A stretch of 64,000 nt of DNA from Halichondria panicea. Its lineage: Eukaryota > Porifera > Demospongiae > Suberitida > Halichondriidae. Position 1 is the stretch's first letter; the number at the start of each line of letters is the position of its first letter. The notes under the pieces are model-generated. The model did no database searches. It was not told the DNA's origin and saw nothing but the letters and a program-made list of their open reading frames with translations. Where the stretch lies: positions 12,510,632-12,574,631 of the forward strand of contig NC_087377.1 in the NCBI RefSeq assembly GCF_963675165.1, read 5' to 3'. Of the stretch, positions 1-64,000 are shown in pieces. The translations under genes and the position numbers were made by a program.

Positions 1-414
1 GCAAGTACTTAGGTGCAGTTTTAATGATGCTGCGGTGGACTTGTACCAGCATAAGCTCTTCTCGACGCTGTTCTAGAGTAGTCCATCGCTACGCAGCGGT
101 GAACTTGGAATGACCCTCATGCCATAATTCTGGATGCTCTCAACTTGATCTTTGAGCTTGCTGCTTGCTTGCTTCCCAGCTCCTCCCCTTCTCTGCAGCA
201 AGCTGAGCTCTGTGGTTAGAGGCGCGGTTAATATTAACTCATAGTTAGTACGGGAACATCAGAAGGAATGCTGATAAGGCTGAAACCCGTCCCCCCCTTT
301 TTATGGCTGGGGACGGGCACGCCCATCTAGATTAAAGTATAGTACAAGTCAAGTCTGAGTGTATTTATACAAAATACCTTCAAGTTACAGTGTAACTTCG
401 CAAGAGGAGATCTC
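1..414. other. Upstream DNA of receptor gene 1
   Basis: I see no coding exon here. It is the immediate upstream region of the first receptor gene and must hold its promoter and 5' leader. There is no clear TATA element, and the paired GGAAGT motifs found upstream of the later type A genes are not recognisable. Confidence 0.4.
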
Positions 415-2049
415 ATGGCTGTTAAGATATGGCATTCTTTTGTCTTCAAAATATTGGTGTATGCTGGTAAGCTAATCTAGTCTCTCTAGACAGTGAATTA
501 ATAAGTATTCCACTCTCACAGTTATAATACAATGGTTGGTTGCAGGTATACGCTTGGTGCTTGGTGGTCTGACTCGTGACTACACTGAAACCCCCTGTGC
601 TGGTGATATGATCTCCCTCACTTGTACAGTGCCTGGGGCTTTACTGGAATGGGACGTGCCTGAACCAACGAGGGACATACAACTTGATGCTGGATCTGTA
701 GTCCCATTCCAACGAAATCAGTACACAATTAACACAGCTGTGTTGACGTTGAATTCCACCAGTTCAATGTTCTCCTCCAGTTTGAGTTTCCCTGCAACGG
801 ACGGGATCACTATTGGTTGTTTTCCTCTAACAGAGCCAATGATGAGGAACGAACTCACCATACTGACAGCAAGTAAGGTTCTGGGTTCTGTAGAGACATT
901 ATGACAGGACTATGAACCTTTTCTCTACAGCTGCTCCTTTACAACCGAATGGATTCAGTAACTCAATTTTGAGTACTTTAGCAAACAAAGTTAATGTTTC
1001 TGTTCGTTGGGATCCTCCTAATGGCAGAAATGATATCACCTACACAGTGACTATCTCACCTCCGGCCCAGCTCTCTGCAACTGTCACCTCTGTCACTGTG
1101 ACTGCTCAGTATAATGTGGACTACACTGTCAGTGTTGTGGCTACCAATTGTGCTGGGAACAGTACGGCAGCTGAGTACAACTTTAGGATTGGTGAGTTTT
1201 ATTTTTGACACACAGTGTCAACTCCTCCTCAGGCAATTACTGTCCTGTGTTGACCAACCCCATGAATGGAGTGTTTGGACCAACCACCAACAGTTTGCCA
1301 GGATCCACGATAACCATCCAGTGTGATGCTGGGTATGTGTCTACTGTTACAATGGTGACATGTGAGGGTACACTCATGTGGAGTCCAGACCCTGAGGCTA
1401 TTGAGTGTACATCACTAACCACACATACTCCCACAACTCGTGAGTTAAGCTTGTGGCTGTGTATGGATATATTAATTTTATTTTGTGTTAATTTTTCACA
1501 CAGTCCCCCCTCAAATGAATTGCACAGCTTCACTACCCCCACCACGAAATGGCACCATCAGTGGTCATTCAGTACCAGCTATTCCTGGTACACGAGTGGC
1601 CTTTCAGTGTGACGATGGACTGTTCCCTGAGGGAATAATGACTGTCACCTGTCTAGCTACAGGAGAGTGGGACAGGAACACGGGGGAAATTGTCTGCAGA
1701 GGCAAGCGTATTTATTACTTGCATACACTTGTAATCATAATTATTCTCTCCTGAACCAACTACAGCTGCTCTTTGTAATTGCGCCAGCCTATCTGATAGG
1801 AGTCAATTTGATGCAGCTGTCTCCATCAGTGTGGTTGTCACGGCAGCTCTATTCACAGTCATTGGATTGTTGATGGGACTCTTGATAATGTATTTGCTCA
1901 TGCGTAAGAAGGCAGCGTACTCCCCGTCAGCTGAAGGTCAAGCTAATGTAGGACACACTGTACCAGCTGGTCCTGTTTATGAGGAGGTGTCACCCAAAGA
2001 GGAGATTGAACTGAACACTAACCAGGCGTATGGACCATTAGGACAGTGA
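415..2049 (+). CDS. Receptor 1 (type A): Ig-FN3-CCP-CCP-TM-tyrosine tail
   Basis: Six exons rebuilt from splice signals: 415-466, 546-872, 931-1191, 1233-1439, 1504-1701 and 1766-2049, giving 442 residues with frame closed at every phase-1 junction. Exon 1 is a short signal peptide starting MAVKIWHS. Exon 2 is an Ig-like domain (cysteine pair around SLTC and IGC). Exon 3 is FN3, and exons 4 and 5 are sushi/CCP domains with four cysteines each. Exon 6 holds a transmembrane helix (about AAVSISVV to LLIMYLL), a basic stop-transfer stretch MRKK, and a cytoplasmic tail with VYEEV and NQAYGP. Exon 5 ends in a GC donor (AG|GCAAGC at 1702). It is probably a single-pass plasma-membrane receptor. Ligand and function are unknown. 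The domain calls are firm; the signalling role of the tail tyrosines is inferred from their conservation in the paralogues. Confidence 0.86.
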
Positions 2050-2255
2050 AACTTCTGTTAATGTGCATGCATGCTCATGCACAATTTTGACCACTTAAGA
2101 ACAAATGTATACAGCAAAATTTGTTCATTAAAAGCCACTATATCTTTTATACTACTAAAAACGAAGCTATATTAAACGAGTGGTGCAAGCTGCGCTGTGC
2201 TAATGCCTCTCGCCATGTTTTGCTCCGCTTAAAGTGTTATATGTCACATTCAAAT

Positions 2256-2306
2256 ACTAATACCTCTTCTATAATTATATAATATGATTATAGAAGAGGT
2301 ATTAGT
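2256..2306. repeat. Short perfect hairpin
   Basis: Two arms of about 20 bases (ACTAATACCTCTTCTATAAT and its reverse complement) flank a short AT loop just downstream of receptor gene 1. It could be a tiny inverted-repeat element or a cruciform; nothing shows a role in termination. Confidence 0.7.
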
Positions 2307-2334
2307 TTTCTTTGTATACTGTTAAGTTATTATT

Positions 2335-2374
2335 ATGCTTTGGTGCGTATGCGCAAGCGAGGTATATATACGGT

Positions 2375-2418
<44 letters not shown>

Positions 2419-2700
2419 TAGACTGCTACAGCTGCTCAAGGATGAATCAAGTGCAAGTAAGAGTTTCTATAGGCTTCTAGCAACGTTTTCTTGGATTCTG
2501 ATTCGTGGATTTGCAAAATAATGCTTCATTCTCGAGTTATACCTAGTTTTGCTTACTTGGAAGGCCATTGAGAAGAGTGCGTAGCAAAAGAGTGTTACTA
2601 CTCTACTTAGTAGTTAGCGCTGCACTAAAATGCTAGCTATTGGTAGCTGTAACAGTGATAAGAGAGCTGCAAGGCTATTAATTTTAGACTTTGTATTTTT
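2335..2700 (+). mobile_element. Dispersed GCCTCGGTG-type repeat, copy 1
   Basis: This is a member of a dispersed non-coding family. It opens with a GC-rich GTGCG.ATGCGCAAGCGAGGTATA block, followed by a GT microsatellite (2384-2414), an AGCTGCTCAAGGAT block and an AGTAAGAGTTTCTATAGGCTTCTAG block. The same succession recurs at 7213-7600 on this strand and, inverted, at 27990-28380; a partial inverted copy lies near 49150-49320. No protein is encoded. A non-autonomous DNA transposon is likely, but exact ends and target duplications are not resolved. Confidence 0.65.
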
Positions 2701-2972
2701 GGCACCATCCTCAATCATGATCGATCATTTCCCACTCCCTGAGCTTCCCTGTGTAGCAGCCATATGTAAAAATGTTCATCATGGTAATCATATCTGTGTA
2801 TCATAGGGTCACCACCAGAGGACGTTTGACATACATGCATGAATAATTACAAGTGCTAGTGTATATTTGGCATGGACGTTATCAAGCAAGGACATCAATG
2901 CACTGAACTTATATAGTGATTCGTGCACACATGTCGATTACATAATGAGTATCCATTTATCAGCCATCTCAC

Positions 2973-3134
2973 CAGTTTGAGCAGTGTCTCCAGGAGGTTG
3001 ATGTGTTGAGGGTAGTGTCTGTGTTGTAGTGTCTCAGCACAGAGGGGGAGGAGGGAGAACACTCTGTCACCACACCCACTCACACTGCTTAGCTCTCCAA
3101 GCAGGAGATTGAAACTGGAGGGGGTGTACAAGAC
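2973..3134 (-). pseudogene. Stray exon A of a HEAT-like gene
   Basis: Read on the minus strand, this stretch encodes a leucine-rich alpha-helical segment containing LLGELSSVSGCGD and ETLLKLV, ending at a plausible GTGAGA donor. A second copy lies at 56289-56452 with nearly the same residues. No complete gene surrounds either copy. It seems to be an exon of a gene with helical repeats that was carried along during duplication of the receptor cluster. The family assignment is weak; the repeated presence is directly visible. Confidence 0.45.
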
Positions 3135-3381
3135 TAGAAAACTGCTATTACGTATAACTCTACAATTAGTGCCTCTATTTACATAACACAACACATAAGC
3201 TCATTTGAGGGATCTCTTGTGTACACTGGCTCACCCTTATCACAAACACCTTGTACATAAGCTAGCATACCTTTATCCCATACCCCATAAAGCTATAAAG
3301 CTCCATACATCGTCACGGAAACACTACAACAGTATGCTCACCAATCGTCCCACATATGGTTTCAGACAATCCTTGTTCACC

Positions 3382-3393
3382 TGTGTGTGTGTG

Positions 3394-3425
<32 letters not shown>

Positions 3426-3436
3426 TGTGTGTGTGC
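3382..3436. repeat. GT/GC-GT microsatellite
   Basis: An alternating GT run with interspersed GCGT units. It sits beside a short conserved block reading VNKDCL on the minus strand (about 3350-3395), which recurs near 27270 and 50770. Confidence 0.9.
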
Positions 3437-4060
3437 TTCTACGATTGCAATTAGGCCTCTATACGACTTTCAGGCAAACGTAGGGGGTGGGCGGTTATTT
3501 GATATGGGAAGTTCGACAGTTAACTACGGTACTAGAATTGTTCCATTTAAAAACTATGAAAATTGAAAATTATGAGCTAACCTACTACTAATTAAATGAT
3601 TGTACTTTCAAGAATCGATCCTAAAATACAACATTTGACCCGCCTAAGAGTTGAGAGCTATTTGACAAAACTGTGGAACTAGGTAAGTTTCCCTCAACAT
3701 GCTGAACAATGCTGCACAATGTAATTGCACAGCTATTGTATAATAATTATTGTACCAGGTGTCATACAGTACACAGGGGAGCATCTGTACAATGTAATTG
3801 CACATTAACTAAACACACCGTCCATGGAAACACTCTACCGTATAGCCGGTAATTTACGGGGTTCAAAACATTCGTAGCTGAGCAATATTAACAATTCGTG
3901 GGATGCATTTTTGTGGCTCTGGGATATGTAAGTCTACCTGCACAGACTCATCAATATCATGCACAACAAGATACCTTAATTCAGTTATTATAGAGCTAAT
4001 TTAATAAATTTTTGCTGCAGAAATACATCGTCCACATTTGTGTTCTAATCAACCACTCAC

Positions 4061-4163
4061 CACTTTATCGATGTGCTGCTCTATCAGCTGCACTCCCCTG
4101 GTCTGTGTGACCACCCTCCAGGTCTCCTGAGAGTAGAGCCTCACACCCACAGCCACATAGTAC
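4061..4163 (-). pseudogene. Stray exon C of a HEAT-like gene
   Basis: A 103-base minus-strand exon bounded by a CAG acceptor and a GTGAGT donor. It encodes YYVAVGVRLYSQETWRVV and then a segment ending EQHIDKVV. An equal-length copy lies at 30028-30130 with HIHKVV in place of HIDKVV. Open frame and intact splice sites suggest recent function or recent copying, but no flanking exons make a complete gene. I cannot name the family with certainty. Confidence 0.5.
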
Positions 4164-4539
4164 CTGAGGGGATCGAGAGATAGTGAAATACAGTGGAATA
4201 ATGAACAAAGACCTTCAGAGAAAAGTAACAATGTAACAGTGCGAATTTCCTACACAAAGTATAATTCTGAGCGAAGCAAGGCTCTAATCAGAGAATTGGC
4301 GGTGGTGGTCGAAGATGACAGCGCGGACACATTCATTAGAACTATGGCTTAGTTTTAGTTGCTGTAAACTGTAACAGTTAATTGACTTCAAAGTTGGAGG
4401 AGGTGCTAGTGATTGTACTTTGTACTAAAGACATCAGCTCAATCAATTCTACAGCTCAGCTGGAGCTACAAAATGGATCTTAAATTGACGATTCAGGACA
4501 TTTACAACACACAACCTTCTGACGCACATCAACATTAGT

Positions 4540-4860
4540 GTATGTGATGAATACAGGTAGTGAGGTAGCACTACAGTGTATCCCTATAGATACAATCTGC
4601 AGGATAATCTCCACGTATCAAGTGGTGAACAACCTACTGTACACAGGTAAGACCAAGAGGAAGAGTATGCAACACCAATAGTCTGTACACAGGAGGCAAA
4701 CTCACTATTGCATGTAACCACAGTCACTTGAGATACAACAATAACAATAACAATGCTGATAAGGAAGAGCAATGAATAAAATTAGTGGTAATCATCACTA
4801 ACGTTTATTCATCTATTCATGCAAATTAATTTTAAGATTTTACAGTTTATACAACAGCAT
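4540..4860. repeat. Segment paralogous to 16.2-16.65 kb
   Basis: The sequence around CCACAGTCACTTGAGATACAA through TTTACAGTTTATACAACAGC is repeated near 16240-16330 and 16590-16630. The second copy is interrupted by a 260-base inverted-repeat element. This copy therefore represents the empty site. Confidence 0.75.
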
Positions 4861-5424
4861 GTGGTTGTGACGTAGGTTAGACAGAATGCTTACTACGGTT
4901 AGTGAAGTTGCGTACTCTTCCTAATGAACTTTTAGTAAGACATTATAGTCGTTTTTACGCACAATTAAGTTTGCGAGACTATGATAATGCAAATGAGTTC
5001 TTGTTGTGCTATTATAGAGCAGCATCAATATTCGGGCCAATCAATTATCTCGTACAGAGAGCAGATTGAGAAGTTGTCTTCCACTGACAATACTCGTTGT
5101 AAGGGCTAAACAACAAATATAATCCACTACAAGCCTTCCCTTAATTGTCAGAAAAGAGCTGCATATAAAGCTTAATCCGAAACGATATAAAAGTTTAATT
5201 AAACTGCGTTGTCCTATAAATTATTATATCAATAGAACTGTTAGCTTAAGAGGAACAGCTACAGCTGCAAGGCCGGGCAGACAATGTGCCACCAGGTGGC
5301 AGTATAGATTTGCATTAATTAGGAGGGTGTGTGGCAATCAAAAATCGTTTTGCGCACAAGGAAATTTGGGATTTCCGTAGCAGCAATTTTTATCAATTAT
5401 GAACTTACAAAGTGGTAAATATAA
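4861..5424. other. Non-coding, nothing recognised
   Basis: AT-rich DNA without supported exons, inverted repeats or tandem repeats that I could confirm. Confidence 0.4.
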
Positions 5425-5878
5425 AGTCCCCGTTCCGTTTACGTAGTACGTGCATAATACACTGATACAGCGCAAATTAAACGCTAAAAAGGACGCTCAA
5501 GATAAGAGCTTTTTTCTGTTGTTAAAATTACTTTGGTCACCCATGCAGCTATAGTTATCATGCAATTTTGCAGCTTGCTAGCTTTGTATTATAGCTACAT
5601 GTAAGATAGCTATAGCAATTATGCTAAGATTAAAATATTGCAGTGAATGGTGCGTTATATTTCTTTGTTAGATCTATGTAGAACTATAGGCTTATAGCTA
5701 AGCAAAATTTAGTTGGATATTATGTTACTAGAGGATTGTCGCTTTGTATTTAAAAACACAGCACACCGCATTTGTAAAGTACAATGGTATATAGCAACGA
5801 TACAGTAAAATCCGCTTTTAATACAGTACTTATCAAAATGGAAACACTTTAAACGTACTACGCAAACGGAATGGGATA
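5425..5878. mobile_element. Inverted-repeat element with CGTTTACGTAGTACG termini
   Basis: A left end reading GTTCCGTTTACGTAGTACG (5431-5449) matches, in reverse complement and with a few mismatches, the right end at 5854-5877. A further fragment of the same end lies at about 6474-6513. No coding capacity is seen. It is consistent with a MITE-like non-autonomous DNA element; target duplications were not identified. Confidence 0.5.
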
Positions 5879-7200
5879 TTGACCGATGTATACGTATATA
5901 GACAGATAACTAAGTCAGATAAGTATGGTATACTATTGCAATTGTTTTTTTGGGCGAAGCCACTATACCTAAAACATTGTGGCAATACAGCAGCATAATA
6001 ATACATGCCTCCAATTGTGTCAATACTTTACAGTGGTCTGGTCATACAAGGGTGTCCAGTATAATGCTCTCTCCAACACGTGTCACTTTCAACATCATCC
6101 TGCAATACGGTTTTTCACATAAATTCTTACAACAATAATTAATTATATAGTACCTTCAAAAAAGTACGACCACCATTTTGAAAGAACTTTAGACGTGAGA
6201 GGGAATCAGGCGTATTTTTTGCGAATGGCGTGCTTTCCCTCTAGGCAGTTGGCGTCTCACAACTATAATGTATATACATGTGAAAAGCAGTAGATCTAGT
6301 ATGTACAATAATTATAAATCAACATAGCATCAAGTATGTACAGCATATAGCTAAGTAACTAGTCTAGCTACGATACTCGAGGTGACTAGGATTGTCTCTT
6401 TGTTTGTTTTTTTGCAAAATGTATACTTGCAACGTGCAACGGTAAATTGCAACGCTTTTAATACAGTGTAAACGTACTGGCGTACTACATAAACGGAACT
6501 TATATTGACCGCTTACAATAATAGTGCAACATACGCTATGATAAGTACAGTCGAAACGGCAGTGGTTCTTAGTCAGACATGCATGCAATGAAACTAAGTT
6601 TTATGTGTTAACGAATAGCTATAGCGCTCCGGACATTCACCGGGACCAGAGTAGTCTCACAGTAAAGAAGCCAGAACTCAAGTGTGGCTGTATAGTGCGC
6701 ATTTGATGTATCAAGCTTTAAAATGAAACTGTATTTAGCTAGCTTCAATGCATGTGTACAAGGTTTAATTTATACTTTTTAGCTTTTACCCAACTAAGCT
6801 TTTTACCATTTGAAAATCTGTCAAAACAAATCACTTTTTTTGCTGAGGCTATCTATCCTAGCTAGCTGTTAACGCAGTGCCATGGCATCTAAGTGAAAAT
6901 ACACACACAAACAAACACACTTACTATACCGTCTTTCTTCTAATTACAGCGCTGCTGAAGATTTTCAGTGGCGCACAAATAGAACAAGAAAACCATAATT
7001 CCAGTTTGGCACTTATAATATTATTTAGAGTGGTGCTTAGCAACGTAGAGTACTATAGTATAGCTGTTTCCACGAAGCTATCAGATCAGTTGTACATGTA
7101 GCCTCGAATTAAGGATGCGTTATTTCTAATTATGTAAGCGCTAGCAACTTGGCGCTTAATTGGATAATTTATTTTGTGAATTTGGCCCTTTAATTAGAGT
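5879..7200. other. Non-coding, repeat fragments only
   Basis: I find no exon here that can be supported by homology to other parts of the window. A solitary end of the 5.4 kb inverted-repeat element is present near 6474-6513. The remainder is AT-rich unique-looking DNA. Confidence 0.4.
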
Positions 7201-7212
7201 GGCACTGTAATT

Positions 7213-7760
7213 ATGCCTCGCGGTGCACATACGCAAGCGAGGTATACGGTAGTGTGTTTGTGTGTGTGCATGTGTGTGTGTGTGTAGACTATTTCAGCTG
7301 CTCAAGGATCAATGAAGTGCAAGTAAGAGTTTCTATAGGCTTCTAGTCATGTTTTCTTGGCTTGCTATTTGTGGATTTGCAAAATAAAGCTTCGTTCTCG
7401 AGTTATGCCTAGTTTTGCTTACTTGGAATGCCATTGCAGCCTTTTCAGAAGAGTCTGTAGCAAAACTCGTTCACCGAGTGTTGCTACTCTACTTAGTAGT
7501 TAGTTCTGCACTAGAACGCTAGCTGCAACCAAGAGTGAGAAGAGAGCTGCAAGGCTCTGCTGACTTGCAGCCATTAATTTTAGCTTTAGGCATCAATCGT
7601 TTTTAACAACAATCATGTGTCGATCACTACCCACTATTTGAGTTTCCCTGGGATTGCATGCGCAGCAAAAATAATATAAAAGCTAGCTATTAGTAGTTTT
7701 ATGTTATGTAGCTTTGGCACCTCCACCGAGGCATCAGCACCCGCGGTGCTTTCATTAGAA
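7213..7760 (+). mobile_element. Dispersed GCCTCGGTG-type repeat, copy 2
   Basis: This is the longest plus-strand copy of the family seen at 2.3 kb. It begins ATGCCTCGCGGTGCACATACG, continues through a GT run and the CAGCTGCTCAAGGATCAATG block, and ends near CTCCACCGAGGCATCAGC. The copy at 27.84-28.38 kb is inverted and includes both outer blocks. The related GCCTCGG motifs at the two ends suggest short imperfect terminal inverted repeats of a non-autonomous element of about 550 bases. Confidence 0.65.
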
Positions 7761-8095
7761 GAAGTAAATAACTCACTTATTGTGCTATGAAACTTGGGCA
7801 ATATAGGCTTCAATTGGTCTCCACTTTGTTGAGCCCCATTCAACCTTTTACTTGCTTGTCCTTCCTGCATAATTATTATATTGTAGAGTTATTATACAGG
7901 GTGTCATACAGGATTTTAAAGTATAGAGGGGGGAAATATAAGGCATTCTTTTAAAAAAAGTCAACTGCATGTTATTTCAATACCCTGGTTAGTAGCTATG
8001 GATACTCAGTCATACAACATTACTAATACCTGAATGCAAATTTTAGGGGGGGGTTGGAGCCAGGGGGGATACTCCCCCTGTGTACTGTATGACAC

Positions 8096-8370
8096 CCTGG
8101 TACAATTGGTACAATAATTATTATACAATAGCTGTGCAATTACATTGTACAGATGCTCCCCTGTGTACTGTATGACACCTGGTACAATACAATATAGCTG
8201 TGCAGTTACATTGTACAGATGCTCCCTTGTGTACTGTACGACACCTGGTACAATACAATAGTTGTGCAATTAGATGCTCCCTTGTGTACTGTACGACACC
8301 TGGTACAATACAATAGCTGTGCAATTACATTGTACAGATGCTTCCTTGTGTACTGTATGAAACCCTGGTA
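8096..8370. repeat. Tandem repeat, about 55-66 bp unit
   Basis: Four to five head-to-tail units contain GATGCTCCCTTGTGTACTGT, ACACCTGGTACAATACAATA and GTGCAATTACATTGTAC. Unit starts lie at 8152, 8218, 8273 and 8337; the third unit is shortened. A single related unit occurs near 3720-3800 in the opposite orientation. It has no coding role; open frames across it are products of the repeat. Confidence 0.85.
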
Positions 8371-8414
8371 CAATAATTATTATACAATAGCTGTGCTTTT
8401 GGTTGATATCTCAT

Positions 8415-8564
8415 TTAAGCGCATACTCAATTTAGCATTAATTACAAATTCGCTAAAATTTGCTAATTAGTACCCGTACTATATAATATACTATTATAAA
8501 CGGGTACTAATTTTAGCAAATTTTAGCGAATTTGTAATTAATGCTAAATTGAGTATACGCTTAA
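8415..8564. mobile_element. Palindromic hairpin element bounded by TTAA
   Basis: Two nearly perfect arms of about 65-70 bases surround a short AT loop at 8480-8500, so the unit can fold into one long hairpin. Both outer ends read TTAA, which would fit piggyBac-type target sites but is also simply part of the palindrome. No protein is encoded. Confidence 0.7.
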
Positions 8565-9059
8565 AAGACAAATTATAATATACTTTTGTATGGTGTACTT
8601 TTGAGAGATGATAATAAGCAAGCTCTCTTTTTCATCTGTATCTGACTCCAAACTTTCCATTCAGCCTTAAAACTCATGTAACTTGCATGTACATCTTGTG
8701 CTGATGAATTTGCTACAAATCCGCCAAAATCAGTACCCTTAAAACAGTTGATACATGAGACATCAACCAAAATGATTGACCCTTATAATTATATAGTTGA
8801 TGTGGTGGGTAGGTGAGTAGAGCATTGCGTAGTAAATACTGATGTGTGCAACTGCTTGAGGCTCCAAAAACCCTCGTGTTGATAGGGGGGTAATAGAGGG
8901 ATTTGAAAACAGAATCCTCCTCAAGTCCCCCATGTTAACCCGACCCCTCCTAGAGTAGTGAGGCGACAGATAGGTGCATTAACTTCACACTCATTACCAC
9001 TGACTATAGATCTACCACATGCCAATATCAATTGTACTGACTGCATACTCACCAGCATC

Positions 9060-9190
9060 ACAGGAGTTTCTTTGCTAGTTGCTCCTTTCCAATCTTACTG
9101 AGATGGTCCTCCAGCTCTCTCCATATATATCGGTCGTAGAACAACTCTTCATTCACTCACTTCTTCAATTTTGTCAACAGTTGAGATAAA
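9060..9190 (-). pseudogene. Decayed second-half death-domain exon
   Basis: On the minus strand this encodes a stretch starting WRELEDHLSKIGKEQLAKK and ending at a GTGAGT donor, clearly related to the intact death-domain exon at 17483-17645. Upstream of the WREL block the frame is closed by stops, and a TGA lies just before the donor. It is an isolated exon relic without the first-half exon nearby. Confidence 0.6.
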
Positions 9191-12100
9191 CCAGGGTACT
9201 AGGTAAAGGGTCATATCTACAATCATGAGATAACTATATGAAGGAGGGTCACAGTAGAAAAAAGACCATTACATTAGCTTGCAGAGCATCTACTTTTCTT
9301 ACATGAATCAAGTGTGTCACCATCACTCCAGCAAGATATCAGGCTGACAATTATATTATAGAGGTCCTAATGTATCGAGGGTGATAACATACAGTCATGA
9401 GAGTTTATGGGAGTTGTCTTGTTACTAGCTATCACATGCACTATACTCACATGCAGTTACAGCTTATACAGCTGGGATATAATTAATACACAGACACACA
9501 CACACATGCACAGTCAGCTTTACTGTATTCCTCTGTGGCTACGCCCCGAGGCATAATATATAATATTATAGGCATGATCTGCCACCTATTAGTCACTATT
9601 AACACTCTCATTTTGCTCATTTTGCGCACCCATGTATAATAGTCAAAGAAAGTGAGATAGAATATATAGTGGATTTTAATTGTTACGAAATCTGGACAAG
9701 GTATCCACAAAACCAGCATTATAATTATACTTGCAGTTTTGTGGCAGCAGTGCGACTTCCAGAGATTGAATACTTGATTTGGTAAAGAGTGTTAACCAAA
9801 CATATGAAAAACAAACATTGTTCATTAGCTTTTAGACATCAATTTTTTACCAAACACAATTAATCTCTACATGCACTGGTCTCTAGATTTATAGCGTTAT
9901 ACCTACAACCAATTATTTATTATTAGAAAGGAGGAACGAGTTACTCCCCACTCATGACCAATGAAAAAGTGCCTATGCTGACAGCCAGAGGTTAACACCC
10001 GTTAGCTTATTATTAGAATGTGCTGGATCTGAACAATTTACCCGGTTAATTTTCTCTTTCCGTTCTAATACTTGAAAATAAAAATCGGCCTGGGAACGAG
10101 GCTACCACAAACAGACCAGCTGATGTTCAATTTACAAATGCCGCAGCAATCCATATACACATGATTATACAAGTTGTGTATACATGCAACTGTATTATGT
10201 CATTGTGTATATACATTAATTTTTTGTTGTTATTATTATGTGTATGTGTGTGCACTTGACTAATGTGTACATTGTTTACTTAGTTAATTTGTACTATAGC
10301 TATGGTTTCTGTTATAGGTATGTTAAGTAGGTTAATTACTTCCTGTGGAACAGAGCCTCCTTTTGTGTTAACAATAGATTCTTTGTTGTAAAGAGGCCCT
10401 GTGTGTCTCTCTTGTTTTTGGTGCATGTATGATCTCTGTTTTGTCAGTTGTTACTTTTGTCTATCTTGTTTAATGTTAAATCCTTGTCAAATCTTGAGCT
10501 GACTCCGCCGCTTAGCTAGTTCTAGCACTCAACTCTGCCAACATTTTTTACGTACAGCTGAAAGTTAGAGCTATAATTATATAGCTGACTATTTAAGAAT
10601 ACATAGCCTAAACATGATCATACTTGAAAAATAATTTGTATAAATGCTTGTATTATACCTGTTTCAAATAATTATATAGAGATACATGCATAATTATAGA
10701 GAATTAAAGCACCAATGAATTCATTATGATACTATAGCTCTGCGCGTGCATGCAGGGTGATGACCTAATGTAGGAGGGAACAATACAAAGACAATTGGCA
10801 TGATGACTTGATGCAAAGTGTTGTCATGTGTGCTAAAAGTTGTCAGTATAAGCCGTTAAAATACAATCAAAGGCTATATATATAGCATTCCTATTATGAT
10901 TGATACATTATGGTAACAATGTAAGAATCATCCAAAGGACAATGGAGCTCTATATATAACTAACCTCATAGATACCCACAGTGTATACACCATGTCATAT
11001 ACCGTATAGCGCGACAGTGTCAACAGAATTAACATGTATAGGTCCAGCCACAGTGATGAGGGTGGATGGTAGAGTGGCTGAATTAATTGGCAAACATTTC
11101 GTACAAAGGTGACAATTACATTATTTCGTAAACATCATGACAATTAAGGCGCCATGGACTCTAAACTTAGCGCCAACTAATTTTCTTGGTTCTAATTGGG
11201 CGCCAAATGAAGCCATCAAATCTATATTTATCTTGCAATTTCAAAGTGGCTGTCACACAAAATGAGGCTCCAGTTGAGACTCATACATTTTTCTCCATGT
11301 AAAATTAATCTTTTATGGCGCCTAAATAATTTAAGCAGAAAATCAAGTGTGTTTGAGTAATGTTGAACCAACGGAACTTCCCTATTACATAGGGAGTTAC
11401 TCACAAGTAGTGAATACACTTAAGGTGTTTACTGTTGACGCTATTGGTGCTGTTATTGCTCAGGAGTGCATGTTATGATATGAATTTTCGCAAGATAAGG
11501 TAATCCCAATCACTACTTATAATAACTAGCACAATAAACGAGTATTACAATTAATACTAGCTATAGCTATAGTGGCCTAGTTATACTATGCACACACAGT
11601 ATTAAATATAACACATTATGCATTATATATAATTATGCTATGAGTGTTTATAGCAACTAGGAAGCAACAGATATACATGTAGGCCTCCTTCAACAGGCCT
11701 CTTCATGAAGTGCAGTAGGCGTGAGAACGAGGCTAAGCCTAACATGCATGAATATTTCAAGGCAGGAAAAACTGACATGCATTTGCCTCAATATAGTATA
11801 GAGATACATAATTATATAGGAAACTGAGATGACCCAATATTAATAGTAAAATAACAACAGTACTTGGCATCATGTATAAAGTGTGTGGGTTAAAATTAAT
11901 TATCATGTACTCAAAAGCTTTGTCACCTATGTGTAAAATTAGGGGCTATAAATTTCTATCAATGCAGATCTATTGATTCTATTACAGGTACGTTATAAAA
12001 GCCACCCAAGCTTCCCCCAATGCCTAAAAGCCTAAGCACAAATTAAATTAGGCTGGGGTAAGGTGAATTCCAGCTAGACACACCCAACAGTGTCAATTGG

Positions 12101-12848
12101 AATCAACTAGCTGTACATGTTATGATTTGGACTGTACAATGCCACCCACTATAATTAATCATTGTCCTATAATTACACCATCTTGTATACATCTACAAAA
12201 GAACCTTATTACACACACTTTTGCAAACCTAACCAGCACATGTACACCTTTTAATTCTCATACCCATGCATGCACTCCAAAAAAATAACGAGTGCTGCAA
12301 TTAATTAAGCTGCATTGTGCTAATGCCTCTCGCCATGTTTTGCTTTTGCTCAAAAAGAATAATCTTCAAGGATAGAAGCAACTTGTTATTTAAATGGCCT
12401 GTAGCCAAACAGTGGGAGCAACCATCAACCTCTATATATACCACACACATCACACACCCTCACCACTCATTCTTCTCACACGGCTCTCCTGGCTTGTGAT
12501 AGTGTGAGTCCATACATCATCCCCTCCTCATTTTGGGGGTCAGTGAACCACATGCATGAGTATACATCTGCTGGTCTGTGTGGGCCGGGTCGTCATGGAT
12601 ACAATACAGCACCACCCAACATAATTCTATAACTACAGCAAGATATCACATAATCATATATAGGTGATGAAGTCCTAATTACATATATAGGAGATCTATA
12701 TGGAGCTAGTTTGCTCTCATGAACGAAACTGTTATATGTTTCTGGTTTGCTTAATTTGTAACCAAAACATGCAGTGTTGTTATAGAAATGTGTTATGTAA
12801 ATAAACGTTCACTTTCACTTTCAAGAATATACTCAATGGATGCACTTA
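9191..12848. other. Non-coding interval
   Basis: No supported exon. A solitary end of the GCCTGGGATCGAGGCTA repeat family appears at about 10085-10105, and a decayed short copy at about 11681-11735. The rest is AT-rich with scattered TATATA and TAATTAT motifs. Confidence 0.4.
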
Positions 12849-13465
12849 CAGCTGTTTGCATAGACCTTGCAAAAATAATCAGCTCACTGCATTACCACAA
12901 AACCACAAAATCATCATACAATGTTGCTATGCAAACAACATGCAGTCCTGAGCAATGATGGGTTCTAGAAGTTGTATATCGGGTACTTTTTGAGTAGACC
13001 CTTGAAAAGTACCTGCTATAAGGTGGTATCAAGAGTAATGCTTTTATCTACTCTTGGTGTTATGGAAACTCACGTAATTATGGTGAGGTTTGAAGAAGTT
13101 TCAGGCTGAAGAAAGTGTTAGTACGAAGTACCTTAAACACTAACAGATCACAAAATATTGTTTGGTGTTTATCTAGTAGAAAAATATGTTCGGACTTGAT
13201 AGTCAAAACCGGTATACCGCAGTGAGCAAGTTAGTAGGTTCCGTACAGCACAAGTCTCAGCGTAAGGCGTTGGTAAACCATTCTCTACTTAAATCCTCCC
13301 GGTTCTATGAGTCTCCATAGTCTATTTAGAAGACATGCACCATTGGTCACTTTTATTTAGTCATGTGAATGTGAATGTACCCAATACTATTTGTTTGCAT
13401 AGCAACATTGTATGGTGGTTTTGTGGTAAGCAGTGAGTATTTTGCAAGGTCTATGCAAACAGCTG
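12849..13465. mobile_element. 617 bp TIR element flanked by TA
   Basis: The left end CAGCTGTTTGCATAGACCTT is matched by the reverse complement of the right end, which finishes GGTCTATGCAAACAGCTG. A second matching block (ACCACAAAACCAC and GCTATGCAAACA) extends the inverted repeats to about 85 bases. Both ends are bordered by TA (12847-12848 and 13466-13467), as expected of Tc1/mariner-type insertion. There is no transposase frame, so it is non-autonomous. Confidence 0.8.
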
Positions 13466-14640
13466 TATTAGTGTTTACAGCCAGATCAGAATAACCCAAC
13501 TAACATAAACAGAGAATCCCGTAGGAAATTTTCGCTATTTGGCTCCAGAGCCCTCAGCAGAAATGTTCGTGGGTTCTAATATTCACGTTTCAATGTCAGG
13601 AAACCACACCCACCAATACCTTTGCATGTGAAATTACCAGTGTGTGAGAGTTTGTCCCGGTTTTAATTTTCGCGTTACTACTCTGCCCTCGAAAAACTCG
13701 AAATGTTGCACCCCACAAAAATTTCCCGCTATACAGTATTTCAAATGAGGTATACGTAAAAAGGGTTGACTAGGTGACTTATGTTGGTGCACGTAATTTA
13801 TATAGAAATATAATTATAACATCTATACAGCTGTTGCTAGCATCCCATGATTTAAATTCAGCAACCAGGAAAATAAACTGATAACAGGAAAATTAACTGA
13901 GTCGTATATAGAGATACATAATTGTGTATAATTATGCTATATACGTACAGCACCAACGCAGTAGCTAAAAATGGACACTATTATATGTATATAGAGTCCA
14001 TATGGATAATGACCTGATGTATAGGGAACAATAGACAGTTGGCATCGTTTAAAACATGTGAAGTGTCATGTGCTTGAAAGCCTTGTTATGTGCGTGATAC
14101 AAATATGTCGTATATATAGAATCCATTGATGCATTATACGGCAACATCATATACAAGTACGCCATAAAAGCCAGGATGTTCAATGACATGCTGTGATATA
14201 ATTTATATGACGTCAAGCTAGAAACACCATCAGTGAGTGTAGACCGCATAATCACAGGGGCTCAGACACACCCAATAATAAGAGGTATATAGTGCATGAT
14301 CTATACACAAATACGTAAGGTGCATGCAAGTTAACAAAGGAAACTTCCTATAGAGCTACAAAACTTCATTATACATTTTTGTGTTAAATATGACATGCAA
14401 TCTAGAGGATGCAATATTTCCTGGATAAGCCATTAAAAATTCATGGATAAAAGTAATAATATTTGAGACAACACCAAATGAATACCTAACTTGAATGATA
14501 AACTTTTTTAACATGTAAGCTGCATGAAAATTAAGTAATTGTGACTAAACTACGGGGATAAACAAACACAGAATAAAATTGAAGTCATGTGTTGAGTTGA
14601 TTCTTGTGCTAAAAGAATTGTTGTATTCTGTACCACACAC
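13466..14640. other. Non-coding interval downstream of receptor 2
   Basis: No supported exon. A CCGCTATACAGTA motif at about 13727-13739 is a fragment of the family seen intact at 16789-17227. The receptor 2 3' untranslated region must start at the right edge. Confidence 0.4.
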
Positions 14641-17600
14641 CTAGTGCTTGGCGTATTGCTTCATGGGGTGTGGAAGTGCCGGGGGTTCGTTGTTAGGGGC
14701 TGGTTTAGGGGGGCGGGGTGGAACCATCTCACCAGTTCTGCATGGGGAAGAGAGAAATAATGTATAGCACGAAGTTAAGAGTAGATAAGAGTGATTAGTA
14801 GTTATAGTAGTGTAGTATACAGAAGAACCTCGATTATTCGGACACCTTGGTTCCAAAGGAAGACCAGATAACTGAAAATGCCGGATAATCGAATTGATAA
14901 ACCCACTTAATTGATAAAAATTGATAGTGCATGTGGGCGTCTGCGCATGCGCAGAAGATAAACATGCCTGCCTGAGTCTATGGTAACAGCTGTTAATTGT
15001 GCATGTACAGTAAGGGACACGCACATTTTCCATTGCCATGCAATCGAGGTTCTGGATAATCAGTTGAGATTCTATACTCTAATATTTGAACATTGTGTCA
15101 TCACTGATAGTAATTTGTTATTGCAGACATGCTGATTGCGTAGTTTCACACACAGGTCACTGAGGTCAGTGCTATAGGTCAACAACTCTAATAAACTCAT
15201 AGAATAATGACGTAGACGTAGAGTTCGGCAAATTCATAGAGCAGTGTATAGTCCAGTTGCTCATTACCCCAACCTAGAGATACCACCACCTTTTAATTCG
15301 TTGGCTTATTAATTTTACTTATGACAACTTTAGTTGTGTGCTAAGGAATAAACTAGCTTTCCATACAATTGTAGTGGTAAACATTAAATACAGTTATTAC
15401 GAATTCGAATTAAGAATTACGAGTCTGTGCCAGTAACTTGCACGAGTGCTGCCTGCAGAATCATTCAACTTACGATTTAGGAGGGCGTGAGGGTGTGAGT
15501 GTATTTAGTAGTCCCGGACTGTCATCTGTCACTGTGGGGGATTTAGAGGGGAGGAGTGGGGTTTTGTCGTACTTATACGAAGTATTTGGTGTTGCCAAGC
15601 AAGAGTTCAACTCCACAGGGAGACAACCTGTGTGTATGTGTGGAGCAAAGAATGTGTCATTGGAATGATTCTCGCCATTTTAGTAGCGTAAAAACACAAC
15701 TATGTAGTGCATGTACAGGCACTTAAGCTCTCTAAAATTCAGCAGAATACAACTACTTCTTGTACAATAATATAAAAATAGTGGGTTTGGCCATTTGGCA
15801 AATCAAGGCGGGGTCACCAAAATTAAAAATCACCAGTTTTACTTTCGTACTCAGCCCCAGTACATTGCACAAGATCAGCATGATAATTATGATTGTCAAA
15901 TCAAATAGTTCAATAGCCTCATTGAAGTACATTGTGCTGATGATAGTCCCTACATTGTTCAGCATGTGAACTATAATTATTGTCTACAAATACTATAAGT
16001 GAGGTAACATACGTACTACACAGAAAGCTTGTGTGTCAGCAAATTATGAATTACATAGTGGACACTGTCAGGTAGGTGTACACTATTATAGCATGGCATG
16101 GTTTCCTTAAGGAATACAATAAGGAAGCATAGTACATGAACATGCATGTACATGTACGTTACAACACATACATACCCAATTAGAGTTCATTAGGTGTCTG
16201 ATCTAGGCACAAATACTCAGCATAATTATAACTGCAACCACTTGAGATACAAGACTCTAACAATAACAGCAACTGATAATACGAGGAAAGGCCATGAATA
16301 ACATCAGTGATAATCATCTAATATTTATTCATTGCAAAGTTCCTAAGGTCTGTGTTAGTTGTAAACATGTTTTTGGTCAGAAACTTAGCAAAATAGCATG
16401 AGAGGGAGGTTCTCATTTCCATGATTCAATTATTGATGATGTCATAAAATACAAATTTCCTGTTTGACGTCATTAAATAATGGCTGACACCAGCAATATA
16501 ATGGTAATTTTAAGCTGGCACTAAATGAGTATGCGGGAGGCTCACCAGAAACACGTTTGTAACTAACACAGACCTTAGGAACTTTGCAATAAACAAAATT
16601 TAAGATTTAACAGTTTATACAACAGCATGTATTGTGGTTGTGACCTATGCTGGACAGACCACCTACTACGTTTTAAGTGGAGTTGCGTTCCTAATGAACT
16701 CTTGATATATACGTAGAGCACAAGGGGCTTAATTTTCGCTGTATAGTGAATCAGAATGTGTAATGTGGTGGCTTAGAAGACAATACAATACCGTATAGCG
16801 GGTATATTTCGAGGGTATAACATTTTCGCGGTGTTCGCGGATTGAGCATGTACCGCGAAAATTTATATTGAATAGTAGGCGTGTTTAGTATTATTGACCA
16901 CACCTATTGACAATGAAAAAGGAATCAAGAGACAAGGACGCCGGTATAGCCAGCTAGCTTACTCTACGTCTACTGTATCCCCTGACTATGGCCTGCACAG
17001 CAAACGTTCTGCTAGAGGTGGAGGACATACATTGACTTGTAGTGCCTCACCGATTCTATTATTTTATACAGGCTAGGCCTGGATTCGAGGCTAACGGTGT
17101 GAGGTACAGCTGCATGTTGATGTGCGCATGTGCCAAAAGGCTGGAATTCAGACCACGAAAATAAAATCCGTGAAATCCTTCCATCCGCGATAATTTATAC
17201 CCCTCGAAATATACTCGCTATACGGTATATACATATCACCTATATACACACAGCAACTTGTGATAAGTGGGAAAAATGTACGAGTGCAACACTGATCGAC
17301 GTTTTGTAAAAACATTGTACATGAGGTTTAAGTGAAATAAAAAGGCAAGTTAAGGATGCATCTTAGGCTGTTATAAAACAAAACTACGTATGTGACAATA
17401 TCAATCTTGCTTAAGATAGCATTGGAGTCTCAAATATTAAATTCAAGAAAAAGCAGGCAGTGTATGCACCGACTGTACTCACTAGTCCCGTGAATAGTCA
17501 TGAGATCCTTTGACAGTTGCTCTTCTCCGATCTTACTGAGATGATCAGCCAGCTCCCTCCAGGTTATTGGTTGTTCAGAGCAACTCCATTGGTTAATCAC

Positions 17601-20600
17601 CTCCGTTAAACAGCCAGCACTGTCATTGCAACATGACTCCTCAATCTAAGTTGAGATTAAGGAAACAAGTTACTTCCATTTTGCCAGTAGAAAACAATGG
17701 TAAATCAGGAAATTTACTTTACACTGAAAGAACATGTAGCTCATACCATCAACCTATTAACAAGAGTACATAAGGAGAGAAGAGTGTGTCGAACTACCGA
17801 TACTTCTACACAAAAATTGTGCACAAAGTAACATGACTTCGCACGTGATGAAGTATTGTAAACTTACTAGTAATCTCTTCTTAGTAGATGTTAACCGTGA
17901 CGTTTTAGGGGTGTGGTAAATTAAAAAATTATATGTTAGCTAGCTAGTCGTTCGCGTTTAGCAATCAGAGCTACTCACTGCACACCGATAAAATCATCTA
18001 AATAGAGACAATTTAATCCTCTTCACTTGCACTCTTCACTCACTATTAACAAATTCTGTGCGTTGCGTAATTATGTGCAAACGTCATCAATTGCGAGTTG
18101 CTCACGTGCAATTGACCGGATGTCACGTTACTTTGTGGACAGTTTTTGTGTAGAGGTATTGGTAGTTCAACACTCTCCTCCTTATGTACTCTTGCTATAT
18201 ATCCATCTGTATACTCCTGCTCACACTTGCAATTGATAAGTAACATACCTCTTGATGGAATTATGTACCTGTTCAATCATTGTCTCCGGCAGCCTCACAC
18301 TCTCAGCAAGCTCCCTCCACTTGTGCTTCATTGACCGGATCTGCACCAAGGCCTGGTCAATGTCCAGGAGCTTGTCCACATCTGCCGGGGCTGAGGATGT
18401 TTGTTGGTGAGAGTGCACTGTATATATAGTGGGTAACGAATTATTTATCCCAAGGAAATTACCCGCTATACAGTATATACAAACACCGTAAAGTTGTTTC
18501 CAAGACTGGACAACCAAACAAGCTAATGCATGCATGCATTGCATGCTTATATATAAACCACTAAAGTCTCCCCACTGTCCTATTGAAGTTATAATTACCG
18601 TATAAATTATAGCAGGTTATTTTTATATGGTGAAAATGTTTGTATATTTCGTATTGTAAAGAGCATCATACAAAAATTAAAACTCCGAAATTATTCTACT
18701 GCAAATAGATTCAATGTCACTATCCTGAGCTGTACGAAAATTGAAGTCGTTTGTATGAAAATTTGCAACGAAAATTACCCGCTATACAGTATGTTCTAAT
18801 CAGGTGATGAACTGACAAATATAGAGTCAAATTACCATAACTCAAAACAACCAGGAACAGATAATTCTACATATATACAAAACACTTCTTGTTAATCACA
18901 ATAATGGGAAAATATAAGCCTATACTGAAAGGAGAAGACTATCTTGTATACAACTATCAATACCATTGACAATGATTATTCAAAGCAATGACTAATCCAC
19001 ACAAACAGGCTCACCTGTTGGGCTGGCTGGGAGGGTGGCTGCCTTGGCTGATTGTTTCTTAGTGGCATCAATATCCACAGTGGCGTAGGTCACCTGATGT
19101 TGGTTTGCTGTGGTAGTACTAGTTGTGTTGTTTTTCTGGCTGGAGCTAAGGACAGCATAGACGACTGGCTCCAATGTGGCCTGTGGTGTCAAGAAACAAA
19201 CAGAGTAAAGAATTACATTTCACACTATGGTGCGGTTATATAACCAAAGCAAACACCCTATAAAGTCACAATAATCTCACTATAATGACTGCACACGTAC
19301 ACTCACCACAATACCGAGCTGTCCATAGGAAGGTAGTCTCTGAGCGCTCTGCAGAAAATGGAGTATATTTATACTCCATTTATACTCCATACTTATAGGT
19401 TACTATCTATACCTTTTCACTGTTGACGGTAACCTCATCGTAGGTTAATGAAGCAGGGTTCTATGATAAAAGTACAGACTAAACTCACAATGTGTCAATA
19501 CACCGAATTATGAGTGATTATGTTGTAATCTTCTTCGTCTGCTGCTGGAGGCTGGTACTACATTAAATATTTTGTACAAGTACTTTCTTAGGCATGCATT
19601 GTGTTAATATTATAATTATAGTAAAAACAATGGATCATAATACAATACACCAGACAACTAAAACCTACATTAATTATATCATCCATTTCCGTACTATTAT
19701 TTGATTTGAGTGTACTTTCTGTGAAAAAAGCGGTATTATAATTATAATAAATTATTTTTTTGTGGATTATTTCAACTCACCTTTTCCCATTCTTCTGAAA
19801 ACCACTAACAAAACTATTGCCCCTAAAATGATGAGTAACATGACTACTATACCACCAACAACACCTCCAGCTATAGCAGCAACGTTCCCACGTGTTACTG
19901 CCACACCTATATAATTATAATAGGTCATTATAATTATATATGTGCATGTATATAGGTATGACATACAAAACTTATAGTATGCAAGCATGTAGTAGCTTAC
20001 TGCATGATTCATTTCTGCAGATAATCTCTCCTGTGTTCTTGTCCCGCTCTCCATCTATACCATACAAGTGGCAGTCATTATCCCCTCAGGGTTGAATGCT
20101 GTCAACTATATACCAATCTTAAAGTTGTAGTCAGCGGTTGTACTATTTCCAGCACAGTTGGTAGCCACAACACTGACAGTGTAGTCCACATTGTATTGAG
20201 CAGTCACAGTGACAGAGGTGGATGTGAGGACAGTAGCAGAGAGCGGGGCCGAAGGTAATATGGTCACTGTGTAGGTGAGGTTATCTCTACCAACAGTCTC
20301 AGTAGGAGCGTCCCAACCAATAGTCACACTGACTCCATTGGCTGAGCTGCTCGAAGTGAAGTGTCTTATGGTGGAAAGTGGCCCTGGTGGATCTATAATT
20401 ATATTATGTATATAAGTGTAACTGTTTACATATAGCTTATATAAATAGGACGAGACACTTACTAATCAATTGGATCATTGAAGATCCTATAGTGGTTAGA
20501 GTAGGCTGTGGGTCCACACAAGACACAGTGATCCCATTCTCTGCTGTTCTTGACAGAGTAGATGTTAATGTAGTATCATTGAATGCAATCAGTGTCACAG

Positions 20601-20905
20601 TGTAACCAGAATGCATTAGCAGCATACTGATATTGGAGGTGGAGCGAACAGTGATGCGAGAAACATCTGATGGCTCCCATCTCAAAGAATTTCCAGGAGC
20701 AGTGCAGGTGAAAGTGACTAATTCTGTTGGACATGGTCTCTCATCACTCACTGAATATTGTGCTGTAAAGAAAATAGGCAAGATTTACCTGCATAATCAT
20801 CACAATTCCGAAAAGTAAATATAGTTTGATACCATGTCCAGTGACAGCACTCTTAGAAGCAAAATATAATATGACCACAAGGTCGCAGTATGGCCAATGT
20901 ATCAT
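14641..20905 (-). CDS. Receptor 2 (type B): Ig-FN3-TM-ITIM-death domain-proline-rich tail
   Basis: Thirteen minus-strand exons: 20833-20905, 20463-20762, 20114-20392, 19781-19906, 19669-19718, 19504-19557, 19413-19460, 19307-19348, 19015-19180, 18269-18390, 17483-17645, 15474-15627, 14641-14737. Phases match at every junction and the total is 557 codons plus stop. Order: signal peptide (1-24), Ig-like (to about 124), FN3 (to 217), glycine-rich transmembrane helix (AGGVVGGIVVMLLI), and five tyrosines at Y287 (DYNII), Y301 (LTYDEV), Y318 (SYGQL), Y332 (VVYAVL) and Y356 (VTYATV). Then come a death domain (about 380-472, KWRELAE, CLTEVINQW, TWRELADHL) and a proline-rich end with PPRPPKP. Three tyrosine sites fit the ITIM pattern [ILVS]xYxx[ILV]. 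Inference: a plasma-membrane receptor that could recruit SH2 phosphatases or kinases and death-fold adaptors. No transcript confirms the model. Confidence 0.82.
14819..15060. mobile_element. pogo/Tigger-like terminal repeat element, inside receptor 2 last intron
   Basis: The left end reads GAACCTCGATTATTCGG and the right end contains ATCGAGGTTCTGGATAATC, an imperfect inverted pair. Ends with CTCGATTATCCGGA-like sequence are typical of pogo/Tigger-type elements. There is no coding capacity. It sits in the intron between the last two exons of receptor 2. Confidence 0.5.
16331..16590. mobile_element. 260 bp TIR element with empty-site paralogue
   Basis: The left end ATTGCAAAGTTCCTAAGGTC continues to about 40 bases and is mirrored by the right end GACCTTAGGAACTTTGCAAT. 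The flanks line up with the duplicated segment at about 4800-4835, which lacks the element, so insertion postdates that duplication. It is located in the receptor 2 intron between the death-domain and proline-rich exons. Confidence 0.8.
16789..17227. mobile_element. 439 bp TIR element, TACCGTATAGCGGGTATA ends
   Basis: The left end TACCGTATAGCGGGTATATT and right end ATACTCGCTATACGGTA are inverted and continue inward (TTTCGAGGGTATAA against TTATACCCCTCGAAA) for about 45 bases. TA borders both ends. Shorter pieces (CCGCTATACAGTA) occur near 13730, 18465, 18780 and 37530, so this is a common non-autonomous family here. Confidence 0.8.
20001..20093 (-). pseudogene. Relic CCP exon in a receptor 2 intron
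   Basis: On the minus strand, between the FN3 and transmembrane exons, lie blocks matching the second half of the type A CCP2 exon: CTGAGGGGATAATGACTGCC, then GGGACAAGAACACAGGAGAG and a TCTGCAGAAATGA end before GTAAGC. The first cysteines and the exon's opening are gone. Skipping it preserves the phase-1 junction from FN3 to TM. Receptor 2 thus descends from, or recombined with, a CCP-bearing gene. Confidence 0.7.
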
Positions 20906-21413
20906 TTCAGTTAGCTATTATAGGACAATGCATGAGCTAGCTGCTATACAAGGTGTTGAGTCTACAGAACACACATCGCATGTTTATATACTGCGTCCTT
21001 GAGTGCATGCATGGGGATTATTTATGCTTGCATGAGATGATGTAATGTTTCTATAGTATAAATTAGCCACTGAAAGTAAGATATCAATAGACTAAGTATA
21101 GCTATAGGGAGGCTTGTTAATACTATAATTATATATCTGCATGACTTAAGAGTGTATTTGCTTGTTTATAAACCAATAGATGGATAGATCTAATTTTGAG
21201 CAAGCTAGATTTATGTGATTCTAGTTACATGCATGCTATATCTATATATATCTATTCACAAAAAAAATTTGAAAGCCTTTTATAGGGCCGGCTATATAGG
21301 CATAGATACTATATACTTGAAGTTGAAAGATCGGATCAAGCATGACGCCAATGTCAATGGTAAAAAATACTCATTAAGATCAAGACATGTTGTAACTTTC
21401 TGTGTTCAGGCAG

Positions 21414-22524
21414 TATCGGTGCTCTTAGAAGTATGCCTGATTATAAATGTGTCTGGTCTGAGGATGACCTTTACGTCATCTCTGCAATCAACAAACAGAA
21501 CCTACTCTTGTCCTGAGGAGATTGTTACCTATGTCTGCAGTGGAAATGGAAGTGAAATGGATCTATATGCCCCACCACACGTTTCTTCGACCTTTCCTTT
21601 GACGTATGACATTAACGACACTCCAGGGTTAAAACTTGGTGGCTCAGGCCCTATTGTAACGAGTCTTACTTCGACTAATCCTCTCGAAGCAAACTTGTTG
21701 GTGCAAAATTCTTCATTGCCAGAGTTTTCTGTTCATTGTATTGTTCGTGCACATTCATCTTCAAAAAAAGATGAAATCCGGTACATGCCTTCAGGTATAT
21801 ACTGATGGAATCAGCACTTTAATTAATAAAGACTCGCAATCCACTTTATTGCCCGAGAGGGAGTGTAGTGGGAACATGCATTGATTTGTACTATCAGGCA
21901 ACGGTCATTATAATAATCTCTTACTGCAGGTTTTCCTTTAGATGTGATTTCTCCGGTGATATTTTACGAATTTAACACTGCTGGTGTGAGAGTTACTTGG
22001 ATGAATAATGATGGACTCTATGATCCTAGTCACTACACAGTCCAGTTAATTGCAAATAATAATCTAACTGAATCCACCGTTATTTTTGCAGAAAGCAATA
22101 GATTAGTAGCAGTATTTGCTGCGTCTTTCAGTGCCACTGTGAATGTCTATGCAAGGATAACCGTGACGTCCAAGTGTAACCAGACATCTGATGGAGTTTT
22201 CACTGACACCATTCCAATATCTAGTGCCACTGATACCTTTCCGACAACTAGTGCCACTGACATCATTATGATAACTAGTGCAAGTTAGTTGCTAAAACTA
22301 CAATAATTTATGGGTAACTGATTTTTCTGTCATACGTTTTGTTACATTTTTCAAAGCTGCAGGCATATTAACTCCTAAAGTAGCTGTTTAGTCATAATTA
22401 TAGTGACCACTGTTAGTATACTACTTCATTTATTCATGCAGGTATAACAACAGAGTACGTGTTCTGGTTACTTCTTTCAACTGCAACATTCGTCCTATAT
22501 AGCAATATAGTATATATAGTGTAG
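21414..22524 (+). CDS. Receptor 3: Ig-FN3 with tail-less hydrophobic C-terminus (5' end uncertain)
   Basis: Exons about 21414-21794, 21930-22283 and 22442-22524 join in phase 1. The first holds an Ig-like domain (TYSCPEEIVTYVC to FSVHCIV) preceded by a hydrophobic stretch, SVLLEVCLIINVSG, that may be the signal peptide. The second is FN3-like (RVTWMNNDGLYDPSHYTV) followed by a Ser/Thr-rich stalk. The last encodes SITTEYVFWLLLSTATFVLY and a few more residues before TAG. No cytoplasmic tail follows, so the product is either GPI-anchored or a tail-less membrane protein. The open frame continues upstream to 21233 (first in-frame ATG), but a phase-1 acceptor (GGCAG|TA) at 21413 suggests a separate first exon, which I could not locate. 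It lies head-to-head with receptor 2. Confidence 0.62.
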
Positions 22525-23441
22525 GTGTATGTCTCCGCTTCAAAAACTACAGCCTTATATATGTATGCTTTTATTTTCATGCAGCTATATTTTTCATAGA
22601 TCTAATGTATAGCTATAAACATTACGACCCTTATTTTGTGGTACATATAATCCTGCATTCTGTGTCTGTTAGTGAGTGTGGAGAAATAGTTTCCAACTGC
22701 ATCACTGCTGAAGATTCCTTGTGAGGGAGCCTGCTGCTATCAATTTGATATTGAATTCTGTGGTAGATTGAAAGATTGTCATGAGGGGTCAGTACCACGT
22801 ACCTCCAGCTCTTTTTATTTAATACACATCAATTGAAGATTTCTATACATACAAACAATATTGTTCTACATATACAGTGCATGTTGTAGGAAGGGGGGGG
22901 GCTTTAGGGGCTGGAGCCCCCCCATCTTTCTAGGCTATTATAAACAGTTATGACTTATCAAGCTGCACTATAATATTATGTCTAGATAGCCGTACTTTTT
23001 CCCATAAAAAAACAACTAAGAGCCCCCCCATTGAGGAATTGGTTTCTATGCCACTGATATACATCTATATAGGTGACCGTGGGCAGTCCAATATCCTTGT
23101 GTGTGTGTGTGTGTGTGCACAACCATTGACCCACGCCCATCTTCTAAGCCAAGTGTTCATTGGGGGTCGGCGATCAAATCAAGCTAAGTTGGTGGGTTGG
23201 GCCATAGGTTGGGCCAGCTGACCCCAAATTCAAACTAAAGTGATGACCCTTTTCCCCACGGTTGCGAACGACCTGTAAAGGGTTATAGGTACAAACCTAA
23301 TACTACACCATTAGGCAGAGCTTTATATCACACTTATAAGTCACCACCCATGTATATCTTCCTTGTATATAGGTGTGGTATCCTATACATAACATATCTG
23401 GACCTACAACTGCCAACCCAACACATCATTAGATAGCCATA
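22525..23441. other. Non-coding interval
   Basis: No supported exon. It contains a G-run with a short inverted pair around 22890-23035 and a GT microsatellite near 23098-23118. Confidence 0.4.
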
Positions 23442-23631
23442 ACATATATACCTGGGAACTATACATGCATAATTATATAACATATATACCTGGGAACTAT
23501 ACATGCATAATTATATAACATATATACCTGGGAACTATACATGCATAATTATATAACATATATACCTGGGAACTATACATGCATAATTATATAACATATA
23601 TACCTGGGAACTATACATGCATAATTATATA
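23442..23631. repeat. 38 bp tandem repeat, five copies
   Basis: Five exact head-to-tail units contain ACATATATACCTGGGAACTA followed by TACATGCATAATTATATA. The units are identical and contiguous with no spacers. This is a young minisatellite. Confidence 0.95.
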
Positions 23632-23937
23632 CAATTGCCCTTGGGTATACAAATCCGATACACCATTAGATAGCCATAATTATACTTGTATACGAGAACA
23701 CCACAAATGCAGATATTGATTGGAATATTATTAAAGCCAGGCCTTGCCTGAAATTAGCAGTAGCTACTATACTTGTGTGGGGATAGACCCCTATTGACCG
23801 AGTCTGCTAGCCATTCAGTGGTAGTACACTGTAGTATTTGGTGGTTTTCTGTTGCTGTTCATACACACCAGGTATAAGGAATACATACTGCAGGTGGACA
23901 TAGACTCAGCTTTGTGGTTTAGTGGCTTGTCATTGGA

Positions 23938-24477
23938 TAGCCTCCTTCACCGGCCTTCATAGAAAAGAAGGCCTGCTATCGACTGCTTGCGCATGCGCCA
24001 AATTATTGGATATATTTTCCCGTAAAATGTCCTGTAATACTGGATTCATCAGAGAAAATATCCTAAAAGTCATACACAGAGCTATATAGCTAGCTAGCTA
24101 GAGACAGAGCTGTGTAGGTTAGTAGACTTTCACCAAAGTTAGTGTTAAATAGGCGTGGCCTGTCCATATATATGCTCTTGTCAGCTTTCACTCCGTTCAG
24201 ACGATTGCCATCCACACTGTTCAGGCTGTGAGTCTTTTGTTAGCATAGCAGGCTATGGGTAGCTATCAGAGAATGCTATCTGATGGGCTAGAACCTTCAA
24301 TCGAACTACTTTCTTCAATCCACTTCCTTTTGTTGTGATGTCATAGTTTTACTGAGCATATACGATGTTATCCAAAGCCCCCAGATACCGGGGGGATATT
24401 AGCGCATGCGCAAACAGTCGATACCAGGCCCACTTCCCTATAAGTGAAGTGGGAAGTGCGGCCTGGGATCGAGGCTA
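23938..24477. mobile_element. 540 bp TIR element with 9 bp target duplication
   Basis: The element begins TAGCCTCC and ends GAGGCTA, with inner inverted blocks (GCTTGCGCATGCGC against GCGCATGCGC, and GCCTGCTATCGACTG against CAGTCGATACCAGGC). GTCATTGGA stands immediately before (23929-23937) and after (24478-24486). A nine-base duplication fits Mutator-like elements. No transposase is encoded. Confidence 0.85.
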
Positions 24478-24486
24478 GTCATTGGA

Positions 24487-26317
24487 GTACTCATTTCAAC
24501 ATTCAACTTTGAATGATCTTCAACATACTTGTATACTGCAGGTGGACATGGTGGCCATGCATATGGACTTGAAGTTTACCAGCAGTTCAATTATGTGTAC
24601 ACACCTGCACCAGTGTAACATCCAATACACACTGTTAAGATACCCACCATACTGCAGGTGGCTTGTTTAACAAACCACATTTATACAACAATAACTATAG
24701 CCAACACTCTTGATCTCTACAGTCCACTATGGAGGCACACATTCTGGAGGAATTTCAATAACATTAAAGAAAGGCCACAGGAGAGGTGTCACGCCCCATT
24801 AATTTTCACATAGCTAATTAACTAAAGGTCAGAGTGGATTTCAAACAGCAAGTTTGCGGCTAACAAATCCTTAGGGAATTAAAAGCTACAGTTTCCAACA
24901 TCTAGATATGCCCCTGACTAGTTGCCGTCCAAACAGGTATATACTTGATCAATGGTCTCATTCTTGTGTACACTAAGTGGCCGGTTCAAAGGTCGTGCGC
25001 GTATACAATGTTGAGTGCTAGAACAAATTATGCTAATGAAGTCTGGTTACAAGAAGAATAGCCACTTTGTTAAAAGTAGAGGGTAGTTTTGAGGGGTATG
25101 ATGACCAATGGAGGCTAACCATGTATGATAAGATAATTATCATAACTGGGGGATTCTGGGCTAGCTATCTGAGTAATCTCGGATTTGTTAAAATCTTGTT
25201 TTGTGGGTGCACGGGTTTTTTCAATAACACAAAATTATATCTGTAATTATTGTTATATTAGACAATGCCACAGGTGCCAACTGTCCCGGAACACACACTC
25301 AGTACAGTACATAATTATGCTCTCAGTACTTACTGTTGAACACACTCAAGTACAAAATTTAGTGCTTCGAAAATAACCCGCTATTAGTATATATGGTATA
25401 GTTTAGTTACATGTAGATGATAGAGTAAGTCACAGTACACACAAATACAAGTATATTGCCAAGCAGAAGCTTACAAGGTTAGACAAAGAAAATTGAGTTC
25501 TGTGTACACTGTAAAAGTGAAGTACTATGAGATGGAGATAAGACAGGAATGTAGTGGTCACTCACAACTTTCCTGTTACCTAGAACACAAAGGATTCTGA
25601 ATAGATGCTCAAGATATTACCTATTTTTTATGCTCAAGTAAACAGCCTACAAATTGCGTATTATTCTTTTCAAATCGCCTATTACTATTATTATTATTGT
25701 GATTACATGTCTGCATTATTTTAGTCCAGCCCACACATCACAAAAATCAATAAAGGTCAAAGTGAAGTAAAATACTGGCCTTACAGACTACTGCAGACTT
25801 TTCACACAACTCAAGGGGATGCACATTTACTACTCTACTTCACAGCATTTAACTCCTTCTATATAATTATACTCATTTATGTTTGATGCTCTGATGCTCT
25901 TGATTCTCGAGGTCAACAAGCTGCTTTCGGCAATTTTGAGCCTATAATATGCAGCAGCATGCATGGACAGTAAATACTGGCCCTCAGCTCCCTATACATA
26001 CAAGTTTTAGCTCATATCATTTTGCCACAGTAAATCAAGCAACAAGTTAGCTGAGCAATCACTTCAGTCAGACAGAAAGTTGCATTTTGCAGGCCATGGC
26101 AATTCCAATTACTTATGATTGCTTTTGTTGGCTTGTTACTGACAATCATAACAGAAGCCAACCAAAATACTATATTTACTACATTGTGGTTGCAGTGCTC
26201 TTGCAGTATAACCTGCAAAGGTATGGAAAACCACTGTACCGGCACTGCTATTCCTTTGATCTCAGAGGTCAAAAGCAACAAGTATACATACAGGCATCAA
26301 GTAGAATATAAAAATAG
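24487..26317. other. Non-coding interval
   Basis: I find no supported exon or organised repeat. Short open frames here have no similarity to anything else in the window. Confidence 0.4.
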
Positions 26318-26960
26318 GTGAGTAGTTGTACTTAAATGTATCTCAAATTGGAACATTTCTAAGAAATTGTGCTGATACCATCGTATAGGTGAATGAATAA
26401 GCTACAACATTATTCAAAAATATTTCCCCAAAACTTGTTGTAGTGGGAAATCATTTTAGGTGAAAATGGGGATGATCGTAAAAAAAGGTGTGTAACATCA
26501 ATTATCTCCGAAACTAAAGTATTTCGGGACAAATTTTTATTATCAAAAGTTAGATAATTTATTCAAGCTTACTCGGTGTAATTTTTGGACCTTAGCCGTG
26601 AGATTTTCTTCAAATCTCTCCCTAACCGAAACGGCACTAGCAATTTTGAGCACTGCGGAGGATGTGTAGATAATCGAACCTTTCATAAGATAGCCAAACT
26701 ATCTATACTATCTATAGATGTTATACAAAGTTCCAAACCTTAGCCGGAAACCTTTAGTCTTTTCTCTCCCTAACCATTTCCCACTATAACACTGTTTTAT
26801 TAATCACCACAAACCCACAACCTTATGTTGTCATGGAAACATTTTTTGGATATGTTGTAGCTTATTCATTCACCTACACAATGATATTAGCAGCCCTTCT
26901 TAGAAATGTTCCTATCATAATTATATCATAAAATATTTACATTTAAGTACAACTACTCAC
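26318..26960. mobile_element. 643 bp element with long terminal inverted repeats
   Basis: GTGAGTAGTTGTACTTAAAT opens the element and ATTTAAGTACAACTACTCAC closes it. Matching continues through GAACATTTCTAAGAA and GGTGAATGAATAAGCTACAAC for about 100 bases per arm with small gaps. There is no coding frame and no clear target duplication. It is a MITE-like, non-autonomous element. Confidence 0.8.
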
Positions 26961-27057
26961 ACATTTGTGGCATTCCACTGGATGCACTGTACACACAAAG
27001 TGAGTGTTTTTGAATAAAACATGCACTAAACAGTTACCAGTTTTTCTTACCTGCACT

Positions 27058-27127
27058 TAGCCTCTTTCAGAGCCCTTCTCTTTCACAGGCCTTCCATTGA
27101 AAAAAGTGCGGCCTGGGATTGAGGCTA
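27058..27127. mobile_element. 70 bp deletion derivative of the 23.9 kb element
   Basis: It starts TAGCCTC, ends GGGATTGAGGCTA, and is flanked by ACCTGCACT at 27049-27057 and 27128-27136. The termini and 9-base duplication match the 540-base element at 23938-24477, so this is a very short member of the same Mutator-like family. Confidence 0.85.
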
Positions 27128-27837
27128 ACCTGCACTCTTCTGGGAAACAGTTACCACAGGAGGCTAAATGAGAATATGAATTGATTTACATGTTGGTAGA
27201 CAACAGTCACCGTCTCTCACTAGCCAGCTATCGTTATGCCAACAGTAGTCGTCTCACGTAAGGTATCAACAATCCTTGTTCACCTGTGTGTGTGTGTGTG
27301 TGGGGGGGAGGGGGAGGGGGAGGTTGGATTGCTGGGGTATAATGCTACTAAATGATTGTACTATCAGTTAATACAGCTATTTGACCCGCCAAAGATTTTG
27401 GTTCTAAAACACACCGTCCATAGAAACACTCTACTGTATAGCAGGTACTTAATTTACAAGGGTCAAAACATTCGTGGTTAAGCGAGTGGTCAAAGATGGC
27501 GGCTGACACATTCATTAGAACTAGTGTCTTAATTTGGTTACTGCAAACTGTAAACTTCAAAGTTTAGAGGACATGTTAGTGATTGTACTAAGGACACTTC
27601 AGCTCAATTTTTTTTAATGTTCTGGTCATAAGCTATACATAATGGATCTTAAATCGACGATTCATGACATTTAGATCATTACCTAGAATTATTACACATC
27701 ACCCTCTGACACACCTCAACATTATTCAATATATAATTATGATGAGCGAATACGCATAGCGAAGTTGCACTGGAGTTACAATCTGCAAGACAACCTCTCT
27801 ACCATATATATAGTGGTGAAAACCCTCTTGTAATGAA

Positions 27838-28380
27838 AGCACCGCGGGTGCTGATGCCTCGGTGGAGGTGCCAAAGCTACCTTTTATACACACATTATAA
27901 TTATCACGATGAACATTTTCTGACATGCAGAATCCAGAATCACGGGTAATGATCAACCATAATTGTTGTTAAAAAAAGATTGATGCCAAAAGTTCAAGTC
28001 TAAAATTAATGGCTGCAAGTCAGCAGAGTCTTGCAGCTCTCTTTTCACTCTTGCAGCTATATACCAATAGCTATAGCGTTCTAGTGCAGAGCTAACTACT
28101 AAGTAGAGTAGCAACACTTAGTGAACAAGTTTTACTACGGACTCTTCTGAAAAGGCTGCAATGGCATTCCAAGTAAGCAAAACTAGGCATAACTCGAGAA
28201 CGAAACATTATTTTACAAATGCACGAATTACAATCCAAGTAAGCATGACTAGAAGCCTATAGAAACTCTTACCTGCACTTTATTGATCCTTGAGCAGCTA
28301 GCTGTAGCAGTCTACACACACACACACACAAACACACTACCGTATACCTCGCTTGCGCATGCGCACCGAGGCATAAAAAT
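27838..28380 (-). mobile_element. Dispersed GCCTCGGTG-type repeat, inverted copy
   Basis: This is the reverse complement of the 7213-7760 copy, including the GATGCCTCGGTGGAGGTGCC end, the AGCAACACTTAGTGAACAAG block, the AC microsatellite and the terminal GCGCATGCGCACCGAGGCAT. It is non-coding. Confidence 0.7.
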
Positions 28381-28544
28381 CAATAAACATAATAAGCAAT
28401 AAAGTAGGATCGAGTCGCCTAATGGCCTAATGGCCTAATGGTCAACCAATAAACACAACACTGCATTATATTTATCCCTAGTTACAATCTGCAAGGACAA
28501 CCTCCCTGTAAAGAATAAACAAAAAAGGCAATGAAGTACAAAGG

Positions 28545-29000
28545 AGTTGCAAATGGTAAGCATCAGTCAACCAACAAACACATTCTAGTACTAGGGTGGG
28601 TAGATTTGGTAAAGACTCAAGAATGGATAAGCAACAATCACACTGAACCGCCAAAACAGACTATACAAGTGAGACAACAATTAAAGGTTGTAGCTCGCGT
28701 TAGGTGGGTGTGTGTGGGGGGTTAGTATTAACTCGATCAGTCAATAGAAAGAACTTAAAATGAAACCAAGGATGGATGATTCATTTATGCAGATCTAGAT
28801 GAACTACTGCAGTTGCTTATATAGATGTACGTACATGTATGATAGAATGACTAGCCTGTATACAGTCCCACTTTATACTCAGAATACCACCACTACTGTT
28901 AGTCTCATGAATCAGCCGCCCTTCTTTTAGGAAGGCCGTCTGTGCACTCTTTACATGAACTCATGGGTCACGGTGGAATTCCAACAATACATGACCAATG
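28545..29000. repeat. Segmental duplication, copy 1
   Basis: The sequence around TGGTAAAGACT.AAGAATGGATAAGCAAC, GAAACCAAGGATGGATGATTC and GAATCAGCCGCCCTTCTTTT recurs in the same order at 30340-30800. A short part recurs at about 50298-50400, and the end recurs inverted near 36750-36950. No exon is seen. Confidence 0.8.
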
Positions 29001-29224
29001 AGATTGCTCACAAGTATTAGGTGACTTGAATAATTAGGTGACTTGAATAGATGGCTAATCAGCCAGGTTCTTCAGTAAACAGGTAAAAACATAGCAAAAT
29101 GTGACCTTGGTGAAAAATCTAAATTAAATAACCATATAATTATATATTATACGGACAGAGGTACCACAATTCAAGCAATATACCATACAATATTGTTGAC
29201 TGCATATTCGTGTATCGCAGATAA

Positions 29225-29400
29225 TCACGTCCGAGTTCCTTTGACAGCTGCTCTTCTACGATCTTACTAAGATAATCGGCCTGTTTCCTCCAGATTGGTC
29301 ATCCAGAGAAACTCTTCATCCCATTAGTCCAATCACTTCTGTCAAGCACCTAGCACTGAATGTCCATTGCAATATGAATCCTCTAGAACAAGATATTTGA
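29225..29400 (-). pseudogene. Decayed second-half death-domain exon
   Basis: The minus strand shows GCTTGACAGAAGTGATTGG (CLTEVI) and TGGAGGAAACAGGCC followed by YLSKIVEEQLSKEL. These are alignable to the intact exon at 17483-17645, but with a frameshift and a stop between the two halves. It is a relic. Confidence 0.65.
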
Positions 29401-29790
29401 GAGCACCATAATTACTTTGCCAGTGGAAACAAAATGCAGTGCAAGCTTATATGTTCTGAGCAGCTGTGATTGCATTCATGCTTGCATCATTGATTATTGT
29501 GACACTTAGATCCCTGGCAGTTATCCTACAAGGCGGTCAGAGTACAAAATCATAGTGCTTCCAGAGCCAATCCAGTTTCAAGTGTCAGCTCAGCAAAACT
29601 TCAAAGGATAATCACATTCATGACACTCTCCAATCTACCACACAATCCAATATCAACATTGATCAATATTGACAAGTTGATAGCATGCTCCTTTGTTGTT
29701 GTAATATTTACAACAATTTGACTGGTAAAGGGATACTGCCATAGGGGATATGGTTACACAGGCACAACTATCACATGACCACCCACCCAC

Positions 29791-29891
29791 CTTAGTGCCC
29801 AGCTCTGCAGTACAGATGCAGGCTGCCTCACTGCATGGTTGGACGCCTGGCTCTGGGAGATGTAGAAGTCAACCTGGTTTGGATTACTGAG
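29791..29891 (-). pseudogene. Decayed HEAT-repeat-like exon
   Basis: The minus strand reads VDFYISQSQASNHAVRQ and then appears to lose the expected helical-repeat frame before a GTGGGT donor at 29789-29790. It lies downstream (minus strand) of exon C copy 2 at 30028-30130, supporting a common source gene. Confidence 0.4.
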
Positions 29892-30027
29892 CTCTGTATA
29901 TATTTTTATATGTGTGCTACTGAAGACCCCCAAAAGTAGTATTTTCCTACACAAACGTGGCTCTCAATTTAGTTATTATAGATTTGGCTAGCTCGCCTAA
30001 TGTTTTGTTCTAAACACAGAAACTCAC

Positions 30028-30130
30028 CACTTTGTGGATGTGCTGCTCGACCAACTGCACTCCCCTGGTCTGTGTGACCACCCTCCAGGTCTCCTGAGAG
30101 TAGAGCCTCACACCTTCAGCCACATAGTAC
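30028..30130 (-). pseudogene. Stray exon C, second copy
   Basis: A 103-base minus-strand exon with intact CAG acceptor and GTGAGT donor, the same length as 4061-4163. It encodes YYVAEGVRLYSQETWRVV and ends EQHIHKVV. The frame is open. It is probably part of a partial gene copy. Confidence 0.5.
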
Positions 30131-30339
30131 CTGAGGGGGAGGGAAAGATAGTGAAATACAGTGGAACAATGAACAAAGAACCTTCCGAGAAAAGGGACAC
30201 TGTAATAATAAGAACAGTACTAGTGCTTCCGTCCCCGAAATTTCCTACTCAAAGTATATCAAATGATAAACCTCTCTATCGTATCAAGTGCCGTAAACAT
30301 CAGTAAACATAATATACACAGTACGAAAAATTTGTAAAT

Positions 30340-30800
30340 GGTAAACATCAGTCAACCAATAAACACATTCTGTACTAGGGTGGGTGGATTTGGTAAAGAC
30401 TTCAGAATGGATAAGCAACAATCACACTGAGCCCAAACAGACGGTTAAAGACCCACTATACAATAAACGTTAAGTGAGACAACAATTTTGGTTGTAGCTT
30501 GCGTGGGTGGGTGTGTGTGGGGGGGTTAGTGTTAACTCGATCAGTCAATAGATGCAATAGTTAAAATGAAACCAAGGATGGATGATTCATATATGCAGAT
30601 CTAGATGAACTACTGCAGTTGCTTATATAGATGTACGTACATGTATGTTAGAATGACTAGTCAGTCTGTATACAGTCCCACTTTATACTCAGAATACCAC
30701 CACTACTCTTAGTCTCATGAATCAGCCGCCCTTCTTTTGGGAAGGCCGTCTGTGCACTCTTTACATAAACTCATGGGCAACGGTGGAATTCTAACAATAC
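30340..30800. repeat. Segmental duplication, copy 2
   Basis: Direct repeat of 28545-29000, including the GTGTGTGGGGGG run, the GATGGATGATTCAT block and the TCATGAATCAGCCGCCC block. High similarity implies a recent duplication. Confidence 0.8.
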
Positions 30801-31091
30801 ATGACCGATGAGATTGCTCATAAGTATTAGGTGACTTGAATAGATGGCAGCAAATAATGAAACTTTACATGCAGTTGAGCGGCAAGCATGCAGTGATGTG
30901 GCTAAGCAGAGATAGCGGATGTGGTTACATTAGCTTGTATAGTGACGTAATTCATTCCACTGTGCTCTAACTTCACGTAAAGAGTGCTCAGAAGTTCCTC
31001 CCTGAGAAGTGCGGCATGAGACTATACTTAACTTGTACTTGCACTAGTCTATGATCTACCACATGCCAATATATATCTAATGCACTGACTG

Positions 31092-31255
31092 CAGCCTCAC
31101 AGATAGTTAGGAGTTCCTTTGCCAGTTGCTCTTCTGAGATCTCACTGTGATAGTCTCCCAGCTCCCTCCACAGGTTGGTCGTCCAGAGCAACTCTTCATC
31201 ATCCCACTGGCACTATACTTGTACTACTCTGCACTTCAGTCAAGCAGCTGAGAAA
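31092..31255 (-). pseudogene. Decayed second-half death-domain exon
   Basis: The minus strand has a CTCAG acceptor, CTTGACTGAAGTG, then an inserted stretch with in-frame stops. It then reads LWRELGDYHSEISEEQLAKE. The order and spacing match the intact exon at 17483-17645. The frame break makes it non-functional. Confidence 0.65.
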
Positions 31256-32929
31256 AACAGCGGGTAAAGATCCACTACACAATAAACATCAAATAAACAA
31301 GGCTATTAAGTTCTAGCCTCGAGACCAGCATTTGATGGACATAACTTTATGATGATTATTTTTTATCCTAAAGCTATGCAGTGGAACATGGGAATTACAG
31401 GGTCTTTGTAGTAAAATACTAGTTTAGGTATTACCTTATAGCAAAGGCAGAGATCTTATGCAGCACGAGGTAGTGAGCTGAGAGTACATGCGCATATAAG
31501 ATGGGAGAGGTCTCTTGATGTAATGATAATAGGCAGGGCAGCATATGGGAGATACATTGATTAACCTTATTGTTTAACATCATAATTTATAATAAAAGAA
31601 TAATAAGCTGTTAATTAATTAAAGAAATAGCATGCACATGATAGGTAATATCTCGAGCATAATCTACCAACCCCTATATACCGATACACTCTTGTATGTT
31701 AACGAGTGAACATGTACATACTTAAGACAATAATTATTGACTTTGAAGCTGATTAGGTAAAGAGTGTTAACTAAAGATCTTACAATCTGGACAAGGGTGT
31801 CCACATTTATACATCACACACAATTACATTGCTAAACTAGTGATCCTTACAGGCAAATAATGGTCAAATATGCAGCCACATGAGCAGGTAACGTATATTG
31901 GAATTGGTTACAGCCTGAAACATTTAGTACGGGACATCTGCTCCTGAATTACAATCATAATTAAGCACAAAAGAAGTTAGCAGCCAGTGATGGGAGCTAT
32001 TACTAGGAACTAAATCAATTTCTCCTGTAAATGCCTTATACACGGGAGTATACGCGTCCTCAAAGGCCAATAAATACACTTAAAGTGTTTACACAGCCAG
32101 AGGCTTACAACACCTGAATGATGCCAAGTATGCCATGCATGAGCCACACGTGCTGTCCAAAGTCCGAGTACAAGATTTCAATTCAGATACACAAAAAATA
32201 TTCATGATTTGATGATGTCAAGTTTTGCTATGGAAACACCAATCAGTGAGTAGGCCGTAATCACAGGGACTCCCCAGTGAATTCCAGACACACCCAATAA
32301 TAAGAGGAAGTGACATAGGCAGACAGGAAATGACAGGCCAATAAAGCTACTATAATGGATTCCTAGGTGAATTCCAGACACACCCAAACATTCAACAATA
32401 AATCCAGAGAGCACTTCCTATATATAGAGCTATAAACATATTCACCTATTGTGCGTGGTGGCGTATACCCGCCATATAGAGTACAACATGCAATCTTAGT
32501 CTTGATGATGCATCGCTTGCATGCCTTCATAGCTATACAAAAACAAACACATTCCAAGCTCAATAATCTATAGCTAACCGAAGAAATAGTATGGGTACAG
32601 GGTATTTTCCTATAGGCCTCGAGTTTGAGGTATTGTAACAGAAAACAGTTAATTGTTATTAAAACACAGACTGGACAGTGAATGGGATCGGTGTCAAAAG
32701 TGGTTGAAATGAGCTATGTTGACTCCTCAGCATTATTATGTCTATCTACACCAGCAAACACTATTTCATAACTACAAAATAATGTTCTTTGATAAGCAGT
32801 GATCGAAAAATTCTTGGTAAAAGTGATTTCATTGAGACAAAAGCAAATGAAATAGACAAATCCTATTTGAGTAATTTATTCTTGACATGTTAAACATGTA
32901 AGCTGAAATAAAAGTGAGTTCATGTATTT

Positions 32930-33410
32930 CCACAGACCTAGTGCTTGGCATATCGCTTAAAAAGGGCGTGGAGGTGCCGTTGTTAGGGGCTGGCTGGAAC
33001 CATCGCACCAGGTCTGCATGGGAGTGTTTTATTAGATGTGGATGTAATTATTATGACAAAATTACAATGCAACTTGCACATTACATGTACACCAGGTAGA
33101 TGGGCATACATGTGGACCCATTATACTACAACACTATATACACCACCAACCTATTATTAGCTTCAGTAAATATAATTATGGCTGCAGACTATATTCCACA
33201 ACAATACAATTGTAATAGCACGTGCATGTATAATTACCCATGCTTTGTGAGAGTTTGTGACACTCAACGTACGGTTTAGGACAGTGTCTTTGATTGTCCT
33301 GGGATGTCATCTGTTACGGTGGGAGATCAAGAGGGGAAGGGGCTCTGTTGTACTTGTGCACGATCTTTGTTTGGTTTATGTTCAACTCCACAGGGAGACG
33401 ACCTGTTGAG
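32930..33410 (-). pseudogene. Decayed last two exons of a type B receptor
   Basis: At 32937-33020 the minus strand carries GAGATGGTTCC-like and CCAGCCCCTAACAACG sequence plus ATATGCCAAGCACTAG. This matches the receptor 2 terminal exon with its PPRPPKP core deleted and a premature TAA. At about 33270-33410 are decayed proline-rich exon blocks (TCTCCCTGTGGAGTTGAAC-like and CCGTAACAGATGACA). Together they are the 3' end of a dead receptor 2 paralogue. Confidence 0.65.
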
Positions 33411-33535
33411 TGTGTAAAGAGAGGGTGAGTGTTGGGTCATACAACACTGCATGTACAATGTTTATACTGGTGAAATTCGCTCCAAATTACTAAGCCCAAA
33501 AGCTGAATAATACTCCAGAAAACTTTGTACTGTAC

Positions 33536-33669
33536 CTGTTCAATCAATGTCTCTGACAGCCTCACAGTCTCAGCCAGCTCCCTCCACTTGTGCTTCATTG
33601 ACCTGATCTGCACCAAGGCCTGGTCAATGTCCAGGAGCTTGTCCACATCAGGCGGGGCTGGGGCTGAGG

Positions 33670-33672
<3 letters not shown>
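33536..33672 (-). pseudogene. First-half death-domain exon, second copy
   Basis: Open frame on the minus strand: PPDVDKLLDIDQALVQIRS and then KHKWRELAETVRLSETLIEQ before a GTACAG donor. It is nearly identical to receptor 2 exon 18269-18390. The second-half exon is missing between here and the proline-rich relics, and a CA microsatellite abuts the acceptor. It is conserved in sequence but apparently stranded. Confidence 0.65.
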
Positions 33673-33674
<2 letters not shown>

Positions 33675-33720
<46 letters not shown>

Positions 33721-33752
33721 TGAGAGTGTGTGTGTGTGTGTGTGTGGGGGGG
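33675..33752. repeat. GT/GA/G microsatellite
   Basis: A GT run, a GA run, a second GT run and a G run lie directly beside the acceptor of the stranded death-domain exon. Confidence 0.95.
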
Positions 33753-34142
33753 GGGGGGGTTGTCAATAGATGCAGAGAATAACAACTTATTATAAAGCAA
33801 AGGAATATTCATGATGCATATGAACTACTGTGATTGCTTAGATGTTGATGTACAATGTAAAAATAAATAGCTGAAAAACAGCTAGTGTGCGACTTAACAG
33901 TTGCACTATAATCTAATCCTCAAAGCTATCTATCTTGCTGGCTATAAAAAGTAAAGATCCACTACACAATAAACATCAACTGAGACAATGAGACTGGTGG
34001 TCTGCATGAGCACAATTACACAGCATAAAAATAGGCGGCAAAACCATGAGAAACAAAATCAAAAATAGGAATTTTTTAGCAAAGCCACTATGCATGTGTT
34101 GTCTGGTTTTGTGTATCAGCAAATATTATTCATACAACAGCA

Positions 34143-34150
34143 GGAAGTGT
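34143..34150 (+). promoter_or_regulatory. ETS-like GGAAGTGT upstream of receptor 4
   Basis: AGGAAGTGTAATTATGA lies about 60 bases before the start codon. The same GGAAGTGTA stands upstream of the genes at 45752, 51326 and 53554. The second GGAAGTAAACAA site of those genes is not present here. Confidence 0.45.
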
Positions 34151-34210
34151 AATTATGAGGTAAAAACAGGTTGTCTAGTCAGCAATCACATTGAAATGCA
34201 ACCTTCTGAG

Positions 34211-36462
34211 ATGACACTAATAGAGATACTAAAGCTCATAGTTCTTCTGCTTTGCTTTCTGGCTGGCTTCAGCACTGGTAAGACTGAATATTCAATAACA
34301 GATTTCCTTACATTGCTGTATGTTTCGTAAAGCACAATATTCAGTGAGTGTGGAGAGACCATGTCCAATGGAAACAGTCACTTTCACCTGCACAGCTCCT
34401 GGAGATACCTTGAGATGGGAGCTATCAGATGTTTCTCGCATCACTATTCGCTCCACCTCTGGTCTCAATGTACCACTAATGCCTCAACCAGGTTACACTG
34501 TGACATTGATTGCATTTGATGACACTACATTAACATCTACTCTGTCAAGAACAGCAGAGAATGGGATCACTGTGTCCTGTGTGGGTACTGTGTCTACCCT
34601 GACCACTATAGGATCTTCAACGATTCATTTGGTTGGTGAGTTGGAGTTAGTGTCTCGTCTATTGTGTCTGCATATACTATAAGTTACATAGATCTACCAG
34701 GACCACCGTCCACAATAAGGCATTCCATTTCAAGCAGCTCAGCCAATGAAGTCAGTGTATCTGTACAGTGGGACCCTCCTACTGAGACTGGTGGTAGAGA
34801 TGACCTCACCAACACAGTGACCATCTCACCTCCGGCCCAGCTCTCTGCTACTGTTCTCACATCCACCTCTGTCACTGTGACTGCTCAATACAATGTGGAC
34901 TACACTGTCAGTGTTGTGGCTACCAACTGTGCTGGGAACAGTACGGCAGCTGAGTACAACTTTAGGATTGGTGAGTTTTATTATTAAAATTTTTTTACAG
35001 TGTCAACTCCAGCCCTCTCACTTCCTCTCAGGCAACTGTCCTGTGTTGACCAACCCCATGAATGGAGCCTTTGGACCTGTCTCAAGCAGATTACCAGGAT
35101 CCACAGTAACCTTCCAGTGTGACGCTGGATATGTATCTGCTGTTACGATGGTGACATGTGAGGGTACACTGATGTGGAGTCCAGACCCTGAGGCTATTGA
35201 GTGTATTTCACTAACCACACCTACTCCCACAACTCGTGAGTTTAAGCTCTTGGCTGTATAATTATAGACAACGTTTATTCTATGTTAATTCTCACATCAC
35301 AGCTCCAGTGAGCTGCACAGCTCCACTATCCTCACCACGGAATGGCACCATCAGTAATCATTCAGTACCAGCTATTCCTGGTACACAAGTGACCTTCCAG
35401 TGTGACGATGCACTGTTCCCTGAGGGGACAATGACTGCCACCTGTCTAGCTACAGGAGAGTGGGACAAAAACCCAGGAGAGATTGTCTGCAGATATGAGT
35501 GTAGTAAGTGACTTCATTAATTATGTGCATCCTCCATCTCGCATACTCAGTTTCGTGTGTCCTGCCTGCCCCTCCACTCAATGGAACATTACTTAACACC
35601 AACTCTCAGAACACTAACCTAGTCGAGGGCTCAGTCATTACCTTCCAATGTGATCCTGGGTTCTCACCGGTGGGTGCAGTGATTGTCACTTGTAACAACT
35701 CTGGTCTCTGGGATCCTGACCTGGCTCTATTGGATTGTGTTTGTACGTACACATGAGTATATAGTAATAAACCAGCTGGTACAACGATATATAATTATAG
35801 CTCAAGGTTCCAATTACTGTTTAGATATTTACGGTATTTGAGGCGATAGAGAGGTTTATCTTTTGTTTGGAGGTTATATATTAGTGAGTAGGAAAGTTCA
35901 GGGACGGAAGTCGATCGATCATGGTGTCGAGGCCAGAAAAAAACACTGACTTCTGAGCAACATTGACAAAGATAAACAATTTTGCTATCCTGAAAATTAA
36001 TTTCATTGCTCTCTAGTATATTATTTGCTGCTATAATTATAGGTTTGATTCCATGCTCATACATCATAGTTATTATACTTGACATAATTTGCAGTGCTCT
36101 GGTAAGCATGTGCAACTGCCTATATACAGGCTTCTGGATCAGCTATGGTGCTCTAGTTGTTATCACAATATTAATTTTATTGCCAATCCTTCACAGCTCC
36201 GACTGCTGCCACTCTATCAAGTGGTGTAACTCTTGCCATCGGTGTTACTACTACTTTCGTTGCCTCTACTCTCCTTGGATTTCTCGCTGGACTCCTGGTG
36301 ATGTACTCGTTCATGCGTAAGAAGGCAGTGTACTTCACAAGAAAAACAACATTATCTGCTGTAGAACCCACTAAACCAGTTGGTCCTGTTTACGAGGAGG
36401 TGTCACCCAAAGAGGAGATTGAACTGAACACAAACCAGGCGTATGGACCATTAGGACTGTGA
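34211..36462 (+). CDS. Receptor 4 (type A): Ig-FN3-CCP x3-TM-tyrosine tail
   Basis: Seven exons: 34211-34277, 34333-34635, 34692-34970, 35032-35235, 35303-35503, 35551-35742 and 36197-36462, giving 503 residues with every junction in phase 1. The signal peptide starts MTLIEILKLIVLLLCFLAG. The Ig-like exon has the cysteines of FTCTAPG and TVSCVG. The FN3 exon is near-identical to those of receptors 2, 5 and 6. Three CCP exons each have four cysteines. The final exon has a transmembrane helix, FMRKK, and the VYEEV and NQAYGP tyrosine sites ending GPLGL. This is the most complete three-CCP form. The 35743-36196 intron is long for the family and I saw no further exon in it. Confidence 0.9.
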
Positions 36463-37679
36463 AATTTCATGCTACTAATTTTATACTAACTATTATTACG
36501 CATATGTTTTTTAGCCTGCTATAGATTGACTAACCATTAATTATAAACAGTAATTATGAACAATAGCAATTATATTAATTTTGCCATAATTATTATGGCT
36601 TGTTATAAAATACATTCCATGTACGTCAAGTCAACATGTCTCATGAATCAGCCGCACCTCTCACAGAGGAACGTCAGAGTAAAATTCTCTAAGTAATATC
36701 ATGACAATGGAATGTATTACAATGTACACTGTATAAGCTGACAAAACCATAAAACCATGATTATTATAACAGTGCCACATCCGCTATCTGTTTAGCCACA
36801 ACATTTGCTTACTGCTCAATCGCACGTAACGTTTCATTACTTGCTGCCACCTATTCAAGTCACATGATACTTGTGAGCAATCTCATTGGTCGAGTGCTCA
36901 GACAGTCTCGTTTAGGAAGGGCGACTGATTCATGAGACAAACGTTGCCATTTTTATCCCCATAATAATGTAATAAGTATGGCTTCTTAGCCTTTAAAATT
37001 CATTACAATTATTTTGGTGATCTGGTTCATAGATTTCTGCCATGATTCAGGACTGTACTACCGTATACCCCTTATGATATGGTCTTTCAGGTGACATGTT
37101 TAAATGGGGTGGGCACTCAAGGTTAAAGGGTCAAAGCTCATTGCTGTAACCTTTAATTACTCAAAAATGGCGTCTATAGTTACTATTGTCCGCCTTTTAT
37201 AACTTAATTTCGTGATGGGATCAAAAGATATGGACATTGCAATATAAAAGTGAACTGCAGTTATTGACACGACTGTGGGTCATTCCATAGGAATTGTCTA
37301 TAGCTAAAGGGTGACCTTTCAGAATTCTCTAAAGCATCACGTATAGATAGAGCTAATAATTAACTTATGATCAGAGTGTTTCCAGAGTGTATTCTTGTAG
37401 CTTATGTAACAACTAGGGTTTCACAATGTTGTGTGGCCTCTATTAATCAGATTATGGGATAACGCTAAAAGTTGGTTAAAAATTTGGTTTGAAACAACTA
37501 CTAACTAACTAAATGAAAGGTACTGTATAGCGGGTAATTTTTGTTGGTGTAAATTTTCATACAAACTACCCATTTGTATTCGTACAGGTCAGGATGGTAA
37601 CGTTGAACATAAAAATTATTATGAATAATTTCGCAGTTTTAATTTTTGTAACCACTGATACAAGCATTTTCACCATACG
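36463..37679. other. Non-coding interval between receptor 4 and BEL/Pao element
   Basis: No exon is supported. An inverted copy of the 30.7-30.93 kb repeat (ACTTGTGAGCAATCTCATTGG and CATCCGCTATCTG) lies at about 36770-36950. A CTGTATAGCGGGTAATTTT fragment of the 16.8 kb TIR family lies near 37525-37545. Confidence 0.55.
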
Positions 37680-38074
37680 TGTTGGCATGTGTACTGGCGT
37701 GATTGTTCATGATTTATCCTGTTCTATCCTGTTCTATCCTGTTTTATCCTGATGTACTATTTATCATGTGTCATACCATACATTTATGCTTTTGTGTAAT
37801 TCACAGTTTTTCTTTGTGGTTGTTTATTCTCACATTGATCATGCATCCTTGTTTCTGGATCATTCTAGAATTATTCTCGATCACCCCCCTGGGACCTGAC
37901 TAGTTGTCCATCCATTACCTTTTTAGTCGTTGGTTTTTGAGTTGCAGTCTTTGTATAGTTTGCTGGTACTATTCCCTTATTGTGAATTTACTATATGAAA
38001 GAAAAATGTTTATTGGCAGTCAATCTCAACAATAGTAATAGTCTAATCTGTATGGTTGCAAGAAGAATCCAACA
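37680..38074 (+). repeat. 5' LTR of BEL/Pao element
   Basis: About 395 bases from TGTTGGCATG to AATCCAACA, repeated at 43978-44378 with few differences (one extra TCTATCCTGTT unit here, small indels). The TG...CA ends fit an LTR. The bases outside the two LTRs do not form a matching target duplication. Confidence 0.9.
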
Positions 38075-38078
38075 TTTA

Positions 38079-38096
38079 TGGTCCTTCGAACCGGAT
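38079..38096 (+). other. Primer binding site of BEL/Pao element
   Basis: TGGTCCTTCGAACCGGAT follows the LTR by four bases. It begins with TGG and contains the complement of a T-arm (TTCGAACC), as expected for pairing with a tRNA 3' end. I do not assign the tRNA species. Confidence 0.75.
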
Positions 38097-38169
38097 ACGC
38101 AGAGAATCAAGCTGTATCACTGGTTCTTCGTTGCAATCTTCTCTATTGACTTCGACGACTCGACCAGCT

Positions 38170-38395
38170 GCAACCCACTGCACAAGGGTGCTCGTCTGTC
38201 TAACTGCACAAAGGTGCATCGATTTGTTTTGATTTGTTCGATTTGTTCGACTAACACAAAGGTGTAATCCACTACACAAAGGTGTTCATCTATCGACTGC
38301 ACAAGGGTGCATTGATTTGTTCGACTAGCACACAGGTGCAAATCCACTGCACAAAGGTGCTCATTTGTCTAGCTGCACAAAGGTGCACTACGTTG
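38170..38395 (+). repeat. Leader tandem repeats of BEL/Pao element
   Basis: At least six imperfect units of CTGCACAAAGGTGC type, some joined to GATTTGTTCGACTA, fill the untranslated leader between primer binding site and gag start. Confidence 0.8.
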
Positions 38396-38444
38396 ATACG
38401 AACAGTGATACAAACTCATTCTCAGACTCCAGCCTTTCACTGCA

Positions 38445-41381
38445 ATGGCTGACTTACCAACCCTTCGACGAAGAAGAGGAGTAACAAAATCGTCCATAAC
38501 TAAGCTTGGAAACAAGACCAATGATTTGGAGGCAGCAGAACACGATCATATTGTTGTGAGCCATGCTGCACAACTTTTGAAAAGGCTAGAGACCTACGAT
38601 GCTGACTACAGAAGTCATCACATGGCCATTATCGATGCCTTGGAAAGTGACGAAGCTACAGTACCTGAACAAGAAGAACTGGACCGTCACAATGAAGATG
38701 TAACTGACTTGACTATTAGGCTACAAGTGCTGTCAGCGGCACCAATCTCGACTGTCACTGATGGACGTACTTTCGCTCTACGCCAGTTGGCACAACTGCA
38801 GGCAAAACTCACTGCCATAGGAGACCATATCTCTACACTCGCTGCCGACCCAAATGACGTACCGTTGGTGCACCTCTACCAAGAACAACTCATGGAATTC
38901 AAGCGAGAACTATTTGACATTCGCAACAACGTGATATCGATCACCGTGGACGACTCTGACCCCCTAAATGATACTATCAAGAGGCAGGAGAAATTGATAT
39001 TCGACATGTCTGTCACCGTGAAGAGGCTTCTCTACAGCCCTAGTACAGAAGCTCTCGTCCCTACCACACCAGAAACTCCGACTCGTGGAGTCAATCTTCC
39101 CAAAATTGAAATAGCTACATTCAATGGTGACCTGCTCAGTTGGCAAACATTCTGGGAACAGTTTGATGTGTCCATACACAGCCGCAGGGACGTTAGCAAT
39201 GCTGAGAAACTGGCCTATCTTTGCCATTCCCTGAAGGATGGATCTGCAAAAGCAGTCATAGAAGGATTGTCGCAATCGGATGATCAGTACTTGGAAGCAA
39301 TTGCATTGCTCAAGGCGAGATACGACCGACCAAGGCTAATTCATCAAACCCACGTCCAGAAGATATGTGAAGCCCCAAGTCTTAAAGATGGTTCTGGCAA
39401 AGAATTGAGACGTCTTCACGATACCGTTCAACAACACCTGCGTGCCCTCAAGGCGATGGACCAAGATCCCTCTGGAGCCTTCATCACATCCATGATGGAA
39501 CTAAAGCTCGATCAAACTACCATGTTTGAATGGCAAAAGACTAGCCAAGCCACAAAAAGCGTACCTCATTACCAGGCTATATTGGAATTTCTCAACCTCC
39601 GTGCCCAAGCTGCAGAGACCTGCTCTACCCAAGAAAGAAAACATGTTCGAAATGACTCAAGAAAACCACCCAGATTGATTCCATCTCATATCGGACATGT
39701 GTCTGAGGTGAATGCTACTGTTTGCGTCGTGTGCAAGACTGAGAAACATCCTCTATACACTTGCCCCAAGTTCAAGAACCTACCCCATGACAAAATGCTG
39801 CTAACTATCCGTTCCAACAACTTATGCCTGAACTGCTTTAGAACAGGACACATGGCGAGAAACTGCACAAGTATTCATCGGTGTAAAAGGTGTCAAAAAA
39901 CTCATCATACTTTGTTGCACACTGATGCTAAACCTCCTGATGCTAAACCTCCTGACTCACAGTTAACCACCAAGGACCCTCCAACGATCGAGCAATCTCT
40001 CACAGCCAGCGTTGTATCTACTAATGTTGGACAGGTTGGATCGGGCTCACATACGCTTTTAATGACCTGCCAAGTGTTAATCCATGCTCCCAATGGTTCT
40101 CAGATCAGAGCACTTGGTCTACTGGACACTGGTTCGTCAACCTCGTTTGTGTCGCAACGATTGGTGCAATCTCTCAACTTACAAAGATCATCGAAGAATC
40201 TTGAGATCACTGGAATAGCGGGAATATCTCACAACTCCCCACTGCACTCAGTCTCCACTTTCTATATCTCACCGACCGATTCACCAAATGAAAAGATGCC
40301 AGTCACTGCGATAGTGGTCCCAAGGGTCACCTGTGACTTACCAGTGCAACCCACTCCATTTGATTCGAAATGGGAGCACCTATCCGATTTGAACCTCTCT
40401 GACCCAGACTTTGGCCAACCTGGAAGAATTGACATACTTCTTGGAGTTGATATTTACACTGAGGTGTTACTGCAGGGCCGGCGGAAGGGACCAACTGGAT
40501 CAATATCCCCTGTGGCATTTGAAACGGCATTCGGCTGGGTACTTGCTGGAAAGACAGGAAAACTCTCCACCACTCCTGACAAGATCACTAATTACCATGT
40601 ATCTGTTACCTCTGGCGATGACATCCTGAGAAAGTTCTGGGAAATAGAAGAAAGCACCAAAACTGGATCAAACTTCTCCCCACAAGAACGCACTGTTGTT
40701 CACCATTTTGAAAGAAACCACTCTCGTAGAGAAACTGGTCGATTTATTGTCCCACTTCCCAAGGATCCACATGCCAAATCGATTGGAGAATCCAGAGCAC
40801 AAGCCGTCCGCAGATTTCTATCCCTAGAAAGGACCTTACGCTCCAAGGAACAATTCTCACAATTTGCTGCTGTCATGGAAGAATATATGGACCTGAATCA
40901 TGCTGAAATTGTTCCAGTTGCTGATTTACAGAAACAAAATGAAGATGTGTTTTATTTGCCAATGCATGCTGTTCACAAGGAGCACAGTACGACTACGAAG
41001 ATCAGGGCTGTATTTGACGCGTCAGCCAAGTCTACCATCGGCGTCTCACTGAACGACACACTGTTGGTCGGACCCACCGTACACCCTCCACTGATAGATG
41101 TTCTATTACAATTTCGACTACACAAGATTGCGATCACAGCTGACGTGAGCAAGATGTACAGGGCTGTTGAACTGACTCAACCCGATCGGGATCTCCACAG
41201 ATTTGTGTGGTGCAGCAAGCCCGACAACACTCTAGTCGATTACAGAATGACTAGAATTACATTTGGTGTCTCTGCTTCTGCTTTTGCAGCAAACATGTCA
41301 GTCAAACAAAATGCTATTGATCATGCTACTGAGTTTCCACAAGCTGCAAACGTACTTCATTCTACGTCGATGACCGTCTAA
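38445..41381 (+). CDS. BEL/Pao gag-protease-RT, truncated by frameshift
   Basis: An open frame of 978 codons. Order: a Gag region with the conserved LPKIEIATFNGDLLSWQTFW block (DUF1759-like, about residues 222-300); three cysteine/histidine knuckles (CVVCKTEKH, CLNCFRTGHMARNC, CKRCQKTHH; about 425-492); an aspartic protease with LLDTGSSTSFVS (about 558-569); and a BEL/Pao reverse transcriptase (IRAVFDASAK, ADVSKMYRAVEL, FGVSASAFAA). The frame ends in TAA just after the place where the catalytic Y-x-D-D should be; that motif is present in another frame immediately there, so a one-base change disrupts the enzyme. Neighbours: LTR and leader upstream, broken pol downstream. Confidence 0.9.
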   Translation: MADLPTLRRRRGVTKSSITKLGNKTNDLEAAEHDHIVVSHAAQLLKRLETYDADYRSHHMAIIDALESDEATVPEQEELDRHNEDVTDLTIRLQVLSAAPISTVTDGRTFALRQLAQLQAKLTAIGDHISTLAADPNDVPLVHLYQEQLMEFKRELFDIRNNVISITVDDSDPLNDTIKRQEKLIFDMSVTVKRLLYSPSTEALVPTTPETPTRGVNLPKIEIATFNGDLLSWQTFWEQFDVSIHSRRDVSNAEKLAYLCHSLKDGSAKAVIEGLSQSDDQYLEAIALLKARYDRPRLIHQTHVQKICEAPSLKDGSGKELRRLHDTVQQHLRALKAMDQDPSGAFITSMMELKLDQTTMFEWQKTSQATKSVPHYQAILEFLNLRAQAAETCSTQERKHVRNDSRKPPRLIPSHIGHVSEVNATVCVVCKTEKHPLYTCPKFKNLPHDKMLLTIRSNNLCLNCFRTGHMARNCTSIHRCKRCQKTHHTLLHTDAKPPDAKPPDSQLTTKDPPTIEQSLTASVVSTNVGQVGSGSHTLLMTCQVLIHAPNGSQIRALGLLDTGSSTSFVSQRLVQSLNLQRSSKNLEITGIAGISHNSPLHSVSTFYISPTDSPNEKMPVTAIVVPRVTCDLPVQPTPFDSKWEHLSDLNLSDPDFGQPGRIDILLGVDIYTEVLLQGRRKGPTGSISPVAFETAFGWVLAGKTGKLSTTPDKITNYHVSVTSGDDILRKFWEIEESTKTGSNFSPQERTVVHHFERNHSRRETGRFIVPLPKDPHAKSIGESRAQAVRRFLSLERTLRSKEQFSQFAAVMEEYMDLNHAEIVPVADLQKQNEDVFYLPMHAVHKEHSTTTKIRAVFDASAKSTIGVSLNDTLLVGPTVHPPLIDVLLQFRLHKIAITADVSKMYRAVELTQPDRDLHRFVWCSKPDNTLVDYRMTRITFGVSASAFAANMSVKQNAIDHATEFPQAANVLHSTSMTV

Positions 41382-41384
41382 CAG

Positions 41385-43908
41385 GTGCTAACTCGATTGA
41401 AGAAGCAGTTGAGCTCCAACGACAACTACATGGTCTTTTTGCAAAGGGAGAATTCTTACTCAGGAAATGGAATTCTAACAACACCACTGTGTTACAAAAC
41501 ATATCTCCCGAGCTCAGAGACAGTCAACCACTACAACTGCTACCCACCAATGATGAATACACCAAGACTCTAGGGATTGAGTGGAGCGCAAAGAAGGATC
41601 ATTTTCGACTCACTGTTGCCAAACCACCTCCACTTGAAACACTGACCAAACGAGCCCTAGTATCAGACATCGCCAAGACATTTGATGTGCTTGGGTGGTT
41701 CTCACCTGCCACCATCAAGGTGAAGATTCTGCTGCAGAAGGTATGGGAGGAGAGAATAGATTGGGACAATCCAGTTCCAATGCATATCAAAGATATCTGG
41801 TCGAAATGGCGGACCGAATTGCCCGAACTATCTCACAAGCTCATTCCCCGTTGCCACTTCGACACAGACACAGAAATTGTATCCACCCAGCTCCATGGTT
41901 TTTCAGATGCTGTATCTTCGTCTCACAGATACTTCTGGTCTCCATCAAATCTCTCTGGTAATGTCCAAGACAAAGGTAGCGCCGATCAAGCGTCTCTCAA
42001 TTCCAAGGCTCGAACTTTGTGGTGCACATCTACTTTCTCAATTGCTACACCACGTCAAACGAGTACTCTGCATATACCATTGTCTAACATACATGCCTGG
42101 ACAGACAGCGGCTGGACGGCAGTCCTAAGCGTTTTAAGAATTATGTGGGCAACAGGATCTCAGCCATCCTTGATTTGATGCCACCAGACAAATGTAAACA
42201 CGTTAATGGACTCCAGAATCCTGCTGACTGTGCATCCAGGGGCCTCTACCCCTCTGAATTGCTAGATCACCCTCTCTGGTGGAGCGGTCCTGACTGGCTC
42301 AAGCAAGACCAAACCAATTGGCCAACACAAGTCGAACTTACTCCCAACAACCATGATGATGAACGAACAGAGATTTCATTAGTGGTCATACAAACATTCC
42401 CCCAACCTGTGATTCCAGTCAATCGGTTTTCAAAACTCAACCAACTCAAGCGTGTCACCTGTTGGATCATTCGCTTTATCAAAAATAGCAGATTCAAGGA
42501 TCATTCCAAGAGAATTCTTACACCTCTGACCATGTCAGAGCTCCAAGAAGCAGAAAACTAGATTATCCAAGCGGCTCATTTCAAGACAGAAATTGAGCAC
42601 ATACTCAGCAAGCAACCACTATCTAAGTCGAATTCACTCCTCATACTGAACCCAATTGTTGATAATTACAATCTGCTACGTGTTGGTGGGCGAAGGCAAT
42701 TATCTGCAACCCCATACCACTCGAAACACCCTTTGATTCTTCATGCAAAACACAAATTGACCCATTTTATCATACACTTGGAACATCTTCGACTGTTACA
42801 CGCTGGTCCAACGCTCCTCATTGCTTCTCTAAATAGACGTTACCATATTGTTGGTGGATCAAAGACTGTCCGATCTATTGTCAGAAAGTGTGTGGTCTGT
42901 AGGAAATTATCTGCCAAGCCTCATCCATAGATGCTTGGCCAGTTGCCAATTGAAAGAGTCACTCCTGGTTCAGTTTTTGAGAAGGTGGGTATTGACTATG
43001 CTGGCCCAGTATCTATAAAGTATGGCCACGTGAGGAAACCAACCATAGTCAAAGCATACATTTGTGTATTTGTGTCTTTTTCAGTGAAAGCAGTACATTT
43101 GGAACTAGTAACCGACCTAACTTCAGATGCCTTCATTGCCTGTCTTAGAAGGTTCATAGCCAGACGTGATTTGCCCAATTTGATATGGAGCGACAATGGA
43201 ACCAATTTTGTCGGAGCCTGCCGACAACTGCGAGAACTCAGTGAGTACCTCAAGACAAAGGCAGTACAAGATTCCGTCTCTAAGTTTCTCACATCACAGA
43301 ACGTTGAATCGAAATTCATACCGCAACACGCACCTCATTTTGGAGGATTGTGGGAGGCTGCTGTGAAGAGCACTAAAACACACTTGCGTAAGATCCTCGG
43401 TGAAGTCAAGCTCACTTATGAAGAAATGTCCACCGTTCTATCTCAGATTGAAGCCTGTCTCAATAGTAGACCTCTTGTGCCACTGAATAATGAAGATGAT
43501 GGTATTGAGGCACTTACACCTGGACACTTTCTCATTGGCCGACCACTCAAAGCTCTCCCGGACGCATCACTAATTATGACTCAAAAGATGTCCCAACTGA
43601 AACGATGGCACCTATGCCAATCATTGTTATGCCATTTCTGGCAGAGATGGTCCAGGGAATATCTAGTTCACATGGGAAGATTCCACAAGTGGAAACACCC
43701 CACCAGAAATCTCCACATTGGCGATATGGTCGTTATCAAAGAAGATTCCCCTCTACTCAACGAATGGCCACTGGCTAGAGTGATTGAAGTTCACCCCGGA
43801 CACGATGGTTTAGTTCGTGTGGCAACCATCAAGACTTCAAATGGTGTATACAAACGCCCGATTAACAAGCTCGCACTCCTACTATCAAGTGAAGAACAAC
43901 AACATTGA
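41385..43908 (+). pseudogene. BEL/Pao RNase H-integrase part, broken
   Basis: Fragments in different frames: the RT thumb and connection (about 41385-41910, DVLGWFSPATI), an RNase H region disrupted around 41900-42150 (KRLSIPRLELCGAHLL readable in another frame), then DCASRGLYPSELL at 42145-42561. After a TAG at 42559 and another at 42928 comes the integrase. It has an HHCC finger (about 42733-42910, CVVCRK) and a core with IDYAGP, SDNGTNF and FGGLWEA carrying the catalytic acidic triad (42931-43908). Several frame breaks and two stops mean it cannot be autonomous. Confidence 0.88.
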
Positions 43909-43977
43909 AGATGAACTTATATGCAAGGAAATGTTTTGAAACTATACTTTAAGACCATTCGGTCTTGGCCGGCGGTA

Positions 43978-44378
43978 TGTTGGCATGTGTACTGGCATGA
44001 TTGTTCATGATTTATCCTGTTCTATCCTGTTTTATCCTGATGTACTATTTATCATGTGTCATACCATACATTTACGCTATTGTGTAATTCACAGTTTTTC
44101 TTTGTGGTTGTTTATTCTCACATTGATCATGCATCCTTGTTTCTGGATCATTCTAGAATTATTCTCATCACCCCCCTGGGACCTGACTCCTATAAATAGT
44201 TGTCCATCCATTACCTTTTTAGTTGTTGGTTTTTGAGTTGCTGTCTTTGTATAGTTTGCTGGTACTATTCCCTTATTGTGAATTTACTAGATCTATATGA
44301 AGTATAAAAATGTTTATTGGCAGTCAATCTCAACAATAGTAATAGTCTAGTCTGTATGGTTGCAAGAAGAATCCAACA
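43978..44378 (+). repeat. 3' LTR of BEL/Pao element
   Basis: About 401 bases, TGTTGGCATG to AATCCAACA. It differs from the 5' LTR at several positions and indels, showing that the insertion is not recent. Confidence 0.9.
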
Positions 44379-44510
44379 GGACCATTAGTAATTTCATCAA
44401 CAGTTAATTAATGTAGTGTACATAGCACTATACATCCGTTCATTATCAACAACCTAGCTAAGAACAATGTAAACAATAACATTGTTCATTAAAAAGCCAC
44501 TATACGTATC
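44379..44510 (+). pseudogene. Tail end and 3' UTR of a lost type A receptor
   Basis: Directly after the LTR comes GGACCATTAG, the last coding bases of type A tails. Next is 3' untranslated sequence (TTTCATCAACAGTTAAT, GTTCATTATCAACAACCTAG, TTGTTCATTAAAAAGCCAC) shared with the 3' ends of receptors 1, 6 and 7. The rest of the gene is gone, and DNA left of the 5' LTR is unrelated. Confidence 0.8.
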
Positions 44511-44985
44511 AAAATAAGTAATTCAAAGAAACTATAATAATAATAATATGCAGTTCAATATAATTATGTACCTGCAGCCAATGAAATGATAATAGCATGT
44601 GGCATAAAGTTAAAGCAATTAGGCAGCTGTATATAATAGTATCTACGCGTACGATGGGGTTTTAGAAGCCTTAGAATCGTAAAGGCACTGCTGTATATAG
44701 TATCCTTAGTGCAGTATAAGGGTGGCACAACAAGTGCCTGGGGTGTTTTAAATCCCGTAGACACCAACAAAAGTGTGTCTAACTCATTTAGATACTAGAG
44801 TATGTGCGTGCGCAATCTCTCTACATGGCTTCTATAGAAACCGTGATAAAAGCAAGCATAAGTAAAAGCTGTAAACGCTATGTCAAACATTCAAAGAAAC
44901 TCCCCACACAATCTTAACATGCACAAAAAACCAGCCCCTCCCACTCTCTATATATATAGTACACGATTACCACCTAATAATATAG
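44511..44985. other. Non-coding interval
   Basis: No supported exon. It lies between the ghost receptor 3' end and the minisatellite. Confidence 0.4.
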
Positions 44986-44987
44986 TA

Positions 44988-45322
44988 GTATGGTGATGTC
45001 GGTGTGTACACTGTATGGTGATGTTGGTGTGTACACTGTATGGTGATGTCGGTGTGTACACTGTATGGTGATGTTGGTGTGTACACTGTATGGTGATGTT
45101 GATGGTGATGTTGGTGTGTGTGTGCACTGTATATGGTGGTGATGTTGGTGTGTGTATACTGTATGGTATGTATGGTATGTATACTGTATGGTGATGTTAG
45201 TGTGTACACTGTATGATGATGTTGGTGTGTACGTACTGTATGGTGGTGATGTTGGTGTGTGTACACTGTATGGTGATATTGGTGTGTGTACACTGTACAG
45301 TGATGTTGGTGTGTGTACACAA
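44988..45322. repeat. Minisatellite, TGGTGATGTTGGTGTGTACACTGTA units
   Basis: About a dozen imperfect units of 24-30 bases, for example GTGTACACTGTATGGTGATG. Related single units occur upstream of receptor 7 (53340-53380). It lies about 430 bases upstream of receptor 5. Confidence 0.92.
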
Positions 45323-45640
45323 ACATGAGCTGTTTAAGCAAACTAGACACTTTCATGGATTGCTTTAACTGCTAATGAGACGATGTTTGAAAAATAACAG
45401 GTTAAAACTTGTAGGCGATCTTCGAAGGCGACAAAAAACACTATTTTCTAATCAATATAATTGTTGCTTTATAGATTCACGATCATTCCTTACAATGATG
45501 TTATAATGAAGTCATTAAAATTACGGTAAAAAGTTATTGTATCCATTTTGCCGCTATGCGCATATGCGTGCAATGAAGCTCAACGCACAGGGTGAATGCT
45601 CTATCAGAATCTTGTTATGATTACATTTTCTACGAAAACT

Positions 45641-45695
45641 GGAAGTGTAGTTAAAAGAAGCTATGAATAACTTATCATAAAGGAAGTAAACAAGG
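45641..45695 (+). promoter_or_regulatory. Paired ETS-like sites upstream of receptor 5
   Basis: TGGAAGTGTAG (45640-45650) and AAAGGAAGTAAACAA (45680-45694) are arranged in the same order and at similar spacing as upstream of receptors 6 and 7. GGAA-core ETS sites are known regulators of immune receptor genes in vertebrates. The role here is inferred only from conservation, which could also reflect recent duplication. Confidence 0.45.
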
Positions 45696-45751
45696 CAGTT
45701 GTGTAGTAGCAATCACATTGAAACCTTATCACTGTCAAGAAATAATTTGAG

Positions 45752-48560
45752 ATGACACTAATAGAGATAATAAAGCTCATTGGAGTTCTCCTGATTTGCT
45801 TTCTGGCTGGCTTCAGCACTGGTAAGACTGACTATTCAATTATAGATTTCCTTACATTGACACTGCATGTTTCATAAAGCACAATATTCAGTGAGTGTGG
45901 AGAGACCATGTCCAATGGAAACAGTCATTTTCACCTGCACTGCTCCTGGAGATTCCTTGAGATGGGTACCATCAGATGTTTCTGCTCCAATCACTATCCT
46001 CTCTACTGCTGATCTCAATGTGCCACAAGAAACGCAGCCAGGTTACACTTTGACACTGATTGCATTCAGTAGCACTACATTAACATCTACTCTGTCAAGA
46101 ATAGCAGAGAATGGGATCACAGTGTCCTGTGTGGGGTTTGATCCTACTTTAAATACTATAGGATCTGCAACAATCCAATTAGTTGGTGAGTTGCAGTTAG
46201 TGTCTCGTCTATTGTCTGTATACAATAAGTTACATAGATCCACCAGGACCCCTGTCCACCATCAGACACTCCACTCTGAGCAGCTCAGCCAATGCAGTCA
46301 ATGTATCTGTACAGTGGAACCCTCCTACTGAGACTGGTGGTAGAGATGACCTCACCTACACAGTGACCATCTCACCTCCGGCCCAGCTCTCCGCTATTGT
46401 CCTCACATCCACCTCTGTCACTGTGACTGCTCAATACAATGTGGACTACACTGTCAGTGTTGTGGCTACCAACTGTGCTGGGAACAGTACAGCAGCTGCC
46501 TACAATTTTAGAATCGGTTAGTCGAGTCGGACGTATATATAGTCTTTAAACAGCATACTATTAAAAAACACTGACTCCCTCTTGTGCAGGTGGCTGTCCT
46601 GTGTTGAATGGAGCGTTTGGACCAACCACCAGCAGATTGCCAGGATCTACAGTAACCATCCAGTGTGACGCTGGGTATGTGTCTGCTGTTACAATGGTGA
46701 CATGTGAGGATACACTGATGTGGAGTCCAGACCCCGATATTGAGTGTACATTGCAAACCACACCTTCTCCTATACCGTGTAAGTTTTGTTTGCATGTGCA
46801 TGTAGATGAAATTTAATTTTTGATCTTCTATAGTCCCTCCGATGAACTGCACAGCTCCACTATCCCTACCAAGGAATGGCACCATCAGTGATCATTCCAT
46901 ACCAGCTATTCCCGGTACACAAGTGACCTTCCAGTGTGACAATGGACTATTCCCTGAGGCCATAATGAATGTCACTTGTCTAGCTACAGGAGAGTGGGAC
47001 AAGATCCCAGGGGAGATCGTCTGCAGAAATGAGTCTAGTAAGTTTCCTGATTTATGGTTTAGTGTACTCAATTTATTGAGCTCAAAGTCGAATTACTAAA
47101 AATTCAAATGAGCGTATAAATATTTCATTTTTACATCAATCATATTCCTTGTACTCAGTTTCGTGTGTCCTGCCTGCCCCTCCACTCAATGGAGCTTTAC
47201 TCAACACCACATCTCAGAATACTAACCTAATGGAGGGCTCAGTTATTACCTTCCAATGTGATCCTGGGTTCTCACTGGTGGGTGCAACGACTGCCACTTG
47301 TAACAACTCTGGTCTCTGGGATCCTGACCTGGCTCTGTTGGAGTGTTGTACGTACGCATATGAGTAGTCATAAACTAGCTGGTACAACGATATACCGTAA
47401 ATGCGCGAAAATTTCAAGGCATGCACTTACAAATATACCAGAAACACTCCCAGGCCACGCCTTCAATCTTTGCACGTTATAGCAAATAAATTAGCAAAAA
47501 TTAAGCCCCTTGAAAATTTGGCACTGTACTGTATAGCTCAAAGTACATTTATATACAGTATAGACTCTTGCTATTCTGGCTCTCTGAAGTACGGTCACCT
47601 CGATATACCGGCCAGTTAGTTTGGCACAGATTGCACAAAACTCACCCTGAAACGCTGCCACTCGTTATATTCCGTATACTGGCTGCCCCTCACTAGGTTT
47701 TAATGTACGTTTATTACGGCCGGATATGATGTTTTGGGTGTGGTTTGGCAGATAAAATTGGATTACACTTAAATATAAGAGCAGAATGATTCACTATCTT
47801 CATTATCCTCGAGACAGACCCGCAAAATTAGTCATTAGATTCGAGGTAAGGTTGTTTTTAAGCCACAGCTATATTCTGAAATACAGCCACCTCGCTATTC
47901 CGGCCAATCTGCACTGTCCCAAGGGTGACCGGATTAACGAGAGTCTACTGCATAGCATTTACGATTTTTGATATTTACGGCACTTAATATTAAATTGATA
48001 TGATAGAGAGGTTAATCTTTTGTTCGGAGGTTATATTAGTGAGTAGTAAACTTCAGAGACGGAAAAAAAACACTGACTTCTCAGAAAAATTGACGAAAAT
48101 TAAATTTGACTCTTGAAAATTAACATGTTCATACAAAACTGACATAAATACCTCATACAACACAGTACTCTGATTGTGATAATTGCCTATAATTATCAAT
48201 TAGTGCTCTATTTGTTGTCCTAAGAATTATTGCCAATCCTTCACAGCTCTGACTGCTACCACCCTATCAACTGTTGTAACTGTTGCCATCGGTGTTACTA
48301 CTACTTTCATTGTGTCTACTCTATTTCTCGCTGGACTCCTAGTGATGTACTTGTTTATGCGTAAGAAGGCAGTGTACTTCACAAGAAAAATAGTATTATC
48401 TGTTGTAGAACCCACTAAACCAGTTGGTCCTGTTTATGAGGAGGTGTCACCCAAAAAGGATATTGAACTGAACACTAACCAGGCGTACGGACCAGTAGGA
48501 CCACCCAAAGAGGATATTGAACTACATACTAACCAGGCGTATGGACCATTAGGACTGTGA
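45752..48560 (+). CDS. Receptor 5 (type A): Ig-FN3-CCP x3-TM with doubled tail motif
   Basis: Seven exons: 45752-45821, 45880-46185, 46238-46516, 46590-46778, 46834-47037, 47159-47347 and 48247-48560, giving 516 residues with all junctions in phase 1. The signal peptide is MTLIEIIKLIGVLLICFLAG. One Ig-like, one FN3 and three CCP domains follow; CCP1 is shorter than in receptor 4 (the TNPM stretch is missing). The last exon holds the helix, MRKK and a tail with VYEEV. Uniquely, the NQAYGP segment occurs twice (DIELNTNQAYGPVG, then DIELHTNQAYGPLG), giving three tyrosines. The intron before the last exon is about 900 bases and contains a pogo-like element. Confidence 0.9.
47556..47953. mobile_element. 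pogo-like TIR element in receptor 5 intron
   Basis: The left end ACAGTATAGACTCTTGCTATTC and right end CCGGATTAACGAGAGTCTACTGCA are imperfect inverted repeats of the pogo/Tigger type. Internal GCCACCTCGCTATTCCGGCC and GTCACCTCGATATACCGGCC blocks suggest nested or doubled ends. There is no transposase. A single end of the same kind lies at about 53055-53090. Confidence 0.6.
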
Positions 48561-48953
48561 AACTTTGTGCTACTAACATTTATATCTAGCCAGTAAGTAT
48601 TACAATGTACCATATCATTATCAGGGTTTCATACAAAAGGCCGCGGGGGGGGGCGCCCTGGGATTTCCCACCCCCATGCAGCCAACCCCCCCCCGAAAAT
48701 TAATGATGTCATAAATAAAATCCTCAAAAATCCGGAGAAAATGATAGACTGAAAAAGACCTGTCAGTAGAATAGACTACTGCGCATATACGCGCTCTATT
48801 GCTGAATGAGCAAACTATAGGCCGTCGTGTTCTCGAGGCCAATAATATATCCATAGAGCACGAGCGTAAAAACGGTGCATTAACTGGTTTGTAGTTTGCA
48901 GCTTCTTGCAGCTACTAATACATGCAGCTATCGCTCTAGTATACAGAGCTAAC

Positions 48954-49117
48954 TACAGTGGCACCCTTCTATAACGGACACCTTTGGGGAACAATATTTG
49001 GGCCTTTATACAGAGGTGGCCTTTGTTGAGAGGTTATTTTGTACACAAACTGTTCATTTGGGACCTGGAGCAACTGGCCTTTATTCGGAGGTGGTTGTTA
49101 ACAGAGGTTCCACCGTA
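48954..49117. mobile_element. Short TIR element, CAGTGGCACCCTTCTATAACGG ends
   Basis: The left terminus CAGTGGCACCCTTCTATAAC and the right terminus GTTAACAGAGGTTCCACCGTA are inverted with mismatches, and the inside contains paired GGCCTTTATACAGAGGTGG-like blocks. A TA appears outside both ends. It is a probable non-autonomous Tc1/mariner-type element. Confidence 0.6.
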
Positions 49118-49682
49118 CTAAGTAAAATAGCAGCCTTCTAAGAACAGATTTTACTATTCCTGATTCTGAAGAGACTGCAATGGCCTTCAATGTAGTAGCT
49201 AGTAAGCAAAACTAGCCTTTACTCGAGAACAAAAGCCTTTGTTTGCAAGATAGCATTGCTAGAAGCTTATATAGAATCACTTAGCTGTACTTGCATGAGC
49301 ATTGCAGCAGTTGTATCTATTATAAAACTCTATGGCTTAAATGAATTATTTTGACCACCAACCGTGCTCTAACCCAGCCTACCCCAGCCGTGCTCTAACT
49401 ACCAAACCGTTCCAAAAATGCCAACCACAGAATAATAGAGCACGGTCTTGGTTACTACAGTTGTAGATCCTAGCATACTTTTTCGTTTGATCTATGTGCA
49501 AAACTACAATGGTGCAGCAGTTTTATAATTTTGTGACTTCTGTCTGCCCTCGAAAAAGTGAAATTTTGCACCTCATGAAAATTTCCCACTGTACGGTATT
49601 GAGCTGAGCCAAAAATTTACAATCTTGACAGCACACCTCAAAATAATTATCAGCACAGTCTATAGTCTGTACAGTGTCTCAC

Positions 49683-49798
49683 CATATAAGCCTTGGTGAC
49701 GCTGGTGAGAGCAGCAGCTGCCCCTTGTCTAACTGAGGGTATGCTGTCCTCAAGGTTAGCAAAATGAGAACAGTTCATCCATGCCATGCAGCCACAAT
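49683..49798 (-). pseudogene. Stray HEAT-repeat exon
   Basis: A 116-base minus-strand exon (CTCAG acceptor, GTGAGA donor) encoding MNCSHFANLEDSIPSVRQG and then AAAALTSVTKAYM. The D-x-x-P-S-V-R-x-x-A pattern is the classical HEAT-repeat core. The frame is open. Other probable exons of the same gene are scattered at 4.1, 30.0, 50.77 and 55.7-56.4 kb. Confidence 0.6.
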
Positions 49799-51225
49799 CT
49801 GAGGAGAGTGGGGGAACACCAACAGCCAGTCAGTCAGTACTAGCTCTATAATGAAGTACAGTACAATTGATCGGAGCACAAAATTAAACAATTTTATGCC
49901 CTCAACTAAAAGTTCCTGTTACGTTTGCGTTGCACGTTTTTATGGAGCCAGAAAAACGCAAACTGAACGGTAGCGTATTATTCATAAATGCAGCGTAATT
50001 ACGTATAATTATTGTTCTATGGAGAAATCGCTGAGGTAGCAATATTATTCTGTATGTAGCTAGCTAGTAACTTTACTAGTGTGTGTCCAGGGGCACATGG
50101 GTACATAAAAAGCAACGGGGAGACTGCAGAATTAACTCAATATATGCAAGGCTGGAAGAAGATGAGAAAGTTGGCAGTAAGGAATCTGCTCAATGTCCTA
50201 CTCAAACTATAATTATAACCTCCGAACAAAAGGAAAATCTCTCTATCATATCCGTAAATATCAATAAACATAATGGTAGTACAAAGGGTTTGAAAATGGT
50301 AAGCATCAGTCAACCAATAAACATAATCTGTACTAGGGTGGGTAGATTTGGTAAAGACTTCAGAATGGATAAGCAACTATCACTCTGATCCAAAACAAAC
50401 GATAAAGGCCCACTACACTAAAAACATTAAGTGAGTTAACATTAATTTTAGTGAGACAAAAATTAGCGACCACGTATAATCGATCACTGCTACCAGCGTT
50501 GTTAAGGACAACTACACACTCTTTTGCCTATCAAAATGTAGCTCTTTCTTAGCTCTATTTATGCTGGGAGTTTGATCAGCTGACTAACTGTCGTCATGTT
50601 ATAAGCGATAGTAGAGTGACTACCGAATTTCATTGAAGTCACTCAGTCACTACTCTATAATGAAATACCAGAGCTCAATGAAATACAATACATACAAACA
50701 AAGGGAATGAGTGTCGTAGTGTTTCTTATCGGGAATTAGAAGTTACTCTCACCGTTCGTCCCATGTATACAGTCTCTGACAATCCTTGTTCACCTTATAT
50801 ATGTGTGTCATGTTGTGTGTGCATGTGTGTGTGGGGGGGGGGGGGAGGGGGGTTGCTGAGCTGTAATGTGTAGACATGCATGCATGCATGAGCACTACTA
50901 AAAAAACAAGCACGACATGAGACCTAAAAAAAGAGGGTTTAGAGGATGTGCAAGCCACTTGATCTAGAGCACTGCATGCATGGCTCTGGGAGAGTAGATA
51001 CATGTATTACGTAATTATTGTGAAGATTGTGAGCAGGTATATTTCGAGGGTATAAGCTTTTGCGGAATGACCGGTTTTCGCGGATTTAATGTCCGTGGAA
51101 TAGCAGCCTTTTACAGCATGCATGCATGCGATATTAAATTCGTGGGCATATATAAATGTTTGCTTAATCAGCGAGAGAATAATTATACCCTTGATTAGTC
51201 TTATGTTCTATAATCTGTCTATATG
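49799..51225. other. Interval before receptor 6
   Basis: It contains a partial copy of the 28.5/30.3 kb duplicated segment (about 50298-50400), a stray minus-strand VNKDCQRLYTWDER block at about 50760-50805 also seen at 3.37 kb, and a G-rich microsatellite at 50812-50850. No complete gene is seen. Confidence 0.5.
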
Positions 51226-51232
51226 CGAAAAC

Positions 51233-51270
51233 AGGAAGTGTATTAATATGAATATAAAGGAAGTAAACAA
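51233..51270 (+). promoter_or_regulatory. Paired ETS-like sites upstream of receptor 6
   Basis: ACAGGAAGTGTATTAATATG and AAAGGAAGTAAACAATTG lie about 55-95 bases before the start codon at 51326. The order is the same as in receptors 5 and 7, but the spacing is shorter here. Confidence 0.45.
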
Positions 51271-51325
51271 TTGCAAAGGAGGTTGTCTAGTCAGCATCAC
51301 ATTAACCTTCTCACTGTCAATAGAG

Positions 51326-52726
51326 ATGACACTAATAGAGATAATAAAGCTCATTAGAGTTCTTCTGATTTGCTTTCTGGCTGGCTTTAGCACTGGTAAG
51401 ACTGGCTATTCAATTATTGATTTCCTTACATTGACACTGCATGTTTCATAAAGCCCAATATTCAGTGAGTGTGGATAGACCATGTCCAATGGAAACAGTC
51501 ACTTTTACCTGCACTGCTAATGGAGATATCTTGATATGGGACCTGCCTGGAAATCGTATCACTGTTCTCACCACCTCTGATCCACTAGTAATGCAGTCAG
51601 GCTACACTGTGACACTGATTGCATTTGATAACGATACATTAACTTCTACTCTATCAAGAACAGCAGAGAATGGGATCACTGTGTCCTGTTCCGAGATTGT
51701 GTCTACTCTAACCACTATAGGATCTTCAACAATCCGTTTGGTTGGTGAGGTCTTGTCCATTGTCCATTGTCTGTATGTGTAAAAAATGTATATATAGATC
51801 CACCAGGACCACCTTCTGCTGTAAGACATTTTATTTTGAGCAGCTCAGTCAATGAAGTCAGTGTATCTGTACAGTGGAACCCTCCTACTGAGACTGGTGG
51901 TAGAGATGACCCCACTTACACAGTGACCATCTCACCTCCGGCCCAGCTCTTTGCAACTGTCCTCACATCCACCTCTGTCACTGTGACTGCTCAATACAAT
52001 GTGGACTACACTGTCAGTGTTGTGGCTACCAACTGTGCTGGGAACAGTACAACTGCTGACTACAACTTTAGGATCGGTGAGTCGACATCGTTAAAACAGC
52101 AACTATATATATATACTGACTCCCTCTTGTGCAGGTGGCTGTCCTGCATTGACCAACCTCACGAATGGAGCATTTGGACCAGTCTTCAGCAGATTGCCTG
52201 GATCAACAGTAACCATCCAGTGTGATGCTGGGTATGTGTCTGTTGTTGCGATGGTGACATGTGAGGGTACACTGATGTGGAGTCCAGACCCTGAGGCTAT
52301 TGAGTGTACATCACTAATCACACCTACTCCCACAACTCGTTAGTTAAGCTTTTGGTATACATTAATTCTATTACACATGCAGCCCCTCCAATAAACTGCA
52401 CGGCTCCACTATCCCCACCACTTGAACCACCTACAGCTGCTCCTTGTAATTGTAATTGTGCCAGCCTATCTGATGGGAGTCGATTTGATGCAGCTGTCTC
52501 CATCAGTGTGGTTGTCACAGCAATTGTATTCATGATAATAGGATTATTTGTGGGACTCTTGATAATGTATTTGTTCATGCATAAGAAGAATGTGTACTCC
52601 CCGTCACCTAAAGAGCGAGCTAACGTAGGACCCACTGTACCAGCTGGTCCTGTTTATGAGGAGGTGTCACCCAAAGAGGAGATTGAACTAAATACTAACC
52701 AGGCGTATGGACCAGTAGGACTGTGA
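51326..52726 (+). CDS. Receptor 6 (type A): Ig-FN3-CCP-TM, CCP2 fused into the TM exon
   Basis: Five exons: 51326-51395, 51454-51744, 51798-52076, 52135-52338 and 52383-52726, giving 395 residues with phases consistent. Signal peptide, Ig-like, FN3 and one full CCP are present. The last exon opens with the start of a CCP2 exon (PPINCTAPLSPP) and runs without a break into the transmembrane exon (NCASLSDGSRFDAAVS). A deletion removed the rest of CCP2 and most of the intron. The old intron tail with its acceptor (CCACCTACAG|CT at 52432) is now coding and may still be used as an alternative phase-1 acceptor. The tail has VYEEV and NQAYGP, ending GPVGL. The CCP1 donor is GTTAGT. Confidence 0.87.
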
Positions 52727-53450
52727 AATTTCTGGTCATTTTCATCAACAGTTAATGTACATGCATGTAAACAATTAACACAATTAATATAGCACGTACT
52801 GCAACTGTTCATTATCAACAACTTAAGAACAATGTAAACAGAGTTGTTGGCATAAGTCATGTAGCTACGTAGCTGTTTCATTTTTCCTGGTCTGAAAGGA
52901 TTGCTTCAGCTGAAAATACGCACCTCGATTAAAGGCCATGTGTATATTCATACATGTACATGTGAAAGTGTCTTGTTAACAATAAATTATTCATAATCGA
53001 TTAATGACATCTGTTAATCCGGAAATTTCATACATTTGGATGGAGTCTGGTCCCGCTCAATTCCGATTAGCGAGGGTCTACTGTAATAATTTAAAAACAG
53101 CCTGTGCGCCTCTCCATGCACTCTCTATAATTATGCAGTAAACGATATTATATTGCCACCTCTAAAGCATTTAGATATAATAATATTAGGTGCCTTACAT
53201 GTGTAATAAATATATAGGTGTCGTACTAAGAGAGAGAATGAACAATATAAGAAGGCTAGGCTTGACAGACTATTTTATTTTATTTTAAGAGGAATATTTG
53301 GGTTCTATAATAACAGGTCTATAAGATGCATAATTTAAGTGTGTACACTGTATGGTGATGATAGTGTGTGTACACAACAAGCTGTTTAAACAAACTAGAC
53401 ACTTTCATGGACTGCTTTAACTGCTATTGAGACAGTGGTTGAAAAATAAA
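52727..53450. other. 3' UTR of receptor 6 and intergenic DNA
   Basis: It starts with the family 3' UTR (TCATCAACAGTTAATGTACA, GTTCATTATCAACAAC), then a pogo-like end at about 53055-53090. From 53338 comes the shared upstream block of receptor 7, with a single minisatellite unit and ACTAGACACTTTCATGGACT. Confidence 0.6.
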
Positions 53451-53453
53451 CTT

Positions 53454-53510
53454 GGAAGTGTATAAAAGAAGCTATAATTATGAATAAATTATCATAAAGG
53501 AAGTAAACAA
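53454..53510 (+). promoter_or_regulatory. Paired ETS-like sites upstream of receptor 7 pseudogene
   Basis: TTGGAAGTGTATAAAAGAAG and AAAGGAAGTAAACAATTAAT, about 55-100 bases upstream of the ATG at 53554. They are preserved although the gene is broken. Confidence 0.45.
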
Positions 53511-53553
53511 TTAATCACATTGAAACCTTCTCATTGTCAAGAAATAATTAGAG

Positions 53554-55530
53554 ATGACACTAATAGAGATAAAGCTCATCAGAGTTCTTCTGATTTGCTT
53601 TCTGGCTGGTTTCAGCACTGGTAAGACAGACTATTCAATTATAGATTTCCTTACATTGCTGCATGTTTCATAAAGCCCAACATTCAGTGAGTGTGGAGAG
53701 ACCATGTCCAATGGAAACAGTCACTTTCACCTGCACTGCTCCTGGAGATTCCATGAGATGGGTACCATCAGATGCAACTCCTATCACTATCATCTCTTCT
53801 CCCTCTGGTCTCAATGTACCCAATGTTGTATCAGGTTACACCATAACACTGGTTGCATTCAATGACACTACATTAACATCTACTCTGTCAAGAACAGCAG
53901 AGAATGGGATCACTGTGTCCTGTGTGGACCCACTGCCTACTCTAACTACTATAGGATCTTCAACGATCCGATTGGTTGGTGAGTTGCAGTTAGCTATAGT
54001 GTATCGTCCATTGTCTGACTAAGTTACATAGATCCACCAGGACCACCTTCCACCATCAGACACTCCATTCTAAGCAGCTCATCCAATGAAGCTAGTGTAT
54101 CTGTACAGTGGGACCCTCCTACTGAAACTGGTGGTAGAGATGACCTCACCTACACAGTGACCATCTCACTTCTGGCTCAGCTCTCTACTACTGTCCTCAC
54201 ATCCACCTCTCTACTACTGTCCTCACATCCACCTCTGTCACTGTGACTGCTCAATACAATGTGTACTACACTGTCAGTGTTGTGGCTACCAACTGTGTTG
54301 GGAACAGTACAACAGCTGAGTACAACTTTAGGATCGGTGAGTCGACATTGTCTTTAAACAGCACACTTCACTGACCCCCTCTAGTGCAGGCAACTGTCCT
54401 GTGTTGACCGACCCCATGAATGGAGTGTTTGGACCAACCACCAACAGTTTGCCAGGATCTACAGTAACCATCCAGTGTGACACTGGGTATATGTCTGCTG
54501 TTACGATGGTGACATGTGAGGGTACACTGATGTGGAGTCCAGACCCTGAGGCTATTGAGTGTACATCACTAATTATAACCACACCTACTCCTACAACTCG
54601 TGAGTTTAAGCTCTTGACTATATATTTACCTCGTGTGTGCATGCGCAGCGCACAGCAGAGGATAGAGTGATTGGTGTGTGTGTGTCGGTTTGTGTATGTG
54701 TGTATACACAACAATGAGCTGTTTGAGCGAACTAGACACTTTCATGGACTGCTTTAACTGCTCTACTTATATGCAGTTTAACTTGTAGGTAATCTTCGAA
54801 GATGACAAACTAATCAATCTAATCGTTGCTTTATAGATTCATTATCATATTATATTCCCCTAATGATAAAGTTGTTACGGTAAAAATTATTATATCTGTT
54901 TTGCTGCTGTGCGATGAAGCTCAACGCACGGGGTGAATGCTCTACTGAGCATCTTGTTAAATACTTCCAACAGTATGTTATTATTTACACAGCTGCTCCT
55001 CCAATAAACTGCAAGGCTCCACTATCCCCACCAAGGAATGGCACCATCAGTGATCATTCAGTACCAGCTTTTTCCGGTACACAAGTGAAATTCTAGTGTG
55101 ATGTTGGACTGTTCCCTGAGGGCATAATGACTTCCACCTGTCTAGCTACAGGAAAGTGGGACAAAAACCCAGTGGAGACAGTCTGCAGAGGCAAGTGTAT
55201 TCATTACTTAAGTAATCATGCTTTTATATACCTTGAACCACTTATACAGCTGTTTCTTACAATTGCGCCAGCCTAGATGGGAGTCGATTTGATGCAGCTG
55301 TCTCCATCAGCGTGGTTGTCACGGCAGTTCTATTCACCGTCATTGGATTGTTGATGGGACTTTTGATAATGTATTTGTTCATTCATAAAAAGAATGTGTA
55401 CTCCCCGTCAGCTAAAGAACGAGCTAACGTAAGACCCACTACACCAGCTGGTCCTGTTTATGAGGAGGTGTCACCCAAAGAGGAGATTGAACTGAATACT
55501 AACCAGGCGTATGGACCAGTAGGACTGTGA
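53554..55530 (+). pseudogene. Receptor 7 (type A), disabled: FN3 frameshift and CCP2 nonsense
   Basis: Exons can be traced at 53554-53620 (signal), 53676-53978 (Ig-like), 54032-54336 (FN3), 54390-54599 (CCP1), 54993-55190 (CCP2) and 55250-55530 (TM and tail). FN3 is 305 rather than 279 bases because CTCTACTACTGTCCTCACAT plus six bases is tandemly duplicated (54183-54208 and 54209-54234). This 26-base gain shifts the frame. CCP2 has TAG at 55094-55096 where the paralogues have the glutamine codon before a conserved cysteine. Splice sites, the GC donor after CCP2 and the tyrosine tail are intact, so inactivation is recent. Skipping both damaged exons would restore the frame because exons flanking them are phase 1. 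Confidence 0.85.
54640..54965 (+). repeat. Copy of receptor upstream DNA inside a receptor 7 intron
   Basis: The CCP1-CCP2 intron contains AGCTGTTTGAGCGAACTAGA, ACTTTCATGGACTGCTTTAA, GTAGGTAATCTTCGAAG and GAAGCTCAACGCACGGGGTG. These match 45320-45620 upstream of receptor 5 in the same order and orientation. This suggests non-allelic recombination between a 5' flank and an intron, and could place a promoter before CCP2-TM. Confidence 0.75.
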
Positions 55531-57004
55531 AACTTCTGGTACTTTCATCAATAGATGCATGTACATGTAACAATTACCATAATTTATATAGCTAGCACGT
55601 ACTGCAGCTGTTCATTATCAACAACTTAGAACAATGTAAACAGAGTTGTTGGCATAAGTCATGCAGCTACGTATATATCAAAGACTCACGTTGGATCGTG
55701 TTGTTCTATTCTCCCTCTGAAGATCATTCTCCCCAGCGGCTGATGGAGGAAGGTGAGACAGTCCACTCCAGCAGACTGTATACCAGGCATTGTCACTGCT
55801 CTGTGAGGGTGGAGGGGAGTACTTGTAATAAGTGGAGTATGCAGATCTCATTATCTTGAAATAGCTTTAAATGTAGAAAACAAGGACAGAGAAACATTGA
55901 ACACTCAAAGAAGTTAGATACATGTAGTCATGCACAGTATAATTACACAAAATTAATGAAAATGCTCTGTGGAATCTACTTCGAACGTTTCTTATACAGT
56001 GTCAGGAAACTTAGGTGATCTAGCTGGCTAAGAAATTTCAACCCAACCTATCGATAGTACAACATACATCACAACAGTAACTTTATAGACTTAGAGAGCA
56101 TCCGAGATCCAGAGGACGTCCGACATGTGTGCACAAATAATTAAAAGTGCTAGTGTATTTTTTGGATTACGCAATATGGCATCAATACACAGAACTTATA
56201 TAATTATACTGATTCGTGCACGCATGTCGGACCTCCTCTGGGGTCATACTGAATGACATAAAGAGTATCCTTTTATCAACCATCTCACCAGTTTGAGCAG
56301 TATCTCCAGGAGGTTTATGTGTTGAGGGTAGTATCTATGTCTGTGTTGTAGTGTCTCAGCACAGAGGGGGAGGAGGGAGGACACTCGGTCACCACACCCA
56401 CTCACACCACTCAGCTCTCCAAATAGGAGAATGAAACTGGAGGGGGGGTACAAGATTAGATTTAGTTAAAACTGCTATTACGTATAAATATTATACTTTG
56501 CAGTGCCTCTATTTACATCACAACACACAACACATTCATAAGCTCACTTGAGGATTCTCTTGTGTACACTGGCCCACATTTATCTACCACAACATCTACA
56601 AAAACACACACCCTTAAGGTATTCAATAGCATCTGGTTTTCACTCTGTTCTTTTGATTGTAGATCTATATGTTTTCTTTCACTTTGTTCTTTTCATTGTA
56701 TAATCAGGCTCAGCATGCAGTCAGCACTAATCAACCACAAAATTCATTTAAGAAATATGATTCTTAATACCAATCATTCTTGTGTGGTATAGCTATATAA
56801 ACTGGAATGGATCCATCTAACAGTATACTGTTTTGTTTTCAAGGGATGTATTTAATTTTCAGTCTCAGTCTCTAGTAAGTTCAGAATCTACTGAGTAATG
56901 TATGCTATATAGATCTATGCAGATATGGTGTGTTTAGCTATTGAACAAAGAGGGAAATTAGGCAAGTTTTTTATCACACATGCCGTTATGGTTTATTTTT
57001 GCAG
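55531..57004. other. Interval between receptors 7 and 8
   Basis: It starts with the family 3' UTR. A minus-strand block at about 55690-55798 encodes MPGIQSAGVDCLTFLHQPLG and may be another stray exon. A copy of exon A lies at 56289-56452. No signal-peptide exon for receptor 8 could be fixed; the region at 56840-56880 is hydrophobic in part but ends in a stop. Confidence 0.45.
56289..56452 (-). pseudogene. Stray exon A, second copy
   Basis: Minus-strand LFGELSGVSGCGDRVSSLLP and EILLKLV before a GTGAGA donor, matching 2973-3134 at most residues. It is surrounded by no complete gene. Confidence 0.45.
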
Positions 57005-58383
57005 CCATTCAGTTGACATCCAGCAGTGGTGATGGTGCGGTATGTCCAAATGACCCTGTTGTCTTCACCTGCTCCGTTAGTGGAACTGTTCTACAATGGA
57101 TAGCTGATCCTCCACCTGGCTATATCGTATCTGGGTAGGTGACACAACTTTTATTCTCTATTTCTGGTACTCTACTGCCTGCTGGAGTTGAAGGATTCAT
57201 GTTTCAAGCTGCTGTAACGAATACAAGTAATGGTACTCTTACCTCCACTCTCACTACCATCACTGAGGTGTCCATGCTGAATGGCAGTGTTGTCACATGT
57301 TCCAGCGGTGGAACAATGGAGTCACGATCAATCACAGTGGCCGGTCAGTGAGCTAAACATATAACACTGTATATATTATTGCATTTCAAACACAGAGCCT
57401 CCATTGTCTCCATCAACTCCAATATTGGCTTCACAACATAATGTAGTCAGTTCCTCTATTATCACTCTGGACTGGGACTCCCCCTCTTCTACTGGTGGTG
57501 TGTCTGTCACTCAACTATGTCCTCATTATCTCCCCAAACCTTTCTCCGGGTCACCAGTCACCGTGGAGACCACCTCAGCACAGATAACTGTCTCCTACAA
57601 CACACTCTACAATGTGACCATCAGAGCTGTTAATTGTGTTGGAATGAGTGATGCCTCAATGTTGGTTACTATACCGTCCATAGGTTAGTATAAGTGCTAA
57701 ATTAATGTTAGTTTACTTCTATTTTCATGCAGTTGCCTGTCCCTCTTCCCTCTCTGCTGCTAGTGGGGTGGTAAACATCCAGATACCCCGTGTATACTAC
57801 TGTGCATGGGCTCCACACTTACCTTCACTTGTTCTGAAGATAATCAGATGAGAACCTCCATCTGTGGCAGTGATGGAAGGTGGAATCCTGACCCAAAGGA
57901 GTTTTTGTGTCCAACAATGTGATATATTTTTTGATTGTTCTCTTACAGAACCCCCAGTGACCTGTCCAGTTCACGGAGCTCCCTCTATGGGTAGTGTGAA
58001 CACTAGTGGTCAGTCTTAATTACACAAAGGGGTGACAGGAGGTCACATATCAGTGCAATGATGAACTGTTCCCCATAGGTATTCTGATTGCCACTTGCGC
58101 AAGAGACGAACAAAATGTAGTGTGGGAGCCTACCCCCAGTACGGTGGTGTGCAGGACAGTTCCAGACCAGTATTTCATTGTTGCTGCAATTCTTGGATTC
58201 CTCACTGGACTCCTAGTGATGCACCTTTGCTCTCATAAGAAGGCAGTGTATACTTCCCAGCAGCTGAAGGACAAGCTAACACTAGGACCCACTACACCAG
58301 CTGTTCCTGTTTATGAAGATGTGTCACCCAAAGAGGAGATTAAACTGAACACTAACCAGGCGTACAGACCAGTAGGACTGTGA
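57005..58383 (+). pseudogene. Receptor 8 (type A, divergent subgroup), disabled
   Basis: Exons alignable to receptor 9: Ig-like 57005-57343, FN3 57396-57683, CCP1 from 57733, and a fused CCP2-TM-tail exon 57949-58383. Defects: TAG at 57136-57138 inside the Ig exon; a segment of altered frame in FN3 (about 57509-57545) compensated downstream; indels in CCP1 that lead to a stop near 57850; TAA at 58017-58019 in CCP2. The CCP2 part continues straight into the transmembrane helix (FIVAAILGFLTGLLVM), so a deletion has removed the intron and third CCP. The tail reads VYEDV and NQAYRP instead of VYEEV and NQAYGP. No signal exon was found. Confidence 0.8.
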
Positions 58384-58629
58384 AACTGGCATTCAATTAA
58401 TAGACATGCATGGACTACGTATACTATAGACACATTTTTAATTATACTTTTGTATGGTTAACTTATTATAAAATGTATATATTTGGCTGTAAAACCTATT
58501 GTCACATTCTGATGTGGTTTTTCTGACTTCCTCATGATCAATAGAAAGAGGTGTGTTTCATCATAATGGTAATCAATATTAAGGTATCTATACCATGTAC
58601 CAGCTATAATAATATATATAGGTCCTGCA

Positions 58630-60555
58630 ATGCAAGTACAGGCAGTTATTATCAGCATCCAGCTGTTTTATCTTGCTGCAGGTAAGTTACATAGATCATC
58701 TATACTAGCATGTGTTCACTGGAACACATAATTTTTTTAGCCACACTGATATCCACCCCCCCTGTGGCTTGTCCTGATGACACTGTCACCTTCACCTGCT
58801 CTCTGCCTAGTGATGTTGATGGGGCCATTCTCTGGACAGTAACTCCACCGCCAGGGTTGAATACAGTCAGTGTAAATGGAGTAGTGAATAACATTGGTAG
58901 AACATTAACGCTTGGTACTGATGAGATGTTCATGTTCCGAGCTGCTTACTCTGGACTGGATGGAGGCATGGTCACATCCACTCTCACCACCCTCTCTATG
59001 GTGACAGTGCTGGCTGGAGCTATGGTACAGTGTGAAGACTTGGGAGGAGCAGGAGGAGGTCTAATACCCATCCGTGTGGCTGGTATAAGTCTATATAATG
59101 ATGTTGGTCTGAGCATTTTAATAACAATAATTGAACAGATATCCCCTCTCCTCCACTGAACCCAGTACTGTTCTTCAATCAAAACCAACCCAGCTCTTCC
59201 ATTATCACTCTGGACTGGGACTCCCCCTCCTCTACTAGTGGTGTGTCTATCAGCTATGTCCTCACCATCTCTCCAACACCCCTCTCCGGGTCACCAGTCA
59301 CCGTGGAGACCACCTCGACAGAGATCACTGTCTCCTACAACACACCCTACAATGTGACCATCAGAGCTGTCAACTGTGCTGGAATGAGCAATGCCTCAAT
59401 ATTGGCGATACTCTCAATAGGTTACTTACAAATCTCAATAGGTTACTTACAATTTGTTTGATGTAAATGAATCACACTTAATTCTCTCCCTATGTGCATG
59501 CAGTTACCTGTTCCTCTTCCCCCTCTACTGCCAGTGGAGTCGTGAATGATCAAATACCCAGTGTGCCTACTGTCGGCTCAAAACTAAACTTTGGTTGCTC
59601 TGGAGAAAATCAGATGAGAACCTCTACCTGTGGTAGTGATGGACGATGGAATCCTGACCCTGAGGATTTCATGTGTCCAATAGTGGGTGAGTTGATGTGC
59701 GCTATACACATGCAGCTGTCGCTTACAACTTTATGTTTATAACATCACCGTATAGAACCTCCAGTGACATGTCCAGTTCCCGGGGTCCCCTCCATGGGTA
59801 GTGTGAGCACTGTTGGTCAATCTTACACAGAGGGGTCACAGGTCACATATCAGTGCAATGAGGGACTGTTCCCCATGGGTGTCCTGACTTCCACTTGCGC
59901 AAGAAACGGACAAAATGTAGTGTGGGAGCCTGACCCCAGTACGGTGGTGTGTAGGACAGTTCCAGGTAATTTAATTCAGTTTCTTCTGTTTATTAACTTT
60001 TGTGGGTCAACACAGTCAACTGCACTCTTCCTACCGAGCCATCCAACGGTGCTATAGTGGACTATGAGAGGTTGAACGAGACAGTGTTGGAGGGAACAGT
60101 GCTGACTTACCAGTGTGACAATGGACTCTCACTGACTGGACCCAACAACATCACTTGCACTAATGCTGGAGTCTGGAGCACTGAGCCTAAGGCAATCATG
60201 TGTGTATCACCAACTGAAGGTGAAGGCCATCATGTGTGTACTTGAATGTGAGTTATAGTTCGTAATCCCATAATACCTCGATTTCACAGGTCCTACTGCC
60301 ACCTCCCTATCCATTGGTGCAGTTGTTGCTATCAGCGTAATTATTACTTTCTTTGTGGCTGCCATTCTTGGATTCCTCACTGGACTCCTAGTGATGCATC
60401 TTTCCTCTCGTAAGAAGGCAGTATACTCTCTAGCACCTGAAGGACAAGCTAACGTAGGACCCACACCACCAGCTGGTCCGGTTTATGAGGAGGTGTCACC
60501 TAAAGAAGAGATGGAACTGTACACTAACCAGGCGTATGGACCAGTAGGACTGTGA
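58630..60555 (+). CDS. Receptor 9 (type A, divergent subgroup): Ig-FN3-CCP x3-TM-tyrosine tail
   Basis: Seven exons: 58630-58681, 58741-59082, 59139-59420, 59504-59686, 59756-59965, 60016-60219 and 60290-60555, giving 512 residues, phase 1 throughout. The signal peptide is MQVQAVIISIQLFYLAAG. The Ig-like exon has VTFTCSLP and MVQCEDL cysteines. The FN3 is of a different subtype (ITLDWDSPSS, YNVTIRAVNCAG). Three CCP domains, the helix (FFVAAILGFLTGLLVM), SSRKK and the tail with VYEEV and NQAYGP follow. The FN3 donor is the weak GTTACT, and a 21-base duplication (CTCAATAGGTTACTTACAA) immediately after it repeats the donor. The ectodomain differs strongly from receptors 4-7 while the tail is almost the same. 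Confidence 0.88.
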
Positions 60556-61050
60556 ACCGTGCATTTTGTATTCCACCCAATGTACATTGTCAGAATACAT
60601 GTATAATATCTATAGCTATAACTATATACCTGTAAGTTTGAGACCATATAGATTACGTATTAATAGCACAAATACTTCTGTTCATTAAAACCATCACATG
60701 TTTTGTATATCAACAAAATAAGCAACAATTATTACAAACTTGTCCTAAAGGAAATGCATCACAGCATATACACAAATATTGGTACTGAAACAGCATAATT
60801 ATCATGAAGTTAGGATAAGATGTGACTGTATATACAGTTAAACCTCCAGGTTTCAGTATTATAGTCATCTACACGTAGATATGCTTTATGAGTCAAGTTT
60901 TAACCACATCACCAATACACCTCCTGTCATAATTCGTGGATCCATGCTCACCATCAGTCACTTGCCATGGAGACAGGAATGAAGAACCTCGGCAGTAGCG
61001 AGCGGGTGATCCTATATATCACTGGGACTTTTGATTCACTGCTACATGAT
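60556..61050. other. Non-coding interval after receptor 9
   Basis: No supported exon or organised repeat beyond the presumed 3' untranslated region. Confidence 0.4.
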
Positions 61051-61054
61051 CATC

Positions 61055-61145
61055 TCTAGGTGGCAGTGCTGCTACCTTTGGAGGTGTTGCTGGAGGTGTT
61101 GTTGGCGGTCTGTGTGTGCATGGTGGTACTGCACTATTATTGTAG
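61055..61145 (+). pseudogene. Relic of a type B transmembrane exon
   Basis: GGAGGTGTTGCTGGAGGTGT followed by TGTTGGCGGTCTG resembles the glycine-rich transmembrane exon of receptor 2 (GCTGGAGGTGTTGTTGGTGG). It is isolated and preceded by an AG. The match is short, so this is tentative. Confidence 0.35.
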
Positions 61146-61956
61146 AGCTCTGCATAGTTTCACCAAGAAAAGAGTTTATAGGTACATTTCGTGGTGTTCT
61201 CTGACTCCAGTCAACCTTTCATTTGTCATTATGACAAGTGAGGCAATGATCTGTCAAAAGTGATTGAGATTGTGTAATGACTATCTTGTCTTAGAGGCCA
61301 CACTGAGTTGGAGTCGAATCAGGTTTAAAAGAATCAAAACGGGTATCGGCATATAATTATATTATGTATAATTATGCGGAGTAGCTATAGCTACTTAATT
61401 GCACTGAATTGTTTGTTTGCATTCATCTCTATTGTCAATAGTTTGCTTTCAAAAGAATGTATCCCTTATGATCACAGCAGCTGGCTAAACAAACACCAAC
61501 AGATTACATTCTCCTCAGCCCATAAAGTAAGCAATTTAGCATATATTTCATTAACGATCTTTACTTTGACATGGTCAGAGCTATAAAACCACTGTCCTGG
61601 TAGGTCCCATCTACATGGTAGATCTAGGTCCCATCTGCATGGAGAGGTATCAGACTAGATCTATTATAATTATCAAGAGTTTGTATGTCACATTTTGCTT
61701 TTGCTAATTATTTGCCCTGTTAAATATTGTGAACTTTTTGGTGAGCATCTTCTGTTTATAGTAGTGATGGTTGCATGTCTCTCAGGTAGGAGGTATGAAT
61801 GCATGACAAGATTGTACTTGTGTGATTGAACCTGTTCCCTTTGCATTGATATTGAGAGTTTAATAGTAGAGATCCTCAGCATAGTCTGGGTTAATGTCAG
61901 TACAAAGTACAATCCGCGGCTTCCGGTTCTGAAGTTGGTAGAAGGGACACATTTAA

Positions 61957-63091
61957 TTGGACCTGGAGTGATCATGTTTGAGGCTGATGGTGGAATTAAC
62001 TCTGACGTCCACTCTCATCAACTTCAGTGAGATGAAGTCAGTGTCTGTACGTACTACATGCATGCATAATTATATAATAGCAATGTTACCTGTACGGCTG
62101 TACTGCTACCAATTATTACAGTTGCATGCAATACAGCAGACAATCTCTGTTGCTGGTGAGTATATTAACACACAGATTTTTGTTGCACATGCTGCTGATT
62201 GCATGTATAGGTAATTCAACCTCTCCATTAAACCCAAGAATATCATATCCCCCACTCAAAACCAGCTCAGCTCCCTCCTCTACTGGTGGTGTGTCTGTTG
62301 TCATTTCTCCAACACCTCTCTCCGGATCACTATAGTCACCGTGGAGACCACCTCGGCACAGTTCAATATCTCCAACATTCCCTGTTGGACATGACCATCA
62401 GACATGACCATCAGAGCAGTTAACTGTGCAATAGCCGTGACAACATGCATGATGATGATCCGTTCTATTGATCTATTCTGACCTCACCACTTACGTCTGA
62501 ATCTCAAGTATAAGGTTCAATCACTGTCACTGTAATTACTAGTAATTACTAGTCCCCTCGTCTCAGATCTCACCTGTGGCTCTCCTGCTGCATCGTCTAG
62601 AGGTAGTGTGGACGTCCGTGTTGGGACACCACCCTTCTCACTGGGTTCACAGGTCACCTACCACTGTGACAAGGGACTGTTCTTCCCTGATGTAAGGACC
62701 AGCACATGCACTGATGTGGGGGTAGGGGAGAGTGGGTGGAGAATCTTGAGAGCTTGGGTGTGCAGGGAGAGGCCAGGTGAATGTATATTATAGCTGTGTT
62801 GAGTCAGTGCATTTTGCAAATGTATATGCATTAATTTATGAAGTACACCTTTTGACAGCATACACAATTACCGTCGCATGCATTATCAATAATGTTTGAG
62901 TGCAAACATGTACACAATTGAATCACTGCTTTGACTGTCAATAATAGTCAACTTTCTGCTTCTTCTTGCTGAGCACTGCAATGGTTGAACGAGACAGTGT
63001 TGGAGGGAACAGTGCTGACTTACCAGTGTGACAATGGACTCTCACTGACTGGACCCAACGCCATCACTTGCACTAATGCTGGAGTCTGGAC
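61957..63091 (+). pseudogene. Receptor 10, decayed copy of the receptor 8/9 subgroup
   Basis: Relics in the order of receptor 9: the end of an Ig exon (about 61970-62045), FN3 pieces (62205-62430, with CCTCTACTGGTGGTGTGTCT and ACCGTGGAGACCACCTCGGC), a CCP (about 62573-62780, GGTCACCTACCACTGTGACA) and part of the third CCP (62983-63091, GAACGAGACAGTGTTGGAGG, ACCAGTGTGACAATGGACTC). Deletions and frame breaks are present throughout except in the last block, which is almost identical to receptor 9 and stops abruptly where the reverse transcriptase element begins. Confidence 0.75.
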
Positions 63092-64000
63092 TTCAAACTA
63101 ATTATACACACACCATTGCCTCAGGAGGTAATTAGTTTGAACTATAGTAATAAGTCAATACTAGAGGAACATCTGATACAACATTGCCCAATCTCAACAA
63201 GGCAGTGGGGATTTATGCGTGCACGCTCAACTGTCTCTGCACTAATACAAGTTGTGGATGATTGGAGCAAAGCTATTGACAACAAAAGTGAGGTTGCTGT
63301 TGTTTTTCTGGACATACGTAAGGCATTTGATACAGTACCACATTTACCACTACTTCAAATAAACAGCTACCTCTTAAAGTGGCTTAAAAGTTACCTATTG
63401 AAGAGAAAGCAATTTGTAGTTGTGAATAGGCAAGCGTCTACCACTCTCCATGCTATGTCAGGTGTGCCTCAAGGATCAGTCTTAGGCCCATTGCTCTTTA
63501 TCATGTACATTAATAATGTCTCTGATGTAGTCTCAAGCGACACCCATCTAAATATGTTTGCAGATGACATGGCTATTTATAGAGTCATTAAATCCATTAA
63601 AGACTACGATACACTTCAGGAATATAGAGTCATTAAATCCATTAAAGACTACGATACAAATCAGGAATACATAAACAGTGTTGCTGCTTTCATGTCTGGC
63701 AAACACCTTCATTTCAACGCATCAAAATGTAAAGTGATGTTAATATCAAACAAGAGAAGTAGGTCCATCGAGCCACCCACATTTACAGTTAATGGCTTTT
63801 CCCTGGAGCGTGTGGAGACATTCAAGTATCTAGGAATCCAATTTTCATCGGATCTTTCTTGGCATTCCCACACTAAGGCACTTTGTAAGAAATCGAGAAA
63901 ACTTGTTGGACTGCTACACAGCAACTCATTCTCCCCCTACTGTTATGCTGAAACTATACAAATCTTTCATTAGACCAAATCTAGAGTATGCTTCAATTGT
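63092..64000 (+). mobile_element. Non-LTR retrotransposon reverse transcriptase, 5'-truncated, runs off window
   Basis: The frame from 63116 to 63973 (285 codons) shows reverse transcriptase blocks: WGFMRARSTVSAL, FLDIRKAFDTVPH, GVPQGSVLGPLLFIMYINN and FADDMAIY (the F-A-D-D variant of the catalytic motif), then FKYLGIQFSSDLSWH. This is a LINE of the jockey/CR1-like kind. A 45-base tandem duplication (YRVIKSIKDYDT twice, about 63577-63668) and a frame break near 63940, after which the expected reading continues in another frame, show that it is inactive. It lacks the 5' endonuclease part and abuts a receptor CCP exon. Confidence 0.88.

What the first reader, a model, noticed from the sequence alone, without database searches (positions are those of the whole stretch)
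14641..20905. Ig-FN3 receptor carrying ITIM-like tyrosines and a death domain in one protein
Thirteen exons join with no phase conflict into a 557-residue receptor: Ig, FN3, TM, three [ILVS]xYxx[ILV] sites (LTYDEV, VVYAVL, VTYATV), a complete death domain split by a phase-0 intron, and a PPRPPKP proline-rich end. VTYATV resembles ITIMs of vertebrate leukocyte receptors such as the LILRB family. In vertebrates ITIM receptors and death-domain receptors are separate families; a single chain with both, in what is probably a sponge, would be an unusual signalling design. Exon phases and motifs are seen directly; function is inferred.
Basis: partly seen in the sequence, partly recalled or inferred. 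Interest (0 to 1): 0.93.

Follow-up and report, generated by a model that had tools for sequence, protein, structure and literature searches.

The report
Sponge immune-like receptor with death domain
A breadcrumb-sponge gene encodes a cell-surface receptor whose inner tail joins inhibitory-type tyrosine sites to a cell-death domain, and it lies in a very large cluster of related receptor genes that share outer parts but carry one of two different signalling tails.

Summary
The minus-strand gene (14641-20905) splices exactly to a RefSeq protein of the sponge Halichondria panicea, LOC135348343 isoform X2 (548 aa, 12 coding exons). The death domain passes Pfam's cut-off; its family profile is nearest to FADD. 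Three ITIM-like sites exceed chance. The fusion recurs: 19 genomic copies of the ITIM exon were found, and all 15 open ones are followed on the same strand by both death-domain exons. They lie on contig C1 (about 11.2-14.9 Mb) among at least 150 exon copies of a short tyrosine tail on related ectodomains. Tail type and ectodomain phylogeny are uncoupled, and the death-domain part is 97% identical in DNA between two genes whose ectodomains differ. This resembles a paired-receptor or allorecognition complex with a death domain added. SHP-2 and FADD homologues are in the genome. Ten searches of an open-access library showed no description of the family. Untested: phosphorylation, SHP or FADD binding, ligand, polymorphism, transcripts. 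The Ig assignment is below Pfam significance. Vertebrate precedent exists: CD95 has an ITAM/ITIM-like tyrosine inside its death domain.

The parts
20833..20905 (-). coding exon 1, start codon and putative signal peptide
   Evidence: identical to P0001 when spliced; hydropathy modest, 1.09
20463..20762 (-). exon 2, Ig-like (V-type) domain
   Evidence: weak antibody V-domain profile hits; no Pfam Ig hit
20114..20392 (-). exon 3, FN3-like domain
   Evidence: Pfam fn3 20.8 bits, below cut-off 25
20001..20054 (-). optional small exon, resembles the end of a sushi domain that paralogues have whole; skipped in P0001
   Evidence: reading it as a remnant is inference
19781..19906 (-). exon 4, transmembrane helix
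   Evidence: hydropathy 3.35
19669..19718 (-). exon 5, juxtamembrane
19504..19557 (-). optional exon (YQPPAADEEDYNIITHNS), skipped in P0001; its counterpart is used in P0002, P0003 and P0006 (and, diverged, P0005)
19413..19460 (-). exon 6, LTYDEV site
19307..19348 (-). exon 7, PSYGQL tyrosine
19015..19180 (-). exon 8, VVYAVL and VTYATV sites
   Evidence: both tyrosines kept in the 12 loci whose DNA was at hand; 19 genomic copies
18269..18417 (-). exon 9, first part of the death domain (alternative acceptor gives 18269-18390)
   Evidence: dN/dS 0.20 over 15 loci
17483..17645 (-). exon 10, second part of the death domain
   Evidence: dN/dS 0.20 over 15 loci
15474..15627 (-). exon 11, proline-rich (SRPPKS end)
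14641..14737 (-). exon 12, PPRPPKP proline-rich end and stop codon
33536..33658 (-). isolated copy of the first death-domain exon; no ITIM exon beside it
   Evidence: 90% identical; the only ITIM-exon copy in the window is the one at 19015-19180
31102..31209 (-). remnant of the second death-domain exon
29233..29298 (-). remnant of the second death-domain exon
9061..9123 (-). remnant of the second death-domain exon

Best explanation
This is one member of a large H. panicea family of surface recognition receptors built like paired receptors. A diversified Ig-FN3(-sushi) ectodomain is attached either to a short tail with tyrosines (GPVYEEV...NQAYGPLGL) or, in a minority, to a long conserved tail with several tyrosine sites, a FADD-type death domain and SH3-type proline motifs. 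Most likely mechanism: a ligand (self, non-self or microbial) clusters the receptor; a Src-type kinase phosphorylates the tail tyrosines; SHP-2 (and in many paralogues PI3K at YxxM) docks there and sets the threshold, while clustered death domains recruit a FADD-like adaptor and drive a caspase or NF-kB output. One chain would thus carry both the output and its brake. Shown: gene structure, tail composition, conservation, clustering, tail exchange, presence of SHP-2 and FADD homologues. Inferred: phosphorylation, docking, ligand, direction of the signal, and the recognition role.
For: Exact match to a RefSeq protein. Pfam Death over cut-off; the ten best PDB matches of the family's death-domain profile are all FADD (E 6e-5 to 4e-4). 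ITIM exon: 19 genomic copies, 15 open, all 15 with both death-domain exons downstream on the same strand within 6.3 kb, and these death-domain exons are open in all 15. Both tyrosines of the ITIM exon kept in the 12 loci whose DNA was at hand; 11 of 14 motif columns invariant against 9 of 43 others, p 1.8e-4. dN/dS 0.33 for the ITIM exon, 0.20 for each death-domain exon. 150 FN3-exon rows and 150 short-tail-exon rows scored, 146 and 150 of them on C1 at 11.25-14.93 Mb. Death-domain-tail receptors do not form one ectodomain clade: AU p 0.0014, and 0.0036 without two long branches. DNA of the death-domain part with introns 97.4% identical over 2.5 kb to the 13.39-Mb copy, falling to 77% around the transmembrane exon. 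SHP-2 homologue (E 1e-82); FADD homologue (E 3e-17).
Against: No biochemical or transcript evidence. ITIM-type sites can recruit SHP-2 with activating effect (recalled). P0007, one of 12 death-domain proteins, is annotated without the second half of the domain. In one search the Pfam score is under the cut-off for 3 of 7 death-domain proteins (P0003, P0005, P0022). Ig not significant in Pfam, FN3 under cut-off. Ectodomain dN/dS is under 1 (Ig 0.57, FN3 0.30), so positive selection is not shown. No relative shown outside H. panicea, so conservation over deep time cannot be judged. Whether each of the 15 loci is a complete gene was not checked.
Confidence: 0.62

Rival explanations
1. Pure activating or inflammatory receptors: the tyrosines recruit SHP-2, PI3K or Grb2-type adaptors for survival or motility signals and the death domain is a scaffold (MyD88 or p75NTR style); nothing is inhibitory.
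For: YxxM in 8 of 12 death-domain proteins (P0002, P0003, P0005, P0006, P0019, P0022, P0024, P0027), though not in this gene's P0001; SHP-2 ranks above SHP-1 in the PDB search; passages of PMC4572867 report CD95 signalling to PI3K.
Against: Two classical ITIM-type cores per tail, their tyrosines invariant in 12 of 12 loci, fit dual SH2 docking; this does not decide the sign.
Confidence: 0.22
2. Microbial pattern-recognition receptors with no role in self/non-self recognition between sponges; the expansion reflects pathogen or symbiont pressure.
For: Genes with sushi, immunoglobulin or DEATH domains are among those regulated after LPS in H. panicea (passages of PMC8242945; not identified there as this family).
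Against: None direct; the cluster layout is equally like allorecognition complexes.
Confidence: 0.4
3. Gene-model artefact: the death-domain exons belong to a separate cytosolic protein and are joined by the annotation pipeline.
For: An isolated death-domain exon copy exists in the window (33536-33658).
Against: 15 of 15 open ITIM exons are followed by both death-domain exons in order; phases and splice sites fit; RefSeq models of several loci agree.
Confidence: 0.04

Closest known systems
Botryllus schlosseri fester co-receptors (FcoR) of the fuhc locus
   Same: Type I receptors with Ig and sushi domains, a long tail with ITIM or YxxI/L/V motifs, a large clustered multigene family (PMC12065747: passages and section 11)
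   Different: 53 loci; 'death domain' does not occur in that paper's main text; C2 Ig domains, not FN3; fuhc linkage known there
Hydractinia Alr family (allorecognition complex)
   Same: Clustered IgSF receptors, 41 genes, ITIM/ITAM-type motifs (passages of PMC11999971 and PMC12065747)
   Different: No death domain mentioned in the passages seen; here FN3 and sushi domains and two tail types; allorecognition role known there, not here
Vertebrate paired receptors (LILR, KIR, SIRP type)
   Same: Shared ectodomain pool with long ITIM tails or short tails; gene conversion in a cluster (recalled, not from a call)
   Different: No death domain (recalled); the short tail here carries its own tyrosines; pairing with a charged adaptor was not tested; no sequence kinship shown
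CD95/Fas and other death receptors
   Same: Death domain in a membrane receptor; an ITAM/ITIM-like tyrosine motif, and SHP-1 binding by a cited title (PMC4572867)
   Different: TNFR cysteine-rich ectodomain (recalled); the tyrosine lies inside the death domain; here separate tyrosine exons precede it
UNC5 receptors
   Same: Ig-bearing surface receptors with a C-terminal death domain (recalled)
   Different: UNC5 has TSP1, ZU5 and UPA domains (recalled); none is found here by Pfam
Sponge genes with Ig domains and a death-fold domain
   Same: A Dysidea avara gene with Ig domains and a CARD is listed among microbe-responsive genes (PMC6208332, passage)
   Different: CARD, not a death domain; tyrosine motifs not reported in the passage

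Membership tests
Death domain superfamily (PF00531) | profile score over the curated cut-off | tested here: met
   23.7 against 22.6 bits; 4 of 7 death-domain proteins scanned pass, P0003, P0005 and P0022 do not; FADD best in PDB
Death domain superfamily (PF00531) | six-helix death fold | not testable with these tools
   structure prediction not available
ITIM receptors | [SILV]xYxx[ILV] in the cytoplasmic tail of a transmembrane receptor | tested here: met
   three sites, p 0.0072; two conserved in 12 of 12 loci; TM helix
ITIM receptors | phosphorylation and SHP-1, SHP-2 or SHIP recruitment | not testable with these tools
   only a SHP-2 homologue in the genome was shown
Ig superfamily | significant Ig profile match | tested here: inconclusive
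   no Pfam Ig hit; best PDB match E 0.004 to an antibody V domain; Cys-Trp-Cys pattern conserved in 9 of 9
TNF-receptor death receptors | TNFR cysteine-rich repeats | tested here: not met
   no TNFR family among Pfam matches
UNC5 | ZU5/UPA and TSP1 domains | tested here: not met
   absent from Pfam matches
LILR/KIR family | sequence kinship of the ectodomain | not tested
   no direct comparison made; FN3-like and sushi domains argue against it
Invertebrate allorecognition complex (Alr, FcoR type) | clustered multigene IgSF-type receptors with tyrosine tails | tested here: met
   with the reservation that the Ig assignment itself is inconclusive
Invertebrate allorecognition complex (Alr, FcoR type) | high population polymorphism and linkage to graft or fusion outcome | not testable with these tools
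   one assembly only

The most novel reading that the evidence does not exclude
The C1 cluster is a sponge self/non-self recognition complex, probably of well over 100 genes, whose ectodomains are shuffled between a short tyrosine tail and an 'ITIM plus death domain' tail, so that one molecule both triggers and restrains a FADD-type rejection or death response. It would add sponges to the animal recognition systems that use ITIM-type signalling (mammals, tunicates, cnidarians) and be the first known with a death domain in the same chain.
Probability: 0.3. Interest if true: 0.93.

Novelty: new variant of a known kind. Interest (0 to 1): 0.76.

Why it matters
The receptors by which sponges tell self from non-self are not settled; a 2025 review (PMC12065747, passages) notes that the candidate proteins of sponges, cnidarians and ascidians are not conserved and that cnidarian, tunicate and mammalian systems converge on ITAM/ITIM signalling. 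A sponge cluster with ITIM-type tails would extend that convergence to an early animal branch. The attached death domain gives a direct, testable route from recognition to rejection or cell death: genotype the cluster and score graft outcome.

Tried and rejected
Rejected: my own first end of the gene, which lacked the exon at 15474-15627 and needed a weaker donor. Rejected: a single oddity. Not reached: a structure model of the death and Ig-like domains (tool off); relatives in other sponges (three protein searches). Positive selection in ectodomains was not seen (dN/dS under 1, few copies). A search with the transmembrane exon gave 31 mostly weak matches on several contigs and was not used. 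NCBIfam gave nothing useful. Papers seen: passages of PMC9798719 (it mentions unknown death-domain proteins and a partial FADD-like sequence in H. panicea), PMC6208332, PMC12909245, PMC11999971 and PMC4572867; passages plus section 13 of PMC8242945; passages plus section 11 of PMC12065747. None of the parts seen describes this family.
Full report
WHAT WAS CHECKED. Reading the strand and splicing by GT-AG sites gave a continuous receptor. A search of public proteins returned P0001, H. panicea LOC135348343 isoform X2, 548 aa, covering the whole query. The genome is therefore that of the breadcrumb sponge; the window is G000:C1:12510632-12574631, and C1 has the same length (18,138,809) as the contig listed for P0001.

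DOMAINS. Death domain: Pfam E 5.4e-5, 23.7 bits over the cut-off of 22.6. A profile of nine family death domains finds FADD chains as its ten best PDB sequences (E 6e-5 to 4e-4). FN3: 20.8 bits, below cut-off, on my 525-aa model, and not listed at E 0.01 for P0001. Ig: not in Pfam; weak matches to antibody V domains. Sushi is over the cut-off in all 8 other proteins scanned (P0013 only just); this gene keeps only a small sushi-like exon, skipped in P0001. The transmembrane helix peaks at residues 236-254. The tail has three ITIM-consensus sites; by shuffling, three or more occur in 0.72% of tails. The end carries two PxRPPK motifs; that such motifs bind SH3 domains is recalled.

A FAMILY, NOT A SINGLE GENE. 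Of the 44 proteins returned have the death-domain start motif. Eleven of these also have VTYATVD; the twelfth, P0044, is a distant relative with two death domains and VSYAMV and VDYTTV sites. Twenty-four have the short tail, and none has both. In the genome the ITIM exon has 19 copies, 15 without a stop and 4 with one TAA. Against the death-domain rows used (19 first-part and 18 second-part rows of the 111 matches), all 15 open copies have both exons downstream on the same strand (416-5941 and 1065-6221 bases), and none of the 4 broken copies has them within 48 kb; shorter death-domain remnants left out of that count do lie nearer, for example at C1:12600598. The death-domain exons of the same 15 loci are open. 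FN3 exon: 150 rows scored out of 276 candidates, 146 on C1 at 11.25-14.93 Mb; 4 rows hold a stop, a few are halves of one exon, and the weaker ones belong to divergent relatives. Short tail: 150 rows scored out of 305 candidates, all on C1, 148 without a stop. These are exon counts, lower bounds for copies, not counts of intact genes. Seven short-tail exons are in this window, all on the plus strand.

CONSTRAINT AND EXCHANGE. dN/dS: ITIM exon 0.33 (the 12 of 15 loci with DNA at hand), death-domain exons 0.20 and 0.20 (15 loci each); FN3 exon 0.30 (8 copies), Ig exon 0.57 (6 copies), short tail 0.47 (10 copies). In the ITIM exon both tyrosines are kept in 12 of 12 loci, and 11 of 14 columns within three residues of them are invariant against 9 of 43 others (p 1.8e-4). 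Compared with the 13.39-Mb copy, DNA identity is 97.4% over 2.5 kb holding the death-domain exons and introns, 95% around the ITIM exon, 86-87% over the next small exons and 77% around the transmembrane exon. At protein level P0001 and P0002 share 97% of the tail and 77% of the ectodomain; P0003 and P0005 share 96% and 78%; P0001 and P0022 share 72% of the tail but 31% of the ectodomain. Not all pairs behave so: P0001 and P0003 differ about equally in both parts (ectodomain 73%, tail 70%). On an ectodomain tree of 32 of the 44 proteins (8 death-domain tail, 24 short tail; left out: five unspliced or partial ones, those with neither tail, and those covering under 130 residues) tail type changes six times, about as with shuffled labels (mean 7.3; 75 of 500 as low); one clade is rejected (AU p 0.0014; 0.0036 without P0019 and P0022). 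Many branches of that tree are weakly supported. Tails have therefore moved between ectodomains, or ectodomains between tails; duplication and gene conversion are the likely means (inference).

PATHWAY PARTS. Two SH2 matches and a phosphatase match lie in line on C3; the two-SH2 part matches SHP-2 at E 1e-82. A DED and a death-domain match lie in line on C7; the pieces match FADD at E 3e-17, and a partial FADD-like sequence of H. panicea is mentioned in PMC9798719 (passage). These show that partners exist, not that they bind.

MECHANISM. Most likely: ligand clustering leads to tyrosine phosphorylation and SHP-2 docking, which tunes a FADD-type death-domain output of the same chain. Structure, conservation and partners are shown; phosphorylation, docking and sign are inferred. 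A purely activating role is the main rival for the tail; microbe sensing is the main rival for the cluster's purpose.

KNOWN WORK. Vertebrate precedent for tyrosine motifs with a death domain exists in CD95, where an ITAM/ITIM-like motif surrounds Tyr291, with a cited report titled that death receptors bind SHP-1 (PMC4572867). Clustered Ig-type receptors with ITIM tails are tied to allorecognition in Hydractinia and Botryllus (PMC12065747, PMC11999971). Section 13 of the H. panicea immune-repertoire paper lists TIR, NLR, C-type lectin, SRCR and GPCR families and putative cytokine receptors with Ig and FN3 domains (PMC8242945), not this family by name. Ten searches of the open-access library listed no paper that describes it by title or abstract start; four of these lists were cut (20 of 26, 20 of 53, 12 of 14 and 12 of 35 shown), and subscription papers and most preprints are outside that library.

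VERDICT. The architecture is a new variant of clustered IgSF-type recognition receptors, with a death domain in the ITIM tail. The recognition role is a well-founded hypothesis, not a result.

Noticed in passing
38409-43908 (+): Retroelement of the BEL/Pao kind (name recalled): DUF1759 and DUF5641 matches, broken into several frames.
   Followed up: partly
63077-63973 (+): Reverse transcriptase fragment (RVT_1) near the window end.
   Followed up: partly
21338-22288 (+): Plus-strand open frames begin about 430 bases from the receptor's start codon, head to head; no Pfam match. Whether they are a gene, and whether a promoter is shared, was not tested.
   Followed up: partly
1831, 36244, 48294, 52508, 55312, 58189, 60337 (+): Seven short-tail receptor exons, all on the plus strand, while 11 of the 15 open ITIM exons in the genome are on the minus strand.
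   Followed up: partly
L014, L015 (C1:14.43 and 14.51 Mb): Distant relatives with two death domains in tandem; P0044, of this type, has VSYAMV and VDYTTV sites.
   Followed up: partly
G000:C4, about 0.04-2.6 Mb: Long run of tyrosine-phosphatase domain matches, tandem-like.
   Followed up: no
G000:C12, about 1.04-2.08 Mb: Many similar death-domain matches, an expansion of another family.
   Followed up: no
44988-45314; 23439-23631: Minisatellites: 25-base unit about 13 copies; 38-base unit 5 perfect copies.
   Followed up: no
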